Shown here: positions 1-64,000 of the stretch, one piece after another
Position numbering within the stretch: the stretch's first letter is position 1
Layout: each line of letters begins with the position of its first letter
From: Nitrospirota bacterium
Lineage (GTDB): Bacteria > Nitrospirota > Thermodesulfovibrionia > Thermodesulfovibrionales > JdFR-88
Length of the DNA: 64,000 nucleotides
NCBI GenBank assembly: GCA_021813405.1
Contig: JAKAKS010000043.1
Location: forward strand, 1 to 64,000
Direction: 5' to 3'
Notes under the pieces: generated by a model
Seen by the model: only the letters and a program-made list of their open reading frames with translations
Databases searched by the model: none
What the model was told of the DNA's origin: nothing
Translations under genes and position numbers: made by a program

Positions 1-172
1 CAATCAACCTATTAGGGCTTTGGGAGGCAGGGGACACACAGTACTCAGGATTCTTAGACCCAGGACGCACTAAGTCCTCCTGCCTTTTTCCCTTTCTTTT
101 ATAACATACAGTGCGGGTAGGTGGACGGACTCCACTCTCCATAACGGCCGTTCACAAGCGCTGATTTTTTAG

Positions 173-1879
173 TCAGTTAATTCCGTATTTCTTCAGGAAC
201 TCCCGGGCAGGTTTATTTCCAAGTTTGGCCGCTTTTTTTATGGCGCTTAAAGCATTTGCGGAACCGCCCATCCTTTTATAGGCGACTGCCATGGCAAAAT
301 AGGCCTCGCCATTTCCAGGATTAAGCCCGGCGGCGCTTTTGAAATCCACAATTGCCTGCGAATAATTTCCCAGCGCTGCATATGCATAGCCCCGGTTAAA
401 ATAAGCCTTGAAATATTCCGGGGCGGCATTGATCGTTTTTCCGTAATAATCTATGGCGCGTCCATAATCGCCCAGATGGCCATAGGCATTTCCGCAGTTA
501 AACAGGGCCTCAACAAATCCAGGGCTTATTTCGATTGCCTTGTCATAGTATCCAATAGCTTTCCTGTAATCTCCAAGCGCTTCGTATGCGTTGCCGTAAT
601 TGGCATACGCAATGTAATTATCATCTGTAACCTTCAGGGCGTGACCAAACAGTGTAATGCTGTTTTGCCAGTACCCAGTCTGCCGCCAGGTAACTATTGA
701 AAGACAGGCAAGCGCCAGCACGCCGGGCGCAAAAAGGGCATTACCCCGCACACGCCACCGTTGCAGAAGCTCCGGTATCCCCCATGCCACCATTATAAAA
801 AGACCCGTAAGGGGAATATATGTATAGCGGTCAGCCATGGCCTGGCCGCCCACCTGCACGATTCCGATTACTGGCAAAAGCGTAATGAGATACCAAAACC
901 ACCCAAGCGCCAGATATCCGTGCCTCTCTGAATTCCGGAAGGCCAGCAGCAATACTGTCATTGTAATGCCGCACAAGACCAGGCCGGCCCCGGCAACCTC
1001 CAAGGCCGGAAAAGATTTTGGATAAGGATAAAAAACAGCCAGGTTCTCCGGCCAGAACATTTTTTGCATATAGGCCAAATATGAAAAAATGGCATTTGCA
1101 ATCCTGATGCTCAAAGGCTTTAAACCAAGGGATTGAACAGCTCCGCCTTTCCGCTGGGCAATATACGTAACAATGCCGGAGAGCGCCGAAAAAAGAAAAA
1201 GCGGAATTTTTTCCAAAATCAGCGAGCGCATTATTCTCCATTTAGACCCTGTCCTGACATATCCGCATTGAAAGCGCTGAAGGGGCCAATAGTCCAGAAG
1301 CAGAAGCACCAGAGGAAGCGTCACCAGCATGGGCTTTGCCATCAGCCCAAAAACGAAAAACAAAATAACAGGCAGATACCGTTTTAATACGGGGCGTTCA
1401 GCATACCGGACGTATGCAATCATGGCAAGCATCCAAAAGAAAGCAGACAGCACGTCTTTCCGCTCGGATGCCCATGCAACGGACTGCACATGAAGCGGAT
1501 GCAGCGCAAAAAGCGCTGCAACAAAAGCGCTGCGCCAAACCGATTTGGTCATCCGGTGAAAGACAAAAAAAAGAAGCATGGTGTTTGCAATGTGAAACAG
1601 GAGATTAACTGTATGGGCGCCAGCCGGATTAAGCCCGAAGAGCTGAAAATCCAGCATATGTGAAATCCATGTTACCGGATGCCAATTGGCGTTATAAAAA
1701 GTTGTGAACGCCCAACGAACCGCCTGGGGGGTAATGCCTTGCTGTATATGGATATTTCCGGTTACATATTTAGGGTCGTCATAATTAACAAATGCCGCCC
1801 GGGTGACATTCCAAAAAGAGATAAAAGTCACAATGGCAAGTGAAATATAAATAAGCGGGACACGGTTTTTCTTGAGCAT
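173..1879 (-). CDS. GT-C type membrane protein with C-terminal TPR repeats (TMTC-like)
   Basis: Polytopic inner-membrane protein of 568 residues. The first roughly 400 residues hold about ten hydrophobic segments. An acidic NYDD motif follows the first of them, the position where GT-C glycosyltransferases carry their catalytic acidic residues. The last 160 residues are four TPR units (YANYGNAYEALGDYRKAI and similar). The layout matches TMTC/DUF1736-like O-glycosyltransferases, which use lipid-linked sugars at the outer face of the membrane, but donor and acceptor are unknown. An ATG 18 codons upstream is also open. I chose the internal ATG because it sits directly before a Lys-rich membrane start; neither start has a clear ribosome site. 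It lies downstream of another GT-C protein on the same strand and resembles the two TPR proteins at 13.0-16.8 kb. Confidence 0.75.
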   Translation of the reverse strand: MLKKNRVPLIYISLAIVTFISFWNVTRAAFVNYDDPKYVTGNIHIQQGITPQAVRWAFTTFYNANWHPVTWISHMLDFQLFGLNPAGAHTVNLLFHIANTMLLFFVFHRMTKSVWRSAFVAALFALHPLHVQSVAWASERKDVLSAFFWMLAMIAYVRYAERPVLKRYLPVILFFVFGLMAKPMLVTLPLVLLLLDYWPLQRFQCGYVRTGSKWRIMRSLILEKIPLFLFSALSGIVTYIAQRKGGAVQSLGLKPLSIRIANAIFSYLAYMQKMFWPENLAVFYPYPKSFPALEVAGAGLVLCGITMTVLLLAFRNSERHGYLALGWFWYLITLLPVIGIVQVGGQAMADRYTYIPLTGLFIMVAWGIPELLQRWRVRGNALFAPGVLALACLSIVTWRQTGYWQNSITLFGHALKVTDDNYIAYANYGNAYEALGDYRKAIGYYDKAIEISPGFVEALFNCGNAYGHLGDYGRAIDYYGKTINAAPEYFKAYFNRGYAYAALGNYSQAIVDFKSAAGLNPGNGEAYFAMAVAYKRMGGSANALSAIKKAAKLGNKPAREFLKKYGIN

Positions 1880-2029
1880 TGGTTTTTCAAAACCGGCAAA
1901 TAGAGTATAAAAAAAGATTGCACGGCATGTCAAAAAATGAAGGCTCTTCAGGCTTCCCTGTGGGCAAAAAGGGCCCTTGTATTAGCCGTTTATGTTTGTC
2001 TTTGAAGTGCCTGGCAATGCGGGAGCGGT

Positions 2030-2070
2030 TAGTGAGCGCAGCGGGCCGCGCGTGCTTGCGTCTGCACTCT
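2030..2070. repeat. short copy of a GC-rich dispersed repeat
   Basis: The stretch at about 2038-2070, just past the end of the downstream gene, is nearly the same as 18063-18095. Both contain GGGCCGCGCGTG followed by TGCGTCTGCA. It appears to be a fragment of the dispersed intergenic repeats described elsewhere in this annotation. Confidence 0.45.
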
Positions 2071-3704
2071 CAGTAATTCCTTCTATACAGACTTATCCGG
2101 TAAGCCACCCCTCCGGATGCAGTTTCATCAAATCCGTCCTCCAGCGCCGGTCCCTGGACCATAAAACTCTTATCCCGGCCCACTACCATAACGGCTTCAA
2201 GATGGTAATATCTGCCAACAATACTTTCGATGCGGGCCACGTATGGGCTGGCTGCCTTCAAGTCCACACCCAGAGAGGGGGAAAAGGGGATATCGATTAT
2301 ATATTCCGGCGGATTGCCCGCAAGCTCCTTCCAGGTCTTTATCAGGCAATCGGGATACCTTGGGTGAGTGGGCATGATATGCGCCCACCAGGGGTAAGGT
2401 GTTGCATTCATGCGGCGGGAATAGAACAGGATTTCAGGCTCCGACCCTATTATGAAAACCCGTGCGTCCGGTCCGGTGCGGGCGGAGATATATTTGGCAA
2501 TCTGTTTGGCTTCAGGAAAAGGATTGTAGCCAAAAAGGAGCCCGCTTATCGCATCAGGGTTTTTTTGGAAATAATATTTGCCGCTGGCCCAGACTGGAAC
2601 CAATATAAGCAGGGCCGCCATCAAGGGGTATGCGATTTTCCTGAGGGTGGCACGCGTGTTTGCCAGAATGCCGCTTGCCCCGAAGCCGGCTGCCAGAGAG
2701 GCCGCAGGCAAAATTTGGGCAAAATAATGCGGATACCCGGCCCCAGGCAAGGCCCCAATGAATGAAAAACCAAGAAATCCCAGAATAAAATATCCCTTGC
2801 CGTCTTTTTTTAAGGCCGCGTAAACCGCTGAAAACAAACCAATGCCCAGCACCGGAAAGTCTTCCATAACAAGTCTGTGGAGGCTGGTTTTTAAAATGGT
2901 TAATTTGGTTGCGTAGGTAAATGCCTTGCCATAATAAAAATCATAAATAAAATTCCAATAAAAAAAATCCGGCAAGGCCTTTTTGAAATAGAAATAAGCA
3001 GTGATCATGGCGGAAACAGCCAGCCCACCCGCAAACCATAGAAACAAACCGGATAAAAGACCGGGCCGGGGCTTTTCCCTGCCGGCCGCTCTCAATGAAA
3101 CGCAAACATATATAAGAACAAACAGGATGCTGAACACGGCAGATTGCTTTGTCCAGCACGCCAGAGAACCAGATACTCCGCTTGCCAATAAGTAAGCCGG
3201 CGCCCTCCTTTGAACAGCCAGCACCGCAAAAAGCAGGCTTAAAGTTATGGGCAGGAGCATGAACATTTCCATCGACGCGGTAAACCCCAGTATTGCCGGT
3301 GATGAACTGAACACGGCGTATACCAGGGCCGTCCAGAACGCAACGGATGCCCGTTTCCACAAAACCCTGGCCAGAATGTAAAGCGAAACAACGGTCAGGA
3401 AATTATAAATATGCAAAAAGATATGGATGCCGGCGGAAGTAGAGGGAACAAACAGCAGGGCCAGTGCATACAGGAAGAAAGCCAGGGGGGGCTTGCCGTC
3501 CGCAATGTCCCTATAAAGGACACCGTGCTTTAATATGACCTGCCCGAAATAGCCGAATGAGCCTTCATCCCTGTTAAGGGGAACATTTATAAAATGCACC
3601 CTGGCAGCAACATAAACCGGCACAATCAGCAACCACGGCAGGATTTCCCCGAGGGGGAATCCCGCACTCTTTGCCCGCCAGTCAAAACATGTAATTCGCC
3701 CCAT
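2070..3704 (-). CDS. GT39/ArnT-like membrane glycosyltransferase
   Basis: A 544-residue polytopic membrane protein. After the first transmembrane segment it carries NRDEGSFGY (about residues 44-52). This (D/R)DE motif in the first periplasmic loop is typical of the PMT_2/ArnT GT-C family, which moves sugars from polyprenyl-phosphate carriers to lipids or proteins. Ten or more further hydrophobic segments follow, then a soluble C-terminal domain of about 150 residues. It ends 190 bp before the TPR-containing GT-C gene and lies 72 bp after the tetraheme cytochrome on the same strand, so it may belong to the cytochrome operon. A glycosylation role is family-level inference and the target is not known. 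Confidence 0.75.
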   Translation of the reverse strand: MGRITCFDWRAKSAGFPLGEILPWLLIVPVYVAARVHFINVPLNRDEGSFGYFGQVILKHGVLYRDIADGKPPLAFFLYALALLFVPSTSAGIHIFLHIYNFLTVVSLYILARVLWKRASVAFWTALVYAVFSSSPAILGFTASMEMFMLLPITLSLLFAVLAVQRRAPAYLLASGVSGSLACWTKQSAVFSILFVLIYVCVSLRAAGREKPRPGLLSGLFLWFAGGLAVSAMITAYFYFKKALPDFFYWNFIYDFYYGKAFTYATKLTILKTSLHRLVMEDFPVLGIGLFSAVYAALKKDGKGYFILGFLGFSFIGALPGAGYPHYFAQILPAASLAAGFGASGILANTRATLRKIAYPLMAALLILVPVWASGKYYFQKNPDAISGLLFGYNPFPEAKQIAKYISARTGPDARVFIIGSEPEILFYSRRMNATPYPWWAHIMPTHPRYPDCLIKTWKELAGNPPEYIIDIPFSPSLGVDLKAASPYVARIESIVGRYYHLEAVMVVGRDKSFMVQGPALEDGFDETASGGVAYRISLYRRNY

Positions 3705-3776
3705 TATATTGAAAAAATGTTTCTCCTAAAAGACTGGCAGAGACAGTGCTACAAAATGGCAAGGCACTGTGCCTGC

Positions 3777-4670
3777 TTATTTCTTGTGGCAGTCCTCACA
3801 AAGCTGGCTTTTATTGAGCGTGTCTCTTAAAAACGGGTATGTGCCATTTACATCAGCCGGATTCCCTTCATTATGCACATCGTGGCAAGTGGCGCATTCC
3901 ATGCTTATACGGTGCCCTAATTGGAAATCCCAGTTGTCCGTGGGGCTGGGAAAAAACAGGAGGTGCGAGCTGGCCACAACATTTTCAATGGGGACGAATT
4001 CGGGATCCGGGTTTGCAAGGGTGGACGTATAATCCATACTTACCGGATGATCGTTTGCCAGGTCCATCACGCAGTCAGGCTGGCCCGGATTGCACCCGCC
4101 GATATTAGGGTTCATCCCACCCCCCGCAACAGGACTGTCCGTGGTATAGGGCCCACCTATTCCGCCTATCTGGGAATAACCCTTAACAATCTGCAAGCCT
4201 CCCCCCACACCCCTAACGCCATCCGATGGATAATTCGTCAGCACATTCATGGCCCCCACCCCGTCGTGGCAACTAAGGCATAAAAGCGAATAGATGCGCA
4301 GATTGGTGGGCGCATTTGTAAAAGTGGACGTGGCATAAGGCGTATAGGAAACCGCGTTGGAAAGGCTTCTGTTCCAGAGAAATTCGTGCTGGTCCATGCT
4401 TCCGGAATTCCATATGCCGGCGGATGAAAATGTTGTGTTCGATGCAACCGGCGCCGGAGTGGCGTTAATGGCGCCATGCGGAGTATGGCAAAAAACGCAC
4501 ACCTGTTCAGTCTGGTATGTATATTCTGAGGCCGCGCTGTTTACAGACAAATCGTGCTTGGAGCCCACAACGCCGGAAACCGAGTCCGCATGGGATTTGC
4601 CGCCAAACAGCATTAAAACACATATCAGGCAGATGCCCGCAATCAGATAAAGTCCGCGATGATTTACCAT
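3777..4670 (-). CDS. Exported tetraheme c-type cytochrome (paralogue of the one at 12061)
   Basis: A 297-residue protein with a cleavable signal peptide ending near SHADS. It has four CXXCH heme sites: CVFCH, CLSCH, CATCH and CEDCH. Conserved extra histidines at KHD, TPHG, HPV and DVHN could be the distal ligands, giving four bis-His hemes. Order and spacing match the tetraheme protein encoded at 12061-12921 (shared CVFCH, LWN, CLxCHDG, HPV), so the two are paralogues. The gene overlaps the end of the octaheme gene by 7 bp. The upstream GTG would add two residues; I used the ATG. It could be a minor subunit or companion of a cytochrome filament; this is inference. Confidence 0.85.
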   Translation of the reverse strand: MVNHRGLYLIAGICLICVLMLFGGKSHADSVSGVVGSKHDLSVNSAASEYTYQTEQVCVFCHTPHGAINATPAPVASNTTFSSAGIWNSGSMDQHEFLWNRSLSNAVSYTPYATSTFTNAPTNLRIYSLLCLSCHDGVGAMNVLTNYPSDGVRGVGGGLQIVKGYSQIGGIGGPYTTDSPVAGGGMNPNIGGCNPGQPDCVMDLANDHPVSMDYTSTLANPDPEFVPIENVVASSHLLFFPSPTDNWDFQLGHRISMECATCHDVHNEGNPADVNGTYPFLRDTLNKSQLCEDCHKK

Positions 4671-5938
4671 GGCCACTTCATCGACCCCATCGGGCCAGTT
4701 ATCTGCGTCATGCCATGATCGGCCCCATGGCAGCTCAGGTAACAGTAAGGTTTGCCCGCCTGGTAAGAAATCATGAGCGGCCCGCCGGCGGACCCGTTTG
4801 TCACCACGGAGGTATCAAACTGGATAAGGAAGCTGTTTGTGGTGCTGCCGTGCGCCGTATGGCAGTCATGGCATGAAGCCTGCTCGTAAACAATATGAAA
4901 TTTATGGGCCTGAAAGCTCTGGTCGCCCAGTATGCTGTTTCTATCGTGGCAGCCATAGCAAAGCGCATAAGCCTCCGGTGATTCAGGGCCGTCCAGCGTA
5001 TTGTATTGCCTTACAAGTATCGGAGCGTAATCGGAACCGTGAGGGCCTATCGGGCCAGAGGGGTCGCTGTTACCGTGGCAGTCTGTGCATTTTATTGTGC
5101 TTGCCGTGGTATATCCCTTTGTAAGGCTTGGCACCTGCATGTTCCTGCCTGGAAGCTCTACCGGATGATAGGACGGGTTCATCGGGTTGAATAACAGCCT
5201 TAGATTTTCAGCCCCCGCCGGCTTGTTTGCACTGTCGGCATGGCAACGGAAGCAGATCTCGTATTCTGCCTGGGCCCTGTCGAGCACTCCAACGGCCGAA
5301 TATCCCATGGCACCCCTGGTCGGGTTGGACGGCGTATCCTCATGCGGGTTGTGGCAGTCCAGACAGCTTACGTACCTGGGGGCAAGAGGATTGGCCTGAG
5401 GCTTCTGCTGGTATCTCGCATAAAGCCCCCCGGTTGTCCAGAAAGGGTGAACGGAAGGCTTCATCCTTAGCGATTCAAGGTCAGTCCTGGCTTCTTCACG
5501 AACAGAGGTTTTAATAGTGCCATGACAGTTAAAACATGATTTCTGGCCTCCGCCGGATGAGTGGCAAGACGAGCAGCCACCCGGATTCTGAACCGGGTCC
5601 ATATGCGTGGGTATGGTGTTATCTGAATTGTCTGAATTATTTTGGGGCGCTGCCATGTTAATCGCCGGCGGCGGACTAATTACCGGTATATTATAGGCCG
5701 GCTTTGGCGTATTGGAAACAGGCATTGGACTCAAACCCGGACTTTTTATGCTGGAAACGGGAAGAAGATTCTGCACCGGCTTTGGCGCAACAGGGACGGG
5801 CGCGGGGATAAAAAACCCTCTGTCATGATTGACCACCGGCGCAGTTAGCCGGGCCGCAAAAGCTGTACCCACTATTAATAAAACCACGGCTGACACGGCC
5901 GGTATCAGCTTTCGCAAACGGAAAAAGCTCTTTCTCAT
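4664..5938 (-). CDS. Exported octaheme c-type cytochrome with one CX3CH site
   Basis: A 424-residue protein. The start follows the NHL gene's stop by 1 nt and has a G-rich ribosome site (CTGGGGGGT), so an upstream in-frame ATG was rejected. The signal peptide ends near GTAFA and is followed by a Pro-rich linker of about 80 residues. Seven canonical heme sites are visible (CSSCH, CFNCH, CLDCH, CFRCH, CTDCH, CYGCH, CHDCH), plus CYLSCH near the C terminus, which is a CX3CH site. Many sites follow the doubled-CXXCH style (CLDCHNPH, CHDCHTAH). It is probably a periplasmic or outer-membrane electron carrier feeding the neighbouring tetraheme proteins. The exact family is not recognised. Confidence 0.85.
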   Translation of the reverse strand: MRKSFFRLRKLIPAVSAVVLLIVGTAFAARLTAPVVNHDRGFFIPAPVPVAPKPVQNLLPVSSIKSPGLSPMPVSNTPKPAYNIPVISPPPAINMAAPQNNSDNSDNTIPTHMDPVQNPGGCSSCHSSGGGQKSCFNCHGTIKTSVREEARTDLESLRMKPSVHPFWTTGGLYARYQQKPQANPLAPRYVSCLDCHNPHEDTPSNPTRGAMGYSAVGVLDRAQAEYEICFRCHADSANKPAGAENLRLLFNPMNPSYHPVELPGRNMQVPSLTKGYTTASTIKCTDCHGNSDPSGPIGPHGSDYAPILVRQYNTLDGPESPEAYALCYGCHDRNSILGDQSFQAHKFHIVYEQASCHDCHTAHGSTTNSFLIQFDTSVVTNGSAGGPLMISYQAGKPYCYLSCHGADHGMTQITGPMGSMKWPW

Positions 5939-5939
5939 T

Positions 5940-6953
5940 TCATTTACCCCCCAGGAATTTAAACGCCTGAATCCTGGCATTAAGACTGTCTGAAACGAAA
6001 ATCCTGTTTTGCCCGTCCACACATATGCCCGATGGCAGGGTAAACTGGCCATAATATGAACCCTGCTGGCCGAAAAACATCATGAGCCTGCCTTTTTTGT
6101 CGAATATCTTTATCATGTCCTGGCCGGCATCGGCCACAAATATGTATCCTTGCCTGCTCACGGCTATCCCTTTTATCCTTTCAAAATCCCTGAAATCGTC
6201 GCCTATCACACCAAACGCCCCCTTGAAGGAGCCATCAGGTCCGAACATCTGCACCCTGAAATTTCCGGTATCGGCCACGTAAAGGGTCCCCCCCCGGCCT
6301 ACGGCTGCGAATGTGGGGAAATTGAATTCTCCATTGCCAGCGCCACGATGGCCTATCTTTCTGAGCAGCCTGCCCGAAAGGTCAAATACGCAGACATCGT
6401 TGGCCCATGTATCCACTACATACACCAAACCCCTGGCCTGATCCACAGCCAGCCCCGTCGGCCTCAGGAAACCGGCCTTGAAATCAAAAAGATAGGCGCC
6501 TTTTTCATCCAATGCAAAAACTTTCCTTAAATCCGGGTCCGTGACATATATTTTGCCACTTCCGCCCGCAACTGAAAGAGGATAAACCATCCTGTCTGAG
6601 CCGGCGGAGGTAAAAAAATCGGACTTCATGGTTTTTAAATCCACCATATCAACGCGGCCCGCCCCCGGGTCCGCCACGTAAAGGTTGTCCTTGCTGTCCA
6701 CAAAAACCCCTCTGGGGGAGACAAGCAGCCCGGAATCCCCTGCTTGCGGAGAAGAAATCACGGACCATTGGCCAGGCGACGGGGCGATAACAAAACCCTG
6801 ATTTACCCTTGCCATCGACCAGAGGTATTCTATCCTGGGCTTCTCAGGCGGGCCGGGCCAGATTATCCCTTGCGAAAGCGAATAATCTATCTCTGCCTTA
6901 CCAGCCGTACAGGCGCTGGCGATCAAAAGAAGCAATACGCAAAATCTCTTCAT
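5940..6953 (-). CDS. NHL-repeat beta-propeller lipoprotein
   Basis: A 337-residue protein with a lipoprotein signal (LLLLIASAC, cysteine near residue 15) and about six NHL blades. The blades are recognisable by repeated VDSKDNLYVADPG, VGRGGTLYVADTG and VDGQNRIFVSDS patterns with FGxxG turns. Lipid-anchored six-bladed propellers of this kind often accompany multiheme cytochromes. In the Geobacter osc cluster a beta-propeller protein affects nanowire morphology. Here it lies between the prolyl isomerase (110 bp upstream) and the octaheme gene (1 nt downstream). A second NHL lipoprotein ends the divergent cytochrome block. The role is inferred from context only. Confidence 0.85.
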   Translation of the reverse strand: MKRFCVLLLLIASACTAGKAEIDYSLSQGIIWPGPPEKPRIEYLWSMARVNQGFVIAPSPGQWSVISSPQAGDSGLLVSPRGVFVDSKDNLYVADPGAGRVDMVDLKTMKSDFFTSAGSDRMVYPLSVAGGSGKIYVTDPDLRKVFALDEKGAYLFDFKAGFLRPTGLAVDQARGLVYVVDTWANDVCVFDLSGRLLRKIGHRGAGNGEFNFPTFAAVGRGGTLYVADTGNFRVQMFGPDGSFKGAFGVIGDDFRDFERIKGIAVSRQGYIFVADAGQDMIKIFDKKGRLMMFFGQQGSYYGQFTLPSGICVDGQNRIFVSDSLNARIQAFKFLGGK

Positions 6954-7062
6954 TTGTCCTCTTTCAGGTCTTCATGCGGTTTTAAAAACGGTGTTTTTAC
7001 AGGTAATAGCAAAAACCTCCGTTTTATTATAACCGCTTTGCCGGCCCGGAACTGCAAAAAGT

Positions 7063-8031
7063 TCATTTTCCGTCCAGGATTTCTATTTTGGCCCCCTTCT
7101 TCAGCCTGCTCATAAGCGCATCCGTCAACTTTTTCTTTTTATCGGCAGTCAGGGAGCTTATTATCCCCTGCTTTACGGTGTTGAAGGAAAGCTGCTGCGG
7201 AGGATACACCTGCTCCACTTTAACAATGTTATAACCGTAAAGGGTCTTTATGACTCCGCTGACCTCGCCTGGCTTTAATTGAAAGACTGTTTTCTCCATA
7301 TCCGCGTCCTCAAGCATACCCCTGTGCACGATTCCCCGGTCCCCTTCCTTTACCCTGTATGGGTCCTCGGAATAGTTCCAGGCCATGGTGCCAAAACTCG
7401 CGCCTTTTTTGATCTTGTCCAGTATCTTTTCCGCAAACTGCTTCTTCTTCTGCCAGGCGCTTTCCGGGGCGGCCGGGTCCACCTTGAAGCATATCTCACT
7501 GAGCTTGCGCGCCCCCGGCCTGAAAAAGGTCTTTTTCTTTGCTTCATAGTAGGCCCTTGCTTCCTGGTCCGTGACAACAGATTTGTCACCGATCTCTTTT
7601 CTTTTCAGAGCCTTTATAAGCCAGCCTCTTTTCAGCAAGGCCCAGTATTGCTGCCTTGTAATGCCGTTCCCCTTTAGCCACATTTCAAACCCTTTTGCCC
7701 CGCCCGTCTTGGCAATGACGTATTCTTTTTCGCCTTCCAGCAATTTAGCCGGCATTTTTAGCCCGGCCCTGACCGCCTCCTGGTAACAAAGCTCGTCATC
7801 TATCATCTTTTCCATTATCTGGGGCTTATACTTTGCGATTATATCCCGGGTCAACCTGTGAAAAGTAAAAGGTATAACCTGATTAAACGCCTCGACGTAG
7901 TCAATCTGGGTTAGGTCCGTCCCGTTGACCTTTGCATAAACCTTCTGTTCAGAGGCAATTCCTGTCCCTGGCAGCACTGCCAGAAAGGCCGCCGCCATCA
8001 TTGCTGCTAAAACAAGTTTAAGTCTGCTCAC
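7063..8031 (-). CDS. PpiC/SurA-like periplasmic peptidyl-prolyl isomerase
   Basis: A 322-residue protein with a signal peptide (ending near GTGIAS), an N-terminal SurA_N-like helical region and a parvulin domain at about residues 175-285. The parvulin domain is recognisable by FGTMAWNYSEDP, GDRGIVHRG and GEVSGVIKTLYGYNIVKV. The start is a GTG with AAGGAGG 8 nt upstream. It sits 30 bp after the Gly/Asn-rich outer-membrane protein. A prolyl isomerase chaperone next to multiheme cytochromes parallels OscH of the OmcS nanowire assembly cluster. General outer-membrane protein chaperoning is the alternative role. Confidence 0.88.
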   Translation of the reverse strand: MSRLKLVLAAMMAAAFLAVLPGTGIASEQKVYAKVNGTDLTQIDYVEAFNQVIPFTFHRLTRDIIAKYKPQIMEKMIDDELCYQEAVRAGLKMPAKLLEGEKEYVIAKTGGAKGFEMWLKGNGITRQQYWALLKRGWLIKALKRKEIGDKSVVTDQEARAYYEAKKKTFFRPGARKLSEICFKVDPAAPESAWQKKKQFAEKILDKIKKGASFGTMAWNYSEDPYRVKEGDRGIVHRGMLEDADMEKTVFQLKPGEVSGVIKTLYGYNIVKVEQVYPPQQLSFNTVKQGIISSLTADKKKKLTDALMSRLKKGAKIEILDGK

Positions 8032-8061
8032 TTTCCAGTCCTCCTTATGTTTTTCATTGTC

Positions 8062-10374
8062 TTACCATAACCTGTTGAATGCCGTCGCCCATGACCTGCT
8101 GACGCTCAGCATTACTTTCTCATCAAGTGAACTGCCTTGCGGATTTATCATTTGCGAAAGGGTATAATTTGCGCCAACTGAATATGCGCCAATTAAACAG
8201 CTATACGCAGTGGAAATCCCCCTCGTTGCAGTGCCTGCGATCAGATCGCCCGTGTAATTTGCATTGGCAACCAAACTGGACCTGTTTGCAAAACTGGTAT
8301 TGTATTGGGCATACATTTCGTAGGTCAAAGAGGCAGAGCCGACATGTGACGCATTTTCTGACATCTGTCCATGTACCTGCAGGACTGAAAGGCCAGATAA
8401 CTGCCACAGCAAATCACCCCCCAACCAGGCCGACTGACTCACGCCGGCATCCATCTGAGTTAACGTGTTGCCCGCGGTGCCCATGGCCATCAAGTCCCAT
8501 TTTATGGGGTACCGATATTCAGCTGTAGTACTCAGAGTATTAACGTATGGCAGCGCCCCTTTCCCAAAAGAGGTGGCAAAACCGTACACTCCGGTAAGCT
8601 GAAGCCGCCCAAGCCCCCTTGACGTGGCCTGCAAGTTAAGTTCCAGAGGCACCACCCCATTGCCCTGGGGTTCGATTCCCGCGCCGCCATACCCGGTATA
8701 TGCCGAAGCTATAAGGGTAGCATGTTTGTACCGGACGCTTGAAACCTGCCCTCTCAGGGCCAACTCGTATCTGTCTAAATAATGATTCGTGTATGACTGT
8801 CTGATGCCTGCAATAGTGGCGGCACTGGTGGAAACGTTAGATAAATAAAGCGGTGATCCCGCAACCGGGGGCGAATAACTGTCGCCAACACCAACTCCGG
8901 CATTGAAGGTTGCGGCGTAAAAAGCGGTTTCCGTATCGCTCAGCCTGAAGGTCCTTAGCCTTGACAAGCCGGTTATACCGTTGGCAGAGGCATTATAGGC
9001 ATACAGGGTTCCGAGCACATTTGATTTTTCTACTTCCCCTCCCAGATTCAACGTGTAATTGAAATAATGCTTGAGTCTGCCGATATAAGCATAATTGCCG
9101 GAAAGAATGCCGCCATAATCCGAACCCCAATTATAAAGACTGTAAAAACCGTTCAACCCGACACTAACGGTCCCCCAGGGGAAAGCCCTGCCTACATTTG
9201 CGAATAAGTTGAAATTATGAGTGCCTGTTGTATTCTGCGGAGTGCCGATGCCCACATAATTATAAGAAAATCCCAACGAATATGCAGCTATCATCCTGCC
9301 ATAAGCAGGAGGAATATTATGCATGTCCATCCTAAAATCCGCCAGTGTGGTTGTGAACGGCTCGCTGCCAATTGATTGACTGAAACTGCGGTTAAAATCC
9401 ATGCTGATTACTGGATAAGTTACCGCGGTAAATTCCTTGTAATCCGTCAACTGGTCCGACAGACTTCCGCCAGCACTACTGCGCCCTGCGGGACTCCAGA
9501 ATTCTTCGGTTTCCCCGTTATTGCCCGTATTAGCGTTCCCGTCTTCATATCCGTTATTATTGTCCAAACTGTTGTTGCCGCCATTGCCACCATTGCCACC
9601 ATTGCCACCATTGCCACCATTGCCACCATTGCCACCATTGCCACCATTGCCACCATTGCCACCATTGCCACCATTGCCACCATTGCCACCATTATTGCCG
9701 TTATTGGCATTGTTGCCATTTGCATTATTGTTGCCGCCATTGCCGCTGTTTTGAGACTTATTCCCCGCGCTATACATTTGTTCCATGTAAGCGACATGCT
9801 GCTGCCTAACCAGATAATCTTTATCGTATTCCACCTTCCTTCCATCGCCTGGCAGAATTCTTAGCACACCCTGCCTCATGTAAGTTGTGGAAAAGCCGTA
9901 ATAGTAGGCCGAGCCGCCCGGCGCCTTTTCATAACCGAACCTTACAAAAATGGGCTTGGGGAAATATTTCCAGAAATGCGCGGCGGTATTCGGATCCAGG
10001 GTATCCAACAGATACAAATTCCCATTCAGTCCGGCCGTGTAGCCCGCACTTGAGTAAAAATTGTTCATGGCCGAATCGTAATACATGCCCGTAACCTCGA
10101 ATGCCGCCAGCCTGGGGTCATATATGTAACCCTTGAAATGGCTTGTATAGTTTTGAAAGACGGAATAATTGGAAGCGATATCGCCCCACTCTCTCTGGTA
10201 AACAAGGCCGGCGGTAAAGTCCAGATAATAATAATGTCCGCTGAATCTGGGAGCCACCATTGCGCCCGCAATTGCCGGAAACAAAATAAAAAATACCAAA
10301 CAGGCCGCGGCCAAATGGTTTTTGAGCTTCCCCGGCCGCACCTGCTTTCCTGTTACGGCCTGGTCAAATCTCAT
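8062..10374 (-). CDS. Large outer-membrane beta-barrel-like protein with a Gly-Gly-Asn repeat
   Basis: About 770 residues, with an N-terminal hydrophobic signal (residues 22-42) and no cytosolic domain. The body is rich in Tyr, Gly, Ser and Asn with alternating aromatic strands, as in large beta-barrels. It ends in AFNRLW, a terminal aromatic as in many outer-membrane proteins. A linker near residues 215-290 contains about 13 tandem GGN units flanked by other Asn/Gly-rich sequence. The family is not recognised. Encoded among a prolyl isomerase, a beta-propeller and cytochromes, it could be the secretion channel or an outer-membrane conduit. The start overlaps the preceding gene by 11 bp; GTG two codons upstream is an alternative. 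Confidence 0.7.
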   Translation of the reverse strand: MRFDQAVTGKQVRPGKLKNHLAAACLVFFILFPAIAGAMVAPRFSGHYYYLDFTAGLVYQREWGDIASNYSVFQNYTSHFKGYIYDPRLAAFEVTGMYYDSAMNNFYSSAGYTAGLNGNLYLLDTLDPNTAAHFWKYFPKPIFVRFGYEKAPGGSAYYYGFSTTYMRQGVLRILPGDGRKVEYDKDYLVRQQHVAYMEQMYSAGNKSQNSGNGGNNNANGNNANNGNNGGNGGNGGNGGNGGNGGNGGNGGNGGNGGNGGNGGNGGNNSLDNNNGYEDGNANTGNNGETEEFWSPAGRSSAGGSLSDQLTDYKEFTAVTYPVISMDFNRSFSQSIGSEPFTTTLADFRMDMHNIPPAYGRMIAAYSLGFSYNYVGIGTPQNTTGTHNFNLFANVGRAFPWGTVSVGLNGFYSLYNWGSDYGGILSGNYAYIGRLKHYFNYTLNLGGEVEKSNVLGTLYAYNASANGITGLSRLRTFRLSDTETAFYAATFNAGVGVGDSYSPPVAGSPLYLSNVSTSAATIAGIRQSYTNHYLDRYELALRGQVSSVRYKHATLIASAYTGYGGAGIEPQGNGVVPLELNLQATSRGLGRLQLTGVYGFATSFGKGALPYVNTLSTTAEYRYPIKWDLMAMGTAGNTLTQMDAGVSQSAWLGGDLLWQLSGLSVLQVHGQMSENASHVGSASLTYEMYAQYNTSFANRSSLVANANYTGDLIAGTATRGISTAYSCLIGAYSVGANYTLSQMINPQGSSLDEKVMLSVSRSWATAFNRLW
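9581..9694. repeat. 9-bp tandem repeat encoding Gly-Gly-Asn
   Basis: About 12.5 near-perfect copies of CCATTGCCA (plus strand), lying inside the outer-membrane protein gene and read on the minus strand as GGN. The units are almost identical at the DNA level, so copy number could change by slippage without breaking the reading frame. Confidence 0.95.
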
Positions 10375-10690
10375 GAACACCAGTCCGTGCGTTTTTCATG
10401 GGCGTATTTTTCCTTCTGCCCTTTAAAGGCATACCGGCCCCACGGCCCTCCAGGAAAGCTATATCCCTTTTTAAAGTAGCAAGAGAACAAAGCAACAGAC
10501 ACGACAAGTCAAAATATGAAAGCAGCACGCCCTGCTCGCTGGCCTCATTGGCCAGCCGTACGGCCCTCCTGCGCCGCAGCTCCGTAATTCCGTATTTATC
10601 CAGCACCTCATTATCACCATGGTCTATCAGAGTGAGTTTGAGCTGCCGTCCGCTTCCGTTGGCCGTATATTCTATTTTTCCGAATTCCAA
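10364..10690 (-). CDS. Small DUF1670-like HTH protein, copy 2
   Basis: A 108-residue protein starting with TTG directly after the stop codon of its paralogue and preceded by GGAGA. A region rich in Arg (LRRRRAVRLANEA) is followed by QGVLLSYFDLSCLL and SLATLKRDIAFLEGRG. The last looks like the recognition helix of a helix-turn-helix and recalls DUF1670 proteins. The C terminus is basic. It shares the pattern QGxxLSYxDLS...ATLKRDxxFL with the protein encoded immediately upstream, so this is a tandem duplication. It overlaps the start of the large outer-membrane protein gene. It probably regulates the cytochrome operon, but no function has been shown. Confidence 0.6.
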   Translation of the reverse strand: MEFGKIEYTANGSGRQLKLTLIDHGDNEVLDKYGITELRRRRAVRLANEASEQGVLLSYFDLSCLLLCSLATLKRDIAFLEGRGAGMPLKGRRKNTPMKNARTGVHEI

Positions 10691-11074
10691 TTATTTCTCC
10701 ATAAAAGTGGCTGGCCCGCCTGCCCTATGGTCATGGGCCTGATACAGGGCCTGCGGTGGCAAAACGCCGGATTCCATCGCCCCGGAATAACTGCGCACCA
10801 TTTCAGAGCCCGCATTCTCACCCGGCTCTAAACCAAGATTCCTCAAAAAACGCATGTCCCGCTTCAGCGTGGCCTTCGAGGAAAGCATTATCATGCTCAA
10901 GTCCCTGTAACTCAGTTTTGCTCCCTGGCAGCCCGCTTCCTGAAGAATGCGCGCAAGCCTCTTCCTTCTGATATCCGGGATGGCCCCGCGGTCATCATCG
11001 GCACAAAAAGTAAGTTTTAATGCCCGCATCCTGTTGGCCCCGTCCGGCACCCAATAAACAAGTGTTCCGTTCAT
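10691..11074 (-). CDS. Small DUF1670-like HTH protein, copy 1
   Basis: A 127-residue protein, first gene of the leftward cytochrome operon, with AAGGGGG six nt before its ATG. Its core (RRKRLARILQEAGCQGAKLSYRDL in part, then SSKATLKRDMRFLRNLG) matches the next gene and resembles an HTH of the DUF1670 type. The N-terminal 30 residues differ and the C terminus is a poorly ordered tail. Upstream lie a pair of 11-bp direct repeats 21 bp apart and two palindromes, possible operators for this pair. The assignment as regulators is inference from the HTH-like pattern and position. Confidence 0.6.
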   Translation of the reverse strand: MNGTLVYWVPDGANRMRALKLTFCADDDRGAIPDIRRKRLARILQEAGCQGAKLSYRDLSMIMLSSKATLKRDMRFLRNLGLEPGENAGSEMVRSYSGAMESGVLPPQALYQAHDHRAGGPATFMEK

Positions 11075-11099
11075 TCGTTTCCCCCTTAAAACTTAAAAA

Positions 11100-11131
11100 C
11101 TGTGTTATATGCCCAACAATCTGTGCTATAT
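11100..11131. promoter_or_regulatory. Direct repeats 21 bp apart upstream of the DUF1670-like genes
   Basis: CTGTGTTATAT (11100-11110) and CTGTGCTATAT (11121-11131) lie on the same strand 21 bp apart, about two helical turns. They are just upstream of the first gene of the leftward cytochrome operon and would suit a protein binding one DNA face. Confidence 0.35.
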
Positions 11132-11186
11132 ACCATATAATTGCTTCGCAGTAACATGTTCCAGAGTGGCCCTACCTGCCTCAAAA

Positions 11187-11200
11187 GGCTCATATGAGCC
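11187..11200. promoter_or_regulatory. 14-bp perfect palindrome GGCTCATATGAGCC
   Basis: A perfect 14-bp dyad in the long gap between the divergent cytochrome operons. The same 12-bp core occurs again exactly 250 bp away at 11438-11449. It is likely a protein-binding site, of unknown cognate. Confidence 0.5.
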
Positions 11201-11437
11201 CGTATTTTCATGAAAAAATTTAAACCACATCGCACAAGGTTCGCTCTATAGCATACAAATAGCATGCCAAACGAAAAACCCCTTTGGGCCAGCTTAGCTT
11301 TATCTCTCAAACACATTGAATATGAATAAAACGTGAAGATTCTTTGAAGGAATTATGTATTACTGGATTTTGATTTTAAAAGAAAGCGGGACCGGTGTTT
11401 TGGGAATTAAACCCGCACTGGAAGGCAAAAATAGAAA

Positions 11438-11449
11438 GCTCATATGAGC
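11438..11449. promoter_or_regulatory. 12-bp palindrome GCTCATATGAGC (second copy)
   Basis: Second copy of the dyad seen at 11187-11200, with centres 250 bp apart (about 24 helical turns). The paired spacing would suit DNA looping between the two divergent promoters. Confidence 0.5.
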
Positions 11450-11895
11450 CATACAAAAGCCTGCACATGTTTGCGCAATTTCTGAAAAAAACTGTCCGGC
11501 CAAACTCTAGCACACGAAAACTTACAAATCGCTTACACACAAAAGCAGAGCCAATATGTCTTCATCGGTTGAGCCCCTCACTGTCAAAAAAAGCAGGTCC
11601 TCAATCTATTCATTTAAATAAAGGGTTTTATTAATAACACTCCCTGGCCTGGAGGCCAGGGTATCTTTTGGGTGCCCCGGCTTCGCCGGATAGCTCCGCT
11701 TCGCTGCGGGCGGCCATTCATCCACATCATTAAAGGTTGGGAAAGGCTGGGGTTTTCTGGAAGCTATGATAATAAATTTAAACAGTAGACATTGGTTCCC
11801 TCTGTTTTTCCTGCCCCCCCAGCCCGGATAGTAATTGCAACTTCCATCATTTCCATTATTACCATTTAAAAACTTCATTATGGGTCTTTTCACAA

Positions 11896-11915
11896 TGGGT
11901 GAGTTTTTTCACCCA
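11896..11915. promoter_or_regulatory. Inverted repeat, possible enhancer-binding site
   Basis: TGGGTGA and TCACCCA face each other across a 6-bp T-rich centre, about 120 bp upstream of the predicted start of transcription from the sigma-54 promoter at 12003. This is the usual distance range for sigma-54 activator sites. The cognate activator is not in this window. Confidence 0.4.
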
Positions 11916-12002
11916 ACAGTAATTTCATACCGAAAATTTTCCCATTTAGTTTGCATATTGAATTTAAAGGAAATTTATCGTTATTCATGATTTATTCACA
12001 GT

Positions 12003-12018
12003 TGGCATGACGTTTGCT
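12003..12018 (+). promoter_or_regulatory. Sigma-54 (RpoN) promoter of the tetraheme cytochrome gene
   Basis: TGGCATGACGTTTGCT matches the consensus TGGCACGNNNNTTGCW at every fixed base but one (T for C), with the correct GG-to-GC spacing. Transcription should begin near 12029, giving a leader of about 32 nt that contains AAGGAGG. Confidence 0.75.
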
Positions 12019-12060
12019 TTACCTTTTGCGCTGTATAAAAAATCCCAAGGAGGTTTTTGT

Positions 12061-12921
12061 ATGAAGAAGGTTTTGCTTTTGGCTATCGTGCTGATACTCG
12101 CTATCGGCACAGCGGCTCTGGCCGGCGTTCTCGGATCGCCCCACGACATGACTGCGAATAGCGGTCCGGATGCCAAGGTATCGGGTACCAACCAGGTGTG
12201 CGTATTCTGCCACCACCCTCACAGAGGTGAGGTAAAGGGCTGGACACAGGGCACGCTGCTCTGGAACTACAACAGCTCCAACTATCACTACTCGACCACC
12301 TACGTGTCTGACTCCATGCCGAACAACACCATGAGCATGGACTCAGACGTTATAAAGGGCAGCGGTGGCCCGGCCGTGTACTCACTGTATTGCCTTGGCT
12401 GCCACGACGGCGACACCGGCAACGACACCTTGCTCACAGAGCCGGCAGATGCATCTGTTGACCTTACTAGCGCTGGCTCCTTGGCTGGCATCGGTAGCGC
12501 AATGCAGGTAGACACCGACAACGGCGGCTTCTCCCAGTCCAGGGCTATCGGCTCCGGCTACACGTTGAATGCCGAGCACCCGGTCAACTTCACCGTGTTC
12601 CAGGCTGATGACATGGGCATAGTCACTCCTTACTCCGCAGCCACCATCACCACTCAGAATGACAGCGCAGAGGGTGCGCCCGGCGCGTTCAGCTACAACC
12701 CTTCAGGCACCGCTGGTTATGGCGCCACCGCCAGGGTTATCGTAGGTAACGTGTACAACTCTGACACTTACCCGCTCTTCGCAGGCACGCTGCAGTGCGT
12801 TACCTGCCACCAGCCGCACAACAGCAGCTCTAAGAACCTTTCCTTCATGAGGAACGGCACTCAGTCGAAAGACCTGATGTACGAGAGCGCTATGTGCAGG
12901 GACTGCCACACCAACAAATAA
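12061..12921 (+). CDS. Exported tetraheme c-type cytochrome, probable major filament-type subunit
   Basis: A 286-residue protein with a signal peptide ending near ALAG. It has four heme sites, CVFCH, CLGCH, CVTCH and CRDCH. Extra histidines at PHD, HPHR, HPV and QPHN could supply four distal ligands. The sequence between hemes is rich in Ser, Thr, Asn and Gly. The ATG follows AAGGAGG by 7 nt; an upstream ATG lies inside the promoter and was rejected. Codon use is visibly restricted (AAC, GAC, GGC, CTG, TAC favoured) compared with neighbours, a sign of high expression. It has its own sigma-54 promoter and terminator. Tetraheme size and bis-His ligation recall OmcE-type cytochrome filaments, which is an inference to be tested structurally. 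Confidence 0.9.
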   Translation: MKKVLLLAIVLILAIGTAALAGVLGSPHDMTANSGPDAKVSGTNQVCVFCHHPHRGEVKGWTQGTLLWNYNSSNYHYSTTYVSDSMPNNTMSMDSDVIKGSGGPAVYSLYCLGCHDGDTGNDTLLTEPADASVDLTSAGSLAGIGSAMQVDTDNGGFSQSRAIGSGYTLNAEHPVNFTVFQADDMGIVTPYSAATITTQNDSAEGAPGAFSYNPSGTAGYGATARVIVGNVYNSDTYPLFAGTLQCVTCHQPHNSSSKNLSFMRNGTQSKDLMYESAMCRDCHTNK

Positions 12922-12940
12922 GTCCCTTTTGCAGCAAACA

Positions 12941-12968
12941 AAAGGGGGCCTTCGGGCCCCCTTTTTTA
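12941..12968 (+). terminator. Rho-independent terminator with UUCG loop
   Basis: AAAGGGGGCC, the loop TTCG, then GGCCCCCTTT and further T residues form a perfect 10-bp hairpin with a U-tract, 20 bp after the cytochrome stop codon. Downstream genes would be expressed by readthrough or from another promoter. Confidence 0.95.
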
Positions 12969-13030
12969 TTGCCCGGCGCTTTTTAAAGCCGGACGTTGCG
13001 CAAATAAACATTTATGCGTTATTCTTTTTC

Positions 13031-14887
13031 ATGTCTGCGGTCACAACGGCGCAAAAAACCACTCTGACACATGTGCTTCTGGTCCTTTGCGTTGCGTTCA
13101 TCGCATATAGCGGTTGCCTGGCCAACGGTTTTGCTGGTGATGATAACGCAATGATTATCAATGACCATTGGATCAGAAGCTTTTCGTTTGCCGGACAGGC
13201 ATTCTTTAGCAATGCGTGGGGTTTTGACAAGGACTTTTCAAGTTATTACAGGCCTCTCCAGCAATTGGCCTATATGTTTTTTTATGCCATGTTCGGGTTA
13301 AAGCCTTTGGGATGGCACCTGGCCAACATCGCGCTGCACGCCATAAATTCCACCCTGGTTTATTTTATTGCACTCCAGATAATTGCAATATGTTTCAGGC
13401 CCGAAACCGGCGCTGCGAAACCAGATTTCCCAAATGAAACGGAGGCTGCCGGCCAAACCCGCTCCGAGGCAAGCCTCAGGATTGGGCCTCTCGCAGCCGC
13501 GCTCATCTTTGCCGCCCATCCGATACATGTAGACGCGGTGGCCTCACCTGCCGTATTTCCAGACCTGCTGGCCGCATTTTTCTCGTTCACGGCCCTTCTG
13601 GTTTTCATAAGGCGTGCAGGACGGATGACAAACACAAAAGGATACGCCGGATATTTTGCCATTGAGTTTTCATTGCTTCTAGCCGCTTTTTTAAGCAAGG
13701 AGCCTGCCCTGACCATGCCATTTGTTTTTGTAGCCTATGATGTCTCGCTAAATAAAACCGCTGATTCCATGACAAGCCGTAAACAGGGAAAGCCAGCAGT
13801 CAGGACGCTTGTCAGGTACGCCCCCTCAATCTGCGCCATGGCAGTATATTCCGCTATGCGTTTATACGCCCTGGGAGGGTTCGGCGGAAATGATTTCCAC
13901 CCGGAAATAGGGCTGGAATCGAATATTTTGAGCGGCGTAAAATTCTTCGCGCTTTATCTTTTAAAGACATTTGTCCCGTATAGCTTGAACGCAGGATATG
14001 ATTTCCGTCCTGTTTCCTCCTTGCTTCCGCTTGGTTGGCAGCTGCCACTTTCCGCTTTTGCATGCGGGCTTTTTGTATTTTTCTTGTATGCCTCATTCAG
14101 GAGGCCCGGAACCGGTTACGGAAAAGGTTATTTTTTTTCCGGCCTTTTTTTTGCCTTGCCGCTTCTGCCTGCCCTCGACCTTCATGCACTGATACAGTTT
14201 TTTTTTGCTGAACGATACCTTTATATTCCGCTGGCCGGCTTTTCCCTTGCGCTTGGGATTTTTTTTGAGAGCGCGCTTAACGGAAATCTTGTAAAAACTG
14301 CCTTCCCGTCTAAAAAAGCCTCTGCTTTTCTGATATTCCTGATTTTAACTCTGCTGATTGCCTTCTATGGGGCTTCAACATTCGAGAGGACCCGTGTCTG
14401 GAAAAACAATTACTCTTTATGGGCCGACATAGCATCCAAATCGCCAGACAACGGCATGGCGCACTTCAATTATGGAGACGGCCTGAAGAAAGAAGGGAAG
14501 TTCGACGAGGCTATTGCCCAGTACCGGGAGTCAATCAAACTTATACCCTATTATATGGACGCTTACATCAGCCTGGGCGACATTTTAACGCTGAAAGGTG
14601 ACAATCAGGGCGCGGCGAAGGTGTATGAGGCCGCCCTTTCAATCAACTCCGGCACAAGCGATGCGCCCCTTATCCGCTACAACCTTGCCCGCGCATATCA
14701 GTCCATGGGCAAGATTGACGCGGCCATCGGTGAATACAGGATGATCCTTCAGGAACGCCCCGACCCGGTCGCCTACCGCTGTTTGGCGGACCTGCTATGC
14801 CGTTCGGGAAACCGGAATGAAGCAAAGGCTTTATACAGGAAGGCTCTTAAATTGGATCCGATGACCGCCGGCGGCACATGTAAATAG
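13031..14887 (+). CDS. GT-C/TPR membrane protein (TMTC-like), tandem copy 1
   Basis: A 618-residue polytopic membrane protein. After the first hydrophobic segment comes NGFAGDDNAM, an acidic pair in the first outer loop as expected for GT-C glycosyltransferases. RPLQQLAY and GWHLANIALHA follow. About ten membrane segments precede three or four C-terminal TPR units (FNYGDGLKKEGKFDEAI, NLARAYQSMGKIDAAI). The start at the ATG after the terminator is preferred to an in-frame ATG before it. The gene is a clear duplicate of the next one, 12 bp away. Association with an abundant Ser/Thr-rich exported cytochrome suggests O-glycosylation of that cytochrome; this is inference. Confidence 0.75.
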   Translation: MSAVTTAQKTTLTHVLLVLCVAFIAYSGCLANGFAGDDNAMIINDHWIRSFSFAGQAFFSNAWGFDKDFSSYYRPLQQLAYMFFYAMFGLKPLGWHLANIALHAINSTLVYFIALQIIAICFRPETGAAKPDFPNETEAAGQTRSEASLRIGPLAAALIFAAHPIHVDAVASPAVFPDLLAAFFSFTALLVFIRRAGRMTNTKGYAGYFAIEFSLLLAAFLSKEPALTMPFVFVAYDVSLNKTADSMTSRKQGKPAVRTLVRYAPSICAMAVYSAMRLYALGGFGGNDFHPEIGLESNILSGVKFFALYLLKTFVPYSLNAGYDFRPVSSLLPLGWQLPLSAFACGLFVFFLYASFRRPGTGYGKGYFFSGLFFALPLLPALDLHALIQFFFAERYLYIPLAGFSLALGIFFESALNGNLVKTAFPSKKASAFLIFLILTLLIAFYGASTFERTRVWKNNYSLWADIASKSPDNGMAHFNYGDGLKKEGKFDEAIAQYRESIKLIPYYMDAYISLGDILTLKGDNQGAAKVYEAALSINSGTSDAPLIRYNLARAYQSMGKIDAAIGEYRMILQERPDPVAYRCLADLLCRSGNRNEAKALYRKALKLDPMTAGGTCK

Positions 14888-14899
14888 GTTTTTATTATC

Positions 14900-16768
14900 A
14901 TGAAACCTGGCGCAAAACACGGTTCCGGCACCGTTCTGAAAACGCTCCCCCGCAAGTTCCTGGTTCCTGCCACAATTATTCTGTTTACCTTCCTGGCTTA
15001 TTTCAAATGCCTTGGTAATGGATTTGCAGGCGACGACTCCGAAATGATTGTCGAAAATCCATGGATCAAGAGTCTTGCGCTTGCCAGCCGGGCTTTTTTC
15101 AATAATGCCTGGGGTTTTGAAAAAATTGGTTCAAGTTATTACAGGCCCCTTCAACAGATGGCCTACATGGTCCTGTACTCTTTATTCGGGCTTAGGCCGC
15201 TGGGATGGCACCTGGCAAGCATTGCCCTGCATGCCCTGAACTCTGTTCTGGTTTATTTTTTAGCACGTGAAGTAACAGGCTTATGTTTTTCCAGTACCGG
15301 CCACGGCCGGACAGAAAACGGTGGAAGCGCCGCCGGGGCTGGCCCGATTGCGGCCGCCCTCATCTTTGCGGCGCATCCTGTCCATCTGGAGGCTGTGGTA
15401 TCGTCTTCTGCTTTCCCGGACCTGATGGCCGCGTTCTTTTCATTCCTGGCCCTTCTGGTTTTTATAAAACATTCCGGGCGGTCCGGATACGCGGGATATT
15501 TTGTGCTTGAGCTTTCATTGTTGCTCTCCGCCTTTTTAAGCAAAGAGCCGTCCTTTGCAATGCCGCTTGTTTTTGTTGCCTACGATGTCTCTTTGGGTAA
15601 ATTGGCGCGCCAGCGCGCTACCAGCCCGCAGGCCGGCCAGAAATCCCCAAGGCCGGCAGCTTCTGCCATTATTAAATATATCCCGGCATTATGCGCGATG
15701 GTTGCATATTCCTGGTTGCGCATAAATGCGCTTGGCAGGTTTACCGGGGTCGATTACCACCCGGAATTGGGTTCAGTTGCAGACATACTGAGCGGGGCGA
15801 AATTCTTCGCGCTTTACCTTTTTAAAACCTTTTCCCCTGTCAATTTAAATCCAGGCTATGATTACCACCCGGTATCGTCCATGCTTCCGCTTGACTGGAA
15901 ATTCCTTGTTGCAGCCCTCACTACCATGGGTTTTATTTTATTTCTGGCCATGTCATCCAGAAAAAGCAAGTCTTCAGGTATCTGGAACGGGTATTTATTT
16001 TCCGGCCTGTTTTACGCTCTCCCATTACTGCCCGCTCTTGACCTGCACGGGCTTGTGGACTTCCTGTTTGCCGAGAGATACCTCTACATGCCAGCGGCTG
16101 GCTTTTCCATTGCTTTGGGAATTACTCTGGAGAAATTGCTGCGCGGCAATATTGTAAAACCTGTCCTTCTGCCCAGGAAAGCAGTGTCTTTTGGTGTGCC
16201 TATCGTTTTAGCGCCACTGCTTGTTTTTTACGCAGCTTCGGATTTTAAAAGGGCCCCCATATGGAAAAATAACTCCACATTGTGGACCGAAATGCATCTG
16301 ACATCGCCTGATAATGGATTGGTAGAATTGAATTATGGCGATGTCCTCAGAAAAGAAGGAAGGCTGGATGAGGCTATCGCCCAATACCGTCAAGCCATAC
16401 GGAAAAAACCATACTACCTGGGCATTTACGTGAACCTGGGCGGCACTCTGATGCTTAAGGGAGACAATGAGGGTGCGGCAAAGGTATTTCAAGATGCCCT
16501 GTTCCTAAATTTGGATGCCGGCGAAGCGCCTCTCATTCATCGCGAACTTGCAAATGCCTATCTGGCGATGGGCAAGACAGAGCCTGCCATTGCAGAATTC
16601 AGGATAAGCCTTCAGCAATTGCCTGATGCGGGCAGTTACCGGGAAATGGCCGGCTTGCTTTGCAGGCTGGGCCGCAGCGTGGAAGCCGAAAAGGCATACA
16701 GGCAAGCCTTTCAACTTGATGGGGCAGGCCCTCTCCATTGCGACAGCCGGCCGTATCAGCACTCTTGA
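14900..16768 (+). CDS. GT-C/TPR membrane protein (TMTC-like), tandem copy 2
   Basis: A 622-residue protein, collinear with the preceding gene. It shares NGFAGDDSEM in the first outer loop, SSYYRPLQQMAY, GWHLASIALHALNS, the FLSKEP motif, the LFAERYLYMP segment and C-terminal TPR units (NYGDVLRKEGRLDEAI, ANAYLAMGKTEPAI). Retention of both copies with the acidic motif intact suggests each is functional, perhaps acting on different sites or acceptors. It also resembles the single-copy TPR protein at 173-1879. The sugar donor and acceptor cannot be read from sequence. Confidence 0.75.
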   Translation: MKPGAKHGSGTVLKTLPRKFLVPATIILFTFLAYFKCLGNGFAGDDSEMIVENPWIKSLALASRAFFNNAWGFEKIGSSYYRPLQQMAYMVLYSLFGLRPLGWHLASIALHALNSVLVYFLAREVTGLCFSSTGHGRTENGGSAAGAGPIAAALIFAAHPVHLEAVVSSSAFPDLMAAFFSFLALLVFIKHSGRSGYAGYFVLELSLLLSAFLSKEPSFAMPLVFVAYDVSLGKLARQRATSPQAGQKSPRPAASAIIKYIPALCAMVAYSWLRINALGRFTGVDYHPELGSVADILSGAKFFALYLFKTFSPVNLNPGYDYHPVSSMLPLDWKFLVAALTTMGFILFLAMSSRKSKSSGIWNGYLFSGLFYALPLLPALDLHGLVDFLFAERYLYMPAAGFSIALGITLEKLLRGNIVKPVLLPRKAVSFGVPIVLAPLLVFYAASDFKRAPIWKNNSTLWTEMHLTSPDNGLVELNYGDVLRKEGRLDEAIAQYRQAIRKKPYYLGIYVNLGGTLMLKGDNEGAAKVFQDALFLNLDAGEAPLIHRELANAYLAMGKTEPAIAEFRISLQQLPDAGSYREMAGLLCRLGRSVEAEKAYRQAFQLDGAGPLHCDSRPYQHS

Positions 16769-16794
16769 CATGTAAATTTAATCCGGTATATAGT
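16765..16794 (+). promoter_or_regulatory. Sigma-70-type promoter placed for a leaderless transcript
   Basis: TTGACA (16765-16770), an 18-bp spacer and TATAGT (16789-16794). The -10 hexamer begins 14 nt before the ATG at 16803, so transcription should start at or next to the start codon. No ribosome binding site is present. Confidence 0.65.
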
Positions 16795-16802
16795 AGATAG
16801 TC

Positions 16803-17867
16803 ATGCGTTTTCGTAATCTTCTTCTGCTTGCTATAGTCCTCGGTTTCGCGTTTGGATGTGCGGTTAATCAAAAGCGGCCCGATTATAGCGGCATATACTG
16901 GCCTAAGGCACCGGACAGGCCTCGAATTCAACTTCTGAAAATAATCTACTCGTCTAAGGATGTAAAACGGGAGGATGCAACCAGCGCGCTTCTCGGGGCT
17001 TCCGGCGCAGGGTGGTCATTCATGAAGCCCCACGGAGTTGCCGTCGATGATAGTGACAACGTTTATGTCAGCGATACCGGCAACATTGGAATAGATGAAT
17101 TCAATCTTGATACCGGTGAAACGTCCTCGCTTACCCCGATGGGTGGCTGGTCTTTGCCAGGGGCTGTAGCCGTTGACAACGCTGATGGGTTGATAGCTGC
17201 CGTTAACGGAAAGAAAATAGATATATATGACATAAAAACCCATAAAGACAAATACACCATAGGCCAGAATGGCGATTTCAAGAGGCCGTCCGGGCTTGCC
17301 TTTGATCAGGCGAGGAAAATCCTGTATGTCTCAGACTCCAGGGACAATCGCCTGTACGCTTACAGCATCTACGGAAAGCGTGAAAAGGTATTGGCAAAAC
17401 CCGGGCTTAAAAAAGGAAATGTGTTCTATCCGCTTGGCCTTGCCACAGACGCGAAAGGCAATCTGTACGAAGTGGATTCCATGAACTGGCGCATTAAGGT
17501 CTTCAGCCCCGAGGGCGAAGAAATACGCACCTGGGGCAAACACGGGGACAGGACCGGCATGTTCGACAGGCCCAAGGCGCTTGCTATTTCAAAGGACGGT
17601 TTTGTGTTTGTTACCGATGCTCAGTTCTGTAATTTTCAGGTGTTTGATGAGTTTGGACACGCCTACATGTTCTTCGGCGACCCTGGAGACAAGCCTGGCA
17701 GGTTCCTGATACCGGAGGGCATTGCCGTGGATAACCAGGACCGCATTTATGTAGCGGACTCCGAAAACGGCCGCGTAGAAGTTTTCCAGTTGATGACTGA
17801 CGCCTGGTGGGCCAAGCATCCAGAAGGGCTTGCTTATTTTAAAACCCATCATAACGGTGGATTTTAG
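16803..17867 (+). CDS. NHL-repeat beta-propeller lipoprotein, second copy
   Basis: A 354-residue lipoprotein (signal LLLLAIVLGFAFGC) with six NHL-type blades (VDDSDNVYVSDTG, ISKDGFVFVTDA, VDNQDRIYVADSENG). It shares with the NHL protein at 5940-6953 the opening Y-S-x-x-x-I-W-P-x-x-P-x-x-P-R-I pattern after the lipid cysteine and the overall length, so the two are paralogues on opposite arms of the divergent cytochrome locus. It has its own promoter, inferred leaderless, overlapping the end of the preceding gene. It probably works at the outer membrane or periplasm with the cytochromes. Confidence 0.85.
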   Translation: MRFRNLLLLAIVLGFAFGCAVNQKRPDYSGIYWPKAPDRPRIQLLKIIYSSKDVKREDATSALLGASGAGWSFMKPHGVAVDDSDNVYVSDTGNIGIDEFNLDTGETSSLTPMGGWSLPGAVAVDNADGLIAAVNGKKIDIYDIKTHKDKYTIGQNGDFKRPSGLAFDQARKILYVSDSRDNRLYAYSIYGKREKVLAKPGLKKGNVFYPLGLATDAKGNLYEVDSMNWRIKVFSPEGEEIRTWGKHGDRTGMFDRPKALAISKDGFVFVTDAQFCNFQVFDEFGHAYMFFGDPGDKPGRFLIPEGIAVDNQDRIYVADSENGRVEVFQLMTDAWWAKHPEGLAYFKTHHNGGF

Positions 17868-17914
17868 TAAGCTCACGCTTCGGCAAGCAGTTTCCCTCTG
17901 AGTTTAAGACTTTC

Positions 17915-18530
17915 TCACGCGCTCTGTTTAAACCCTGCTTTGATTTTAAATCCTTTAACTGAGCCTTCCAGCATTTCTACCCCGCATTCGAATCAAAAGG
18001 CAATTTCTTTTTTAGCATCTTTGCACATATCAATTAGTTCGCTAAGTCCGCGCCCCGGGGCGGCAGTGGGCCGCGCGTGCGTGCGTCTGCAAGTGCCTTG
18101 CTGGAAACAGCTCCGGCGCGGGTAATGCCGCAAGGCTAGTATAACGTGAGCCGCGAACGAAGGCGAACACAGCCCCTCGAAAAAAGTAAAACCGGCTATT
18201 TAAGATTCAGGTATATCGGCGGACGCCGCAAATAAACAGCAGATGGCCGCTTCACCCCAACCACAGGAAACCCGGTAAAGCCATATACGGCAGTATAGCC
18301 AAGCCATAACTCAAAAGCGCTTGACCCACTTGCTAAAATAACCTTTGCGCCTTTCATGCGCGCCGCATGATATATATTAATTTCTTGAAACGAAGCAATT
18401 GATGTTCCGTTGACTACGGTTCTGCTTGCATTTCCACCATTTCGCTAATTCGACTATTATATGTTCACCATTGCTTATTTTTACCTCTGCATGAAGGATG
18501 AAATTTGCGGGGCTGAAAAGAGCCCGCGCA
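17915..18530 (-). pseudogene. Degenerate coding remnant split by a dispersed repeat
   Basis: Read on the minus strand, 18230-18530 gives protein-like sequence in two frames. SNGEHIIVELAKW is followed after a one-base shift by VNGTSIASFQEINIYHAARM and FELWLGYTAVYGFTGFPVVG. The reading then runs into the terminal inverted repeat of a dispersed element. Beyond that element, 17915-18045 again reads like protein (LSELIDMCKDAKKEIAF, a stop, then VEMLEGSVKGFKIKAGFK). I interpret this as one old gene broken by a frameshift, a stop and a repeat insertion. The family is not recognised. Confidence 0.35.
18046..18229 (+). repeat. Dispersed intergenic repeat, divergent copy
   Basis: It shares GTGAGCCGC, GAACAC, the A-rich AAAAAAGTAAAA stretch and the terminal GGCGGACGCCGC with the copies at 27435, 34482 and 35310. 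Its left part matches 2038-2070 instead. It lies within a degenerate gene. Confidence 0.45.
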
Positions 18531-18552
18531 GAAAATTTTTTCTGCGCGGGCT
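18521..18552 (-). terminator. Terminator of the PII gene
   Basis: AGCCCGCGCAGAAAA pairs with TTTTCTGCGCGGGCT to form a long perfect hairpin 22 bp past the PII stop codon. It is followed on the minus strand by CTCTTTT. Confidence 0.85.
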
Positions 18553-18573
18553 TTGAATCAGGTGTCAGGCAAC

Positions 18574-18912
18574 TTAAACGGCGGCCTCGCCGCTTTCGCC
18601 GGTGCGTATCCTCACCGCATCTTCCATGCTGGAGACAAATATCTTTCCGTCCCCGATGGCCCCGGTGTTAACTGCCTTCCGGATCGTCTGGATTATCTTG
18701 TCCGCGTCCTGGTCCTTTACGATCAGTTCCACCTTCTTCTTGGTAAGAAGGGATATCTTGTAGGTCTTGCCCCTCACCTGCTCCTCAAGCCCCTTCTGGC
18801 TGCCGTGCCCTTCTATATCGGAGATCATCAGGCCGGGATGGCCCACCTTCTCCAGGGCCGCGCACAGATCGCCAACTTTATTGGGGCGTATTATGGCTTC
18901 GATCTTTTTCAT
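18574..18912 (-). CDS. PII-family nitrogen/energy signal protein (GlnB/GlnK-like)
   Basis: A 112-residue PII protein starting MKKIEAIIRP, the standard length of the family. Tyr51, the residue uridylylated in enteric PII, is present (VRGKTYKIS), although the surrounding T-loop is diverged (GSQKGLEEQ). The C-terminal PII signature GAIGDGKIFVSSMEDAVRIRTGE is intact in its key positions. The start codon follows AAGGAGG by 7 nt. PII trimers sense ATP/ADP and 2-oxoglutarate and bind target transporters or enzymes. Next upstream on the same strand is a permease that itself ends in a PII domain, which suggests the two may form mixed trimers or share a regulatory signal. Confidence 0.92.
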   Translation of the reverse strand: MKKIEAIIRPNKVGDLCAALEKVGHPGLMISDIEGHGSQKGLEEQVRGKTYKISLLTKKKVELIVKDQDADKIIQTIRKAVNTGAIGDGKIFVSSMEDAVRIRTGESGEAAV

Positions 18913-18942
18913 CAATAAACCTCCTTTTAATATTCAAGCAGG

Positions 18943-18960
18943 GGCACGTTGAAGCGTGCC
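18943..18960. other. Short perfect hairpin between permease and PII genes
   Basis: GGCACG and CGTGCC flank a 6-nt loop in the 58-bp spacer between the permease-PII gene and the PII gene. There is no T-tract, so it may stabilise or process the mRNA rather than terminate it. Confidence 0.4.
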
Positions 18961-18970
18961 ACTTGCTCCA

Positions 18971-20839
18971 TTACAGGGCGTAAACGCCTTTTTCACCGGT
19001 GCGGATTCGCATGGCTTCCTTGGCGTCCAGAACAAATACCTTTCCGTCGCCTATACGTCCGCTCTGGGAAACCTCCTGAATAATATCCATCACCTTGGGC
19101 AGGTCCCAGTCATTTACCACGATGTCCACGCGCACCTTGGGGATAAAGGCTATAGTATCGGCCACATCGGCCCCGGCGCTCTGGCCTTTCTGCCTGCCAA
19201 AGCCTTCCACCCTGGTTGCAGTCATACCGATTATCAGGTCCTCGTCCTTAAGCACTTCCACAAGCACGTTAAGCTTCTCGGGCCGGATTATGGCCGATAT
19301 CATCTTCATCCCGTAGGTCTTGCTCACGGAGGTCATGATGACGTAGCCGATGCTTATCAGCGCCCAGGCGCCTGCGATGTAGAAGCAGATTTTGGCTTCA
19401 AGCTGCGAGTCCTTGTTGCCAGCCTGATAGAGGTAGATTATTGCTACCACCATTATGGCGTTTCCGATGAGCCCCAGCAGCGGGATGAGACCGTGCTTCA
19501 GCGCATTGAAATCATTGCGTTTCTTGAATGCTACGATAGTCGACACGCAGATGAGGCCGTAAAGAGCAAACGTGCCCATGTTCGAGGCAAGCGTTATACC
19601 GGTAAGGCCGTCCACGGACTGAACCCCAATGGCTGCTATGATGCTGGATACAATGACCAGCGTCCAGAGGGCAGTATGGGGCGTTGCATATTTACTGTGC
19701 ATATAGCCCAGGAATTTCGGGACCTCACGGTCCTCGCCCATGCCGAAGCTCACACGTGCAGCCGTGTTCATGCAGCTAAGAGTAGTGCCAGTCAGGGCAA
19801 TGGCTACCGTGAACGCCATCGTCATCATCAGGCCAAAGCCTACGCCGCCCAGGAGGGTATTGCCAATGTGCATGGCCAGATCGCCAATGGGCGCGGAAGA
19901 TGCTCCTGCCGCATCCATACCTGTGAGCGTCTTGCCCGCATTTACTAGCGAGTATTTATCGCTTATCATCGCGCCCGTGGCAAAATATCCGGCCAGATAG
20001 ACAAGCACCCCCTGGATAAAGAGCGAGAGCATTATGGCCTTCGGGATGTTTTTCTCAGGCTCCTTTGTCTCGGCGGCCAGCGAGGTGCAGCTTTCAAATC
20101 CGACCAGCAAAAAGATGGCTATCGTGGACTCAATGAGCACACCGTTCAGCGTGTGGGGCTTCACGACATCCCATGCGCCGCTAAAGGCCCAGTGGGCTGC
20201 GTGCTCCGGGTTTGCGATCCTGTACCAAATGGCTAGTCCGGTGAAAATGATCAGCATCGCAAGTTGAGTGATATTGATCCAAAGGGCCGTCATGGTAGAG
20301 CCGGTTATGCCGCGATAGGCAATATAGCCCGTTACGAAAGCAAAGACAGTGCCTATTATTACCAGTTCCGGAACCGACAGTGTCTGCCCGGTAAACTGCT
20401 GGTAAATATAGCCGATCATTGTCGCCATCATCGCCACGCAAACGCCTGGATAAACCCAGTAATACAGGTGTGCGGCCCACCCGGTAGCTATTTTGACCAA
20501 CCGGGCCATCGAAACCGGGCCGGCCTTACGCGAACCGCTTTTATTGGCCAGAAATGCCTGTTCTGCGAAATAAACCGCGCCCGCAAAACCCGCCTTAGGA
20601 TAAATCTTTGCCAATTCCTTGTAAGAGAGCGCCGTCAGAAAGGCGATGACAAGCGCCGCAACCAGGCCCGGCCATATGTCGGACGCAACACTCGCCCCGC
20701 TTGGTGCGGCGGCCGAGGCCTGCAACTGATAGGTTAGCCACAGGAGCGCACCCGGCGCTATCAGCGCCATCGCGTTCATCGTGGCGCCCAGCAGGCCAAG
20801 CGACTGCTTTACTACAGGTGAATTCGTTTGTTCAGACAT
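18971..20839 (-). CDS. APC-family amino acid/polyamine permease fused to a C-terminal PII domain
   Basis: A 622-residue protein. Residues about 10-500 form an APC-type transporter with roughly twelve membrane segments (ATMNAMALIAPGALLW, VGFESCTSLAAE, GEDREVPKFLGYMH). Residues about 511-622 are a complete PII domain (MKMISAIIRPEKLNVLVEVL ... SGRIGDGKVFVLDAKEAM). The PII T-loop keeps GRQKGQ but lacks the uridylylated tyrosine, so nucleotide and 2-oxoglutarate binding rather than uridylylation would govern it. The start ATG follows AAGGAGG by 8 nt. PII normally regulates transporters in trans; here the sensor is covalently attached. The substrate is unknown, possibly an amino acid. Confidence 0.9.
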   Translation of the reverse strand: MSEQTNSPVVKQSLGLLGATMNAMALIAPGALLWLTYQLQASAAAPSGASVASDIWPGLVAALVIAFLTALSYKELAKIYPKAGFAGAVYFAEQAFLANKSGSRKAGPVSMARLVKIATGWAAHLYYWVYPGVCVAMMATMIGYIYQQFTGQTLSVPELVIIGTVFAFVTGYIAYRGITGSTMTALWINITQLAMLIIFTGLAIWYRIANPEHAAHWAFSGAWDVVKPHTLNGVLIESTIAIFLLVGFESCTSLAAETKEPEKNIPKAIMLSLFIQGVLVYLAGYFATGAMISDKYSLVNAGKTLTGMDAAGASSAPIGDLAMHIGNTLLGGVGFGLMMTMAFTVAIALTGTTLSCMNTAARVSFGMGEDREVPKFLGYMHSKYATPHTALWTLVIVSSIIAAIGVQSVDGLTGITLASNMGTFALYGLICVSTIVAFKKRNDFNALKHGLIPLLGLIGNAIMVVAIIYLYQAGNKDSQLEAKICFYIAGAWALISIGYVIMTSVSKTYGMKMISAIIRPEKLNVLVEVLKDEDLIIGMTATRVEGFGRQKGQSAGADVADTIAFIPKVRVDIVVNDWDLPKVMDIIQEVSQSGRIGDGKVFVLDAKEAMRIRTGEKGVYAL

Positions 20840-20879
20840 TTCAGTTTCCTCCTTGAAACCCTTAATGAATAATCCGTCC

Positions 20880-21200
20880 TTATCTGCCACCCAGCTGAAT
20901 TACCAGGCCTCCTGCAATTATCAAGACAAGCCCAAGCCAGGTGGGGACGGCAATGCTCTCGCCGAACAACAAGCGTCCAGCCATAACGCTCACAATGGCA
21001 AAGACCCCGACATACACGCCCAGCAGCTTTGAAAAATCCCATTTCACCATGTTGACCGTAAGCCCGTAAAAGCCAAGCACGCCAAAGCCTATTACGATCA
21101 AAGTGAGGCCGCCGGACCTTAACCCACGCCGAATCAAGGCGTCCCCGCCTACCTCCAGCACCGCCGCAAGGACAAAAATAAACCAGGCAGCTAACGGCAT
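20880..21200 (-). CDS. Small four-helix DMT/EamA-like membrane protein
   Basis: A 106-residue protein with four membrane segments and a glutamate in the first (LAAVLEVGGDALIRRG), as in small multidrug resistance and single-domain EamA proteins. It lies 40 bp upstream of the permease-PII gene on the same strand and downstream of a porin, so it is probably part of one transport operon. The substrate is not known. It lacks a partner copy here, so it would act as a homo-oligomer if functional. Confidence 0.7.
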   Translation of the reverse strand: MPLAAWFIFVLAAVLEVGGDALIRRGLRSGGLTLIVIGFGVLGFYGLTVNMVKWDFSKLLGVYVGVFAIVSVMAGRLLFGESIAVPTWLGLVLIIAGGLVIQLGGR

Positions 21201-21255
21201 AAGAATCTGCTCCTGTCCAAGGCGATTAATTCCGTTGATACAAAAAACCTTGCTG

Positions 21256-22353
21256 TTACCACGTGTACATCACGCCAAGGGCCAGGGTGTCCTGGGACTT
21301 CTTTGTGTTGCTGTTAAAGCTGGCCTGGTTGGACCAGTCGTGCCGGTACTCCGGCCTCAGCAGAAGGTTATTAGCCAGCGTGTACTGCCCGGTAATCGTT
21401 ACCTCCTTCAGGTGCTGGCCGGCAAAGCCGGTCCTTGCGCCCTGCGGGTCCATGAACTCCTCGCCTCTTATCGTGGCGCTTACCTTATCATTGAAGACGT
21501 AATTTACATAACCAGCTATCCCATACCACTTGTCATCTTCGCCCAGCCCGGCAAGATTTTTGTCCGTCGCGTAATCAGTGTTCACCGCAACGGTCAGGTT
21601 CTTTACAGGGCTTACGGAGCCAACCCAGTCGAACAGGAACCTGTTGTCATGGTTATCCTGCGCCTGCGTTGGGCCGTAAAGGAAATTGAACACCAGGCTC
21701 GATGCCGAAGAAGGCGTTACGGTAGTGCTCAAACCATAGGTCTGGCTGTGGTTGTTGCCGCTTGCCACGTCCCAGCCGTTTAAGATATATGCATTGGCCG
21801 AGATTTTTGGGCTGAAAGTGTAGCCCGCCATGAACCCGGTATGGGTAAACGGTATCGCGTAATTAAAGAGAAATGAGCGGGAATAGTTATAGTCGCCGCT
21901 GGCCTCTATTACCTCCTCGCCGGTAAAGGTAACAAACTTCCCAAGCTGAAGCGTAAGGCCGCTGCCAACGGGCACTGTATAATTTACGTATGCCTCAGTA
22001 AGGTCGAACGGCTGATCCGGATTGCTTGCGCCAAGCCCAACCGAATGGATATCCTTGGCAGTTTCGCCAGCCGCAAGCTTTAATTTGTAACCAACCTGCC
22101 CCACTGCCGGCGCTTTCAGGAACTGAAGCTCGGCCAGGTCCAGGCTGAACTGGTTGCCGTGGTTGTCGAAAACCCTCCAGTCATTTGTATCATTGCCCTG
22201 CAAATTGCCGGTAAAACCGCCTTGCAGATATATGCTCATGCCTATGGCGTTCTTGATGTCACCGGCGGAAAGCGATGAATCAGCCAGTGAAACACCAGTA
22301 TGGGTAAATACAGCCAGCACCAACAAAGTCAAAACCGCCAAAACCTTCTTCAT
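21256..22353 (-). CDS. Outer-membrane porin of the Bbp2 (beta-barrel porin-2) type
   Basis: A 365-residue protein with a signal peptide (ending near VSLA), alternating beta-strand sequence and a C terminus ending YTW. Motifs such as DLTEAYVNYTVPVGSGLTLQ and the closing LRPEYRHDWSNQASF fit the Bbp2/OmpL-like porin family (PF07642). It probably provides outer-membrane entry for the substrate of the downstream permease-PII fusion. Position in one minus-strand run with a Fis-like protein, DMT protein, permease and PII suggests a nitrogen-responsive operon. Confidence 0.82.
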   Translation of the reverse strand: MKKVLAVLTLLVLAVFTHTGVSLADSSLSAGDIKNAIGMSIYLQGGFTGNLQGNDTNDWRVFDNHGNQFSLDLAELQFLKAPAVGQVGYKLKLAAGETAKDIHSVGLGASNPDQPFDLTEAYVNYTVPVGSGLTLQLGKFVTFTGEEVIEASGDYNYSRSFLFNYAIPFTHTGFMAGYTFSPKISANAYILNGWDVASGNNHSQTYGLSTTVTPSSASSLVFNFLYGPTQAQDNHDNRFLFDWVGSVSPVKNLTVAVNTDYATDKNLAGLGEDDKWYGIAGYVNYVFNDKVSATIRGEEFMDPQGARTGFAGQHLKEVTITGQYTLANNLLLRPEYRHDWSNQASFNSNTKKSQDTLALGVMYTW

Positions 22354-22446
22354 CTACTTCTACGCCTCCTTTCAAATTATCCGGCTGGGGACCAGTCCCC
22401 TTATGCCGTTTTATTATTCCCAGGCGAACAAGACCGCGCCGCCCTG

Positions 22447-22641
22447 TCACATTTCCATAATCGCCTCTTTCTTAAGCCGGATGCCGTACTTCCTCAGCCT
22501 GTAATTGAACATCCGCTCAGACAGCCCAAGGGCCCTGGCCGCCCTGGATTTAACCCAGCCAGACTCCCTGAGGGCGTTCATTATCTCCTTCCTCTCCAGT
22601 TCCTCAACCTTTTCTTTAAGCATCATAGCGGGTTCCTCCAT
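22447..22641 (-). CDS. Small Fis-type HTH protein resembling the NifA C-terminal domain
   Basis: A 64-residue protein consisting almost only of a Fis/HTH_8 domain. ALRESGWVKSRAARALGLS then ERMFNYRLRKYGI is very like the DNA-binding end of NifA and other sigma-54 activators. The AAA+ and sensor domains are absent, so it cannot activate sigma-54 by itself. It may act as an architectural or competing DNA binder. AAGGGA precedes the ATG chosen; a start 10 codons upstream is possible. It leads the nitrogen-linked transport run. Confidence 0.75.
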   Translation of the reverse strand: MEEPAMMLKEKVEELERKEIMNALRESGWVKSRAARALGLSERMFNYRLRKYGIRLKKEAIMEM

Positions 22642-22826
22642 GTTATCCCTTATATGAAAAAACCGTGCCAACCCGGAACTGGCCGATTTATAAAGGAAGG
22701 GATGCCGCTAAGTATCAGCAAAAATGTTGGCGCCGCCAATTTGGATTTACAATTTCGTCGCATCCAACATAGATTGCCAGCGGGCCTTAAAAAAAGCGTT
22801 TATACCGGAGCCCGGAAAAGATTCTT

Positions 22827-22856
22827 TTGACAGGGCTTTTTCGTATATGGTAAAAA
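22827..22856 (+). promoter_or_regulatory. Sigma-70-type promoter of lysA, leaderless geometry
   Basis: TTGACA (22827-22832), an 18-bp spacer and TAAAAA (22851-22856). The -10 begins 14 nt before the lysA ATG and no ribosome site intervenes. Confidence 0.5.
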
Positions 22857-22864
22857 AGTCTTCT

Positions 22865-24106
22865 ATGCATTATTTCTCATATAAACATGGGGAGCTTTAT
22901 GCTGAGGGCATACCGCTGGCCGAACTGGCTGCAAAATTCGGCACGCCATTATATATATACAGCGCAAAAACGCTAAGGCGGCATTTCACCGCATATGAAA
23001 AGGCGTTCGGAGCGGTGCCGCACATAGTATGCTTTGCCATGAAAGCCAACTCCAACTCCGGGGTTCTAAGCACCCTTGCCCATGAAGGCTCAGGGGCTGA
23101 TATCGTATCCGGCGGCGAGCTGTTCCGGGCGCTGAAAGCGGGCATTCCGGCCGGAAAGATAGTTTACGCCGGCGTGGGCAAAACCGAAGATGAGATAAAA
23201 CTGGCACTGAAAAACCGCATCCTGATGTTCAACGTGGAATCGGAAGACGAGCTGGAAGAGATAGACCGGGTTGCGGGCCTCATGCGCGTGAAGGCCCCTG
23301 TGGCCCTGCGGGTAAACCCGGACGTGGACCCGCGCACCCATCCGTATATCTCCACGGGGATGAAGAAATACAAATTCGGCATTCCTGTTAAAGAGGCGCT
23401 GCCTGCATACAAGGCCGCAGCGCGCATGAAGAACATAAGCGTTGTGGGCATACAGAAGCACATCGGCTCACAGCTTACGGAGCTTGAACCGTTTGAGGAC
23501 TCCCTGAACCGCCTTCTGGCGCTTCTGGACCTGCTTGAAGGCAAGGGGATGAAACTGAAATATCTGGACATTGGCGGAGGGCTTGGCATCCGGTATACCG
23601 AGGATGAAAACCCGCCTGCCCCAGCGGAACTGGCCAAAGTGGTGCTGCCGCTTATTAAAGGGAGGGACGTCACGCTTATAGTGGAGCCGGGCAGGTCCAT
23701 AGTAGGCAACGCCGGGGTGCTTGTAACAAAATGCCTGTACCGGAAATCCTCCGGAGTAAAAGACTTTGTGATAGTGGACGCCGGCATGAACGATCTTGTA
23801 AGGCCGTCGCTTTACGGTGCGCACCATGATATCCTGCCGGTACGCAAGGCAAAGAGGCCGCTTGAAAAGGTGGACGTGGTTGGCCCGGTGTGCGAAAGCG
23901 GAGATTTCCTTGCAAGGGACAGGCAGCTTCCGGCCACGGCTCGCGGGGAGCTTCTGGCCGTGATGAGCGCGGGGGCTTACGGGTTCACAATGGGCTCCAA
24001 TTACAACTCACGCCCAAGGCCCGCCGAGGTGCTTGTGGACGGGGATGAGTACCGGCTTGTGCGCAAAAGGGAGACATACCGCGATTTGACTAGGGGTGAA
24101 ATGTGA
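22865..24106 (+). CDS. lysA: Diaminopimelate decarboxylase
   Basis: A PLP-dependent fold-III decarboxylase of 413 residues that converts meso-diaminopimelate to L-lysine, the last step of the pathway. It shows the PLP lysine in FAMKANSN, the glycine-rich GGGLGIRY, the EPGRSIVGNAGVL phosphate-binding motif and the GPVCESGD cysteine motif. The family usually starts MHYF, and that ATG is used here; upstream ATGs are in frame but a promoter lies between. It overlaps dapF by 4 nt, in an operon lysA-dapF-dapA. Confidence 0.95.
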   Translation: MHYFSYKHGELYAEGIPLAELAAKFGTPLYIYSAKTLRRHFTAYEKAFGAVPHIVCFAMKANSNSGVLSTLAHEGSGADIVSGGELFRALKAGIPAGKIVYAGVGKTEDEIKLALKNRILMFNVESEDELEEIDRVAGLMRVKAPVALRVNPDVDPRTHPYISTGMKKYKFGIPVKEALPAYKAAARMKNISVVGIQKHIGSQLTELEPFEDSLNRLLALLDLLEGKGMKLKYLDIGGGLGIRYTEDENPPAPAELAKVVLPLIKGRDVTLIVEPGRSIVGNAGVLVTKCLYRKSSGVKDFVIVDAGMNDLVRPSLYGAHHDILPVRKAKRPLEKVDVVGPVCESGDFLARDRQLPATARGELLAVMSAGAYGFTMGSNYNSRPRPAEVLVDGDEYRLVRKRETYRDLTRGEM

Positions 24107-24948
24107 CCCGCCTTCTGCCATTCACAAAGATGCAGGGCACAGGCAACGACTTTGTACTGCTGGACGGGGTATCTTACGACATGACCGGGCTGGCCCTGCC
24201 CACGCTGTCCAAAAGACTGTGCGACAGGCGCTTCGGCATCGGGGCGGACCAGCTGCTGCTGCTGGAGCTCTCACGCTCCGCGGACTTCAGGATGAAAATA
24301 TTCAACGCGGACGGCTCCGAGGTACAGATGTGCGGCAACGGCATACGCTGCCTGGCATCCTACATATGGAAGCACAACTTATCCAGAAAAGAAACCCTCG
24401 ATATAGAAACCAAAGCAGGCATTATCAGGCCGTCGCTGTCAAAAGGCCAGGTGGGTACTGCCGCGCTGGTGCGCGTGAACATGGGCGAACCCGTCCTGGA
24501 CGCAAAGAGGATACCGGTAAACCTGGAAGGCAGGGTGGTGGACTACCAGCTTTCCATAAACGGGCAGAGCTTCGGGATTACCTGCGTATCGATGGGCAAC
24601 CCGCACGCGGTAATATTCGTTGAGGACGCGGGCGCGTTCCCTGTGCGCCAGTACGGCCCGCTGATAGAAAATCATCCCCTCTTCCCGGAGCGCACCAACG
24701 TGGAATTTGCGCAGGTGCTGGACAGGGGCAGGATACGGATGCGCGTATGGGAAAGGGGTTCCGGTGAAACACTGGCCTGCGGCACCGGGGCGTCCGCCTC
24801 GGCGGTGGCCTCCATACTGAAAGGGCTTACGGACCAAAAGGTTGCCGTACTGCTTGAAGGCGGCATTCTCCAGATAGAATGGGACGGCTCCGTTGTATAC
24901 ATGACAGGCCCGGCTGAAGAGGTATTCGAGGGTGAGATATACATTTAA
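24103..24948 (+). CDS. dapF: Diaminopimelate epimerase
   Basis: A cytoplasmic cofactor-independent epimerase of 281 residues that interconverts LL- and meso-diaminopimelate for lysine and peptidoglycan synthesis. Both catalytic cysteines are visible, in MCGNGIRCLA and ACGTGASA. The N terminus (FTKMQGTGNDFV) is typical. It starts with GTG overlapping the lysA stop by 4 nt, indicating coupled translation. Length matches the family. Confidence 0.96.
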   Translation: MTRLLPFTKMQGTGNDFVLLDGVSYDMTGLALPTLSKRLCDRRFGIGADQLLLLELSRSADFRMKIFNADGSEVQMCGNGIRCLASYIWKHNLSRKETLDIETKAGIIRPSLSKGQVGTAALVRVNMGEPVLDAKRIPVNLEGRVVDYQLSINGQSFGITCVSMGNPHAVIFVEDAGAFPVRQYGPLIENHPLFPERTNVEFAQVLDRGRIRMRVWERGSGETLACGTGASASAVASILKGLTDQKVAVLLEGGILQIEWDGSVVYMTGPAEEVFEGEIYI

Positions 24949-24959
24949 CAGGAGGTATC

Positions 24960-25838
24960 ATGATGTTTGAAGGCTCTATGGTTGCACTGGTTACGCCTTT
25001 CAAAAAGGGTAAAGTGGACGAAAAGGCGCTTAAGAAACTGGTCAACTGGCATATAGATGAAGGCACGGACGCCATAATCCCCTGCGGCACAACGGGTGAA
25101 TCCGCCACCCTGGATTTCGACGAGCATTACAGGGTGATAGAGGTTGTGGTAAAGGCCGCCAAAGGCAGGGTGCCGGTAATAGCCGGAACTGGCGCAAATT
25201 CCACGGCCGAAGCCATAGAGATAACCCGCAAGGCGCTGAAGCTTGGCGCGGACGGGGCCCTTCTGGTATCCCCGTACTACAACAAGCCCACACAGCAGGG
25301 CATATACCTGCATTACAAGGCCGTGGCAGATTCCGTGAAGGGATTTCCGCTGCTAGTCTACAACGTGCCTGGCAGAACTTCCTCCAACATCCTGCCCGAA
25401 ACCGTTGCCCGGCTTGCGGAGATAAAGAACATCGCAGGCATTAAAGAAGCAACCGGCGACATGAAGCAGGCAAGCGAGATACTGCGCCTCTGCGGCAGTT
25501 CCTTCACCGTTATCTCCGGCGACGATTTCACCACCCTGCCCCTCTACGCGCTTGGCGGGCACGGCTGCATATCGGTAACGGCCAATATCGTGCCGGGGCT
25601 TGCGGCAAAACTCTGGGACACGTGGAAGGCAGGCAATATCGAGGCCGCACGGGCGCTGCATTACAAGATGGAGCCGCTTAATAAAATGATGTTCATAGAG
25701 ACAAACCCCATCCCGGTAAAGACCGCGCTTGCGTTAATGGGCGAGATACGGGAGGAGTTCAGGCTGCCCCTCTGCTCCATGTCTGAAGACAACAAAAAGA
25801 AACTGGCCGCCGTGCTGAAGGCTAGCAGGCTGATATAA
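24960..25838 (+). CDS. dapA: 4-Hydroxy-tetrahydrodipicolinate synthase
   Basis: A 292-residue TIM-barrel aldolase that condenses pyruvate with aspartate semialdehyde, the first committed step to diaminopimelate. PCGTTGESATL, the catalytic tyrosine in VYNVPGRTSSN and the Schiff-base lysine in GIKEATGDM are all present. AGGAGGT lies before a double ATG. It closes the lysA-dapF-dapA group; dapB is not in this window. A hairpin follows its stop. Confidence 0.96.
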   Translation: MMFEGSMVALVTPFKKGKVDEKALKKLVNWHIDEGTDAIIPCGTTGESATLDFDEHYRVIEVVVKAAKGRVPVIAGTGANSTAEAIEITRKALKLGADGALLVSPYYNKPTQQGIYLHYKAVADSVKGFPLLVYNVPGRTSSNILPETVARLAEIKNIAGIKEATGDMKQASEILRLCGSSFTVISGDDFTTLPLYALGGHGCISVTANIVPGLAAKLWDTWKAGNIEAARALHYKMEPLNKMMFIETNPIPVKTALALMGEIREEFRLPLCSMSEDNKKKLAAVLKASRLI

Positions 25839-25844
25839 AGATAA

Positions 25845-25867
25845 GCCGCCCTGTTTACAGGGCGGCC
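25845..25867 (+). terminator. Hairpin after dapA
   Basis: GCCGCCCTG and CAGGGCGGC pair across a 4-nt loop a few bases after the dapA stop, followed by CTCCTTTCT. It is probably a terminator, though the U-tract is weak. Confidence 0.6.
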
Positions 25868-25886
25868 TCCTTTCTGGTAAGTTCTT

Positions 25887-26585
25887 ATGATGCTTAAAAA
25901 ATCCCTGCTTCCGGTCTTACTCACCCTGGCGCTTGCCGGATGCGCTACCGTTCAGGACTACCGGGAGGGCCAGCTGCATTACAAGCTTGGCCTGTCCGCC
26001 CTCAACGATGGCCGCTACCAGGCCGCGTTCGTGGAATTCCAGAAGGCGCTCAAATACGACAACAGCAACGAGAAGGTCTATAACGCGCTGGGTTACACTT
26101 ACATCCAGTTCCAGGAACTGGACAAGGCCAAGGTATCCTTCCAGAAAGCCGTGTCGCTGGACCATAAATACTCCGAGGCATACAATAACCTGTGCCTGGT
26201 GGATTACGGCCTGCATCAATACGATGGCGCCATAGCCGCCTGCAAAAAAGCGCTTGCCAACAAGCTTTATGAAACTCCGGACAAGGCCTATTACAACCTT
26301 GGCAAGGCGTATTACAGGAAGAAGGACTACCCCGCCGCCGTTACCGCGTTCAAAGAGAGCGTAGTGCGCGTGGCAGACAATTACCCGGCATATTACATGA
26401 TGGCACTGGCCCTCAATGCGGAGGGGCAGTACGGCCCGGCTGCGGAAGCTCTCTCCAACGCGGTAAAGCTGGACCCCGCCTACCATGGCAACATGGACAA
26501 GGCGGAGCATGATTTCCGCAACGGGACCAACCTGCCTGTGGACCGCTCGGACACAGACCAGCTTCTTGAGATATTCAAATACTGA
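25887..26585 (+). CDS. TPR lipoprotein, PilW/PilF-like
   Basis: A 232-residue lipoprotein (LLTLALAGC, cysteine near residue 19) with about five TPR units (YKLGLSALNDGRYQAAF, YNALGYTYIQFQELDKA, YYNLGKAYYRKKDYPAA). The size and layout resemble PilW/PilF outer-membrane pilotins, but no pilus genes are nearby, so a general scaffolding role is equally possible. It overlaps cdd by 1 nt. Confidence 0.8.
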   Translation: MMLKKSLLPVLLTLALAGCATVQDYREGQLHYKLGLSALNDGRYQAAFVEFQKALKYDNSNEKVYNALGYTYIQFQELDKAKVSFQKAVSLDHKYSEAYNNLCLVDYGLHQYDGAIAACKKALANKLYETPDKAYYNLGKAYYRKKDYPAAVTAFKESVVRVADNYPAYYMMALALNAEGQYGPAAEALSNAVKLDPAYHGNMDKAEHDFRNGTNLPVDRSDTDQLLEIFKY

Positions 26586-26974
26586 TGACGCCGGCAGTTG
26601 TTGAGGAACTCATAAAAAAAGCCGGGGAAGCAGCAGCCGCCGCAAGGGCGCCCTACTCCGGTTTCAAGGTGGGCGCGGCTGTGCTTTCGGCGGACGGGCG
26701 AATCTTCACCGGGTGCAATATCGAAAACGCCTCGCTTACACTAAGCGTATGCGCGGAAAAGGTTGCGCTCCTCAAGGCCATATCCGAAGGGGCGCTTGGG
26801 CTGAAAGCCATCGTTGTAACCTCCCATACCGGGCAGCAGTGTTTCCCGTGCGGGGGGTGCAGGCAGCTGCTGTTCGAGTTCGCCCCGGAGATAAAGGTTA
26901 TCCTGCCTGCCAAAAACTCGGTGAAGACCTATACGATAAGGGAGCTTCTGCCGGAACCGTTTGTGAAGGAATAG
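26585..26974 (+). CDS. cdd: Cytidine deaminase
   Basis: A 129-residue tetrameric-type cytidine deaminase that converts cytidine and deoxycytidine to uridine forms in pyrimidine salvage. The zinc and proton-shuttle motif appears as VCAEK and the second zinc motif as PCGGCRQ. The N-terminal APYSGFKVGAA and GCNIENAS motifs are complete. The start overlaps the preceding stop (TGATG). Confidence 0.95.
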   Translation: MTPAVVEELIKKAGEAAAAARAPYSGFKVGAAVLSADGRIFTGCNIENASLTLSVCAEKVALLKAISEGALGLKAIVVTSHTGQQCFPCGGCRQLLFEFAPEIKVILPAKNSVKTYTIRELLPEPFVKE

Positions 26975-27434
26975 CCCTGCATTCCAGCGTTTTTTTTAGT
27001 GTTCAATACGAAATTTACAACATCTTGATTTAAAGGGCATTTTATACTGCCGCCCGTTCAAGCCGTTCAATCAGCCTCCGTTTTTAACGGTTATCAAGCC
27101 ATTATTGCCGTCCACTTTTCAAAGAGCATCGAGAGGCATGGCCTCCCACAGCGCCATCATAACCCGGCCAGCCATGACACAGTCAATATGACATGCTTCA
27201 TGAAATTGACGTCATGGTTTTTTGGAATGGGGAATTGATTTCCCCTGAGAACAAACGGAAAAGGGCTTGCACAAAAACTTTTATCATATTTACTGGCGGT
27301 GAACCATCCGCACCGTTATCTTCCTGCTGATTGGAAATCCGGACTTCCCCCTGTTAAATCCATTCGTGGGGCAACCCGCTTGAAATTCAAAAGAGCCAAA
27401 AGCTATCTCCTCAGCCGATGAAATGGCCTTTGGC
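26975..27434. other. Intergenic region without a supported gene
   Basis: This is the first part of an 800-bp gap between cdd and secA. No conserved coding pattern, hairpin terminator or RNA gene is convincing here. The second half of the gap holds a dispersed repeat and the secA promoter. Confidence 0.5.
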
Positions 27435-27585
27435 GCGGCGTTGGCCTTTTGCCGTATTCATATGAGCCGCGCGGCACAGCCCTGAATTAACCGAAGCAAG
27501 ACAAGGCCTAATCGCACGCGAACACCGCACGCAAAAAAAGAGCATAACTTGAAATATTGAATTCAGGCATAGCGGCAAACGCCGC
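27435..27585 (+). repeat. MITE-like dispersed repeat with 12-bp terminal inverted repeats
   Basis: A 151-bp element bounded by GCGGCGTTGGCC and GGCAAACGCCGC, which are inverted repeats matching at 11 of 12 bases. The internal sequence (GAGCCGCGCGGCACAG, then GAACACCGC, an A-tract, then TTCAGGCAT) recurs at 34482-34631 in reverse and at 35310-35465. It carries no reading frame of note. Confidence 0.75.
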
Positions 27586-27615
27586 TGCAAACGGCAAAAA
27601 AGGATTCCGGACAAG

Positions 27616-27630
27616 CCGGAATGACAGAGC
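27616..27630. repeat. CCGGAATGACAGAGC repeat
   Basis: The same 15 bases recur at 37715-37729, each followed by similar sequence ending GAAATCT. It probably marks the edge of another short dispersed element. Confidence 0.5.
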
Positions 27631-27734
27631 AAAGAAATCTTCTTTTACAGGCGGAAAATCAGAATATACAATAAGCATGCCGCCACCCGTCTTTAATGTA
27701 TTGTTTTCCACCGGGTTTACCGCTCGCCCGCCTT

Positions 27735-27764
27735 TTGCCCCAGCCCATGCCCATTTGTTATGAT
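27735..27764 (+). promoter_or_regulatory. secA promoter, leaderless geometry
   Basis: TTGCCC (27735-27740), an 18-bp spacer and TATGAT (27759-27764). The -10 begins 14 nt before the secA ATG and there is no Shine-Dalgarno sequence. Confidence 0.5.
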
Positions 27765-27772
27765 AAGTCATT

Positions 27773-30385
27773 ATGGGTCAATCATTTCTAAGCAAGATAT
27801 TCGGTACAAAAAACGACCGGGAACTCAAGCGCGTCCTGCCCATTGTGGAGCGGATAAACGCGCTGGAACCGTCTTTTTCGGGGCTTTCGGATGATGCGTT
27901 GCGGGGAAAAACGGACGAATTCAGGAAACGCCTGCAAAACGGCGAAACACTGGACGATTTATTGCCGGAGGCCTTTGCGGCCGTCCGCGAAGCCGCAAAA
28001 AGAACGCTGGGCATGCGGCATTTCGACGTTCAGCTTATCGGCGGCACCGTTTTGCACCACGGCAAGATAGCCGAAATGAAGACTGGCGAAGGCAAAACCC
28101 TTGTGGCCACCCTGCCCGTCTATTTAAACGCGCTGGACGGCAGGGGCGTTCACGTTGTAACCGTAAACGACTACCTTGCCAAAAGGGACGCCCACTGGAT
28201 GTCCCCCGTTTACGAGTTCCTGGGCATGAAGGTTGGCGTTATCGTCCACGGGCTTACCGACGAGCAGCGGCAGCAGAACTACGGGGCCGACATCACCTAC
28301 GGCACCAATAACGAGTTCGGTTTTGACTATCTCCGGGACAACATGAAATACGCCATCGAACAGTATGTGCAGAGGCCGCTTAACTACGCCATAGTGGACG
28401 AGGTGGACAGCATACTTATAGACGAGGCCAGGACGCCGCTTATAATATCCGGCCCTTCCGAGGAGTCCACGGACAAATATTACAAGATAAACAGGATAAT
28501 ACCCAGCCTGAAGCCCGAAGAGGATTTTACCCTGGAAGAGAAGAACAAAAACGTTATTCTCACGGACGAGGGCAACTCCAAGGTGGAAAGGATGCTTGGG
28601 CTGGGCAATCTTTACGACGCAGGCAATATAGAGCTTGTCCATCACGTTTTGCAGGGCCTGAGGGCCCACCACATGTTTAAAAGGGACGTGGATTACGTGG
28701 TAAAGGACGGCGAAGTAATGATAGTGGACGAGTTCACGGGCAGGCTGATGCCGGGCCGCCGCTGGTCCGACGGGCTGCACCAGGCGATAGAGGCCAAGGA
28801 GAACGTGAAGATTGAAAACGAGAACCAGACCCTGGCCACGATCACATTCCAGAACTACTTTCGCATGTACAATAAGCTTGCGGGCATGACGGGAACGGCG
28901 GATACGGAGGCGGAGGAGTTCGCCAAGATATATAACCTGGACGTCATGGTAATACCCACCCACAGGCCCATGGTTAGGCAGGACAATTCGGACCTCATAT
29001 ATAAAAATGAGAAGGCCAAGTTCAATGCCATCGTAAACCAGATAGAGGAACTCCACAAAAAAGGCCAGCCGGTGCTGGTTGGCACAATTTCCATTGAAAA
29101 ATCGGAGCTTCTAAGCGGGCTTTTAAAGCGAAAAGGCATAAAGCACGCCGTGCTTAACGCAAAATACCACGAGCGCGAGGCGGAGATTGTGGCCCAGGCC
29201 GGGCGAAGCGGCGCGGTGACCATAGCAACCAACATGGCCGGAAGAGGCACGGATATAGTGCTGGGCGGCAACCCCGAAGGCACTGTCAGGGACATGCTGG
29301 CAGGCAAGGAGGACCCGGCGCCCGAAGAAGTGCAGGCCGCAAAGGAACGCGCAAAGGCCGCCTGCGCCGCAGACAAGGAAAATGTGCTTAAGGCTGGCGG
29401 CCTGTTCATACTGGGCACGGAAAGACACGAATCCCGCCGGATAGACAACCAGCTGCGCGGGCGCTCCGGCAGGCAGGGCGACCCCGGCGAATCCCGGTTT
29501 TACCTTTCGCTTGGCGACGACCTGATGCGGATATTCGGCTCCGACAAGCTGCACGGCATAATGGACCGCCTGGGCATGGAAGAGGAAGTGCCCATAGAAA
29601 ACAGGCTGGTTTCAAAGGCGGTGGAAAACGCGCAGAAGAAGGTTGAAGCGCACAACTTCGATATAAGAAAACAGCTTATTGAATACGACGACGTTATGAA
29701 CAAGCAGCGCACCGAGATTTACGCCTTCCGGCGTGAGATACTGACCGGCGGTGAAAGCCTCCAGGAGCGCATAAACCAGATGCTGGAAGAGGCCGTGGAC
29801 GAGCTGCTTTACACCTATTGCCCGGAAGACAAGCACGCCGACGAATGGGACATGAAAGGCCTGAAGGACGCGGTTTATGGCACATTCTCCCTCCATCTGG
29901 ACACAGAGCCGGCCGGACGGGATGAGATGTTTGAAAAGACGCTTCAGGCCCTCAAGGCCCATTACCTTGAAAGGGAAACAGAGCTGGGTGCAGATCTAAT
30001 GCGCTTTATCGAGAAGACCACCCTTCTTCAGGTGGTGGACACGCACTGGAAGGACCACCTGCTGGCAATGGACCACCTGCGCGAAGGAATAGGCCTGCGG
30101 GGCTATGCCCAAAGGGACCCCCTTACTGAGTACAAGAAAGAGGCGTTCGACTTTTTCGAGCAGATGTACATGAGGATCAGCAGCGAAACACTGAGCAGGA
30201 TATTCAAGGTACAGGTGCGCACCGAAAGGGAAGTCCAGAGAACGGAAAAAAACAGGAATATCATTTACAATAGAGGCGACGGAACGGACCAGACCGTCAG
30301 AAAGGACAAGAAAGTCGGCAGAAACGACCCCTGTCCATGCGGAAGCGGCAAGAAATACAAAAAATGCTGCGGAGTAAGCGGCTGA
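27773..30385 (+). CDS. secA: Preprotein translocase ATPase SecA
   Basis: The cytoplasmic motor of the Sec pathway, 870 residues, full length. The Walker A region [14 protein letters not shown] lies near residue 105 and the DEAD-like [12 protein letters not shown] near residue 210. The helicase motifs [10 protein letters not shown] and [13 protein letters not shown] are present. The C-terminal zinc domain [13 protein letters not shown] binds SecB and phospholipid. It has a predicted leaderless promoter and overlaps the next gene by 1 nt (TGATG). Confidence 0.97.
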
Positions 30386-31773
30386 TGCTGCTGCTTATCG
30401 GGCCTGGCCTTGATTCGTTCCGCGAGCCACTGGAATCCAGGGGCTACAAAATCGGGAGTTTCACATCATTTGAAAAGGCCATCTCCGAGGTCCCGAATTG
30501 CAGCGCCATCATTATTGACGGCATAGATTACGCGTCGCTTAAAAAACTCCAGTCCGCCTCAAAGGGCAAGCCAAAGATTCATGTGTCTTTTTCCGGCAGG
30601 CCAAGGCGTTCCGTGCTTGGAGAGCCGCTTGCATATCATCTTCAGAATCCAAGCCCGGAGGAGCTTGCCGCCGTAATAAAGCGCTCGATAAAAGATACCG
30701 GCACCGTTGCGCAAATAGCAACCCTGAAAGAGCGCAATACGGGGCTTGAAAGCGATCTCAGGTTTTTAGACGACCTCAACAAGGTGCTGAACTCCGCCGC
30801 GGACCAGAGCGCCGTTCTCTCGTTTTTAATAAAGAAATTCATGGAGCGCACAGGGGCCGAAAACTGCGCCATGTACCTTTTGAACACCGAAACAGGCGAG
30901 CTTTGCATGGAAGACAAGGCGGGGCCTGCGTGGACTGCCGCGGCACGCGTAAACATGCCTGTTAAGGGCGAGAGTGTGCAGGCGGAGGTGGTACGGACCT
31001 TAAAGCCCATGCTAATAAATTCCAGCGATTCCCGTATGGGGCACAAACTGGAGCGCGGAATAAGGCACATGACCAAGTCCTACATATGCCTGCCGATGAA
31101 AAGCCGCGGCAAAGGCCTTGGCGCGATAGAGCTTATCAATAAAAAAGGCGGCGAGTTCACCAGGAAGGATTTGGCCGATATCCTCCGCTTTACCGACTAC
31201 ATTTCGCTTGCGGTGGAGAGGGCCGTGCTGTATGAAAAAATGCAGGAGCTTGTTATCACGGATGATCTTACAAAACTCTTCAACACCAGATACATGATAA
31301 GGAGCATAGAGACCGAGGTCCTCAGAAGCAAGCGCTACGGCAATTCCGTGAGCCTGATATTCATGGACATAGATTACTTCAAGGAAGTAAACGACAATTA
31401 CGGGCACCTTATCGGCAGCAAGCTTCTGGTGGAGATGGGCCAGTTCATGCTTAAGAATTTAAGAGAGCTGGACGTGGTTGCCAGATACGGCGGGGACGAA
31501 TTCGTGATAATACTGCCGCAGACCAACCCTCAAAAGGCCGTGCAGACCGCGGAAAGACTGAGGCGCTCCCTGGAACAGCACGTCTTCCTGAAAAAGGAAG
31601 GCTATAATCTGAAGGTTACGGCCAGCTTTGGAGTGGCTTCCTACCCCGAAAGCGCCGGCAGCAGGGAGGAACTGATCAGGCTGGCGGACGAGGCCATGTA
31701 CAAGGTAAAGCACCGCACCAGAAACGGCGTTTACGCCATAGCGGAGCCGGCCCCAAACCATACCGTGGAATAA
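30385..31773 (+). CDS. GAF-GGDEF diguanylate cyclase
   Basis: A 462-residue soluble protein. The first 100 residues resemble a degenerate receiver-like domain, residues about 130-290 a GAF domain and residues about 300-455 a GGDEF domain with intact RYGGDEF. An RxxD inhibitory site (RELD) sits five residues before it, so c-di-GMP synthesis with product feedback is expected. The ATG overlaps the secA stop. The next gene encodes an MglA-like GTPase, suggesting a link to surface behaviour. Confidence 0.88.
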   Translation: MLLLIGPGLDSFREPLESRGYKIGSFTSFEKAISEVPNCSAIIIDGIDYASLKKLQSASKGKPKIHVSFSGRPRRSVLGEPLAYHLQNPSPEELAAVIKRSIKDTGTVAQIATLKERNTGLESDLRFLDDLNKVLNSAADQSAVLSFLIKKFMERTGAENCAMYLLNTETGELCMEDKAGPAWTAAARVNMPVKGESVQAEVVRTLKPMLINSSDSRMGHKLERGIRHMTKSYICLPMKSRGKGLGAIELINKKGGEFTRKDLADILRFTDYISLAVERAVLYEKMQELVITDDLTKLFNTRYMIRSIETEVLRSKRYGNSVSLIFMDIDYFKEVNDNYGHLIGSKLLVEMGQFMLKNLRELDVVARYGGDEFVIILPQTNPQKAVQTAERLRRSLEQHVFLKKEGYNLKVTASFGVASYPESAGSREELIRLADEAMYKVKHRTRNGVYAIAEPAPNHTVE

Positions 31774-31782
31774 TGGAAACAT

Positions 31783-33300
31783 ATGTCACTGGTTAATTAC
31801 GCAACAAATGAATTGACCCTGAAGATCGTCTATTACGGCCCGGGGCTCTCCGGCAAAACAACAAACCTGCAATACCTTCACTCGAAGATACCGTCAGCAA
31901 AAAAAGGGAAACTCCTTTCGCTGGCCACGGAGTCCGACCGGACGCTTTTTTTCGACTTCCTGCCTGTGGAGCTGGGCAAGATAAAGGACTTTACCGTCAA
32001 AATCCAGCTATATACCGTACCGGGGCAGGTGCGCTATAACGCCACCCGCAAGCTTGTGCTGAGGGGGGCGGACGCCGTGGTGTTCGTGGCCGATTCGCAG
32101 ACCGAGATGATGGAGGCCAATATAGAGAGCTACGCCAACATGATTGACAATCTACGGGAAAACTCCCTGGACCCCGGCGATATCCCGGTTGTGCTTCAAT
32201 ATAACAAGCGCGACCTGGGCAACGCCGCCCCCATAGACACGCTCAACAAGGCGTTAAACCCCAAAGGCGTGCAGGTTTTCATGGCGGAAGCCATACACGG
32301 GACAGGCGTTGAAGAAACGTTTCAGGCCACGGTAAGGGTGCTGCTTGCAGACTTCAACCAAAAGATCAAACGCGGCCCCGCCGCCAAAATGCCGCCTCCC
32401 AAAAAAGAGGCCCCGGCGCCTGAAATTCTGCACGGTTCGGAGCAATACTCCGAATGGCGCGGCACGCCTGAAGCCCCTGCCGGTAAAAACAGGAAACCAG
32501 CGCAGCCAAAACCGGCGGAACCTGTAATCCCGGCACCCGAAGAGACGGAAACAACCACGCCCGAAGCCGTCCTGGCCGGTTTCGAGTTCCAGACAGACTG
32601 GTCCTTCCAGTCCGAAACGGACATAACGGAAGCCGATGTTATTGGCGGCCTCCCGGAATCAATCGATATTATGGAAGCGGAAGCCGTGGAGATAGAGGAG
32701 ATGCCACCCCCCGCTTGTGAAGAGGCCGGGAAACCGGAACCGGAAACAACACCGGAAACTGCAGCCAGGCCAAAACAAGAAATCGGGATAAAACCGGCAG
32801 CAACGGAAAAGGCCGGAGAAAAGGCGGATATCGCCACGCCTGTTGAAAGACCAGGCGAAGGAAAAACTGTACGCGTAGTGGCCGAAGCGCCTCCACCCGC
32901 CATATCCAGGGAAGATATCAGAGAGGAAATACGCTTAAGGACAGAGGCGCTGGAATTGCAGCTTTCAGATATAACTACGGCCATCGTTTCGCTCCAAAAG
33001 GCGGTCTCCGATCTTTCGGCAAAAGTAGACGGGCTTGACGTAAATGGCAGCGAAACCGGCCATGCCGTGGATATAGATATCTCCGGCATGGCCTCAAAGC
33101 TGGAAGAGGCAATCGATGTGCGCCTTAAAGACATATTCAAAGACACCTTGCCGCCCGGCGCATTCAAAGACACGCTCAGATTGCTCCGGGAGTTAAAAAT
33201 GTCCCAGGGCGATATCCTCACTACCCTGGAGAAAATGACAACCGCCCAGAAGGAGCCCAGAAAGAAATCCGGGTTCTTCAGGCGCGGCGACGACGATTAG
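31783..33300 (+). CDS. MglA-like small GTPase with long C-terminal extension
   Basis: A 505-residue protein. Residues 1-200 are a Ras-like MglA GTPase: GPGLSGKTTN P-loop, TVPGQVRYNATRKLVLRGAD switch region and QYNKRDL guanine specificity. Residues 200-370 form a Pro/Glu/Ala-rich linker. Residues about 380-490 are helical, probably coiled coil, and the end is basic (KKSGFFRRGDDD). MglA usually ends near 195 residues, so this is an extended form; no MglB partner is in the window. MglA proteins set cell polarity and motility. The extension could dock to a membrane or a partner. Confidence 0.85.
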   Translation: MSLVNYATNELTLKIVYYGPGLSGKTTNLQYLHSKIPSAKKGKLLSLATESDRTLFFDFLPVELGKIKDFTVKIQLYTVPGQVRYNATRKLVLRGADAVVFVADSQTEMMEANIESYANMIDNLRENSLDPGDIPVVLQYNKRDLGNAAPIDTLNKALNPKGVQVFMAEAIHGTGVEETFQATVRVLLADFNQKIKRGPAAKMPPPKKEAPAPEILHGSEQYSEWRGTPEAPAGKNRKPAQPKPAEPVIPAPEETETTTPEAVLAGFEFQTDWSFQSETDITEADVIGGLPESIDIMEAEAVEIEEMPPPACEEAGKPEPETTPETAARPKQEIGIKPAATEKAGEKADIATPVERPGEGKTVRVVAEAPPPAISREDIREEIRLRTEALELQLSDITTAIVSLQKAVSDLSAKVDGLDVNGSETGHAVDIDISGMASKLEEAIDVRLKDIFKDTLPPGAFKDTLRLLRELKMSQGDILTTLEKMTTAQKEPRKKSGFFRRGDDD

Positions 33301-33570
33301 GCCCTTTTTTACCCCTTAAATTCCAGACTCTTGCGGGATCCTGCTGGTATATGGCTTGCTCCCAAAGAAGCCACCCCAGCGCAAAGCGGCCAGCGGCTTC
33401 GTTTCTGGCACTCTCGATTCTTTTTACCAATGCCCAATATGTCCTCTGTTTTTTTAGGGGCGGCGTTCGTCTGCGCCAGGGGCAAGGCAAACCAACAGCC
33501 AACAAACGGCGTCCTTTTCCCTACAAAAAACCCTGAAGCACCAGATTTCAACAGTCCCTCTTGCCTCTGC
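33301..33570. other. Intergenic region with a partial dispersed repeat
   Basis: About 33448-33515 resembles the middle and one end of the 150-bp repeat in reverse orientation (T-tract, then GGGGCGGCGTTCGTCTGCG). No gene is supported. Confidence 0.4.
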
Positions 33571-33581
33571 TATCATTTGAT

Positions 33582-34469
33582 ATGCCCTCCTACGCTATAG
33601 TGGTCCATGGCGGGGTTGGTTCCCCACCGGGGCTTTATGACGGATGCCAGCAGGCATGCGAGGCGGGTTTTAAGATTCTTAAAAACCGGGGGAGTGCTCT
33701 CGACGCCGTTGTTGCGGCAGTCCGGATGATGGAGGATGACGGAAGGTTCAATGCCGGCCGCGGCTCCGTATTGAGACTGGACGGCAAGACTATTGAGATG
33801 GACGCATCCGTTATGGACTCCGGTGGCGGCATCGGCGCGGTGGCCGCGATAAGGGGCGTAAAAAACCCTGTGCTTGTTGCAAGGGAGGTTTACAGCTCAC
33901 CACATGCGATGCTTGCTGGCGAAGGGGCCATACGGTTTGCGCGGGCTAAAGGGTTCCCTTATTACAGGCGTATAACCGAAGCCGCCCGTCTGCGGCATAA
34001 AAAAAATATAGAGGCGTTACTGAATGGAAAATTGCCGCGCTGGAAAGGGAAGCGCGTTGAGGATTTCTGGAATTTCCAGGCCTCTATTGGCCGGACAATA
34101 AACGCCTGCGATACAGTGGGCGCAGTGGCGCTGGATAGCAAGGGAAAGTTTGCCGTGGCAAGTTCAACGGGCGGGGCCTCCGCGATGCTTCTGGGCAGAG
34201 TTGGCGACACACCGATAACAGGCTGCGGATTTTACGCCGGCCCGGAAGGCGCAATCGCTTCAACCGGAATAGGCGAAGAGATCATAAAAAGAATGCTGGC
34301 AAAAACTGTTTATGACAAGGCGGCTTCAGGGCCAGGGCTTGAAAAGGCCTGCGCGGAAGAAATTTCCAGGTTCCACAAGAACATCCCGGTTGGGGTGATA
34401 GCCATAAGCAGGTCCGGCCCGGCGGTTGCGGCCAACAGGCAGATGGCCTGGGCGAAATTGATTATTTAA
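33582..34469 (+). CDS. Isoaspartyl peptidase / L-asparaginase (Ntn-hydrolase type)
   Basis: A 295-residue plant-type asparaginase. The precursor cleaves itself before the threonine nucleophile, visible in CDTVGAVALDSKGKFAVAS. The substrate-contact motif STGGASAMLLGRVGDTPI and N-terminal VHGGVGSP are present. It probably hydrolyses beta-aspartyl dipeptides and L-asparagine in protein repair and turnover. There is no ribosome site. TATCAT with an upstream TG lies 11 nt before the ATG, another possible leaderless start. Confidence 0.9.
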   Translation: MPSYAIVVHGGVGSPPGLYDGCQQACEAGFKILKNRGSALDAVVAAVRMMEDDGRFNAGRGSVLRLDGKTIEMDASVMDSGGGIGAVAAIRGVKNPVLVAREVYSSPHAMLAGEGAIRFARAKGFPYYRRITEAARLRHKKNIEALLNGKLPRWKGKRVEDFWNFQASIGRTINACDTVGAVALDSKGKFAVASSTGGASAMLLGRVGDTPITGCGFYAGPEGAIASTGIGEEIIKRMLAKTVYDKAASGPGLEKACAEEISRFHKNIPVGVIAISRSGPAVAANRQMAWAKLII

Positions 34470-34481
34470 CCCGCCCCTGCG

Positions 34482-34631
34482 GCGGCGTTCGCCGGCATGC
34501 CTGAATTCGTATTTACAAGTTTTGTTTTTTTTACTGGGCGGTGTTCGACTGCGTCCGGCCTCGTCTTGCTTCGGTAAATTCAAGGTCTGTGCCGGGCGGC
34601 TCACATGAATACGGCAAACGGCCAACGCCGC
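34482..34631 (-). repeat. MITE-like dispersed repeat, inverted copy
   Basis: A 150-bp element bounded by GCGGCGTTCGCC and GGCCAACGCCGC. Reverse-complemented it aligns over its whole length with 27435-27585. It fills most of the gap between the asparaginase and CHRD genes. Confidence 0.75.
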
Positions 34632-34794
34632 GCCACAGGGCCGATACGGCTAAATCCCAACACTTTTTCGCTCTTATTTCCCTTATTTGGAAGCCGGAAC
34701 GCCTCTGCCCTCTTTACATTCTGCCAGCCGTTGTTATTATTTAAAAAGCAGAAGATTTTCCTGCCACTTTGCAACCCTGAAAGGAGAAATAATT

Positions 34795-35277
34795 ATGAAA
34801 GCACCAAGGAAATTGCTTATCCTCATGGCCGCGCTGGCTATTGTATTTGCCGGCACGTCCGCGGGGGCTTTCAAGCTAATGAGCAGATATGCTGTGAAAC
34901 TGGCCGGGCATGACGAAACGCCGCCCGTTTCAACCAAGGCAACTGGCATAGCCTACATAAGGCGCATAGCGCACGACACAAAACTCTCATACATACTGAA
35001 AGTGAGGGACATTACGGGCGTTACCATGGCGCACTTGCACCTTGCCCCCAAGGGGCAGGAAGGCCCCCCTGTGGCGGACCTCTACAAAGGGCCTGAAAAG
35101 AAAGGCAAGTTCAGCGGCACGCTTGCCAAAGGCACAATAACGGACAAGGACCTGACAGGGCCCATGCAGGGCAAGACCATTAAAGACCTGATAAAAGAGA
35201 TCAAAGGCGGCAACGTCTATGTAAACGTGCACACGGCGGCCCACCCGAACGGGGAAATAAGGGGGCAGATAAAATAA
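34795..35277 (+). CDS. Exported CHRD-domain protein
   Basis: A 160-residue protein with a signal peptide (ending near SAGA) and one CHRD domain. It shows LAGHDETPPVSTKATG at the start of the domain, VTMAHLHLAPKGQEGP in the middle and YVNVHTAAHPNGEIRGQI at the end, all hallmark patterns. Its bacterial function is unknown; histidines could bind metal. The ATG follows AAGGAGA. It stands alone between two dispersed repeats. Confidence 0.88.
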   Translation: MKAPRKLLILMAALAIVFAGTSAGAFKLMSRYAVKLAGHDETPPVSTKATGIAYIRRIAHDTKLSYILKVRDITGVTMAHLHLAPKGQEGPPVADLYKGPEKKGKFSGTLAKGTITDKDLTGPMQGKTIKDLIKEIKGGNVYVNVHTAAHPNGEIRGQIK

Positions 35278-35309
35278 TATACTCCTCCGGTTTACGCATA
35301 ATTTATTCC

Positions 35310-35465
35310 CGCAAGTCCGCCGTACCCGCAAGGCGGGGTGGGTAGTGAGCCGCGCGGCACAGCCTTTAATTTATTGAAGCGACGAGGCCGGACGCAGTCG
35401 AACACCGCCCCGCGAAAAAAAGGAAAAACTCAAATAAGAGGGCCAGGCATATCGGCGAATGCCGC
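35310..35465 (+). repeat. Dispersed repeat copy
   Basis: Shares GTGAGCCGCGCGGCACAG, GACGCAGTCGAACACCGC and the terminal GGCGAATGCCGC with the copies at 27435 and 34482. The left terminus is degraded. Confidence 0.65.
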
Positions 35466-35553
35466 CGGAAAACGGAACAAAAATGGGCCCGGCCCGGAAT
35501 CAAGCTGGAATAGCAATCAGGTGATTAAACCGGATAAGCATACAAAATAAAAC

Positions 35554-35580
35554 GAACCTGTTTCAAAATTGATCAGGTTC
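35554..35580 (-). terminator. hemB terminator
   Basis: GAACCTG and CAGGTTC pair across 13 nt starting at the hemB stop codon, followed on the minus strand by GTTTTATTTTG. Confidence 0.7.
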
Positions 35581-36551
35581 TATCTGTTGAGGACTTTGGC
35601 CGCGTCCTTGGCGAAGTAAGTAAGAATAAGGTCCGCGCCGGCCCGCTTGATGGACACCAGGCTCTCCATCATCACGCGCTCTTCATCTATCCAGCCAAGC
35701 CGGCCGGCCGCCTTCACCAGGCTGTATTCGCCGCTTACGTTGTATGCGGCAACAGGAAGGTCAAAGGCGCCCTTTATGTCGGAGATTATGTCCAGATAGG
35801 CGAGAGCCGGTTTCACCATTACGATGTCCGCCCCCTCCTCTATATCCAGGGCCACTTCCCTGATGGCCTCGCGCCTGTTGGGCGGGTCCATCTGGTAGGA
35901 GCGCCTGTCGCCAAACTGCGGCGTGGATTCCGCCGCCTCACGGAAAGGCCCGTAAAAGGCGGAGGCATACTTGGCCGCATAGCTCATCACAGGTATATTG
36001 GAATGGCCTTCTTCGTCCAGGGCCTCGCGTATCGCGCCCACCCTGCCGTCCATCATGTCAGAAGGGGCCACCATGTCCGCCCCGGCTTTCGCATGGGACA
36101 ATGCCTCGCGGACAAGAAGATCTACCGTGGGGTCGTTTAAAACCTCCCCATGCTCCACTACGCCGCAATGCCCGTGGCTGGTGTACTCGCACAGACATAC
36201 GTCGGTTATCACGTACATGTCCGGGACAGAGTCCTTAACCGCCCTGATTGCCCGCTGCACTATGCCGTTGCCGTCGTATGCGCCGGAGCCTGTATCGTCC
36301 TTAACATCCGGAATGCCAAACAGGATGACCGAACGTATGCCAAGCAAAAAAGCCTCTTTCACGTTTTTTACGGTCTCGTCCACGGACTCCTGGTAGCAGC
36401 CGGGCATGGAAGATACTTCTTTCCTTACCCCTTTGCCTTCAACAACAAATAGCGGGTAAATGAAATCGGAAGGAACAAGCCTGGTCTCCCGGAGCATCTC
36501 CCGGATGACCTCGTTCTTCCTGAGCCTCCTCGGCCTTTGCAAAGGGAACAT
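35580..36551 (-). CDS. hemB: Delta-aminolevulinic acid dehydratase (porphobilinogen synthase)
   Basis: A 323-residue enzyme that condenses two aminolevulinate molecules to porphobilinogen for heme and corrinoid synthesis. Catalytic lysines are seen in [13 protein letters not shown] and [10 protein letters not shown], and a zinc-type cysteine cluster in [14 protein letters not shown]. The family usually begins MFPxxRPRRLR, so the ATG at 36551 is chosen. It overlaps the stop of the upstream selenoprotein frame as TGATG, with GGAAG just before. An in-frame start 11 codons upstream would lie inside that gene. Confidence 0.95.
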
Positions 36552-36892
36552 CAATGGCTTCCGTGGCTTCCGCAGCTCCCGCAATCCGGCGCGGAATAAT
36601 TTGGGGAAGTGTTTTTAAGAACGAAGCCGGAGCCCCCGCCCTCTTCCACAAAATCCATCTCTGTGTCTTTCAGGTTATTAAGGGTCTGTGCGTCCATATA
36701 GACTTTAAGACCGTTTTTCTCTATGGTCTGATCGTTCTGGCCGGCTTTTTCTTCTATTCCTATTCCATAGGAAGGGCCACACCCTCAGCCGCCGCCCTGT
36801 ACCGTATAGATCCTGAGGCCGTGGCCTTCTTTTCCCTCGCCCTTCAAAAGCTCCAGCGCTTTCAGGGCCGCGTTATCTGTGATGCTGAACAT
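36551..36892 (-). CDS. HesB/IscA-like selenoprotein with in-frame UGA (Sec36)
   Basis: Read through one UGA, this frame gives a 113-residue A-type iron-sulfur carrier-like protein. [16 protein letters not shown] leads to [21 protein letters not shown], where IscA/ErpA proteins have GGG-C-SG..YGF. The C terminus has DCGSCGSH in place of the usual CGC pair. The UGA is at 36787-36785. A SECIS-like hairpin follows it. The frame ends exactly at the hemB start (TGATG), and GGAGG precedes the ATG, both supporting real translation. HesB-like selenoproteins are a known prokaryotic family. The Sec machinery (selA, selB, selC, selD) is not in this window. A conventional gene caller would miss it. Confidence 0.85.
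36757..36773 (-). promoter_or_regulatory. SECIS-like hairpin
   Basis: In the mRNA, UUCCUAU, the loop GGA and AUAGGAA form a perfect 7-bp stem with a G at the first loop position. The stem begins 11 nt and the loop about 19 nt after the UGA, within the window used by bacterial SECIS elements. Confidence 0.8.
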
Positions 36893-37026
36893 TGGTAAGC
36901 GAACCTCCGTTGATTTACAAGATGCACACGGGTGTGATAGCACCCCTGACTCTCATAGAATAACTTAAACACAGGCCAAAAAACAATTATTTTTCACCCG
37001 CTTACGATATTATTAATTTAAGTGTT

Positions 37027-37032
37027 TATAAT
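37027..37032 (+). promoter_or_regulatory. Consensus -10 box, leaderless geometry
   Basis: TATAAT begins 14 nt before the ATG at 37041, with no ribosome site between. The -35 region is weak. Confidence 0.55.
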
Positions 37033-37040
37033 TAAAGTTT

Positions 37041-37574
37041 ATGAATCCCCTTGAAATCTTCAATATATATTATCCCCCTGGCTCTGCGGCGCGGGAAATA
37101 CTGCTTGTCCATTCGGAAAGCGTTGCTGGCAAGGCCCTGGAGATAGCCCGAAGGGCATCCGGCCAGCCGGACCTGGATTTCGTTTACGAATCTGCCATAC
37201 TGCACGACATAGGAATATACCTTACGCACGCGCCAAAGATCGGCTGCTTCGGAGAAAAGCCGTACATATGCCACGGACACCTGGGCGGGAAACTACTTGA
37301 AAAACTCGGTTATCACCGGCACGCGCTGGTGGCGGAGAGGCATATAGGCACAGGGCTTACTGCCCTGGATGTGCGCGAACAGCGCCTTCCCCTGCCCGAA
37401 ACCGATATGACCCCGCAGACCCTTGAGGAAAAGATTGTGGCCTTCGCCGACAAGTTCTTCACCAAAAGCAACCCGGATAAGGAACTGGCCATGGACGAGG
37501 CCCGGAAATTAATCAGCCGTTACGGCGAGGAGAAACTGGCGGTTTTCGATTCCTGGGTAAAACTGTTCGGGTGA
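37041..37574 (+). CDS. HD-domain phosphohydrolase-like protein
   Basis: A 177-residue soluble protein with an HD metal-binding pattern: VHSESVAGKAL near the N terminus, AILHDIGIY at about residues 53-61, ICHGHLGG and a late DKFFTKSN. It is likely to hydrolyse a nucleotide or phosphate ester. The substrate cannot be told. It is divergently transcribed from the selenoprotein-hemB pair and stands alone. Confidence 0.8.
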   Translation: MNPLEIFNIYYPPGSAAREILLVHSESVAGKALEIARRASGQPDLDFVYESAILHDIGIYLTHAPKIGCFGEKPYICHGHLGGKLLEKLGYHRHALVAERHIGTGLTALDVREQRLPLPETDMTPQTLEEKIVAFADKFFTKSNPDKELAMDEARKLISRYGEEKLAVFDSWVKLFG

Positions 37575-37714
37575 CTGGAGCGCAATTATATACCCAGCGC
37601 CGCTACTGAAAAAAACGCTGTTGGCCGCTGGTGAACGAGTTTTTTAAAGAGACGCGGAGAAAAATTCCGTACAAGCCGGGGCCTTCAAAAAGCCGTAGCT
37701 TTTTGGGGTGGAAG

Positions 37715-37729
37715 CCGGAATGACAGAGC
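37715..37729. repeat. CCGGAATGACAGAGC repeat, second copy
   Basis: Identical to 27616-27630. The preceding 60 bp contain AAAAAGCC and GGCTTTTT-like complementary pieces, so it may form a hairpin. Confidence 0.5.
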
Positions 37730-37737
37730 ATGGAAAT

Positions 37738-37989
37738 CTAAGCAAGCCTCTTTTTAGGCTTATGGCATTTGAAGCAGGAGAACTTGGGAGGATGATTTGG
37801 CTTCAGGGCGTTTGGCTTGCCCGGCCCGTGGCACCCCATGCAGGCCGCGTTTGTATCGGTGACGGTAGCGGCGGTAAGCCCCTGATGCGCGGCGTCCAGC
37901 GGAATCTGCGGGAACTTCTTGCCGGACAGGGCATAAAGCACCCCCACAACCACCAGCGACACTATGATATACACGGCCCAGCTTTTCAT
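37738..37989 (-). CDS. Membrane-anchored small diheme cytochrome c
   Basis: An 83-residue protein with one N-terminal membrane anchor (residues 4-20) and a periplasmic tail with two heme sites, CMGCH and CFKCH, separated by NALKPNHPPKFS. The size and spacing recall small NapB- or c7-like fragments. It may relay electrons from the quinone side to periplasmic carriers. No ribosome site is present. TGCTAGAAT, an extended -10, starts 12 nt before the ATG, so it is another candidate leaderless gene. Confidence 0.8.
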   Translation of the reverse strand: MKSWAVYIIVSLVVVGVLYALSGKKFPQIPLDAAHQGLTAATVTDTNAACMGCHGPGKPNALKPNHPPKFSCFKCHKPKKRLA

Positions 37990-38040
37990 GCGCTTATTCT
38001 AGCAGAAACAGGCAAATAACGGAAAAGGCTGTCCAAAATA

Positions 38041-38068
38041 AAACCCTCCCCCTTGAATGGGGAGGGTT
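38041..38068 (-). terminator. Terminator of the aconitase gene
   Basis: AACCCTCCCC and GGGGAGGGTT form a perfect 10-bp stem. It is followed on the minus strand by TTATTTT, 22 bp after the aconitase stop. Confidence 0.8.
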
Positions 38069-38089
38069 GGTAGAGTATGAAAAGATTTT

Positions 38090-40039
38090 TTAATCTTTAA
38101 ACTTTGCCTTTAAGTACGGCAGCAGCCCGCCCTCAAGAATCAAATCCGCCTCACGGCCTGACAAGTTCGGCACTACCATGAAGGAAGTCCCCTGCGTAAG
38201 ATTTTCCACCATGAAGGCCCGGTTCTGCCGCACGGCCTCTCTAAGGCCCGCCGCCTTCAGCCTGTCGCCCTTGCCTATCTTCTTGTAGTCCTCCGGGTTT
38301 TCAAACGCAAGCGGCAGGATACCGAAGTTTATCAGGTTGGCCCTGTGTATCCGGGCAAAAGATTTGGCGATAACGGCCTTAACCCCAAGATACATCGGGG
38401 CCAGCGCCGCATGCTCCCTGGAGGAGCCCTGCCCGTAGTTTTCTCCGCCTATAACAACACCGCCGCCATTGGCGGATACCGCGAGTGCGCGCTTGCTGAA
38501 CTCCGGGTCCAGCCCGCTGTACACGAATTCCGATATGGCCGGTATGTTGGAGCGCAGCGGCAGGACCTTGGAGCCGGCGGGCATAATGTCGTCCGTGGTT
38601 ATGTTGTCGCCCGTTACAAGAAGCACCTCGGCCTCAAGCGCGTCACCCGGCTTCTCCTTCACGGGCACGCTCTTTATATTAGGCCCCTTCACTATCTCCG
38701 CCTTCCCGGTGGACTCTTCAGCCGGGGGGATGAACATATTGTTGTTTACCGGGTATTCGGCAGGCTCCTTGGCGCGGCTGACCTTTATACCGGAAGTTTT
38801 TGGGTCTGTTATCTCGCCTTTAACCGCAAACAGGGCGCACAGAAGCGGGTTTGCCAGGTAAACCTGGGCGTCCCTGGTCCCGCTTCTGCCCTTGAAGTTG
38901 CGGTTGTACGACCGTATGGAAACATGCCCGGAGCCCGGCGCGCCACCCATGCCGATGCACGGCCCGCAGGAGGACTCCAGCAGCCTAACACCGGCCGCCA
39001 GCAGGTCCTTCACCACGCCGTCTCTGGCCAGCATCGCCGCAACCTGCCTGGAGCCGGGGTTCAGAAGCAGGCTAACCCCGGGGGCTATCTGCCTGCCTTT
39101 CAGCACAGATGCAACTTCTTTTAACGCCATGTATGAGGAGTTGGTGCAGCTTCCTATGCACACCTGGTTTACCTTTGTCCCGGCCAGCTCGCGCACGGGC
39201 TTCACGTTGTCCGGGCTGTGAGGCATGGCGATGAGGGGTTCCAGCTTCGAAAGGTCTATATCAATCGTTTCGGCGTATGCCGCACCGGGGTCCGCTGAAA
39301 GCTCCACCCAGTCCTGCTCACGGTTCTGGGATTTAAGGAAGTGCAGTGTTCTTTCATCGCTGGGGAAAACCGATGTCGTTGCCCCAAGCTCCGCCCCCAT
39401 ATTCGTTATGGTGGCCCTCTCCGGCACGCTAAGTTCCTTCACGCCAGGCCCGGCATACTCGAATATGCGCCCTACCCCGCCCTTCACGGTAAGCCGCCTT
39501 AAAAGCTCCAGTATTATGTCCATGGAGGCCACCCACGGCCTCTTGAGTTTGCCTTTAAGGTTTATCCGCACAACATCGGGCATCTTAAGCTCGAATGGTG
39601 AGCCAGCCATCATCGCGGCCGCGTCCAGCCCGCCCACACCAATTGCGATCATGCCGATGCCGCCGCCCGTGGGGGTATGGCTGTCCGTCCCAAGCGCTAT
39701 TTTGCCGGGGGCCGAAAACCTTTCCAGATGTATTTGATGGGATATGCCGTTTCCGGGCCTGGAAAACCACGCGCCGAATTTGGAAGCGGATGTGCGGAGG
39801 AACTCATGGTCATCAGCGTTCATGAAATCGGACTGGAGCATGTTGTGGTCCACATAAGAGACCGCGAGCGGCACTTTTACCCTGCTTACCCCTATGGCCT
39901 CGAACTGAAGCCAGGCCATCGTGCCCGTGGCGTCCTGGGTATAGACCTGGTCCGCCTTAATCCCTATGCGCTGCCCGGCCTGCGCCTGGCCGCTTGCCAG
40001 GTGGGCCTCTATTATCTTTTCAACAAGATTTTTTCCCAT
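38090..40039 (-). CDS. Aconitate hydratase (short aconitase type)
   Basis: A 649-residue [4Fe-4S] hydro-lyase that interconverts citrate and isocitrate. Cluster cysteines appear in CIGSCTNSS and SSCGPCIGMGGAP. HTPTGGGIGMIAIGVGG and the swivel-domain NYGQGSSREHAAL motif are clear. The start is set at MGKNLVEKIIEAHL; 45 in-frame upstream codons are not family-like. It belongs to the shorter class of about 650 residues found in many anaerobes and related groups rather than the 890-residue AcnA. It is monocistronic with its own terminator. Confidence 0.93.
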   Translation of the reverse strand: MGKNLVEKIIEAHLASGQAQAGQRIGIKADQVYTQDATGTMAWLQFEAIGVSRVKVPLAVSYVDHNMLQSDFMNADDHEFLRTSASKFGAWFSRPGNGISHQIHLERFSAPGKIALGTDSHTPTGGGIGMIAIGVGGLDAAAMMAGSPFELKMPDVVRINLKGKLKRPWVASMDIILELLRRLTVKGGVGRIFEYAGPGVKELSVPERATITNMGAELGATTSVFPSDERTLHFLKSQNREQDWVELSADPGAAYAETIDIDLSKLEPLIAMPHSPDNVKPVRELAGTKVNQVCIGSCTNSSYMALKEVASVLKGRQIAPGVSLLLNPGSRQVAAMLARDGVVKDLLAAGVRLLESSCGPCIGMGGAPGSGHVSIRSYNRNFKGRSGTRDAQVYLANPLLCALFAVKGEITDPKTSGIKVSRAKEPAEYPVNNNMFIPPAEESTGKAEIVKGPNIKSVPVKEKPGDALEAEVLLVTGDNITTDDIMPAGSKVLPLRSNIPAISEFVYSGLDPEFSKRALAVSANGGGVVIGGENYGQGSSREHAALAPMYLGVKAVIAKSFARIHRANLINFGILPLAFENPEDYKKIGKGDRLKAAGLREAVRQNRAFMVENLTQGTSFMVVPNLSGREADLILEGGLLPYLKAKFKD

Positions 40040-40249
40040 ATAAAAGAGCCGTTTCCTTACCCTTTCGTGAAGATTTCGGACGCCGGAAAAAAAGGCGATA
40101 CAGATTAATTTAACACAGCAAACGGCCTGCGGCCAAATTGGGAAGATTTTTTGCCTGGCCAGGCGAAAGCCCATATAAAACCTAATAATTGTAATTTGAC
40201 TTTAAATGGGAGTAGAATAGCCTTCGTGACAGCTGATACAGGTTTTAAT

Positions 40250-40975
40250 ATGAGGAACGGCGCAAAACTTTTAACCGCATTTATGTCGCTGGCGCTTATT
40301 CTGGCGGCTGGCCCGGCACAGGCATCCGGCCAGGAAAAGCACGGCATGGCAAATGCCGCTTACATGGAGATGCTGCATCTGCACTCGCTTATGGACCACG
40401 GCCTTGAAATGGTTGCCGAGGGGTCCAATATAGTGATGTTTTCAGAGCAGGATATTGCCCCCTCTCTTGACGAGATGACCATGGAGCATGGCCGCAAGAT
40501 GATACTGGAAGGCAAGGCCGTGATAGAAAAGACACTGAAGATGGCCGCCGCGCAAAAGAAGGTTTACAGAAACAGGCTATTTATAAGGTATATCGGCGAC
40601 CTCGGAAACGCGGAGATTGCCTTTGCCAATATGTCGGTAAAACTGGGCAAGATAGGTATGGCAGGGCCGGCTGACACAAAGGCGCGCCATATACGCGTGA
40701 TGATCGATCATACCCTGGTGATGGCCGCACAGGGGGCGGACCTTGTAATCACGGGGCACATGGGTATGCCAACCGAGGATGCATATTCGGTAGAACACGG
40801 TAAAATGATGCTGTTTGACAGCAGGACCATGCTTAGCATGGTGAAGGGCAAGGAGGCCGTGGATTTGCGCGATAAAAGCAGCGCCATGGAACAGACGCTT
40901 GCCGCCTGCAATGCCGCCAGGCGGATAATTGACCTGCTTGGAATGATGCCAGGCAATGAAGCCGCCGTCAGATAA
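40250..40975 (+). CDS. Exported His/Met-rich protein with an internal duplication
   Basis: A 241-residue protein with a signal peptide (ending near AQAS). The mature part contains two similar helical units. One has HLHSLMDHGLEMVAEGS with MEHGRKM, the other HIRVMIDHTLVMAAQGAD with VEHGKMM. Repeated His/Met positions on predicted helices suggest binding of heme or copper in the periplasm. It lies next to copper-related exported proteins, which favours copper. The family is not recognised, so function is inference. Confidence 0.7.
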   Translation: MRNGAKLLTAFMSLALILAAGPAQASGQEKHGMANAAYMEMLHLHSLMDHGLEMVAEGSNIVMFSEQDIAPSLDEMTMEHGRKMILEGKAVIEKTLKMAAAQKKVYRNRLFIRYIGDLGNAEIAFANMSVKLGKIGMAGPADTKARHIRVMIDHTLVMAAQGADLVITGHMGMPTEDAYSVEHGKMMLFDSRTMLSMVKGKEAVDLRDKSSAMEQTLAACNAARRIIDLLGMMPGNEAAVR

Positions 40976-41022
40976 GGCTTTACCGGCCTGCCGGGCTTTA
41001 AACCTCTAATTACAGTTTCAAG

Positions 41023-41050
41023 TTGACACGCACATGCATATCCGTAAAAT
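41023..41050 (+). promoter_or_regulatory. Sigma-70-type promoter of the copper-related operon
   Basis: TTGACA (41023-41028), a 16-bp spacer and TAAAAT (41045-41050). The -10 starts 12 nt before the ATG at 41057, implying a leaderless first gene. Confidence 0.6.
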
Positions 41051-41056
41051 ATCGTC

Positions 41057-41338
41057 ATGACAAAAGGCGCTTTGCTCGCCCTGATTGCCGTGGCTATGGC
41101 GCTGATGGCCCCTGTTTCCATCAATTTCTCCCCCGAAAAGGACGGCGTTTCATTTATGGCACTGGACGTCTGCCATGCAAACGGCCATTTTGCCAAAGCC
41201 AGCCAGGATACGGCGTGCTTACGCAAGTGCCCCGTTTTGTTCCATAAGCCGCAAACAGGATCACCATTGGCCAGCCCGGCCGCACTGCCCGCCCCGTTTC
41301 TGGCGGCTGCAGAAAAAGACCGCCCGCCGTCCGCCTGA
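41057..41338 (+). CDS. Small exported Cys-containing protein, unknown
   Basis: A 93-residue protein with a hydrophobic N-terminal segment (residues 4-20). The mature part has FMALDVCHANG, DTACLRKCP and a Pro/Ala-rich tail. Three cysteines and several histidines could bind metal. It begins what looks like the copper-handling run at 41-46 kb. No family assignment is possible. Confidence 0.6.
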   Translation: MTKGALLALIAVAMALMAPVSINFSPEKDGVSFMALDVCHANGHFAKASQDTACLRKCPVLFHKPQTGSPLASPAALPAPFLAAAEKDRPPSA

Positions 41339-41476
41339 TTCCACTGGCAAATTAGACAAACGTAAGGATTATATGAAACTCTCATGTCCGGGGCCGTGGC
41401 ATGGAATATAATTTGTTTCATAACTGAGCTGCCTTCTGAATGCCGGGGCAGGAGTGAAAGAACGGAGGGAATTGCA

Positions 41477-41989
41477 GTGGGAAAAGACAAAGAGATGCAC
41501 GTGGGCGCTGCTGAAAGAAAAACCGCCGCGCCGCGCGGAGGCCGCGGCAGGCTGTCAGCGGCCGTAATCATCATATTCATGGCCGCGGCACTCCTTACGG
41601 AATGCCATAGCGGGCCGCCAAAGATAAGCATCGAAAACGCCAAGGCCGTCATGTCAGCAGGCATATACGGGGAGGCCATGGTGACAATGACCATTAAAAA
41701 TGTAGGCGGCGCGGACACGCTTACAGGCGTTAGCACAAACATCCCTGGCGCAACGGCCACGTTCCATATTATGGAAGGCCAGCGCATGGCGCCGGAGCGG
41801 ACGGTGGATATTCCCGGGAAAAAATCGATGATATTCAAGACGGGGGGCAGCCATGTAATGCTGGAGAACATGCCAAAAAGCATGGCGGCCGGAACGCCTT
41901 TCACATTAACGCTTGATTTAGCCAAATCGGGCCAGAAGCAGCTCCATCTGACTCTTGAAAAAGCACCGGCAATGCCGATGAACATGTAA
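41477..41989 (+). CDS. PCuAC-type periplasmic copper chaperone, membrane anchored
   Basis: A 170-residue protein starting with GTG, 7 nt after GGAGGG. A single hydrophobic segment ends in LLTEC, possibly a lipobox. The rest is a PCuAC/DUF461 domain (AGIYGEAMVTMTIKNVGGAD, SHVMLENMPKSMAAG, FTLTLDLAKSG) with Met and His positions that bind Cu(I), and a Met-rich end (PAMPMNM). It probably delivers copper to oxidases or to CopC. It is followed by a putative outer-membrane protein 12 bp downstream. Confidence 0.82.
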   Translation: MGKDKEMHVGAAERKTAAPRGGRGRLSAAVIIIFMAAALLTECHSGPPKISIENAKAVMSAGIYGEAMVTMTIKNVGGADTLTGVSTNIPGATATFHIMEGQRMAPERTVDIPGKKSMIFKTGGSHVMLENMPKSMAAGTPFTLTLDLAKSGQKQLHLTLEKAPAMPMNM

Positions 41990-42001
41990 GGAGGCCTTTA
42001 A

Positions 42002-42895
42002 ATGAGAGCCCGGATATTGTATTTGGCGCTGCCGGTACTGCTTGGCGTATTTATTGTGCCGGCACCCTCCTGGGCGCACGGATTTGCGGGAAAGAGGTTT
42101 TTCCCGACCACGTTCCAGGTGGACGACCCTTTCATTTCGGACGAGTTCTCGATTTTGATAAACGCAATAAAGCAGCCCGGAGACGCACCCAATGACTCAA
42201 CGGAAATCAATATCGACGCTTCAAAACGCCTCCTGCCCCATTTCGGGTTCGAGTTCCACGAGGCCTATCAGCATCTAGGCTCAAGCAACGACGGCTCCGC
42301 TAACGGATGGGAAACGTTCGGAGTGGGCGCCAAGTGGCAGTTCCTTACAGATGAAAAACACGAGGCAATAATGTCTCTTGGCACCGATTTGGACGTGGGC
42401 GGCACAGGGGCCAGGCAGCTGGGGTCCGAACCATTCACCACCATCTCGCCAGGGCTGTTTTTTGGCAAGGGTATGGGTGATTTGCCGGATTCGGTCAACT
42501 TCCTTCAGCCAGTTGCGATAACAGGGCTAATCCAGCCAAGCTTCCCCACAAAAAACGGCGAGGAAGGCGACCTGAACTGGGGATTCACCTTCCAGTACAG
42601 CTTCATCTACCTGGAGGATTTCGTAAAGGACATCGGGCTTGGACAGCCGTTCAAGCGCATGATATTCATCACCGAGTTCCCTATGACAACCTGCCTGGAC
42701 TCTGGCTGCGCCGGGCATACTACCGGCACCGTGAATCCTGGCATCGTATGGGCCGGAAAATCAGCGGAACTGGGCGTTGCCGCCGAAATCCCGGTGAACT
42801 CCGGATCCGGGCATAGCGTGGGGGTGCTGGGGCTTGTTCATCTGTTTGTGGACGACCTTTTCCCGCAGAGCCTGGGAAAGCCGGTATTCAGATAA
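42002..42895 (+). CDS. Putative outer-membrane beta-barrel protein of the copper run
   Basis: A 297-residue protein with a signal peptide (ending near SWAHG) and alternating strand-like sequence throughout, without cytoplasmic motifs. A cysteine pair, TTCLDSGCAGH, may bind metal or form a disulfide. AAGGAGG precedes the ATG. It lies between PCuAC and DUF2318 genes. It could be an outer-membrane channel for metal ions. The family is not recognised. Confidence 0.65.
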   Translation: MRARILYLALPVLLGVFIVPAPSWAHGFAGKRFFPTTFQVDDPFISDEFSILINAIKQPGDAPNDSTEINIDASKRLLPHFGFEFHEAYQHLGSSNDGSANGWETFGVGAKWQFLTDEKHEAIMSLGTDLDVGGTGARQLGSEPFTTISPGLFFGKGMGDLPDSVNFLQPVAITGLIQPSFPTKNGEEGDLNWGFTFQYSFIYLEDFVKDIGLGQPFKRMIFITEFPMTTCLDSGCAGHTTGTVNPGIVWAGKSAELGVAAEIPVNSGSGHSVGVLGLVHLFVDDLFPQSLGKPVFR

Positions 42896-43341
42896 TGACT
42901 TTGCTTGCAGGGCGCGGGGCCGCCTGCCTGATGGCGGCCCTGATTTTCTTTATGACCGCCGCATGCTCCAGACTGCCCTCGTACCCTCCTGCCCGCGTGG
43001 CGGGAGGGCATGCCGTAGTAAGCCTGGCGGAACTTACGGAAGGCATGCCGCGTTTTTTTACATATCATTTCCGCAAAAAAACGGTAAACTTTTTTGTAGT
43101 AAACAACGGCGGAAAAGTAAGCGCGTATCTGGACGCATGCAACAAGTGTTATATCCACAAAATGGGATATCAGGCGGGAAAAGGCACTGTTACTTGCAGG
43201 TATTGCAGCCAGGTATACGGTGTGAAGGAACTGGACACGCCAACAAGCTCATGCTGGCCCATAAAATTAAAGGGCGTTCAGCGGGGCGGGGATTACCTCA
43301 TCCCGCTTTCGGAGATTGAAAACGGCGCAAGCAAATTCTAA
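42895..43341 (+). CDS. DUF2318-domain lipoprotein
   Basis: A 148-residue lipoprotein (FFMTAACS) whose C-terminal part carries the cysteine pattern of DUF2318: YLDACNKCYIHKMGYQ, VTCRYCSQVYG and SCWPIKL. DUF2318 domains occur in FtrD-like iron uptake systems and appear to bind metal through these CxxC pairs. The ATG overlaps the preceding stop (TAATG), indicating coupled translation with the beta-barrel gene. Confidence 0.82.
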   Translation: MTLLAGRGAACLMAALIFFMTAACSRLPSYPPARVAGGHAVVSLAELTEGMPRFFTYHFRKKTVNFFVVNNGGKVSAYLDACNKCYIHKMGYQAGKGTVTCRYCSQVYGVKELDTPTSSCWPIKLKGVQRGGDYLIPLSEIENGASKF

Positions 43342-43358
43342 GCGGGGAGGACATTAGG

Positions 43359-43730
43359 ATGAAAGCGGCAATCAGGTTTGTACTGGTTTTTATTGTGCTG
43401 GCCGGCTGGTTTGCTCCCCGGATGGCCGCGGCGCATGCCTTCCCAGACCATTCAGACCCAAAAGTAGGCTCCAGCGTGAATACATCCCCTGCCATGGTGC
43501 GCATCTGGTTCGACAGCGATCTGGAACCCGCCTTCTCAACTATTATGGTGCATAACACAAACGGCCAGATGGTTGACAAGGGTGACAGCCGCGTGGACCC
43601 GTCCAACCCGGCCCTCCTGGAAGTGAGCGTGCCCAACCTGCCGCCGGGCAAGTACAAGGTGTTATGGGATGTGGTGGCAAGGGATGGCCACAGGACAAAT
43701 GGCGATTACTCGTTTACTGTTAATAAATAA
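43359..43730 (+). CDS. copC: CopC-type periplasmic copper-binding protein
   Basis: A 123-residue precursor. The signal peptide ends before HAFPDHSDP, so the mature protein would begin with the histidine that forms the CopC Cu(II) histidine brace. Family motifs DPKVGSSVNTSP and YKVLWDVVARDGHRTNGDY are clear. It is followed 12 bp later by copD, as in many genomes. GGGGAGG precedes the ATG. Confidence 0.92.
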   Translation: MKAAIRFVLVFIVLAGWFAPRMAAAHAFPDHSDPKVGSSVNTSPAMVRIWFDSDLEPAFSTIMVHNTNGQMVDKGDSRVDPSNPALLEVSVPNLPPGKYKVLWDVVARDGHRTNGDYSFTVNK

Positions 43731-43742
43731 GGGGGAGTGCGC

Positions 43743-44798
43743 ATGGTAGCATCTGTTGCCTGGACTTTTTTTGTGCTGGCCGGGTTTGCGCTTTTTATGG
43801 GTAGCACGGTGTGCCGCCTGTGGGTACTGCCCCGGCAGGCAGGATGCGACGGCGACGTTATCATCCACAGGAGGATACGGGCGCTGGAAGGCCTGGGGGT
43901 CTTGCTGTTAATTGCAGGGGCGCTCTTCGGGCTGGCAGCACGCTCCCTGGAAATGAGCGGCCGCCCCATGTACGATATCTTTACGGTATTGCCGGTAGTG
44001 CTCAACCGCACCCATTACGGGACAGTATGGAAAACCGGCGCGGTCTGCATACTGCTGTTGCTGGGGTTGTGGACTGCCGGCGGTAAATTGTCGCGCTTGC
44101 GCCCATATCAGCTGTTTACATTTGCCGTACTGCTGGTGCTGGCTGCAACCAGAAGCGCAGCGGGCCACGCGGCAGACAAAGGGGATTTTACCGTCCCGGA
44201 GATGGCCGACTGGCTGCATCTGCTGTCTGCGTCGGTTTGGGGAGGCGGCCTTATCATCCTTTCTTTTGCCGTTCCGCCCGGCCTCAGCTGCATTGAAGCC
44301 GAGTCCCTGAAGGTCCCGCGCGCTGCGGAGATGGTGTCACGGTTTTCAGCCATGGCCGGAGCGGCGCTGGGCATGATGATTATTACCGCATATTACAACG
44401 GAAACCATTATGTAAAGACCTGCGCCCTGGCCACCGGAACAGGCTACGGGCAAACGGTGCTGGCCAAGATGGCCCTCCTGGGCCTGCTTGTTGCACTTGG
44501 CGGCTATAACCGTTATATTAGTCTGCCACTTTTAAGAAAGCTTGCCGGTTATCCTGAGACCGGGTTTGTTTACAGGCACGTGGTAAAGCGTTATTTTTCC
44601 TTCCTCATCCCAAAGTGGAACGATGATAATGCAACTGAAAAATTTGTTAGGAAGGTAAGGGTGGAGGCGGTTATTGTTTTGATTGTTTTTCTCCTTGCTT
44701 CCATGCTAAGGCATGGCATGCCCGCGATACATGCCCATCCCATGGGCCGGCCAGGCGCCGGCCCGGGTATGCCCATGCCGCATCACGAAGGAATGTAA
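43743..44798 (+). CDS. copD: CopD-type copper membrane protein
   Basis: A 351-residue membrane protein with eight or nine hydrophobic segments. It shows STVCRLWVL near the N terminus, SAAGHAADKGD, WLHLLSASVWGGGLIILSFA and a His/Met-rich C terminus (HAHPMGRPGAG, MPMPHHEGM). It works with CopC to move copper across the inner membrane. An ATG preceded by GGGGGAG is preferred over a GTG two codons upstream. Confidence 0.88.
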   Translation: MVASVAWTFFVLAGFALFMGSTVCRLWVLPRQAGCDGDVIIHRRIRALEGLGVLLLIAGALFGLAARSLEMSGRPMYDIFTVLPVVLNRTHYGTVWKTGAVCILLLLGLWTAGGKLSRLRPYQLFTFAVLLVLAATRSAAGHAADKGDFTVPEMADWLHLLSASVWGGGLIILSFAVPPGLSCIEAESLKVPRAAEMVSRFSAMAGAALGMMIITAYYNGNHYVKTCALATGTGYGQTVLAKMALLGLLVALGGYNRYISLPLLRKLAGYPETGFVYRHVVKRYFSFLIPKWNDDNATEKFVRKVRVEAVIVLIVFLLASMLRHGMPAIHAHPMGRPGAGPGMPMPHHEGM

Positions 44799-44808
44799 GG
44801 AGTTTACT

Positions 44809-46377
44809 GTGGCCACCAGGTACGGGTCTCTTATAGAAGCCTTCATTGAACAGGCACGCGGCGCATGGGCAAGGCCGGCCGTTTCGGATACCACCGGGAA
44901 AAATCTGACCTATGGCAAAACCCTGACCGGCGCTGTTTTACTGGCTGGGCTTATAAACAGGGCCGCTTCCGGTGAAAACTATATAGGCGTGCTTCTGCCG
45001 CCCTCGGCCGCCGGTGTGGTTGCCAATCTTGCAGTCACGCTTTCAGGCAGGGTGGCCGTAAACCTGAACTATACATTGCCGCCACAGGCGTTCCGTTCCG
45101 CAATGGACCAGTGCCGGATAAAACACGTCCTTACGTCAAGAAGGATGATCGAAAGGTTTGGCGGCCTTCCGATGCCGGAGTCTGTAATTTTTCTGGAAGA
45201 CGAAATTGCCAGGTTCACGCGGATGGACAGGATGAAGGCGGCCCTTAAAGCGCGCTTCCTGCCATCAGGCTCGCTTGTGCCCCAAAATGCCCACGCCGGT
45301 TCACCCGCAGCCGTGATCTTTTCATCTGGAAGCACCGGCGACCCCAAGGGGGTGGTGCTTTCCAACGGGAACTTACTTTCAAATGTGAAAGGGATACAGG
45401 CAACCATCCGCACGCAACCGTCCGACTCCATATGCGCGGTGCTGCCGTTTTTCCATTGTCTGGGCTATACCGGCACCTTCTGGTTTCCGCTTCTGGCAGG
45501 GTTTAAAGCCGTATACCATACAAGTCCGCTGGACACGGCCACCGTGGTGGAAACGATACGCGAAAACAGGTGCACCATGCTGCTGGCCACACCCACCTTC
45601 CTTTTAAACTACATGAAAAAGGCCCGCGCACAGGATTTCAGCTCCCTCCGGCTGGTGATTACAGGTGCGGAGCGGCTTAAAAAAGAAGTTGCCGGCGCTT
45701 TTGAGGCCAGATTCGGCGTCCGCCCGATGGAGGGCTATGGGGCAACCGAATTGTCACCCGTTGTTTCCCTGAACGCGCCTGACAATCCGGGCGAGGTAAA
45801 TCATAAGGAAGGCACGGTTGGCCGCCCTCTGCCGGGGATAAGCATAAAGATTGTGGCCCCCGAGTCAGGTGAACCCCTGCCAACAGGGCAGCATGGGATT
45901 ATAAAAGTAAAAGGGCCAAATGTAATGACGGGCTACCTGAACAAGCCCGGCGAGACGATGCGTGTTATTGAAGACGGCTGGTACGATACCGGCGACATCG
46001 GATTTATGGACGAGGACGGTTTTTTAACCATCACGGACAGGCTTTCTAGGTTCAGCAAGATAGCGGGTGAAATGGTGCCGCACCTTGCCATCGAGGATGA
46101 CCTGCACAATCGCCTGGAGATTGAACAGGCGCTTGCGGTAGTGTCCATGCATGATGCGAAGGGGGAAAGGCTTTTAGTGGTTTACACATCCGGCGCTGTG
46201 GATGCAGACCGCCTGTCCATGGCAATAGCGGAGTCCCGCCTGCCCAACCTCTGGAAGCCAGGGCGCAAGAGCCTGCTTCCTGTGGAGTCCCTTCCTGTCC
46301 TTGGGAGCGGGAAACTGGATATCAGGGGATTGAAGGAACTGGCCCTGAAAATGCTGGATAACAGCCGCGAACCGTGA
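44809..46377 (+). CDS. AMP-binding acyl-activating enzyme, Aas-like acyl-ACP synthetase
   Basis: A 522-residue ANL-superfamily enzyme with GTG start 7 nt after TAAGGAG. It has the nucleotide loop SSGSTGDPKGVVLSN, EGYGATELSPVVSLN and GWYDTGDIGFMDEDGFL. The C-terminal RFSKIAGEMVPHLAIED resembles the acyl-ACP synthetase half of Aas rather than classic FadD. It probably activates fatty acids released from phospholipid turnover. It follows copD by 10 bp, so it is co-transcribed with copper genes, an unexpected pairing. Confidence 0.85.
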   Translation: MATRYGSLIEAFIEQARGAWARPAVSDTTGKNLTYGKTLTGAVLLAGLINRAASGENYIGVLLPPSAAGVVANLAVTLSGRVAVNLNYTLPPQAFRSAMDQCRIKHVLTSRRMIERFGGLPMPESVIFLEDEIARFTRMDRMKAALKARFLPSGSLVPQNAHAGSPAAVIFSSGSTGDPKGVVLSNGNLLSNVKGIQATIRTQPSDSICAVLPFFHCLGYTGTFWFPLLAGFKAVYHTSPLDTATVVETIRENRCTMLLATPTFLLNYMKKARAQDFSSLRLVITGAERLKKEVAGAFEARFGVRPMEGYGATELSPVVSLNAPDNPGEVNHKEGTVGRPLPGISIKIVAPESGEPLPTGQHGIIKVKGPNVMTGYLNKPGETMRVIEDGWYDTGDIGFMDEDGFLTITDRLSRFSKIAGEMVPHLAIEDDLHNRLEIEQALAVVSMHDAKGERLLVVYTSGAVDADRLSMAIAESRLPNLWKPGRKSLLPVESLPVLGSGKLDIRGLKELALKMLDNSREP

Positions 46378-46515
46378 TCTGCAAACCATTGGCCGCTCAC
46401 TAAAAACGGGCACGCAAATCTGTATTTCGCACGGCCCCGGCCCGGCAGGTTCTTGTAAAAAAAACGATAAAATGTAATTATATGCAATGCTCTTTTGCTC
46501 AAGAGGGGTTGTCTT

Positions 46516-46959
46516 GTGAACGGTTCCTCAGGGGAATTATTCCAAAGAGGTATTGAGCTTCTGGAGAAAGGCGATTGCCTTAGCGCGCTTTCGGCATTCG
46601 AGAAATCCCTTGCCACTAACGGCTATACTGCCGCCTGCCAATCCTATATATCTTTTTTGAAAGCCACCGAAAGGGGGCAGCTTAACGCGGCGATATCAGA
46701 GCTGGAAGACCTGGCTGGCAAAGCGCCGGATGAGCCTGCCGTTTACCTTAACCTGGGCAAGCTTTATCTTAAAGCCGGCCGGAAGTCACAGGCCATAGAA
46801 ACCTTCCGCAAGGGGCTTGGCTGCGGCAAGATGCCGGAGGCCATAAGGGTGCTGGAGCAGCTTGGCACACGGAAGCCGCCTGTTTTCAGGTTCCTTTCAA
46901 GGGACCATTTCCTTAATAAATATTCCGGAAAGCTGCTTAAAAAGCTTGGCCTGCGATAG
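46516..46959 (+). CDS. Small TPR protein
   Basis: A 147-residue soluble protein with about three TPR units (LFQRGIELLEKGDCLSALSAF, VYLNLGKLYLKAGRKSQAI). A GTG start follows AGAGGGG by 7 nt; an ATG seven codons upstream is also in frame. No signal peptide. Probably a protein-interaction adaptor of unknown partner, between the acyl-activating enzyme and mtnA. Confidence 0.75.
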   Translation: MNGSSGELFQRGIELLEKGDCLSALSAFEKSLATNGYTAACQSYISFLKATERGQLNAAISELEDLAGKAPDEPAVYLNLGKLYLKAGRKSQAIETFRKGLGCGKMPEAIRVLEQLGTRKPPVFRFLSRDHFLNKYSGKLLKKLGLR

Positions 46960-46987
46960 CAGCCGGTCACACTGCCGCTCCCATATG

Positions 46988-47017
46988 TTGAAAAAACCCC
47001 TCCCGGACTGTTTTAAT
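46988..47017 (+). promoter_or_regulatory. mtnA promoter, leaderless geometry
   Basis: TTGAAA (46988-46993), an 18-bp spacer and TTTAAT (47012-47017). The -10 begins 14 nt before the ATG at 47026. Confidence 0.5.
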
Positions 47018-47025
47018 ACATAGGT

Positions 47026-48096
47026 ATGCTTAGGGCCATAGAGCATAAAAACGGCGCCGTTCTTATACTGGACCAGTCCAGGCTGCCACATTCCATAACG
47101 GACATCAAATGCACAAGCTGGCGGCAGGTGTCCCGCTGCATAAAAGAACTGAAGATACGCGGGGCACCGGCCATTGGCATAGCCGCCGCGATGGGCTATG
47201 CTCTGGGGGCAGAAGAGATAAACGCAAAGGACGCGGGGGTCCTCATTGAAAAACTGGCGCCCGTGTTCGAAGGGCTTTTTGAAAGCAGGCCGACGGCGGT
47301 AAACCTGGGCTGGGCCCTCCAGAGGATGATGGAAAAGGCGCGCCTGCTTGCCGGAGAAGGCCGCACCGTCCGGCAGATAAAGGACGCCCTGTGGCGCGAG
47401 GCCGGGCTTATACATAAGGAAGACATAAGGATAAACAAGGCCATAGGTGTTTGGGGCTCGCAATTCATAAAGGATGGCGACGTAATACTTACGCATTGCA
47501 ACGCCGGGGCGCTGGCCACCGGGGGCTACGGTACGGCCACCGCGCCAATATTCCTTGCCCACAAGCAGGGCAAGCGGATACACGTGATAGTGGACGAGAC
47601 AAGGCCGGTTTTGCAGGGTGCCAGGCTTACCGCCCTGGAGATGCGCGAGGCCGGGATTCCCATGACGCTGATAACGGACAATTCCGCGGGCGCGCTGTTG
47701 CACCAGGGGCGGATAAACCTGGCCATTGTGGGCACGGACAGGACCACAAGGAACGGCGACGTGGCAAACAAGATAGGCACCTATTCAGTAGCCGTGCTGT
47801 GCAAGGAAAACAAAGTGCCTTTCTATGTGGCCGCCCCGCTTTCAAGCATAGATTTCTCCATGCGCTCCGGGGGGCTTATACCGATAGAGCAGAGGCACGA
47901 GGACGAAGTGTTTTTTGTAAGAGGCAAGAGGATAGCCCCAACAGGGATAAGGGCCGCCAATCTTGCCTTTGACGTAACGCCGGCCAAATACGTTACGGCG
48001 ATAATAACCGAAGTGGGCGCGTTCAGGCCGAACCAGCTGAAAAGGATTGCATCGGGCAAGGGGGCCGGGCTGGACACGGTGAGGTATGTTCCTTGA
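47026..48096 (+). CDS. mtnA: Methylthioribose-1-phosphate isomerase
   Basis: A 356-residue aldose-ketose isomerase of the methionine salvage pathway. The motifs KIRGAPAIGIAAAMGYAL, THCNAGALATGGYGTA (with the catalytic cysteine) and GTDRTTRNGDVANKIGT (with the catalytic aspartate) are complete and distinguish it from eIF2B subunits. Other salvage genes are not nearby. It overlaps the next gene by 4 nt. Confidence 0.94.
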   Translation: MLRAIEHKNGAVLILDQSRLPHSITDIKCTSWRQVSRCIKELKIRGAPAIGIAAAMGYALGAEEINAKDAGVLIEKLAPVFEGLFESRPTAVNLGWALQRMMEKARLLAGEGRTVRQIKDALWREAGLIHKEDIRINKAIGVWGSQFIKDGDVILTHCNAGALATGGYGTATAPIFLAHKQGKRIHVIVDETRPVLQGARLTALEMREAGIPMTLITDNSAGALLHQGRINLAIVGTDRTTRNGDVANKIGTYSVAVLCKENKVPFYVAAPLSSIDFSMRSGGLIPIEQRHEDEVFFVRGKRIAPTGIRAANLAFDVTPAKYVTAIITEVGAFRPNQLKRIASGKGAGLDTVRYVP

Positions 48097-49085
48097 TAGC
48101 AAAAAAAATTGATTCGGATTTCAAACGTGTTTTCGAGACTTACGACAACGAGCTGACCCTGGTGGAGAAGGAACTGCGTGACCTTTTTGCAAGCAATGTT
48201 TTTGTTATCCCGCTGATAGGCAAGTACATAACCGACGGCGGGGGCAAAAGGATAAGGCCGCTTTTTCTTGTGGCCAGCGCCGGCCTTTGCGGATACGCGG
48301 GGCAAACGCATATTCCTTTGGCCGCGGTAATAGAGTCCATACACACTGCTTCTCTTCTCCATGATGATGTGATAGACGGGGCGGACATACGCCGGGGGCG
48401 TACCGCCGCGCAGGGCATCTGGGGCAATGAGGTTGTGGTGCTGGTTGGGGATTACCTGTATTCAAACGCGCTCAGAAAAGCCGTCTCCTGCGGCAACACC
48501 CAGATAGTTGGCGCGCTGTCAAATGCGGTAAGCTCGATGACCGAAGGCGAGCTCCTTCAACTGGAAAAAACGGGCGACCCCCATATCACAGAAGACGAAT
48601 ACCTGAAAATAATATCCCTGAAAACAGGATTTCTGATTTCCACGGCATGCCGGATAGGGGCAATACTTGGCGGAGTTTCCCCGGAGCACCAGGAAGCACT
48701 TGCTAATTTCGGAATGAAGGCCGGCACTGCATTCCAGATAGTTGATGACCTGCTGGATTACATGTCCGGCTCCGGCGTGTTCGGGAAAAAGCTGGGAAAA
48801 GACCTGGAGGAAGGCAAAATAACTCTGCCGCTTATATACGCCCTGGAAAACGCCTCCGGCGCCGAGCGCAGGGAGATGGAAGCCCTTATAGAAGGCGGTC
48901 TTTCAAACGGCGGGCTGGACGCCGTCCGGGCAATGCTGGAAAAGCACAGGGCCATAGAAAGGGCGCTGGCAAAAGCGGAGCATCTGCTGTCTGAAGCCAA
49001 AGCCGGGCTGGAGCAGTTTACGCCAAATCCGGCCAGGCAGGCCCTGATGTCGCTTGCCGATTATGCAATGCACAGAGGTCATTAA
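48093..49085 (+). CDS. Long-chain polyprenyl diphosphate synthase (IspB-like)
   Basis: A 330-residue trans-prenyltransferase. The first aspartate-rich motif is LLHDDVIDGADIRRG and the second FQIVDDLLDYMSG. GGGKRIRPLFLV is also typical. It makes the isoprenoid chain of quinones, probably octaprenyl or similar. The start is TTG overlapping the mtnA stop (TTGA), so translation is coupled. Confidence 0.92.
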   Translation: MIAKKIDSDFKRVFETYDNELTLVEKELRDLFASNVFVIPLIGKYITDGGGKRIRPLFLVASAGLCGYAGQTHIPLAAVIESIHTASLLHDDVIDGADIRRGRTAAQGIWGNEVVVLVGDYLYSNALRKAVSCGNTQIVGALSNAVSSMTEGELLQLEKTGDPHITEDEYLKIISLKTGFLISTACRIGAILGGVSPEHQEALANFGMKAGTAFQIVDDLLDYMSGSGVFGKKLGKDLEEGKITLPLIYALENASGAERREMEALIEGGLSNGGLDAVRAMLEKHRAIERALAKAEHLLSEAKAGLEQFTPNPARQALMSLADYAMHRGH

Positions 49086-49086
49086 G

Positions 49087-49596
49087 ATGCACCCGATTGT
49101 AAAACTGGCCAAGGCATCGGTGGAGCAGTACGTAAAAAACGGAAACACGCCGGACCTGCCAGACAGCCTGCCTGAAGAGATGCTAAACAAGGCCGGGGTG
49201 TTTGTATGCCTTAAAGTAAACGGGCAGTTGAGGGGCTGCATAGGCACTATAGAACCGGTTACTGATTGTGTTGCGCAGGAGGCCGTCAGAAACGCCGTGG
49301 CCGCCGCCGTTTCCGACCCCAGATTTTTGCCTGTGGGCCAGCACGAGCTTAATTCGATTGAATATGCGGTAGACGTGCTCTGCCCTGCGGAAAAAGTGGC
49401 AGGCACTTCCGAGCTGGACCCCATACGCTACGGCGTGATAGTAAGGAAAGGAAGGCGCAAGGGGCTTTTATTGCCGGATATAGAAGGCGTGGACTCCGCA
49501 GATGCCCAGGTGAGCATTGCAAGGGCCAAGGCCGGCATTGCGCCGGACGATAAGGACGTGGAAATTTACCGGTTTGAGGTCAGGAGATTTAAATGA
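49087..49596 (+). CDS. AMMECR1-domain protein (AmmeMemoRadiSam protein A)
   Basis: A 169-residue AMMECR1 domain: GVFVCLKVNGQLRGCIGTIEP, RNAVAAAVSDPRF and YGVIVRKGRRKGLLLPDIEGV are all hallmark segments. The LRGCIG motif with its cysteine is intact. The family often sits with Memo and radical-SAM genes in protein or RNA modification systems, but those are not here. It starts 1 nt after the prenyltransferase stop and overlaps the next gene by 4 nt. Confidence 0.92.
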   Translation: MHPIVKLAKASVEQYVKNGNTPDLPDSLPEEMLNKAGVFVCLKVNGQLRGCIGTIEPVTDCVAQEAVRNAVAAAVSDPRFLPVGQHELNSIEYAVDVLCPAEKVAGTSELDPIRYGVIVRKGRRKGLLLPDIEGVDSADAQVSIARAKAGIAPDDKDVEIYRFEVRRFK

Positions 49597-51104
49597 GCGG
49601 TCTCCCGGATAGGGGAGATACTTCTCAGACCACATTGCCAAAGCTGCTGGTACGGCTTCACCGCGCCCGGGCGACGGGAACGCTCTCGGTCAGTTCAGGC
49701 GCACTCTTAAAAAAAATCTTTTTTAAAAAAGGCTCGGCCATATTCGCGTCTTCCAATTTCGAGGACGACCGGCTTGGCGAGATGCTGGTGAAGTCCGGCA
49801 AGATAACCGTTGAACAGTACGACCGCTCCGTGGGACTGCTTAAAACCGGCAAGAGGCTTGGCGCGATACTTGTTGAGCTTGGCTATATAACGCCCAAGGA
49901 GCTTTTCTGGGGGGTCAAGTACCAGGTAAAGGAAATAATATACAGCGCCTTCCAGTTCGACAGGGCGGAATACGAATTTTCCGAGGACGAGCACGGGCAG
50001 GACGAAGTGATCACGCTTAAGATGAGCATGGGCAACCTTATCTACGAGGGCGTGAAGAGGATAGAAAACTGGACCAGGATCAGGAAAGAGCTGCCAGCCA
50101 CCGAGTCTGTGCTGAAACTTAATGACGACCCGCTTAGCCTTTTCCAGGAAGTAGAGCTATCGCCCACGGACAAAAAGATACTTTCCCTGGTGGACGGAAA
50201 GAGAAACATTAAACATGTAATCGAAGACTCCTGGCTGAACGGGTTTGAGGCTATGAAGATACTGTACGTGCTGTGGTCCATAGGCATCCTCACGGAAAAA
50301 AAAGTGGAGGGCGCGGCCATATCCGTGGACGAGTTGTTCAGGCCCGTTTCAGAAGGCGAGGAAACGCTCCGCAGGCGGGTGGAAGAAATGGAAAAGAGGG
50401 TTGCCTCCGGAAGCAGTTACGGGCTGTTGGGCGTTGAGCCGGAGGCCGGGCTTGACCAGATCAAGAAAAACTATTACCGCCTTGCCAAGGAGTTCCATCC
50501 GGACCGCCTTTTTGATTCGGACGATTCCGTACTCAAGGACAGACTGTCGGCCATCTTCGATTCCATTACAGACGCCTACAACTCCCTTAAAGAGGCGGCT
50601 TATTTAAGCGAGGAGGCGTTTATCGGAGAAGGAGCCGGCGCCTCAAGGCAGGCGGAGTCTTTCGCCGGTGACCCGTTTGGCGGGCAGGACGCCTTCAGGC
50701 TGGACGATCTGGACGAAACGCCGGCAAAAAACACTGATTCTAAAAAAGACGAAGAAAAAGCCGCCCAGGAGCATAAGCATGGGCTGGAAACGCTTAAATC
50801 CGGTAATGTTAAAAAAGCTTTGGGCTATCTGAAACTGGCAACCGAATTAAACCCCAGAAAAGCAGAATACTGGAGCGTCCTGGCGCTGGCCTGGATCAGA
50901 AGCGGCGGATCTGTCAGAGAGGCGGAGCATGCCCTCAGGGAGGCGATAAAACTGGACCCTGGCAAGGGGGACTATTACGCCAACCTGGGGCTTTTATTCA
51001 TGAAGGCTGGCAGTACACAGGATGCCAAAAAACAGTTTGAGATGGCCCTGGCCCTGGAACCTGGCAATCAGAAAGCCAGACAGGGCCTGAAACAGATCAG
51101 GTAA
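49593..51104 (+). CDS. DUF4388 / J-domain / TPR fusion protein
   Basis: A 503-residue soluble protein. Residues about 10-110 form a DUF4388 (PATAN-like) domain (LVRLHRARATGTLSVSSG, FFKKGSAIFASS). The middle has a winged-helix-like region. Residues about 268-330 form a J domain (YGLLGVEPEAGLDQIKKNYY with the key HPD in KEFHPDRLF). The last 120 residues hold three TPR units. The J domain suggests recruitment of DnaK. DUF4388 proteins are frequent with MglA-type polarity systems, and an MglA-like GTPase is encoded at 31.8 kb. Confidence 0.85.
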   Translation: MSGLPDRGDTSQTTLPKLLVRLHRARATGTLSVSSGALLKKIFFKKGSAIFASSNFEDDRLGEMLVKSGKITVEQYDRSVGLLKTGKRLGAILVELGYITPKELFWGVKYQVKEIIYSAFQFDRAEYEFSEDEHGQDEVITLKMSMGNLIYEGVKRIENWTRIRKELPATESVLKLNDDPLSLFQEVELSPTDKKILSLVDGKRNIKHVIEDSWLNGFEAMKILYVLWSIGILTEKKVEGAAISVDELFRPVSEGEETLRRRVEEMEKRVASGSSYGLLGVEPEAGLDQIKKNYYRLAKEFHPDRLFDSDDSVLKDRLSAIFDSITDAYNSLKEAAYLSEEAFIGEGAGASRQAESFAGDPFGGQDAFRLDDLDETPAKNTDSKKDEEKAAQEHKHGLETLKSGNVKKALGYLKLATELNPRKAEYWSVLALAWIRSGGSVREAEHALREAIKLDPGKGDYYANLGLLFMKAGSTQDAKKQFEMALALEPGNQKARQGLKQIR

Positions 51105-51364
51105 ATCAGGCATTTGCGGCGAGGCTGATACTCATGAATTTTAATGCGGGTGAGATATGGCACAAGACTTAAAATCGGCTAATCTCAAAGTTTCATTTAT
51201 CGGCGGGCCAATGCCCCTTAATCACTTGAGCAGCCGCTCGCGGAAAATACATGCTTTTTTAAATAAATTTGGCGCCGGGGATTTTGCAACCGGCTTGGTG
51301 AGGCCGTTTGTCTCCGGAAGGCTAATGATGCTTAAAAAGTAGTTTTTTGCACTGCCTGCCAGCC
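51105..51364. other. Intergenic region before the cobalamin operon
   Basis: A 61-codon frame (51157-51342) is open but has no ribosome site or recognisable family and I do not call it a gene. No repeat or hairpin of note. Confidence 0.5.
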
Positions 51365-51393
51365 TTGACATTTCCCATCCCATGCTATTAAAT
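51365..51393 (+). promoter_or_regulatory. Promoter of the cobalamin operon
   Basis: TTGACA (51365-51370), a 17-bp spacer and TTAAAT (51388-51393), placing the start of transcription near 51400, directly before the riboswitch. Confidence 0.65.
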
Positions 51394-51394
51394 A

Positions 51395-51595
51395 CTGAGT
51401 ATCGCAGGCGTCCGGAAGGGCACTGGCCCCATGGACAATGAGGGAATCCCGTAAGGTGAAAAACCAAATCGGGAGCGGTCCCGCCGCTGTAGCCGGGGAC
51501 GGACCCCCAATAGAATGGCCACTGTGCCGGAAAGCATGGGAAGGCTTGGGGGAGCAAGGAAGATCCGGAAGCCAGAAGACCTGCCCGCGAAGCGA
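51395..51595 (+). promoter_or_regulatory. Cobalamin (AdoCbl-type) riboswitch
   Basis: The conserved blocks appear in order. GAGGGAATCCCG comes first, then GGAGCGGTCCCGCCGCTGTAG, whose core CCCGCCGCTGT is diagnostic. The B12-box region follows (GGCCACTGTGCCGG), then ATGGGAAGGC and GATCCGGAAGCCAGAAGACC. The ligand would be adenosylcobalamin or a relative. It precedes seven cobalamin synthesis genes and ends before a terminator-like structure, so it likely shuts the operon when cobalamin is plentiful. Confidence 0.95.
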
Positions 51596-51665
51596 AAAAA
51601 CCTTTCCGCGGAAGAGAGGCAGGCAGGTTTTTAAAAAACTGCCTTGGGATGAAGAAGCTGGGTGC

Positions 51666-51731
51666 AATCCCGTCGAAGCGGTAGAGACGCAAAAAAGCGT
51701 ATCTACATGGTCCTTCGCCGGGATTTTTTAT
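51666..51731 (+). terminator. Riboswitch-controlled terminator
   Basis: AATCCCGTCGAAG pairs with CTTCGCCGGGATT at 12 of 13 positions, enclosing a second hairpin (GTAGAGACGC with GCGTATCTAC), and is followed by TTTTTATTT. A competing hairpin (AGGCAG/CTGCCT, 51621-51644) lies upstream and could take part in switching. Confidence 0.75.
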
Positions 51732-51742
51732 TTGGAGGTGAA

Positions 51743-52246
51743 ATGTTAAAACTGGTTCTGGGCGGCGCAAGAAGCGGCAAAAGCTCCTTTGCCTTAAGCG
51801 AAGGTGAAAGGTTCAAAAGCCCGCGGGCGCTTTTGGCCACAATGCAGCCGATGGATGGCGAAACAAAACTTCGCGTGGCCGCGCATAAGAAGGAACGCGG
51901 CAGAAGGTGGAAGACCTTTGAGGAGCCAGTAAAAACAGCGCACCTCATCAAACAGCTTAAACCGGATTTTAATGTGATCATAGTGGACTGCATCACTCTC
52001 TGGCTTTCAAACCTGATGCTGAGGAATGCTGACATAACCCGCGAGACGGACGCCTTAATAAAAGCCGCTTGCGCGCCGGGGGCGGTTGTGATTACTGTTT
52101 CAAATGAGGTTGGCATGTCCATAGTGCCCGAAAACGCGCTGGCCAGGGCCTTCAGGGACGAAGCCGGCAGGCTCAACCGCAGACTGGCCGAGGCCGCGGG
52201 CGAGGCCTGGCTTGTTGTGGCCGGGCTGCCTCAGAAAATAAAATAG
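51743..52246 (+). CDS. cobU: Adenosylcobinamide kinase / adenosylcobinamide-phosphate guanylyltransferase
   Basis: A 167-residue bifunctional enzyme of nucleotide loop assembly. LVLGGARSGKSSFA is the P-loop and RVAAHKKERG holds the histidine that carries GMP. DCITLWLSNLM and TVSNEVGMSIVPEN complete the family set. GGAGG lies 6 nt before the ATG. First gene after the cobalamin riboswitch. Confidence 0.95.
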   Translation: MLKLVLGGARSGKSSFALSEGERFKSPRALLATMQPMDGETKLRVAAHKKERGRRWKTFEEPVKTAHLIKQLKPDFNVIIVDCITLWLSNLMLRNADITRETDALIKAACAPGAVVITVSNEVGMSIVPENALARAFRDEAGRLNRRLAEAAGEAWLVVAGLPQKIK

Positions 52247-52255
52247 GGGGAATTT

Positions 52256-53314
52256 ATGCTGAAAAAAACCCTGAAGAAAATAAAACCGGCTGACAAGGAT
52301 TTTGAAGCCAAAGCGCGCGCCCGGCTGGACACACTTACGCACCCGCCCGGCAGCCTTGGAAAGCTGGAAGACATAGCCGCAAGGCTTGCCGCGATACAAC
52401 GGAGCGCCATGCCGGAGTTTTCCGGCAAAAAGGTCATCTTCACATTTTCCGGAGATCATGGAGTTACAGAGGAGCATGTTTCTGTCTACCCGAAAGAAGT
52501 TACCCGGCAGATGGTCCTTAACTTCATCCGGGGCGGCGCGGGGATAAACGTGCTGGCCCGGCACGCGGGGGCTGAAGTGATCGTGGTAGATATGGGAGTG
52601 GATGCCGAGTTCAAAGAACTGCCGGGCCTCATAAACAAAAAGGTTCTGCGCGGAACAAAGAACATGCGAAAGGGCCCCGCCATGAGCAGGGAAGATGCCG
52701 TAAGGTGCATTGAGGCTGGAATCGGGCTTGCCGATGAGTTCAGCCGCAAAGGTTACGGGCTTATGGGCACCGGCGACATGGGGATAGGAAACACCACGCC
52801 ATCCTCCGCCATAGCCTGCGTGCTTGCAGGTATGCCTGCAAGTAAAGTGACCGGCAAGGGCACGGGGATATCAGAGAAATCGCTTGCGGCAAAATGCAGG
52901 GTGATTGAGGACGCCATAGCATTAAACAGGCCGGATCCAACAGACCCCGTGGACGTTCTGGCCAAGGTTGGCGGGGCAGAGATAGGCGGCATTGCCGGGT
53001 TGTGCATAGGAGCGGCGGCAAACGGCGTCCCGGTGATAGTGGACGGCTTCATCTCTACGGCTGGCGCACTGATAGCCTACGCGCTTGAACCCCTCACGGC
53101 ACAATACATGTTTTCCGCGCACCGCTCGCAGGAGCCGGGGCAAAAGTGCATGCTGGATAAGATGGGGCTGGACCCCTTGCTTGATTTGAACATGCGGCTT
53201 GGCGAGGGCACGGGGGCAGCCCTTGCGATGCATCTGATAGAAGCGGCGCTGAAGATTTACAGGGAAATGGCCACGTTTGGCGAGGCGGGCGTAATTGGTG
53301 AGATGAATGTTTGA
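52256..53314 (+). CDS. cobT: Nicotinate-nucleotide--dimethylbenzimidazole phosphoribosyltransferase
   Basis: A 352-residue enzyme that makes alpha-ribazole phosphate, the lower-ligand nucleotide. [49 protein letters not shown] and the catalytic glutamate in [13 protein letters not shown] are all present. It ends 8 nt inside cobS. The lower base itself cannot be inferred. Confidence 0.96.
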
Positions 53315-54071
53315 CGGCTTCTTTGCCGCGCTTGGATTTTTAACCATAATACCGCCCCCGGCCAACAAAACATCGGGTGCATTCGGGGGCGCACCGGGTT
53401 ATTTCCCGGTTATCGGCATTCTGGAAGGGGCGCTTTTTGTTGTTATCGCTGTCACGGCGCGCGCGATAGGCCCGCTTGCCGCTGCCGGGTTCATAATAGC
53501 CGCGCACGCGGTAATCACGGGCGGCCTGCACCTGGACGGCCTTTCAGACACTTTCGATTCCCTGGCTGCCAGAGGGGCCGCGGAAAGAAAACTTGGCGTG
53601 ATGAAAAGCGGAACTGCGGGGCCCATAGGGGCCGCATCGGTTACGCTTGCGCTTATCTTGAAAACGGCGCTCCTTGCAAAGGCATTATCACCGGGGCCGG
53701 GATATTTTCCACCCCCGGCGGCGGCTTTCTTTCTTCCTGTAGCCTCACGATGGGGGATGGTATTTACCATCCTTCACGGCAGGCCAGCCAAACAGGAAGG
53801 GCTGGGCGCGATGGTATGCGCCAATACGGACAAGTCCGGGGCAGTTAAAGCCACAATTTTTGCGGCGGCAGCCATTGCGTTATGGATGCTTCTTTTCAAA
53901 AACGGGTGGTCCCTGCCTGTTTCGTTTGCTGCGGTTTATGTATTCAGCGTTGTTTCGGATTTCTTTTGCAAGAAGAGTTTTGGCGGAATAACGGGCGACA
54001 CTATAGGGGCAACATCCGAGTTGTCCGAGATAATCTTTCTGATACCGGCATGTACAGGCTATTTCTCATAA
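53307..54071 (+). CDS. cobS: Adenosylcobinamide-GDP ribazoletransferase (cobalamin synthase)
   Basis: A 254-residue inner-membrane enzyme with six or seven hydrophobic segments that joins alpha-ribazole to adenosylcobinamide-GDP. [12 protein letters not shown] at the N terminus and the acidic motif [14 protein letters not shown] are typical. It overlaps cobT upstream and cobC downstream (22 nt), consistent with tight coupling. Confidence 0.94.
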
Positions 54072-54694
54072 GGCACGGAAGAACACGCATCGAGGGCCGT
54101 TATAAAGGCCTTCTGAACGTGCCGCTTTCACCCGAGGGCGGCAAGGACGCGCTGTCCGCTGCAAAGATAATCAAACGCGTGCTTGGGGACCAGCAACTGG
54201 ATATAATTTATACCTCCAGCCTGATAAGGGCTTCTAAAACGGCGCGGATAATCTCGCGGGAATTCCCGGGCGCGGGCAGGCAAAAATACTGCAACGTGGA
54301 AAAGATGGATTCCCTGCGTGAAAGGAATTTCGGGAAATGGGAGGGGTTGCGGTTTGACGAGATTGCCAACCGATGGCCCAAAGAGTTTGCCAAATGGGTA
54401 AAGGACCCGTTTAAAAACAGGCCCGTGGGGGGCGAGCCCACAGCGCGCCTGAAGGACCGGGTTATCTATGCGTTAAAAGAGATAAACAAAAAGACCGCGG
54501 ACGGCCAGAATATAGCGTTGGTCTCGCACGGGGGCGCGTTGCGGGTGATGATAGCCCGGCTGCTTGGCATACCGTACAAAAACCTGTTCCGCGTGGATTT
54601 TGCCCCCGGAGGGGTTACGCTTATACATATGCACGAAATGGGCAGATCACCCGTTGCCGCGTTTATTAACCTGTACAGGGAGGTTGCCGGGTGA
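54050..54694 (+). CDS. cobC: Alpha-ribazole phosphatase-type histidine phosphatase
   Basis: A 214-residue histidine phosphatase. [15 protein letters not shown] holds the catalytic histidine, SSLIRASKTARII and LRERNFGKWEG are family segments and VSHGGALRVM supplies the second histidine. The position inside the cobalamin operon supports alpha-ribazole phosphatase over phosphoglycerate mutase. The start lies inside cobS and the end overlaps cobQ by 4 nt. Confidence 0.88.
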   Translation: MYRLFLIRHGRTRIEGRYKGLLNVPLSPEGGKDALSAAKIIKRVLGDQQLDIIYTSSLIRASKTARIISREFPGAGRQKYCNVEKMDSLRERNFGKWEGLRFDEIANRWPKEFAKWVKDPFKNRPVGGEPTARLKDRVIYALKEINKKTADGQNIALVSHGGALRVMIARLLGIPYKNLFRVDFAPGGVTLIHMHEMGRSPVAAFINLYREVAG

Positions 54695-56169
54695 AGGCCC
54701 GTTCTCTAATGGTGCTTGGCACAGGTTCCGGAGTGGGCAAAAGCCTGATAACGGCCGGCCTGCTGAGGATATTTTCCGATATGGGCCTGAAGGCGGCCCC
54801 GTTCAAGGCGCAGAACATGGCGCTTAATTCGTTTGTTACGCTGGACGGAGGTGAGATCGGCAGAGCTCAGGCCCTTCAGGCGGAGGCCGCAAGGGTTGAA
54901 CCCACCCGGCTCATGAACCCGGTGCTTCTGAAGGCGACGGGCGAGGCGGGATGCCAGGTGATAGTAAACGGCGCGCCGGTGGGCAACATGTCCGCCAGGC
55001 AGTATTACAGTTACAAGGACCACGCATGGAAGGCCGCAACTTCTGCCTATGACGGACTCAGCCGCCAATACGAAGTAATCGTAATGGAGGGCGCGGGAAG
55101 CCCGGCCGAGATAAACCTGACGGACAAGGACATCGTAAATATCAAAATGGCCGCGTATGCGGAGGCCCCCGCCATCCTGGTTGGCGACATCGAAAGAGGC
55201 GGCGTATTCGCCGCGCTGTACGGCACGCTTGAACTGCTGGGTGAGGATTCAGGATGGATAAAAGGCACCGTGATAAACAAGTTCCGTGGAGACAAGGACA
55301 TACTGGCGCCGGGGCTTGAGATGATAGAAAAAAAGACAGGCGTGCGCTGCCTTGGCGTGCTGCCCTGGATGCGCGAGATACTGAGTGAGGAGGATTCCCT
55401 GGGCCTGGAGGCGTCCGCCAAAAGACATTACGGCAGAAGGCCGCTGCGCATAACCGTGCTGAGAAACGCCTTCATCTCCAATTTCACCGATTTCGAACCG
55501 TTCCTGCATGAGCCGGACGTAGAGCTTGTTTATTCCCTGCGGCCAGCCGACATAGAAGGGGCGGACATGGTGCTGATACCAGGTTCCAAAAGTACCTGCA
55601 AGGACATACTATACCTGCGCGAAACCGGGGCGGAGGCCGCCGTAAAAAGGGCAGCCGGCTGGGGCGTGCCCGTTGTTGGATTATGCGGCGGATACCAGAT
55701 GATGGGCCGTGTGGTAAAAGACCCCTCCGGCGTGGAAAGCGATATACGGGAAGCCGAGGGGATGGGGCTGCTGGATGTTGAGACCGTGCTTGAAAAGAAA
55801 AAGACCGTCACCCGGGTGGAAGGCGCTTCGCTTGAGAACGATTATGGCCCGATTTCGGGCTACGAGATACACGCCGGGCGCACCGAAGGTGACATAAAAC
55901 TTTTCAGCCTGAAGCGGCTTGCCTATGAAGACACGGTGCTGGACGGCTCCAGAAAAGCAAACGCATGGGGCACATATATCCACGGAATATTTGAAAACAA
56001 CGATTTCAGGACAAAGCTTTTAAATGAACTGCGGCAGGCCGCTGGCCTGCCTCTGCGCGAAGCAATAAATTATCAAGAACTGAAGGACGGCGCCATTGAC
56101 CGGCTGGCCGCCCTGCTGCGTGATAACCTGGACATGGAATACATAAAGGGCCTCCTGTGCATAAAATAA
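54691..56169 (+). CDS. cobQ: Cobyric acid synthase
   Basis: A 492-residue glutamine-dependent amidotransferase that amidates four side chains of the corrin ring. The N-terminal ATPase shows GTGSGVGKSLITAGL and PFKAQNMALNSFVT. The class I glutaminase-like end has GLCGGYQMMGR (cysteine) and GTYIHGIFEN (histidine). A GTG start overlaps cobC (GTGA). Confidence 0.95.
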   Translation: MKARSLMVLGTGSGVGKSLITAGLLRIFSDMGLKAAPFKAQNMALNSFVTLDGGEIGRAQALQAEAARVEPTRLMNPVLLKATGEAGCQVIVNGAPVGNMSARQYYSYKDHAWKAATSAYDGLSRQYEVIVMEGAGSPAEINLTDKDIVNIKMAAYAEAPAILVGDIERGGVFAALYGTLELLGEDSGWIKGTVINKFRGDKDILAPGLEMIEKKTGVRCLGVLPWMREILSEEDSLGLEASAKRHYGRRPLRITVLRNAFISNFTDFEPFLHEPDVELVYSLRPADIEGADMVLIPGSKSTCKDILYLRETGAEAAVKRAAGWGVPVVGLCGGYQMMGRVVKDPSGVESDIREAEGMGLLDVETVLEKKKTVTRVEGASLENDYGPISGYEIHAGRTEGDIKLFSLKRLAYEDTVLDGSRKANAWGTYIHGIFENNDFRTKLLNELRQAAGLPLREAINYQELKDGAIDRLAALLRDNLDMEYIKGLLCIK

Positions 56170-57086
56170 GCCTGCTTGCCGGGGCTGTTGCGATTGATCT
56201 GCTGATAGGGGACCCGCGCTGGCTTCCCCATCCCGTGGTGGCCATCGGGGCGGCTATTAACTGGCTTGAGAGGCCGTTAAGAAAAATGTTCAGGCCAAAA
56301 ACGGGAGGCGTGGTCCTCTGCGCGGCCATAGTTTCCGCGGCATTTGGCGTATTCTATCTCCTTCAAAAATTGTTCAACGCTATCCCTTTCGGGTTTATAG
56401 GCACGGCATTCTTCCTTTCCATGGCAATTGCCTTGAGGGGGCTTGTATTTGAAGCGGGAAAGATCATGCTGTCACTTAAAATAGGCAATGTGGAAAAGGC
56501 GCGGGAAAACCTCAAGGCGCTTTGTGGCCGCGACACTGATAATTTGAATGAACGGGGAATCATACGTGCAGTAATTGAAAGCGTTGCCGAAAACGCCTCG
56601 GACGGAGTGATAGCGCCCGCGTTCTACTACATCGTAGGCGGGCTTCCGCTGGCAATGGCCTACAAGGCGGCAAACACACTGGACTCGATGGTGGGCTATA
56701 AAAATGAAAAATACATGGATTTTGGTTGGGCATCGGCCAGGCTGGACGATATTGCCAATTTCATACCGGCCAGGCTCACGGGTATATTCATATCGCTTGC
56801 CTCCGGGCGCAACTTTGCCCGCGCTTTAAAAACAATGATGCGCGACGGCGGCAATCATCCAAGCCCAAACAGCGGCAGGCCGATGTCCGCCATGGCGGGC
56901 GCGCTTGGGGTTGCGCTTGGCGGCCCGGCGGTTTACCAGGGCGTGCTGGAAAAAAAACCGTTCATAGGCTCCGGAGGTGAGTCGCCAGGGCCGGATTCCG
57001 GAAGGAAAGCGGTAAGATTGACGCTTGCAGGTTCGTTAATAGGGATGCTTATTATGGGCGCGGTCTATGCGGCCATATTCCACTAA
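56157..57086 (+). CDS. cbiB: Adenosylcobinamide-phosphate synthase
   Basis: A 309-residue inner-membrane protein that attaches aminopropanol (phosphate) to cobyric acid. DLLIGDPRWLPHPVVAIG at the N terminus, VESVAENASDGVIAP and the SMVGYKNEKYMDFGW motif are diagnostic. GTG start, 13-nt overlap with cobQ and 20-nt overlap with cobD, so the run is translationally coupled. Confidence 0.94.
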   Translation: MHKISLLAGAVAIDLLIGDPRWLPHPVVAIGAAINWLERPLRKMFRPKTGGVVLCAAIVSAAFGVFYLLQKLFNAIPFGFIGTAFFLSMAIALRGLVFEAGKIMLSLKIGNVEKARENLKALCGRDTDNLNERGIIRAVIESVAENASDGVIAPAFYYIVGGLPLAMAYKAANTLDSMVGYKNEKYMDFGWASARLDDIANFIPARLTGIFISLASGRNFARALKTMMRDGGNHPSPNSGRPMSAMAGALGVALGGPAVYQGVLEKKPFIGSGGESPGPDSGRKAVRLTLAGSLIGMLIMGAVYAAIFH

Positions 57087-58170
57087 CCCCCCCATCCCAT
57101 CCCCCGGTGAATTATACCCCGAATACGGGCACGGCGGCCGGTTCTTCAAGGCCGTCCGTGAGTCCGGTGCGCCGGGGATAATAGACTTCAGCGCGTCCAT
57201 AAACCCGCTGGGCATCTCAAAAAAAGCCCTAAGAGCGGCAACGGATGCTCTTTCGCTTTCTGCCAATTATCCCGACCCGGCTGGCGAAGGCATTATTGAC
57301 AAGCTGGCCGCGCATTTTGAAATACCGCCTGATTGCATCGTTGCGGCAAACGGAAGCACTGAAATTATCTATCTTGCCCCGCGTGCGTTGCGCCCCGAAT
57401 CGGCGCTGCTTCACGCGCCCGCCTTTTCCGAATACAAAAAGGCATGCAACGCGGCAGGCGCAAAGGTCTCGGCCGTTTATGGCCTGAGTTTCAAAAAAGA
57501 AAAATTCCTGAACGCAATAGCAAAAACCAAACCGGAGATGATTTTTCTGTGCAATCCCAACAACCCCACAGGAGAGCTGATTGCGACAGATGACATATTG
57601 GATATTGCCGCCCTAGCCCGCAGAATAAGATCGGTGCTTGTCCTGGACGAGGCGTTCGCCGATTTTTGCCCCGGCTGTTCGGCGCTGCTGGAAACGGCAA
57701 GGAACCCATACCTGATAGTCCTGAGATCATTAACCAAGTTTTACGCGCTGGCGGGGCTGAGGATCGGGTTTGCCGCCTGCCATCCGGCGCTAAAGAAAAA
57801 GCTGCTGGCCTTCAAGGAGCCTTGGACCGTGAATGTAGTGGCGCAGGCGGCGGCGATAGCCTCACTTGCGGACTTGAGGTACAGAGAAAAAACTCTGGAG
57901 CTTATCGCAAGGGAAAAGCGCTACATTGAAGGCAGGCTTGAAAAGGCATCGATATGGCATTTCCCGTCAGCAGCCAATTTTTATCTTGCCCGGATAAAAC
58001 GGCACTCGGAATTCATAAAAACGGCATTTAAAAAGGGTGTCCTGATCCGGGACTGCTCCAATTTCCGGGGCCTCGCGCCTGCTGACGAAATTGGATACAT
58101 AAGGTTTGCCGTTAAGGGGCGGAAAGAAAACAGGATGCTTATGGATTTGCTTGAAAACTGGAACTGCTGA
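57067..58170 (+). CDS. cobD: L-threonine-O-3-phosphate decarboxylase
   Basis: A 367-residue fold-I PLP enzyme that makes aminopropanol phosphate for the corrinoid side arm. IDFSASINPLGI, FLCNPNNPTGEL, VLDEAFADFCPG and the PLP lysine in RSLTKFYALAGLRIGF are visible. It resembles histidinol-phosphate aminotransferases, but the operon context fixes the role. Last gene of the riboswitch-controlled operon, convergent with the GGDEF gene. Confidence 0.92.
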   Translation: MRPYSTNPPIPSPGELYPEYGHGGRFFKAVRESGAPGIIDFSASINPLGISKKALRAATDALSLSANYPDPAGEGIIDKLAAHFEIPPDCIVAANGSTEIIYLAPRALRPESALLHAPAFSEYKKACNAAGAKVSAVYGLSFKKEKFLNAIAKTKPEMIFLCNPNNPTGELIATDDILDIAALARRIRSVLVLDEAFADFCPGCSALLETARNPYLIVLRSLTKFYALAGLRIGFAACHPALKKKLLAFKEPWTVNVVAQAAAIASLADLRYREKTLELIAREKRYIEGRLEKASIWHFPSAANFYLARIKRHSEFIKTAFKKGVLIRDCSNFRGLAPADEIGYIRFAVKGRKENRMLMDLLENWNC

Positions 58171-58189
58171 TTCCAGCCAGCTTTCTTTT

Positions 58190-59302
58190 TCAGACGTTTG
58201 ATAACGTACTGGCCATGGACACCATGTTCTTTCCGAGCCGCTTGGACATATAGAGCGCGCTGTCGGCTTCCTGTATCAGCGTTTCCTTGTCCATTGCGTC
58301 CAACGGAAACGATGCAACACCTATGCTTATGGTAAGCCTGAACCCACCCCCCATGTTAAACTGGCTTTGCTCCACGGCCTGCCTGATGCGCTCGGCCGCC
58401 ATCAGGGCTGACTCTGGAGTGCTTTCAACCAGTATCACCGCAAACTCCTCGCCGCCGTAGCGGGCGGCGAAATCGACATACCTTATGGCCTCGGTCATCG
58501 TTGCGGCAATTGTCTTCAGGGCCTCGTCCCCCGCCTTGTGCCCGAAGGTGTCATTGAACATCTTGAAATTATCCACATCCAGCATAAGAAGACCCAGATG
58601 CTGGTTGAACCTGCGCGCGCGTTCCATCTCGAAATCCAGCTTTTCCTGAAAGGCCCTGTAGTTGTGCAGCCCCGTAAGGCCGTCCTTTACCGCCAGCTCG
58701 TGCACCCTCTGGCAAAACTGCGCCTTCTTAATCGCAAGCGCACCCTGATACCCCAGGGCAAGCAGGGCGCTTTCATCGCGCTCGGTGAACCCTCCGTCCT
58801 TGTTTGCGGCCATTATCGCCCCAACGGCCTCATCCTGGACAAGCGCTGGTGCGATCATCACGTTTTTTACAGGATAAACCCAGAAAGAGGACCAGTCCTC
58901 CGGGGCCCAGTTCCCGGCCAACATGTCCGCGCCGGCCCTGAATGGCGCCTTCCGCTCAAGCGCGAACTTCAGTATGCCGGCTGTGCCCGGCAGCTCCGCC
59001 TCGGCCCCGGCAGATGACGGCCCGCCGGAGCGGAACATCTTTATTGCGCCGTCGGCCCCGGAAGTAACTATCGCAGACAATTGCGCGCCGGTAAGCTTTT
59101 TGGCCTCCTCAAGAATAGCCTCCCTAAGCGACGCTATATCCAGGCAGGAGGCCAGAAGGGCAGCCGTCTCGCACATTGAGGCCTTCCGCCGCTCTGACTC
59201 CCGCACCCGCCCAAGCTCTTTTTTAAGCAAGGCCATGTGCCGCAATAGCACAAGGATGCCAGCTATCAGGACGGCCGTTATGAATATATAAAAATGCAGC
59301 AT
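58190..59302 (-). CDS. Membrane-anchored GAF-GGDEF diguanylate cyclase
   Basis: A 370-residue protein with one N-terminal membrane segment (residues 4-20), a short coiled coil (RVRESERRK), a GAF domain at about residues 45-195 and a GGDEF domain at about 205-365. The active site reads RYGGEEF and the RxxD inhibitory site is kept (RYVD). It should synthesise c-di-GMP. It is the second GAF-GGDEF protein in the window. No ribosome site is clear at its start. Confidence 0.88.
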   Translation of the reverse strand: MLHFYIFITAVLIAGILVLLRHMALLKKELGRVRESERRKASMCETAALLASCLDIASLREAILEEAKKLTGAQLSAIVTSGADGAIKMFRSGGPSSAGAEAELPGTAGILKFALERKAPFRAGADMLAGNWAPEDWSSFWVYPVKNVMIAPALVQDEAVGAIMAANKDGGFTERDESALLALGYQGALAIKKAQFCQRVHELAVKDGLTGLHNYRAFQEKLDFEMERARRFNQHLGLLMLDVDNFKMFNDTFGHKAGDEALKTIAATMTEAIRYVDFAARYGGEEFAVILVESTPESALMAAERIRQAVEQSQFNMGGGFRLTISIGVASFPLDAMDKETLIQEADSALYMSKRLGKNMVSMASTLSNV

Positions 59303-59530
59303 GATTGTTTGTTTTTGATTTTCTGGCTAAAGCTTTGAAAGACCCGGTTTAAAACCCTCTTTGATGCAGCCTGTTTAATGCTATCATTGGCAGGCTCAAA
59401 GTCAATCGTTACCTTTATTTTTTATAATCAAAGTGTTGCATATCATCTCCTCCATACCTGTTTTTTATTAGCATACCGGGCAAAATGAGTAGAGCAAGGC
59501 CGCTGAATATCCCTCTGAAGGGCCTGATAA

Positions 59531-60718
59531 TCATTCCCCAAACAGAAGCCTGTACGTCTTCCTTGCAATCATCAAATCCTCATTGGCCGGAACCACCAGC
59601 ACGTCGCATTTCCCATTATCCAATGAAATCTTCCACACGTTTTTTTCATTCCGTTTCCTATCAACCATAATCCCCAGATGCTCCAACCCCTCGCAAACCC
59701 TTTGCCTAATAACCGCTGATTTTTCCCCTATCCCTCCGGTGAACACCAGCGCGTCCACGCCGCCAAGCACGGCCGCGAACGCGCCGATTGTCTTTTTAAT
59801 CTGATAACAGAACATCTCCACCGCAAGCGCCGCCTTTTTATCCGAAGCCTCCTTTTCAAGCAGGGTTTTCATATCTGATGCAATATCAGAGACCCCAAGC
59901 AGGCCAGACTCACGGTTAACCAGTTTTTTAATATCAGCAGCTGAAAAACCCTTCTCGTTCATCAGGTAAACCAGCACACCGGGGTCTATGTCCCCGCTTC
60001 TGGTGCTCATCATGAACCCGCCCATCGGGGAAAAGCCCATGCTGGTCTCCATCGGCTGGCCGTCCTTTACCGCTGCCATGCTGGCTCCATTGCCCAAATG
60101 GGCTATTATCACCCTGCCATATTGCTGCCCAAGCGCGCCCGTCACATATTCATACGATATGCCATGAAAGCCGTAGCGGCGCACGCCCTGATCCCAGAAT
60201 TTTTCCGGGAACGGATACCGTCTGGCAACCTCCGGCATCCCGGCGTGGAACTCGGAATCAAAGCAGGCGGCCTGTGGAAAATCTTTCCCGTAATGTGCCG
60301 CAATCGCTTCGACTGCCTCTATCCCGCCCGGCAGATGAAGCGGCGCAAACGGGATATCCTTTTTTAAAGACTGCAACTCCTCTGGCGTTATCACCTCCGG
60401 CTTAACGTGTCTGGGAGCGCCAAGCACTATCCTGTGCCCTGCGGCGGCAGGCGCGGGGAGCATTTCCTTATCCATCCCGCTTAAAGCTTCGTCTACCGCA
60501 TGCGTAAAACCGGAAAACTCGCGTATTCTTTCGTTTACAACAGGTGCGCTGCGGCGCGTCTCCAGGCGCAAAATGCCCTCGCGCCCCCCAATTCCAGTTG
60601 CAATACCCTGGGCGATAACATTTTCCTTATCACGCCCTATTTCATAAAGGGCGAATTTCAGGGAGGACGAGCCTACGTTAATAGAGAGGATATACCGGGT
60701 TACCCCTTCCATCTCCAA
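59531..60718 (-). CDS. ackA: Acetate kinase
   Basis: A 395-residue ASKHA-fold kinase that makes ATP and acetate from acetyl phosphate. [50 protein letters not shown] in part, [12 protein letters not shown] and [14 protein letters not shown] are typical. The start lies inside the end of xfp (19-nt overlap), so kinase and phosphoketolase are co-translated. Confidence 0.94.
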
Positions 60719-63084
60719 TCCCTGACCTCCGGCATGTCCTGTCCGTAAGTGGTTATATACCGCTCATGCTCCACCAGCTTGTCCCTCATCATCTGTTTAA
60801 GGTATGCCGCCCTGTAGCCCAGCTTGGGGACGCGCTCTATCACGTCGGAAACAAGATGGAAGCGGTCCAGGTCGTTTCTTACGGCCATGTCAAATGGCGT
60901 GGTGGTGGAGCCCTCCTCCTTGTAGCCCCTTACGTGCAGGTTTTTGTGATTGGTCCTCCGGTAAGTCAGCCGGTGGATCAGCCACGGGTAGCCGTGATAT
61001 GCGAATATTATGGGCTTGTCCGTAGTAAAGAGTATGTCGAACTCGTTTGACGTAAGGCCGTGCGGATGCTCCTCCCTGGGCTGAAGCGTCATAAGGTCCA
61101 CCACATTTACAAAGCGCACTTTCAGCTCCGGCACGTGCTGCCTCAGGATATCCACAGCCGCAAGCGTTTCCATTGTGGGCACGTCGCCCGCGCACGCCAT
61201 TACAACATCGGGCTCGCCACCTTTGTCATTGCCTGCCCATTCCCATATCCCGATGCCCTCGCTGCAATGCTTTACTGCCTGGTCCATCGTAAGCCACTGG
61301 GGCTGAAGGTGTTTGCCAGCAACTATCACGTTTATGTAATTGCGGCTTTTCAGGCAATGGTCCGTTACGGAAAGAAGCGTGTTTGCGTCCGGCGGCAGAT
61401 ACACGCGCACCACCGATGATTTCTTGTTTGCCACAAGGTCTATGAAGCCGGGGTCCTGATGTGAAAACCCATTGTGGTCCTGCCGCCATACGTGCGATGT
61501 AAGAAGATAATTAAGCGAGGCCACCGGTCTTCGCCACGGCACACGCGCGCTTGTGTCCAGCCATTTGGCAAACTGGTTGAACATGGAATCCACTATGTGG
61601 ATGAAAGCCTCATAGCAGGCAAAAAGCCCGTGGCGGCCCGTAAGAAGATACCCCTCCAGCCATCCCTGGCAGGTGTGCTCGCTTAATATCTCCATCACGC
61701 CGCCCTGCGCAGCCATGTGCTCGTCTTCGGGTATCCTTTGGGCCATCCATACGCGATTGGTCTGCTCGAATACCGCGTCCAGATGGTTGGAGGCCGTTTC
61801 ATCCGGGCTCATTATCCTGAAGACGTGCCGGCCATCGGGCCGGTTAAGTTTATATACGTCCCTCAGCAAATAACCCATAACGCGGGTGGCCTCCGCATGG
61901 GCCTGGCCGGGCGCGGCGACATCCACTGCATAATTGCGAAAATCCGGCAGCTTCAAATCTTTTAATAAAAGCCCTCCGTTTGCGTTGGGGTTTGCGCCCA
62001 TGCGGCGCGCTCCTTTTGGGGCAAGCTCCGCAATTTCGGATTTAAACCGTCCGTTTGAATCGAAAAGCTCCTCCGGCCTGTAACTGCGCATCCAGTTCTC
62101 CAGCAGTTCCAGGTGCCCCGGCGCGGATATATCAGGTATCGGTATCTGATGGGCGCGCCAGAAGCCTTCGGTCTTTTTGCCGTCCACCTCGGCCGGGCAT
62201 GTCCAGCCTTTTGGGGTGCGAAGCACTATCATCGGCCAGGCGGGCATGCTGGCGCCGCCGGCGGCGCGCGCCCTTTCCTGTATCTCTTTTATTTCGGATA
62301 TTACGGTATCCAGGGCCTCGGCCATTTGATAGTGCATATGGGCGGGGTCCGCACCCTCAACAAAATACGGCTTGTACCCGTACCCTTGCAGAAGTTCCTT
62401 AAGCTCATTTCCGCTTATCCGGGCCAGAATAGTTGGGTTGGCTATCTTGTAACCGTTTAGATGCAGAATGGGCAGCACCGCCCCGTCAGTTGCCGGATTG
62501 ATGAACTTGTTTGAATGCCATGCTGCGGCAAGCGGCCCGGTTTCCGCCTCGCCATCGCCAATTACACAGGCTGCGATAAGGTCCGGATTGTCCAGTACGG
62601 CCCCGAACGCGTGTGAAAGCGAATATCCAAGTTCACCGCCCTCGTTTATAGAGCCCGGAGTTTCCGGCGCCGCGTGGCTAGGCACCCCCCCGGGGAATGA
62701 AAACTGCCGGAACAGGTGCTTCATCCCGTCCTTGTCCATTGGCACATTTGGATAGAATTCGGAGTATGTGCCTTCAAGCCATACATTGGCCAGCACGGCG
62801 GGCGCGCCGTGGCCGGGACCGGTAACAAATATCATATCCAGATCGTAAATCTTGATCACCCTGTTTAGATGGGCATAAATGAAATTTATGCCCGGAGACG
62901 TTCCCCAGTGCCCAAGAAGCCTGGGCTTTATGTCTTCCAGTTTAAGGGGGCGCTCCAGCAGCGGGTTATCAAGAAGATATATCTGCCCCGCCGACAGGTA
63001 ATTTGCCGCGCGCCACCATGCGTTTATTTTTGCCGCCTGCTCCTCAGAGAGCGCCTGGGCCTTTAATGCCACTGCGTCAGCCAT
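60700..63084 (-). CDS. xfp: Xylulose-5-phosphate/fructose-6-phosphate phosphoketolase
   Basis: A 794-residue thiamine diphosphate enzyme that splits sugar phosphates to acetyl phosphate. [35 protein letters not shown] in part, [12 protein letters not shown] and the ThDP motif [19 protein letters not shown] are all present and full length. AAAGGAGG precedes the ATG. Acetyl phosphate would be used directly by the adjacent acetate kinase, giving an ATP-yielding bypass of lower glycolysis. Confidence 0.95.
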
Positions 63085-63166
63085 ATGGACCTCCTTTTTA
63101 GGTACGATGTGCTGCTCTCCTAAAATCTAGCTTAAAAGGCATTTACATGGAAGTGAAAACCTCCTA

Positions 63167-63196
63167 TTGACAACCCCCTTTTTTAGTTGCTAAAGT
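63167..63196 (+). promoter_or_regulatory. hrcA promoter
   Basis: TTGACA (63167-63172), an 18-bp spacer and TAAAGT (63191-63196). The expected start falls at the left edge of the CIRCE element, so repressor binding would block initiation. Confidence 0.6.
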
Positions 63197-63199
63197 AGT

Positions 63200-63226
63200 T
63201 TAGCACTCTCTGATGGCGAGTGCTAA
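63200..63226. promoter_or_regulatory. CIRCE operator
   Basis: TTAGCACTC, a 9-bp spacer and GAGTGCTAA: a perfect CIRCE inverted repeat, the binding site of HrcA. It lies 35 bp before the hrcA start, so the heat-shock repressor regulates itself. Confidence 0.97.
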
Positions 63227-63260
63227 GAATGAGGGAGGCAGAAGGGACGAGGAGATTGCA

Positions 63261-64000
63261 ATGATGAACGACCGTACCGGGCAAGTCCTTTACACCATTG
63301 TCCAGAGCTTTATAGAAACCCATGAGCCGGTGGGCTCCAGGTTCCTGGTAAAGCGGTACAATTTCAATTTCTCGCCCGCAACCATAAGAAACATTATGGC
63401 GGACCTGGAAGAGCTTGGTTTTCTTTCGCAGCCGCATACATCTGCCGGCAGGGTGCCAACAGACAGGGGATACAGGTTCTATGTGGACCGGATAAGGCAG
63501 ATGCACGAAGAAGGCGAAAAACTTACCTCCATGCTGGCGGGGCTTGAATCCGTCCGTGACGACATAGACAGCCTGCTTGAAGGCGCGGCGCGCACCCTCT
63601 CTGAAAACTCCAGCTATCTGGGTGTTGCCGCCCCTGCCAAACCAGGCAGGACCACGCTAAACAGGATAGAGCTGTTCGGCTACAAGGGACGGCATATAGC
63701 CGTGGTGCTTATAACCAACGAGGGCGTGATAAAGCACAAGCTTATACGAACGGAGTGGGAGATAACCCCCAATAATTTAAGGAGAATATCGGAATACCTG
63801 AACTCCGAATTCTCAGGCTATGCTATTGACGAAATACGGCTTAAAATCATAAAGGAGATGTCCAGGGAAAAGGCCATGTGCGACATCCTTATCTCCAAAG
63901 CGATGGAGATATGCCGCGAGGCCCTGAATTTCCCGCTTGGCGACATTTACATGCACGGCCTTGCGGAGTTCATAGGCATTCCGGACTTCTCGTACAGGAT
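63261..64000 (+). CDS. hrcA: Heat-inducible transcription repressor HrcA (partial, runs off the window)
   Basis: The frame opens at a double ATG after GGAG and stays open to the window end, giving about 246 residues. The N-terminal winged helix is clear: RTGQVLYTIVQSFIETHEPV, FSPATIRNIMADLEELG and HTSAGRVPTDRGYRFYVD. The following GAF-like dimerisation domain begins as expected (ISEYLNSEFSGYAIDEIR). HrcA represses chaperone operons through CIRCE; grpE and dnaK often follow but lie outside the window. Confidence 0.95.
   Translation, partial: MMNDRTGQVLYTIVQSFIETHEPVGSRFLVKRYNFNFSPATIRNIMADLEELGFLSQPHTSAGRVPTDRGYRFYVDRIRQMHEEGEKLTSMLAGLESVRDDIDSLLEGAARTLSENSSYLGVAAPAKPGRTTLNRIELFGYKGRHIAVVLITNEGVIKHKLIRTEWEITPNNLRRISEYLNSEFSGYAIDEIRLKIIKEMSREKAMCDILISKAMEICREALNFPLGDIYMHGLAEFIGIPDFSYR

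Follow-up and report, generated by a model that had tools for sequence, protein, structure and literature searches.

Candidate glycosylation genes of the GT-C/TPR type beside an OmcE-like filament cytochrome gene in a Nitrospirota bacterium

The window analysed here is a 64,000-nucleotide stretch from a Nitrospirota bacterium. On its forward strand, an OmcE-like filament cytochrome gene (12061-12921) encodes a 286-amino-acid tetraheme protein with four CXXCH motifs. A sigma-54-like promoter site, TGGCATG-ACGT-TTGCT (12003-12018, forward strand), precedes it, and the start chosen by the ORF caller (12007) overlaps this site. The sequence fits the sigma-54 consensus, and sites of this kind have just two occurrences across the whole window. 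Of the 23 filament genes that score high in the order, the window's included, 21 have such a site upstream, and one of the misses is a gene whose upstream region is lost at a contig end. In the PDB, the cytochrome matches 7tfs, an OmcE entry (E = 1.7e-12), and 9yuq (E = 2.7e-11). Relatives are found in 30 of 61 genomes, and histidines 31, 55, 155 and 210 (numbered by the first row) are invariant across 21 aligned sequences; in an OmcE-type filament, an additional invariant histidine might be donated to the heme of an adjacent subunit. The locus probably produces an extracellular, electricity-conducting filament of the OmcE kind, composed of a tetraheme cytochrome that is predicted to polymerise. 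The Geobacter OmcE filaments described in PMC9473688 share with the window protein the tetraheme composition and a significant sequence match.

A terminator-like hairpin with a UUCG loop and a T run (12940-12966, forward strand) follows the cytochrome gene, within the roughly 110 bp that separate its stop codon from the next start. Its predicted energy is -24.4 kcal/mol (z = -3.75), and none of 200 shuffled sequences folds equally well. Its position between the cytochrome and the downstream pair of genes counts against reading the pair as a module of the filament.

That pair consists of two TMTC-like GT-C/TPR genes on the forward strand, both with ATG starts (13031-14887, 618 amino acids, and 14900-16768, 622 amino acids) and separated by 12 bp. 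Both proteins are polytopic and carry C-terminal TPRs (TPR_2, 6e-21 and 3.2e-14). They are 54% identical across 601 amino acids and 58% identical in the membrane part, as befits the tandem duplicates of the original prediction, and together with a gene of genome G001 they form one clade (support 100/100). An NHL beta-propeller gene (16803-17867, forward strand; PF01436, 4.1e-30) begins 34 bp after the pair. In both species of the genus, the pair sits between the cytochrome and NHL genes on the same strand, and in the second species (locus L196) the order of the second TMTC-like gene and the NHL gene is conserved.

The opposite arm lies entirely on the reverse strand. At its far end is a third TMTC-like GT-C/TPR protein (173-1933), next to a PMT_2 (GT39-like) membrane glycosyltransferase (2070-3704). 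Both had been predicted there; the third TPR protein is, however, only 24% identical to the first and belongs to a separate clade. The expectation that an acidic pair in the first outer loop is kept in all three TPR proteins is borne out, with DD in each (residues 37, 45 and 52). The corresponding pair in the PMT_2 protein is DE, an acidic pair being common to this gene and its family, and the protein exceeds the curated gathering cut-off of PF13231 (33.1 bits versus 26.1; E = 7.9e-8) and carries no TPR. Next come a tetraheme cytochrome with four CXXCH motifs (3777-4676), which is a lower-scoring relative of the filament protein (profile A3 gives 151 versus 228 for the filament gene), and a heptaheme cytochrome with seven such motifs (4664-6052), which is kept at filament loci. 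The remaining genes encode a second NHL beta-propeller protein (5940-6953; PF01436, 7e-27), a SurA/PrsA-like peptidyl-prolyl isomerase (7063-8031; PF13616, 3.4e-18), a large exported protein (8062-10380), a small DUF1670 protein (10364-10690; PF07900, 6.3e-14) and a small DUF1670-like protein slightly below the cut-off (10691-11074; PF07900, 2.5e-5). The large exported protein is without a match in Pfam, is perhaps an outer-membrane barrel, and has relatives conserved at filament loci; relatives of the DUF1670-like protein are also present at other filament loci.

Motifs and TPRs in the sequence, together with a fold model of modest confidence, support the assignment of the pair as GT-C/TPR proteins. 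The membrane part of the pair retains DD, RP and SKE motifs. According to PMC7801869, the eukaryotic O-mannosyltransferases TMTC1-4 share with the window proteins a polytopic GT-C domain with a C-terminal TPR arm, the conserved first-loop acidic pair, and motifs resembling SHKSYRP and KET. The TMTCs are eukaryotic proteins with cadherins as partners, whereas the window proteins are bacterial and have a multiheme cytochrome as neighbour. Eukaryotic TMTCs also carry DUF1736 between TM7 and TM8 and have 11 transmembrane helices with the TPRs facing outward; a crude hydropathy count gives five or six helices for the TMTC-like protein. Because Pfam gives no DUF1736 match to the window proteins (E 0.01), they are labelled TMTC-like and not TMTC. 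A sequence search of the PDB with the TMTC-like GT-C profile returned no match. The membrane part of the predicted TMTC-like model, at a mean pLDDT of 60, finds its best fold match in STT3 (6s7t_A; Z 18.6, 337 aligned, rmsd 4.4); within this model the TPRs are modelled best and the core has pLDDT below 50.

Across genomes, the predicted association of TMTC-like proteins with cytochromes mostly fails. The window's own genome has 19 TMTC-like genes, and 16 of these were not seen beside a multiheme cytochrome; members occur beside two of its five pilin clusters, and two adjoin GT2 genes. Copy number is unrelated to the filament cytochrome (rho 0.12, 61 genomes), the family richest in TMTC-like copies lacks that cytochrome, and TMTC-like copies are missing from 23 of the 48 genomes in which related cytochromes occur. 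Joint presence is weakly positive (both in 24 genomes, cytochrome only in 6, TMTC-like only in 16, neither in 15; Fisher P = 0.03, uncorrected for kinship), and family-level co-occurrence was rejected as support because copy number shows no relation. Near the filament cytochrome, TMTC-like genes are found in 3 of 22 genomes of the order, where 0.74 would be expected (P = 0.04); a single genus accounts for two of these genomes. Among 80 loci found by their cytochromes, 6 have a TMTC-like gene within 6 kb, a count that includes one weak TPR-only fragment (L143) excluded as support, and 3 have a gene of the FWH family described below. At L120, L122, L124 and L164, a related cytochrome has a TMTC-like gene no more than 6 kb away, and the genomes concerned carry just two or three copies. 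The closest relatives of the pair, located at C5 and C6, have no cytochrome alongside. At filament loci, the tree requires at least four label changes, and so TMTC-like genes were recruited to such loci more than once.

The same neighbourhood is more often occupied by FWH, the name given here to a polytopic/TPR family without a Pfam model. Of the 22 genomes of the order with a high-scoring filament cytochrome, 14 have an FWH gene no further than 6 kb from it, whereas copy number alone would predict 0.32. In a gene-level count, 5 of the 39 tetraheme cytochromes that score lower in these stretches have FWH nearby (Fisher 4e-5 versus the filament cytochrome). Profile A2 derives from genes picked for their position at filament loci, and filament genes make up most of what went into A3, so that detection is biased toward such members; distant FWH genes elsewhere were perhaps missed, and the chance expectation would then rise. 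FWH number tracks cytochrome number (rho 0.60, 61 genomes, uncorrected for kinship). Family members G003 and G005 hold FWH in the same neighbourhood as the pair, a filament locus with TMTC-like genes but no FWH is seen in the window's genus only, and at 6 of the 22 loci both are absent within 6 kb. Other filament loci include GT2 and/or PMT_2 genes (L141, L097, L074 and L076). A class-wide tally did not replicate the linkage. It took in 59 of the 61 genomes in which a cytochrome was matched, the other two not being among the matches listed. Linkage is strong within the discovery families; among new genomes of the class, FWH is near a cytochrome in 1 of 33 from other orders and in 0 of 4 from this one. 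In the window, tblastn showed no trace of a former FWH gene within the 930-bp gap at 11075-12006, the better matches being TPR stretches elsewhere.

In a weak model (mean pLDDT 53), FWH looks like a GT-C glycosyltransferase. GT-C entries take all of the top six places in Foldseek (DPY19, OST-translocon and AftA; E = 3e-4 to 4e-3), and the enzymes DPY19, STT3/PglB and AftA/AftD are the best fold matches overall; the GT-C rows by VIA have Z of about 9 to 11, which is inside the tool's stated noise for helical proteins. The FWH profile has no sequence match in the PDB, Pfam gives TPRs alone at useful scores, and profile-profile comparison with the TMTC-like family gives an hhalign probability of 13.6%.

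Glycosylation of such filaments is on record. PMC9473688 reports that OmcE and OmcS filaments are glycosylated, OmcE extensively, and expects the sugar to act as insulation on the sides of the wire; glycosylation of OmcE is likewise reported in PMC13319180. A limited literature search turned up no named enzyme for OmcE glycosylation. The window cytochrome is indeed rich in Ser/Thr, as predicted (fraction 0.21 versus 0.107 +/- 0.028 for 45 window proteins), but relatives at loci without a GT-C neighbour (L084 and L087) are equally so (0.23). Because this richness is the same with and without GT-C genes, it was dropped as a mark of a substrate.

Gene order, protein families, motifs, neighbourhood statistics and the predicted TMTC-like fold are direct data, and from them we infer an activity, a substrate, a sugar, an order of events and a glycosyltransferase role for FWH. 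The GT-C/TPR pair is somewhat likely to be a dedicated glycosylation module of the OmcE-kind filament. The cytochrome would be exported and loaded with heme in the periplasm. The GT-C proteins would draw sugar from a polyprenyl-phosphate carrier by means of the acidic pair, and their periplasmic TPR arm would grip the unfolded or newly matured cytochrome while they attach sugar to its Ser/Thr-rich stretches. The glycosylated subunit may then pass to the peptidyl-prolyl isomerase, NHL and outer-membrane components for export and assembly. FWH would serve the same neighbourhood in most relatives of the order that have the filament gene, and within the window's genus that place may have passed to a TMTC-like gene that was drawn from the many copies of its own genome and duplicated. 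A broader reading, held tentatively, is that nanowire loci of the order have a dedicated glycosylation slot, in which unrelated-looking GT-C/TPR enzymes are interchangeable (mostly FWH, with the window's genus having recruited its TMTC-like pair). PMT_2 and GT2 genes would sometimes join as partners, and a sugar coating would be built into nanowire production. The original proposal of dedicated filament glycosylation thus loses its family-level TMTC-like association; the presence of FWH in the same neighbourhood, together with the glycosylation reported for OmcE and OmcS, makes a dedicated system more credible, with the TMTC-like pair as its local version.

The NHL gene directly after the pair, and a large TMTC-like family with pilins among its neighbours, are also what would be seen if these proteins were true glycosyltransferases acting on another surface substrate, such as an NHL or outer-membrane protein, lipid A, a polysaccharide or a pilin, in an operon that serves the cell surface. 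GT-C enzymes of the PMT_2/ArnT kind are able to act on lipids. This explanation is rather unlikely, because FWH favours the filament cytochrome over the 39 other tetraheme cytochromes of the same stretches, and because it is OmcE and OmcS for which glycosylation is reported.

The many copies located elsewhere in the genome, the lack of a link between copy number and filament cytochrome, and the cytochrome-free surroundings of C5 and C6 would suit a pair that is simply a passenger from an expanded, duplicating family, with no role in the filament. Both window genes are intact, however, and the other species of the genus has them in the same place, with the first gene truncated by a contig end; the presence of FWH there in G003 and G005, and the repeated recruitment of TMTC-like genes, further make a passenger improbable. 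Perhaps the TPR arms, the best-modelled region, are instead chaperones for assembly or export of the cytochrome, with the membrane part a mere anchor, and the isomerase and NHL genes of the cluster do suggest an assembly machine. Such a role is very unlikely given the retained membrane motifs of the pair and the PMT_2 and GT2 genes that join these loci.

The dedicated-module reading provides concrete candidates for enzymes that may sugar-coat bacterial nanowires. If the genes in the slot are the coating enzymes, the coating of nanowires becomes a genetic question. FWH, a membrane/TPR family, would then have a likely function, and bacterial TMTC-like proteins would be tied to surface filaments generally.

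The filament locus lies in the window (G000:C31:1-64000), which is part of a 2.9-Mb genome assembled into 56 contigs. It is composed of two divergent arms whose junction falls at about 11.1-12.0 kb. On the right arm are a tetraheme cytochrome gene (12061..12921, forward strand), two GT-C/TPR membrane protein genes (13031-14887 and 14900-16768, both forward) and an NHL propeller gene. In the left arm, a pair of DUF1670-like genes comes first, then the genes for a large exported protein, a PPIase and an NHL propeller; a heptaheme and a tetraheme cytochrome follow, and the PMT_2 gene and the third GT-C/TPR gene close the arm. This gene order bears out the original prediction, which placed a GT-C/TPR pair downstream of the tetraheme cytochrome, with a third such gene and an ArnT-like GT39 gene, here the PMT_2 gene, on the opposite arm. 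The large exported protein (8062-10380), which contains a Gly/Asn repeat stretch, and the two DUF1670-like genes (10364-11074) are recurrent features of the order's filament loci. The 930-bp gap that separates the arms contains two copies of a palindrome, GGCTCATATGAGC(C), at 11187-11200 and 11437-11450, and the palindrome's core is also present twice in the G001 stretch (L065, 9346 and 9586); it is a possible operator. A sigma-70-like promoter matching at 11 of 12 positions (16765-16794) overlaps the end of the second GT-C gene, just before the NHL gene.

Counted from the ATG at 12061, the filament cytochrome has 286 amino acids and four CXXCH motifs. It matches PDB entries 7tfs (E 1.7e-12; annotated 'Cytochrome c', and which we take to be OmcE) and 9yuq (E 2.7e-11), and a cytochrome match is present in 30 of 61 genomes (this genome and 60 relatives). 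The start chosen by the ORF caller overlaps a sigma-54-like site (12003-12018), so 12061 is the likely start. Among the order's 23 high-scoring filament genes, 21, the window's included, have such a site upstream, and one of the two misses is truncated there; this sequence pattern suggests sigma-54 control of nanowire production in the order. The same genome encodes a second OmcE-like tetraheme cytochrome (L067 9441-10190, on contig C40) that is low in Ser/Thr (0.12) and has no GT-C neighbor within 6 kb, which makes it a natural comparison for glycosylation.

The two adjacent GT-C/TPR proteins are 54% identical. In the tree they form one clade with a G001 gene (support 100/100), and their nearest relatives are genes of the same genome, on contigs C5 and C6, that do not adjoin cytochromes; the third GT-C/TPR gene (173-1933) falls in a different clade. 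G001 is the sole same-genus genome in the sample. Because it has the cytochrome-first TMTC order on one contig (L065) and the second TMTC-NHL order on another (L196), the pair is conserved in a second species of the genus. The first-outer-loop D-D pair, RP and SKE motifs and ERYLY are mostly conserved across the family and resemble motifs described for human TMTCs (PMC7801869). No Pfam match to DUF1736 was found in these proteins, so we restrict the name to "TMTC-like". A structure model from eight sequences (mean pLDDT 60) matches STT3 of oligosaccharyltransferase (Z 18.6, 337 residues).

The predicted association of this family with cytochromes across genomes mostly fails. Among 19 TMTC-like genes in the stretches read from this genome, several of which stop at contig ends, only the window's three are near a multiheme cytochrome. 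Across the 61 genomes, TMTC-like copy number shows no relation to cytochrome number (rho 0.12), mean matches per genome are 5.7 with a cytochrome and 6.0 without, and family f3 includes five genomes that lack a cytochrome match despite 18-24 TMTC-like matches each. Of 22 genomes, three have a TMTC-like gene within 6 kb of the high-scoring filament cytochrome, versus 0.74 expected (P 0.04), and two of these three belong to the window's genus; in G014 and G034, TMTC-like genes are present at the other arm too. Loci found by cytochrome have a TMTC-like gene within 6 kb in 6 of 80 cases: three (L120, L122, L124) are arranged alike, in genomes that each have two copies, and the others are from Aromatoleum toluolicum (L164), the window's genus (L174) and one weak fragment. 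The tree requires at least four changes, so these genes were recruited to filament loci separately.

At relatives' loci, the slot is often occupied by a second family, here called FWH, which lacks a Pfam model. FWH proteins are polytopic, about 480-800 amino acids long, with 'D..WH...G..I' close to the N terminus. Most members also have C-terminal TPRs, which range from weak to clear, and there are no other Pfam matches of note. In 14 of 22 genomes the filament cytochrome has an FWH gene within 6 kb, versus 0.32 expected from copy number; of the lower-scoring tetraheme cytochromes in the same stretches, 5 of 39 have one nearby (Fisher 4e-5, by gene). FWH copy number tracks cytochrome number (rho 0.60 over 61 genomes, uncorrected for kinship). 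G003 and G005, of the window's family, have FWH at the filament locus, and the window's genome has FWH genes elsewhere only; the simplest reading is that the window's genus swapped FWH for the TMTC-like pair. A weak FWH structure model (five sequences, one a fragment; pLDDT 53) gave GT-C enzyme entries as its best six Foldseek matches (E 3e-4 to 4e-3), namely DPY19, AftA and an OST-translocon chain that is presumably STT3. A second fold comparison intermixed TPRs and GT-C enzymes at Z 9-11, so the modeled GT-C identity of FWH is likely, not established.

In a class-wide sample, 11 of 30 high-scoring filament cytochromes have an FWH gene within 6 kb (0.29 expected), all of them in genomes already analysed. 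In the rest of the class, FWH was near a cytochrome in 1 of 33 genomes outside the order (G121, where three FWH genes adjoin a lower-scoring cytochrome), and in none of four new genomes inside the order. Neither family is within 6 kb at 6 of 22 filament loci, one of which (G052) has two FWH genes about 7 and 11 kb off. Thus, some families of the order commonly have this slot, but it is not a rule for such filaments.

Other sugar genes also occur. Besides the window, PMT_2 matches are found at filament loci L076, L097 and L141 (the last slightly below cut-off, 25.7 versus 26.1 bits), and GT2 genes (PF00535) at L074, L097 and L141. The Desulfobulbaceae locus L141 reads PMT_2, FWH, GT2, FWH, another protein, filament cytochrome, NHL. 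On contig C16 of the window's genome (L027), one TMTC-like gene is overlapped by a GT2 gene, and a second GT2 gene abuts a TMTC-like gene in L028; GT2 proteins at these loci may supply lipid-linked sugar. TMTC-like genes adjoin pilin clusters on two of the genome's five pilin-cluster contigs (C44, C16), which is consistent with enzymes for surface filaments. Those inside or adjoining the type IV pilin-like clusters (L024 9877-13587 on C44; L028 8210-15652 on C16), one of them next to a GT2 gene, are candidate pilin glycosyltransferases. Contig C6 (L021 9023-19001) has an unexplained membrane-protein array, in which three tandem TMTC-like genes precede three more polytopic proteins of 548, 567 and at least 405 amino acids.

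Prior knowledge already includes GT-C/TPR glycosyltransferases, O-glycosylation in bacteria and the glycosylation of OmcE. PMC9473688 describes extensive glycosylation of OmcE, glycosylation of OmcS and no evidence of it for OmcZ, and a 2026 paper (PMC13319180) restates OmcE glycosylation. Within a limited literature search, the link between GT-C/TPR genes and filament cytochrome loci appears to be new, as does the presence there of a family without a Pfam model that is locally replaced by a TMTC-like pair. The GT-C/TPR proteins are putative glycosyltransferases that most likely act on the filament cytochrome in the periplasm; the cytochrome would receive its sugar there while held by the TPR arm.

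Follow-up and report, generated by a model that had tools for sequence, protein, structure and literature searches.

AmtB, Nrt, Urt, and SbtA are known targets of PII signal proteins, in each case in trans. In a stretch of 64,000 nucleotides from a Nitrospirota bacterium (the whole of which is referred to as the window), one open reading frame joins an APC-type permease to a PII domain, and the adjoining gene encodes a second, free-standing PII. This arrangement raises the question of what a covalently attached PII could do for a permease and which part of the task would fall to the free copy.

Organization of the locus

The genes concerned form an operon on the minus strand, in the order (5' to 3') HTH leader, BBP2 porin, SMR/UPF0060-like gene, APC-PII fusion, and free PII; the last four are separated by gaps of 55, 40, and 58 bp. 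The coordinates assigned to the fusion and the adjoining free PII in the first-pass annotation proved exact. The features are:

22655..22670, minus strand: sigma-54-type -24/-12-like site TGGCACGGTTTTTTCA (aligned upstream regions)
22447..22626, minus strand: small Fis-type HTH leader protein (Pfam HTH_8, 3e-13; aligned upstream sequences)
21256..22353, minus strand: BBP2 beta-barrel porin, first large gene of the operon (Pfam BBP2, 1.7e-70; gene cluster c3)
20880..21200, minus strand: SMR/UPF0060-like protein with four TM helices, 40 bp upstream of the fusion (Multi_Drug_Res, 4e-6; UPF0060, 6.7e-6)
18971..20839, minus strand: APC permease-PII fusion, a single ORF with an ATG start, 622 aa (Pfam; orthologues)
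19340..20839, minus strand: permease part of the fusion, aa 1-500, 12 TM helices, LeuT/APC fold (AlphaFold2 and Foldseek)
19277..19378, minus strand: TM12-to-PII junction, IAGAW...IIRPE, 34 residues, aa 488-521 (model; comparison of 23 proteins)
18974..19309, minus strand: fused PII domain, aa 511-622 (Pfam; GlnB alignment; residue counts)
18574..18912, minus strand: free-standing PII, 112 aa (Pfam P-II, 3.6e-27; alignment)

Translation of the leader starts at an ATG at 22626, with a GGAGG motif at 22639-22635; the mechanically called ORF extends to 22671. This Fis/NtrC-type HTH protein (22447-22671, minus strand, in the longer form) heads the operon, is kept together with the porin in relatives, and may be an autogenous regulator of the operon. 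Cluster c3 porins were found close to the fusion or its cousins in 16 of the loci compared, and the cluster of the SMR-like gene (c7) is also represented in L028, L033, L035, and L036. Elsewhere in the window, on the plus strand (12929-16768), two tandem homologous membrane-plus-TPR proteins of 652 and 622 aa are encoded.

Distribution of the fusion

Of the 12 genomes that represent the host's family, eight, counting the host itself, encode a full-length fused orthologue (73-76% identity). In the GTDB collection, fused orthologues of about 60-76% identity are found on contigs labelled as about eight phyla, the labels (bin titles, which may be wrong) being Nitrospirae, Omnitrophota, Elusimicrobia, Spirochaetaceae, a planctomycete, Firestonebacteria, FCPU426, Syntrophaceae, and Deltaproteobacteria. 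Within the phyla sampled the fusion is uncommon: among 285 genomes from the phylum to which an Omnitrophota carrier belongs, 13 have it (two of these copies being truncated at contig ends), and in the phylum of the Syntrophaceae carrier it was seen in 2/395 genomes. A spread so patchy at such identity suggests that the APC-PII cassette moved by horizontal transfer. The design had been described as unusual, and so it is, but it is not unique to this genome, as the pair recurs across labelled phyla.

That an annotation or assembly artefact joined two genes has virtually no probability left and was rejected: one relative, L027, looks chimeric at a contig end, but the same fusion, joined at an identical point, is present on more than 25 independent contigs, and the fused orthologues of 60-76% identity in independent assemblies exclude a sequencing or assembly accident.

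The permease also occurs in PII-less form. A close relative (L058/L089, 541 aa) is about 58% identical, and more distant cousins of about 630-650 aa carry an insert and often lie beside porin, Amt, and GlnK genes. The insert comprises about 90 residues between TM5 and TM6, with repeats like KDKDGNPV (L034, ORF 5542-7464, minus strand, aa about 207-303, and relatives). The genes adjoining PII-less cousin permeases include one for a protein of about 600 aa that combines a PP2C phosphatase with a Ser/Thr kinase (L034 3623-5416, L035 2932-4734); porin and Amt genes are nearby at such loci, as is a Na+/H+ antiporter gene in L034 and L036.

The permease half and its junction with PII

Residues 31-495 of the 622-aa fusion match the Pfam AA_permease profile (PF00324, 6e-20). 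The AlphaFold2 monomer model used (57-row alignment, mean pLDDT 77, pTM 0.74; an earlier model from 22 fused sequences was poor, with a pLDDT of 60) predicts 12 TM helices, of which TM1 and TM6 are broken as in the APC fold. Foldseek with this model retrieved GkApcT (5oqt/6f34) with a TMt of 0.79 and AdiC with 0.74, LAT1 and ApcT being also among the nearest structures. Profile match and predicted fold with its two broken helices place this half in the APC family; the sequence alignment of the permease half with GkApcT was too weak for naming a substrate.

The segment from IAGxW to RPE comprises 34 residues with zero indels in 23/23 fused proteins compared, and this constant length argues for a rigid connection between TM12 and PII. 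In the model, the TM12 helix (476-508) continues straight into beta-1 of PII (511). The 12 TM helices and the distribution of positive residues imply that the fused PII is cytoplasmic. The N-terminus of Synechococcus elongatus PII is buried, and a direct N-terminal fusion to this protein led to misfolding (PMC5431102), so that a natural N-terminal PII fusion is notable. R9 marks the end of beta-1 and is located at the base of the T-loop; the opposite end of this strand should therefore be on the far side, and the T-loops of the fused PII would be expected to point away from the membrane, unlike those of GlnK on AmtB.

The fused PII domain

The Pfam P-II profile (PF00543) is matched over its full length (1-102) by residues 511-616 of the fusion, with 3.5e-21. 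Side-chain contacts to the ligands of GlnK are made by R9, T29, Q39, K58, K90, R101, and R103 (PMC8395244). In the alignment, the contact residues of GlnK for ATP/ADP and 2-oxoglutarate are kept in 28-29 of 29 fused domains, a conservation that supports the first reading of the domain as a PII sensor covalently linked to the permease. The window's own fused domain keeps the ligand-site residues; its T-loop tip is eroded (QSAGADVADTIAFI) and has neither Tyr51 nor R47. Across the set, Tyr51 is found in 0/29 fused domains, R47 is not conserved, and the T-loop tip is variable, with 10-23 residues. Alignment to E. coli GlnB bears out the first reading of the two copies, i.e. the fused one is devoid of a Tyr at position 51 and the free one has Tyr51. 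Judged by its sequence, the fused domain is a PII domain, yet it is not filed as GlnB/GlnK type, since its T-loop has neither Tyr51, the site of uridylylation, nor a conserved R47, the residue that plugs AmtB.

For the closest pairs, dN/dS is about 0.07-0.09 in the fused PII vs. 0.12-0.15 in the permease, which points to stronger purifying selection on the PII part, but the T-loop tip is relaxed. With R47 and the tip lost, the fused PII is unlikely to plug its own permease in the style of GlnK on AmtB.

The free PII partner

The window's free PII keeps Tyr51, R47-G48-K49, Q39, K58, K90, and R101/R103, with the changes F36 to H and R38 to S. Its relatives at other fusion loci are alike: among 21 partners, Tyr51, K58, and K90 are invariant (21/21 each), Q39 is kept in 20 and R47-G48-K49 in 18, His stands at F36 in all, and R38 is mostly lost. 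The partner T-loop has a fixed length, always 15 residues from G41 to position 57. Canonical T-loop, Tyr51, and ligand residues identify the free partner as a PII protein; GlnK proper has amtB adjoining the PII gene, whereas here the neighbour is the permease fusion. The Amt genes of the host lie on a different contig, beside another PII. The number of free PIIs near the fusion varies from one to two, and extra or divergent PIIs, one with a largely shortened T-loop, were observed downstream of the fusion at L080, at L050 (6318-6707), and at L046 (6038-6815).

Tyr51 of the free PII had been regarded as modifiable. The residue is indeed present, but its modification is doubtful because neither of two GlnD models (TIGR01693, PF08335) has a match in the host genome (100% complete), and a uridylylation switch on Tyr51 is not supported. 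By profile search, GlnD is absent from 19/23 related or carrier genomes. As a separate observation, two giant open frames of an Omnitrophota MAG (G325:C43, G325:C58), 7845 and 7071 residues long, contain PF08335 (GlnD-type) matches.

Pairing and co-variation of fused and free PII

A canonical free PII follows downstream on the same strand in 26 of the 28 fused genes with readable downstream sequence, a set that leaves out L027. Twenty-one pair gaps were tallied, 18 of -4 to 154 bp and three of 1.1-1.7 kb; the remaining five pairs are those of L077, L078, L079, L084, and L088. The fusion at L055 has no free PII adjacent, which was counted against the model favoured below, and the PII downstream of the L080 fusion is divergent, with a shortened T-loop.

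In the PII tree, which stems from a short alignment and is trusted in its major forks only, the fused domains form one clade (100/100), and the partners are placed elsewhere, most of them in one group. The identity between fused and partner PII is about 33-44%. The separate clades led us to reject a recent duplication of the free PII as the origin of the fused one.

When the permease distance is controlled, distances of fused PII and partner correlate with a partial r of 0.77 (20 loci), 0.49 without the L052 group, and 0.66 and 0.43 in dereplicated sets (permutation p 0.0002-0.0024), a signal that rests on 11-20 loci. For the Amt-linked PIIs of these genomes, distances did not correlate in this way with those of the fused PII. 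Co-variation beyond that of the permease fits mixed trimers or docking and proves neither, and an exchange of the operon's 3' half as one unit could give rise to it as well. At L027 (7398-9271, G001:C28), the final stretch of about 380 nt, which encodes the PII part, matches the window at about 99% identity, the remainder at about 68%. This locus may be an example of such an exchange; a chimeric contig is equally possible because the contig ends there.

Regulation and nitrogen context

Sigma-54-type -24/-12 sites (threshold at least 10 of 12; 0.026 expected per 430-nt region) were found in 12/21 loci, at most about 310 bp ahead of the fusion or the porin; these loci are partly related, so that the number of independent lineages is lower. 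A sigma-54-like site occupies the same position in 7/7 aligned upstream regions. The sites of the relatives are strong; compared with them, the one in the window has a perfect -24 half and an altered, degenerate -12 half. The host genome encodes sigma-54. In other genomes, the genes nearby encode, among others, Amt-GlnK pairs, glutamine synthetase, a glutamine-dependent NAD synthetase (NadE), a sigma-54 activator, and carbamoyl-phosphate synthase.

The host also has a nitrogenase cluster (L098, G000:C17:108000-124000) with nifH, nifD, nifK, and a NifE-NifN fusion of 868 aa. Downstream of these, and not between nifH and nifD, lie two short genes for PII proteins of 105 and 138 aa, which are probably NifI1/NifI2.

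How the two PII copies may act

We consider it rather probable, reasoning from sequence data, that the fusion is a permease induced under nitrogen limitation, to which a ligand-binding PII module is rigidly attached, and that this module cooperates with a free PII dedicated to it. The complete ligand site, the indel-free TM12 junction, the lost T-loop tip, and the free PII partner form the basis of this model. The purifying selection on the PII part, the sigma-54-like sites, the nitrogen-related neighbours, and the co-variation with the partner also speak for it. The operon would be an uptake unit induced by nitrogen limitation and composed of porin, SMR-like protein, permease, and PII. Nucleotide and 2-oxoglutarate occupancy of the fused module would alter packing or oligomeric state of the permease via TM12, whereby transport would track the carbon/nitrogen/energy status. 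The free PII would supply the missing T-loop function, either as a co-subunit of a mixed trimer or as a homotrimer docking on the permease. Against this model count the degenerate -12 element of the window's own site and the architecture of the permease family: to our knowledge, APC transporters of known structure are monomers or dimers. PII regulation, according to a 2023 review, so far seems restricted to trimeric transporters, which was likewise counted against it (PMC10710835).

A mixed trimer of fused modules and free PII, e.g. one fused and two free subunits, would reconcile a trimeric sensor with an APC permease, as the permease need not trimerise and the free subunits would lend their T-loops. 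This is a serious possibility, if one with less than even prospects. Almost every fusion has an adjacent partner, and distances of fused and partner PII co-vary beyond the permease (partial r 0.43-0.77). PII paralogues, even across organisms, form heterotrimers (PMC11121479), and PII heterotrimers are also credited to van Heeswijk 2000 in a later paper (PMC5448240). Identity of only about 33-44% and membership in different clades speak against mixed trimers, and block exchange could generate the co-variation. Slightly more tentative is the wider proposal of a two-part sensor, in which a permease-bound ligand site and a free T-loop donor would form mixed trimers, provide GlnD-independent control by 2-oxoglutarate/ATP/ADP, and belong to a cassette that spread between phyla.

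A little less likely than the mixed trimer is a docking version of the favoured model, in which the free PII, as a classical GlnK-like homotrimer, binds in trans to the permease, whose fused PII would be a distinct domain for allostery or docking. The canonical partner T-loop (R47 in 18/21, Tyr51 in 21/21) and the precedents of GlnK-AmtB and SbtB-SbtA (PMC10710835) are in line with it, but a ligand-competent PII welded on through a junction of constant length would be left unexplained. The fused PII might instead recruit the free PII or other PII targets to the membrane, as a tether or transceptor that does not gate transport. The degenerate T-loop tip of the fused copy makes pore plugging of the known style unlikely, and AmtB sequesters GlnK at the membrane in a known system; we nevertheless hold such a role to be unlikely, as the short junction of constant length suggests mechanical coupling over a flexible tether. 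Still less credit is given to a structural or relic fusion, whose PII would only oligomerise or stabilise the permease and no longer sense: the eroded T-loop tip and the close PII-less relative of 541 aa can be cited for it, but the ligand-site residues are conserved and dN/dS of the PII part is low.

Relation to known systems and significance

The favoured model, a rigidly attached PII module working with a dedicated free PII, shares features with several known systems. As in GlnK-AmtB, a PII with an ATP/2-oxoglutarate site is paired with a nitrogen-related transporter, and the partner keeps the T-loop with R47 and Tyr51; here, in contrast, the transporter is an APC permease and one PII is covalent, with a T-loop tip devoid of R47 and Tyr51. 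In SbtB-SbtA, a PII-superfamily protein controls a non-Amt secondary transporter (for bicarbonate), but SbtB is separate and SbtA trimeric, whereas a classical-type PII is fused to an APC fold here. KimA, a K+ transporter of the APC superfamily that binds c-di-AMP, has a similar fold (Foldseek 8b70/8b71) and responds to a cytosolic nucleotide signal, but has no PII domain and uses another signal. LacS is a secondary transporter with a fused IIA-Glc-like regulatory domain of a global nutrient system (PMC10710835); it is governed by HPr-dependent phosphorylation, not by metabolite binding. The permease half resembles GkApcT/CAT-type transporters (TIGR00909) in its AA_permease match, a TIGR00909 match of 6e-26, and a TM-score of 0.79; it differs in scoring below the NCBIfam cut-off (91 of 557 bits) and in an altered TM1 motif (IAPGA), and known members of that group are devoid of PII.

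No paper on an APC-PII fusion was found in a search to which most subscription journals were closed, and domain-architecture databases may list it. In the literature searched, transporter control by PII is described in trans only, and it is said to appear confined to trimeric transporters (PMC10710835). An APC permease with a covalently bound, ligand-competent PII would depart from both points and make them testable in one protein. It may also offer a design for metabolite-controlled permeases. Occurrence of the same pair across many labelled phyla suggests an as yet unstudied link between nutrient uptake and nitrogen status, in which the functions of PII would be naturally separated, the fused copy sensing ligands and the free one providing the T-loop output.
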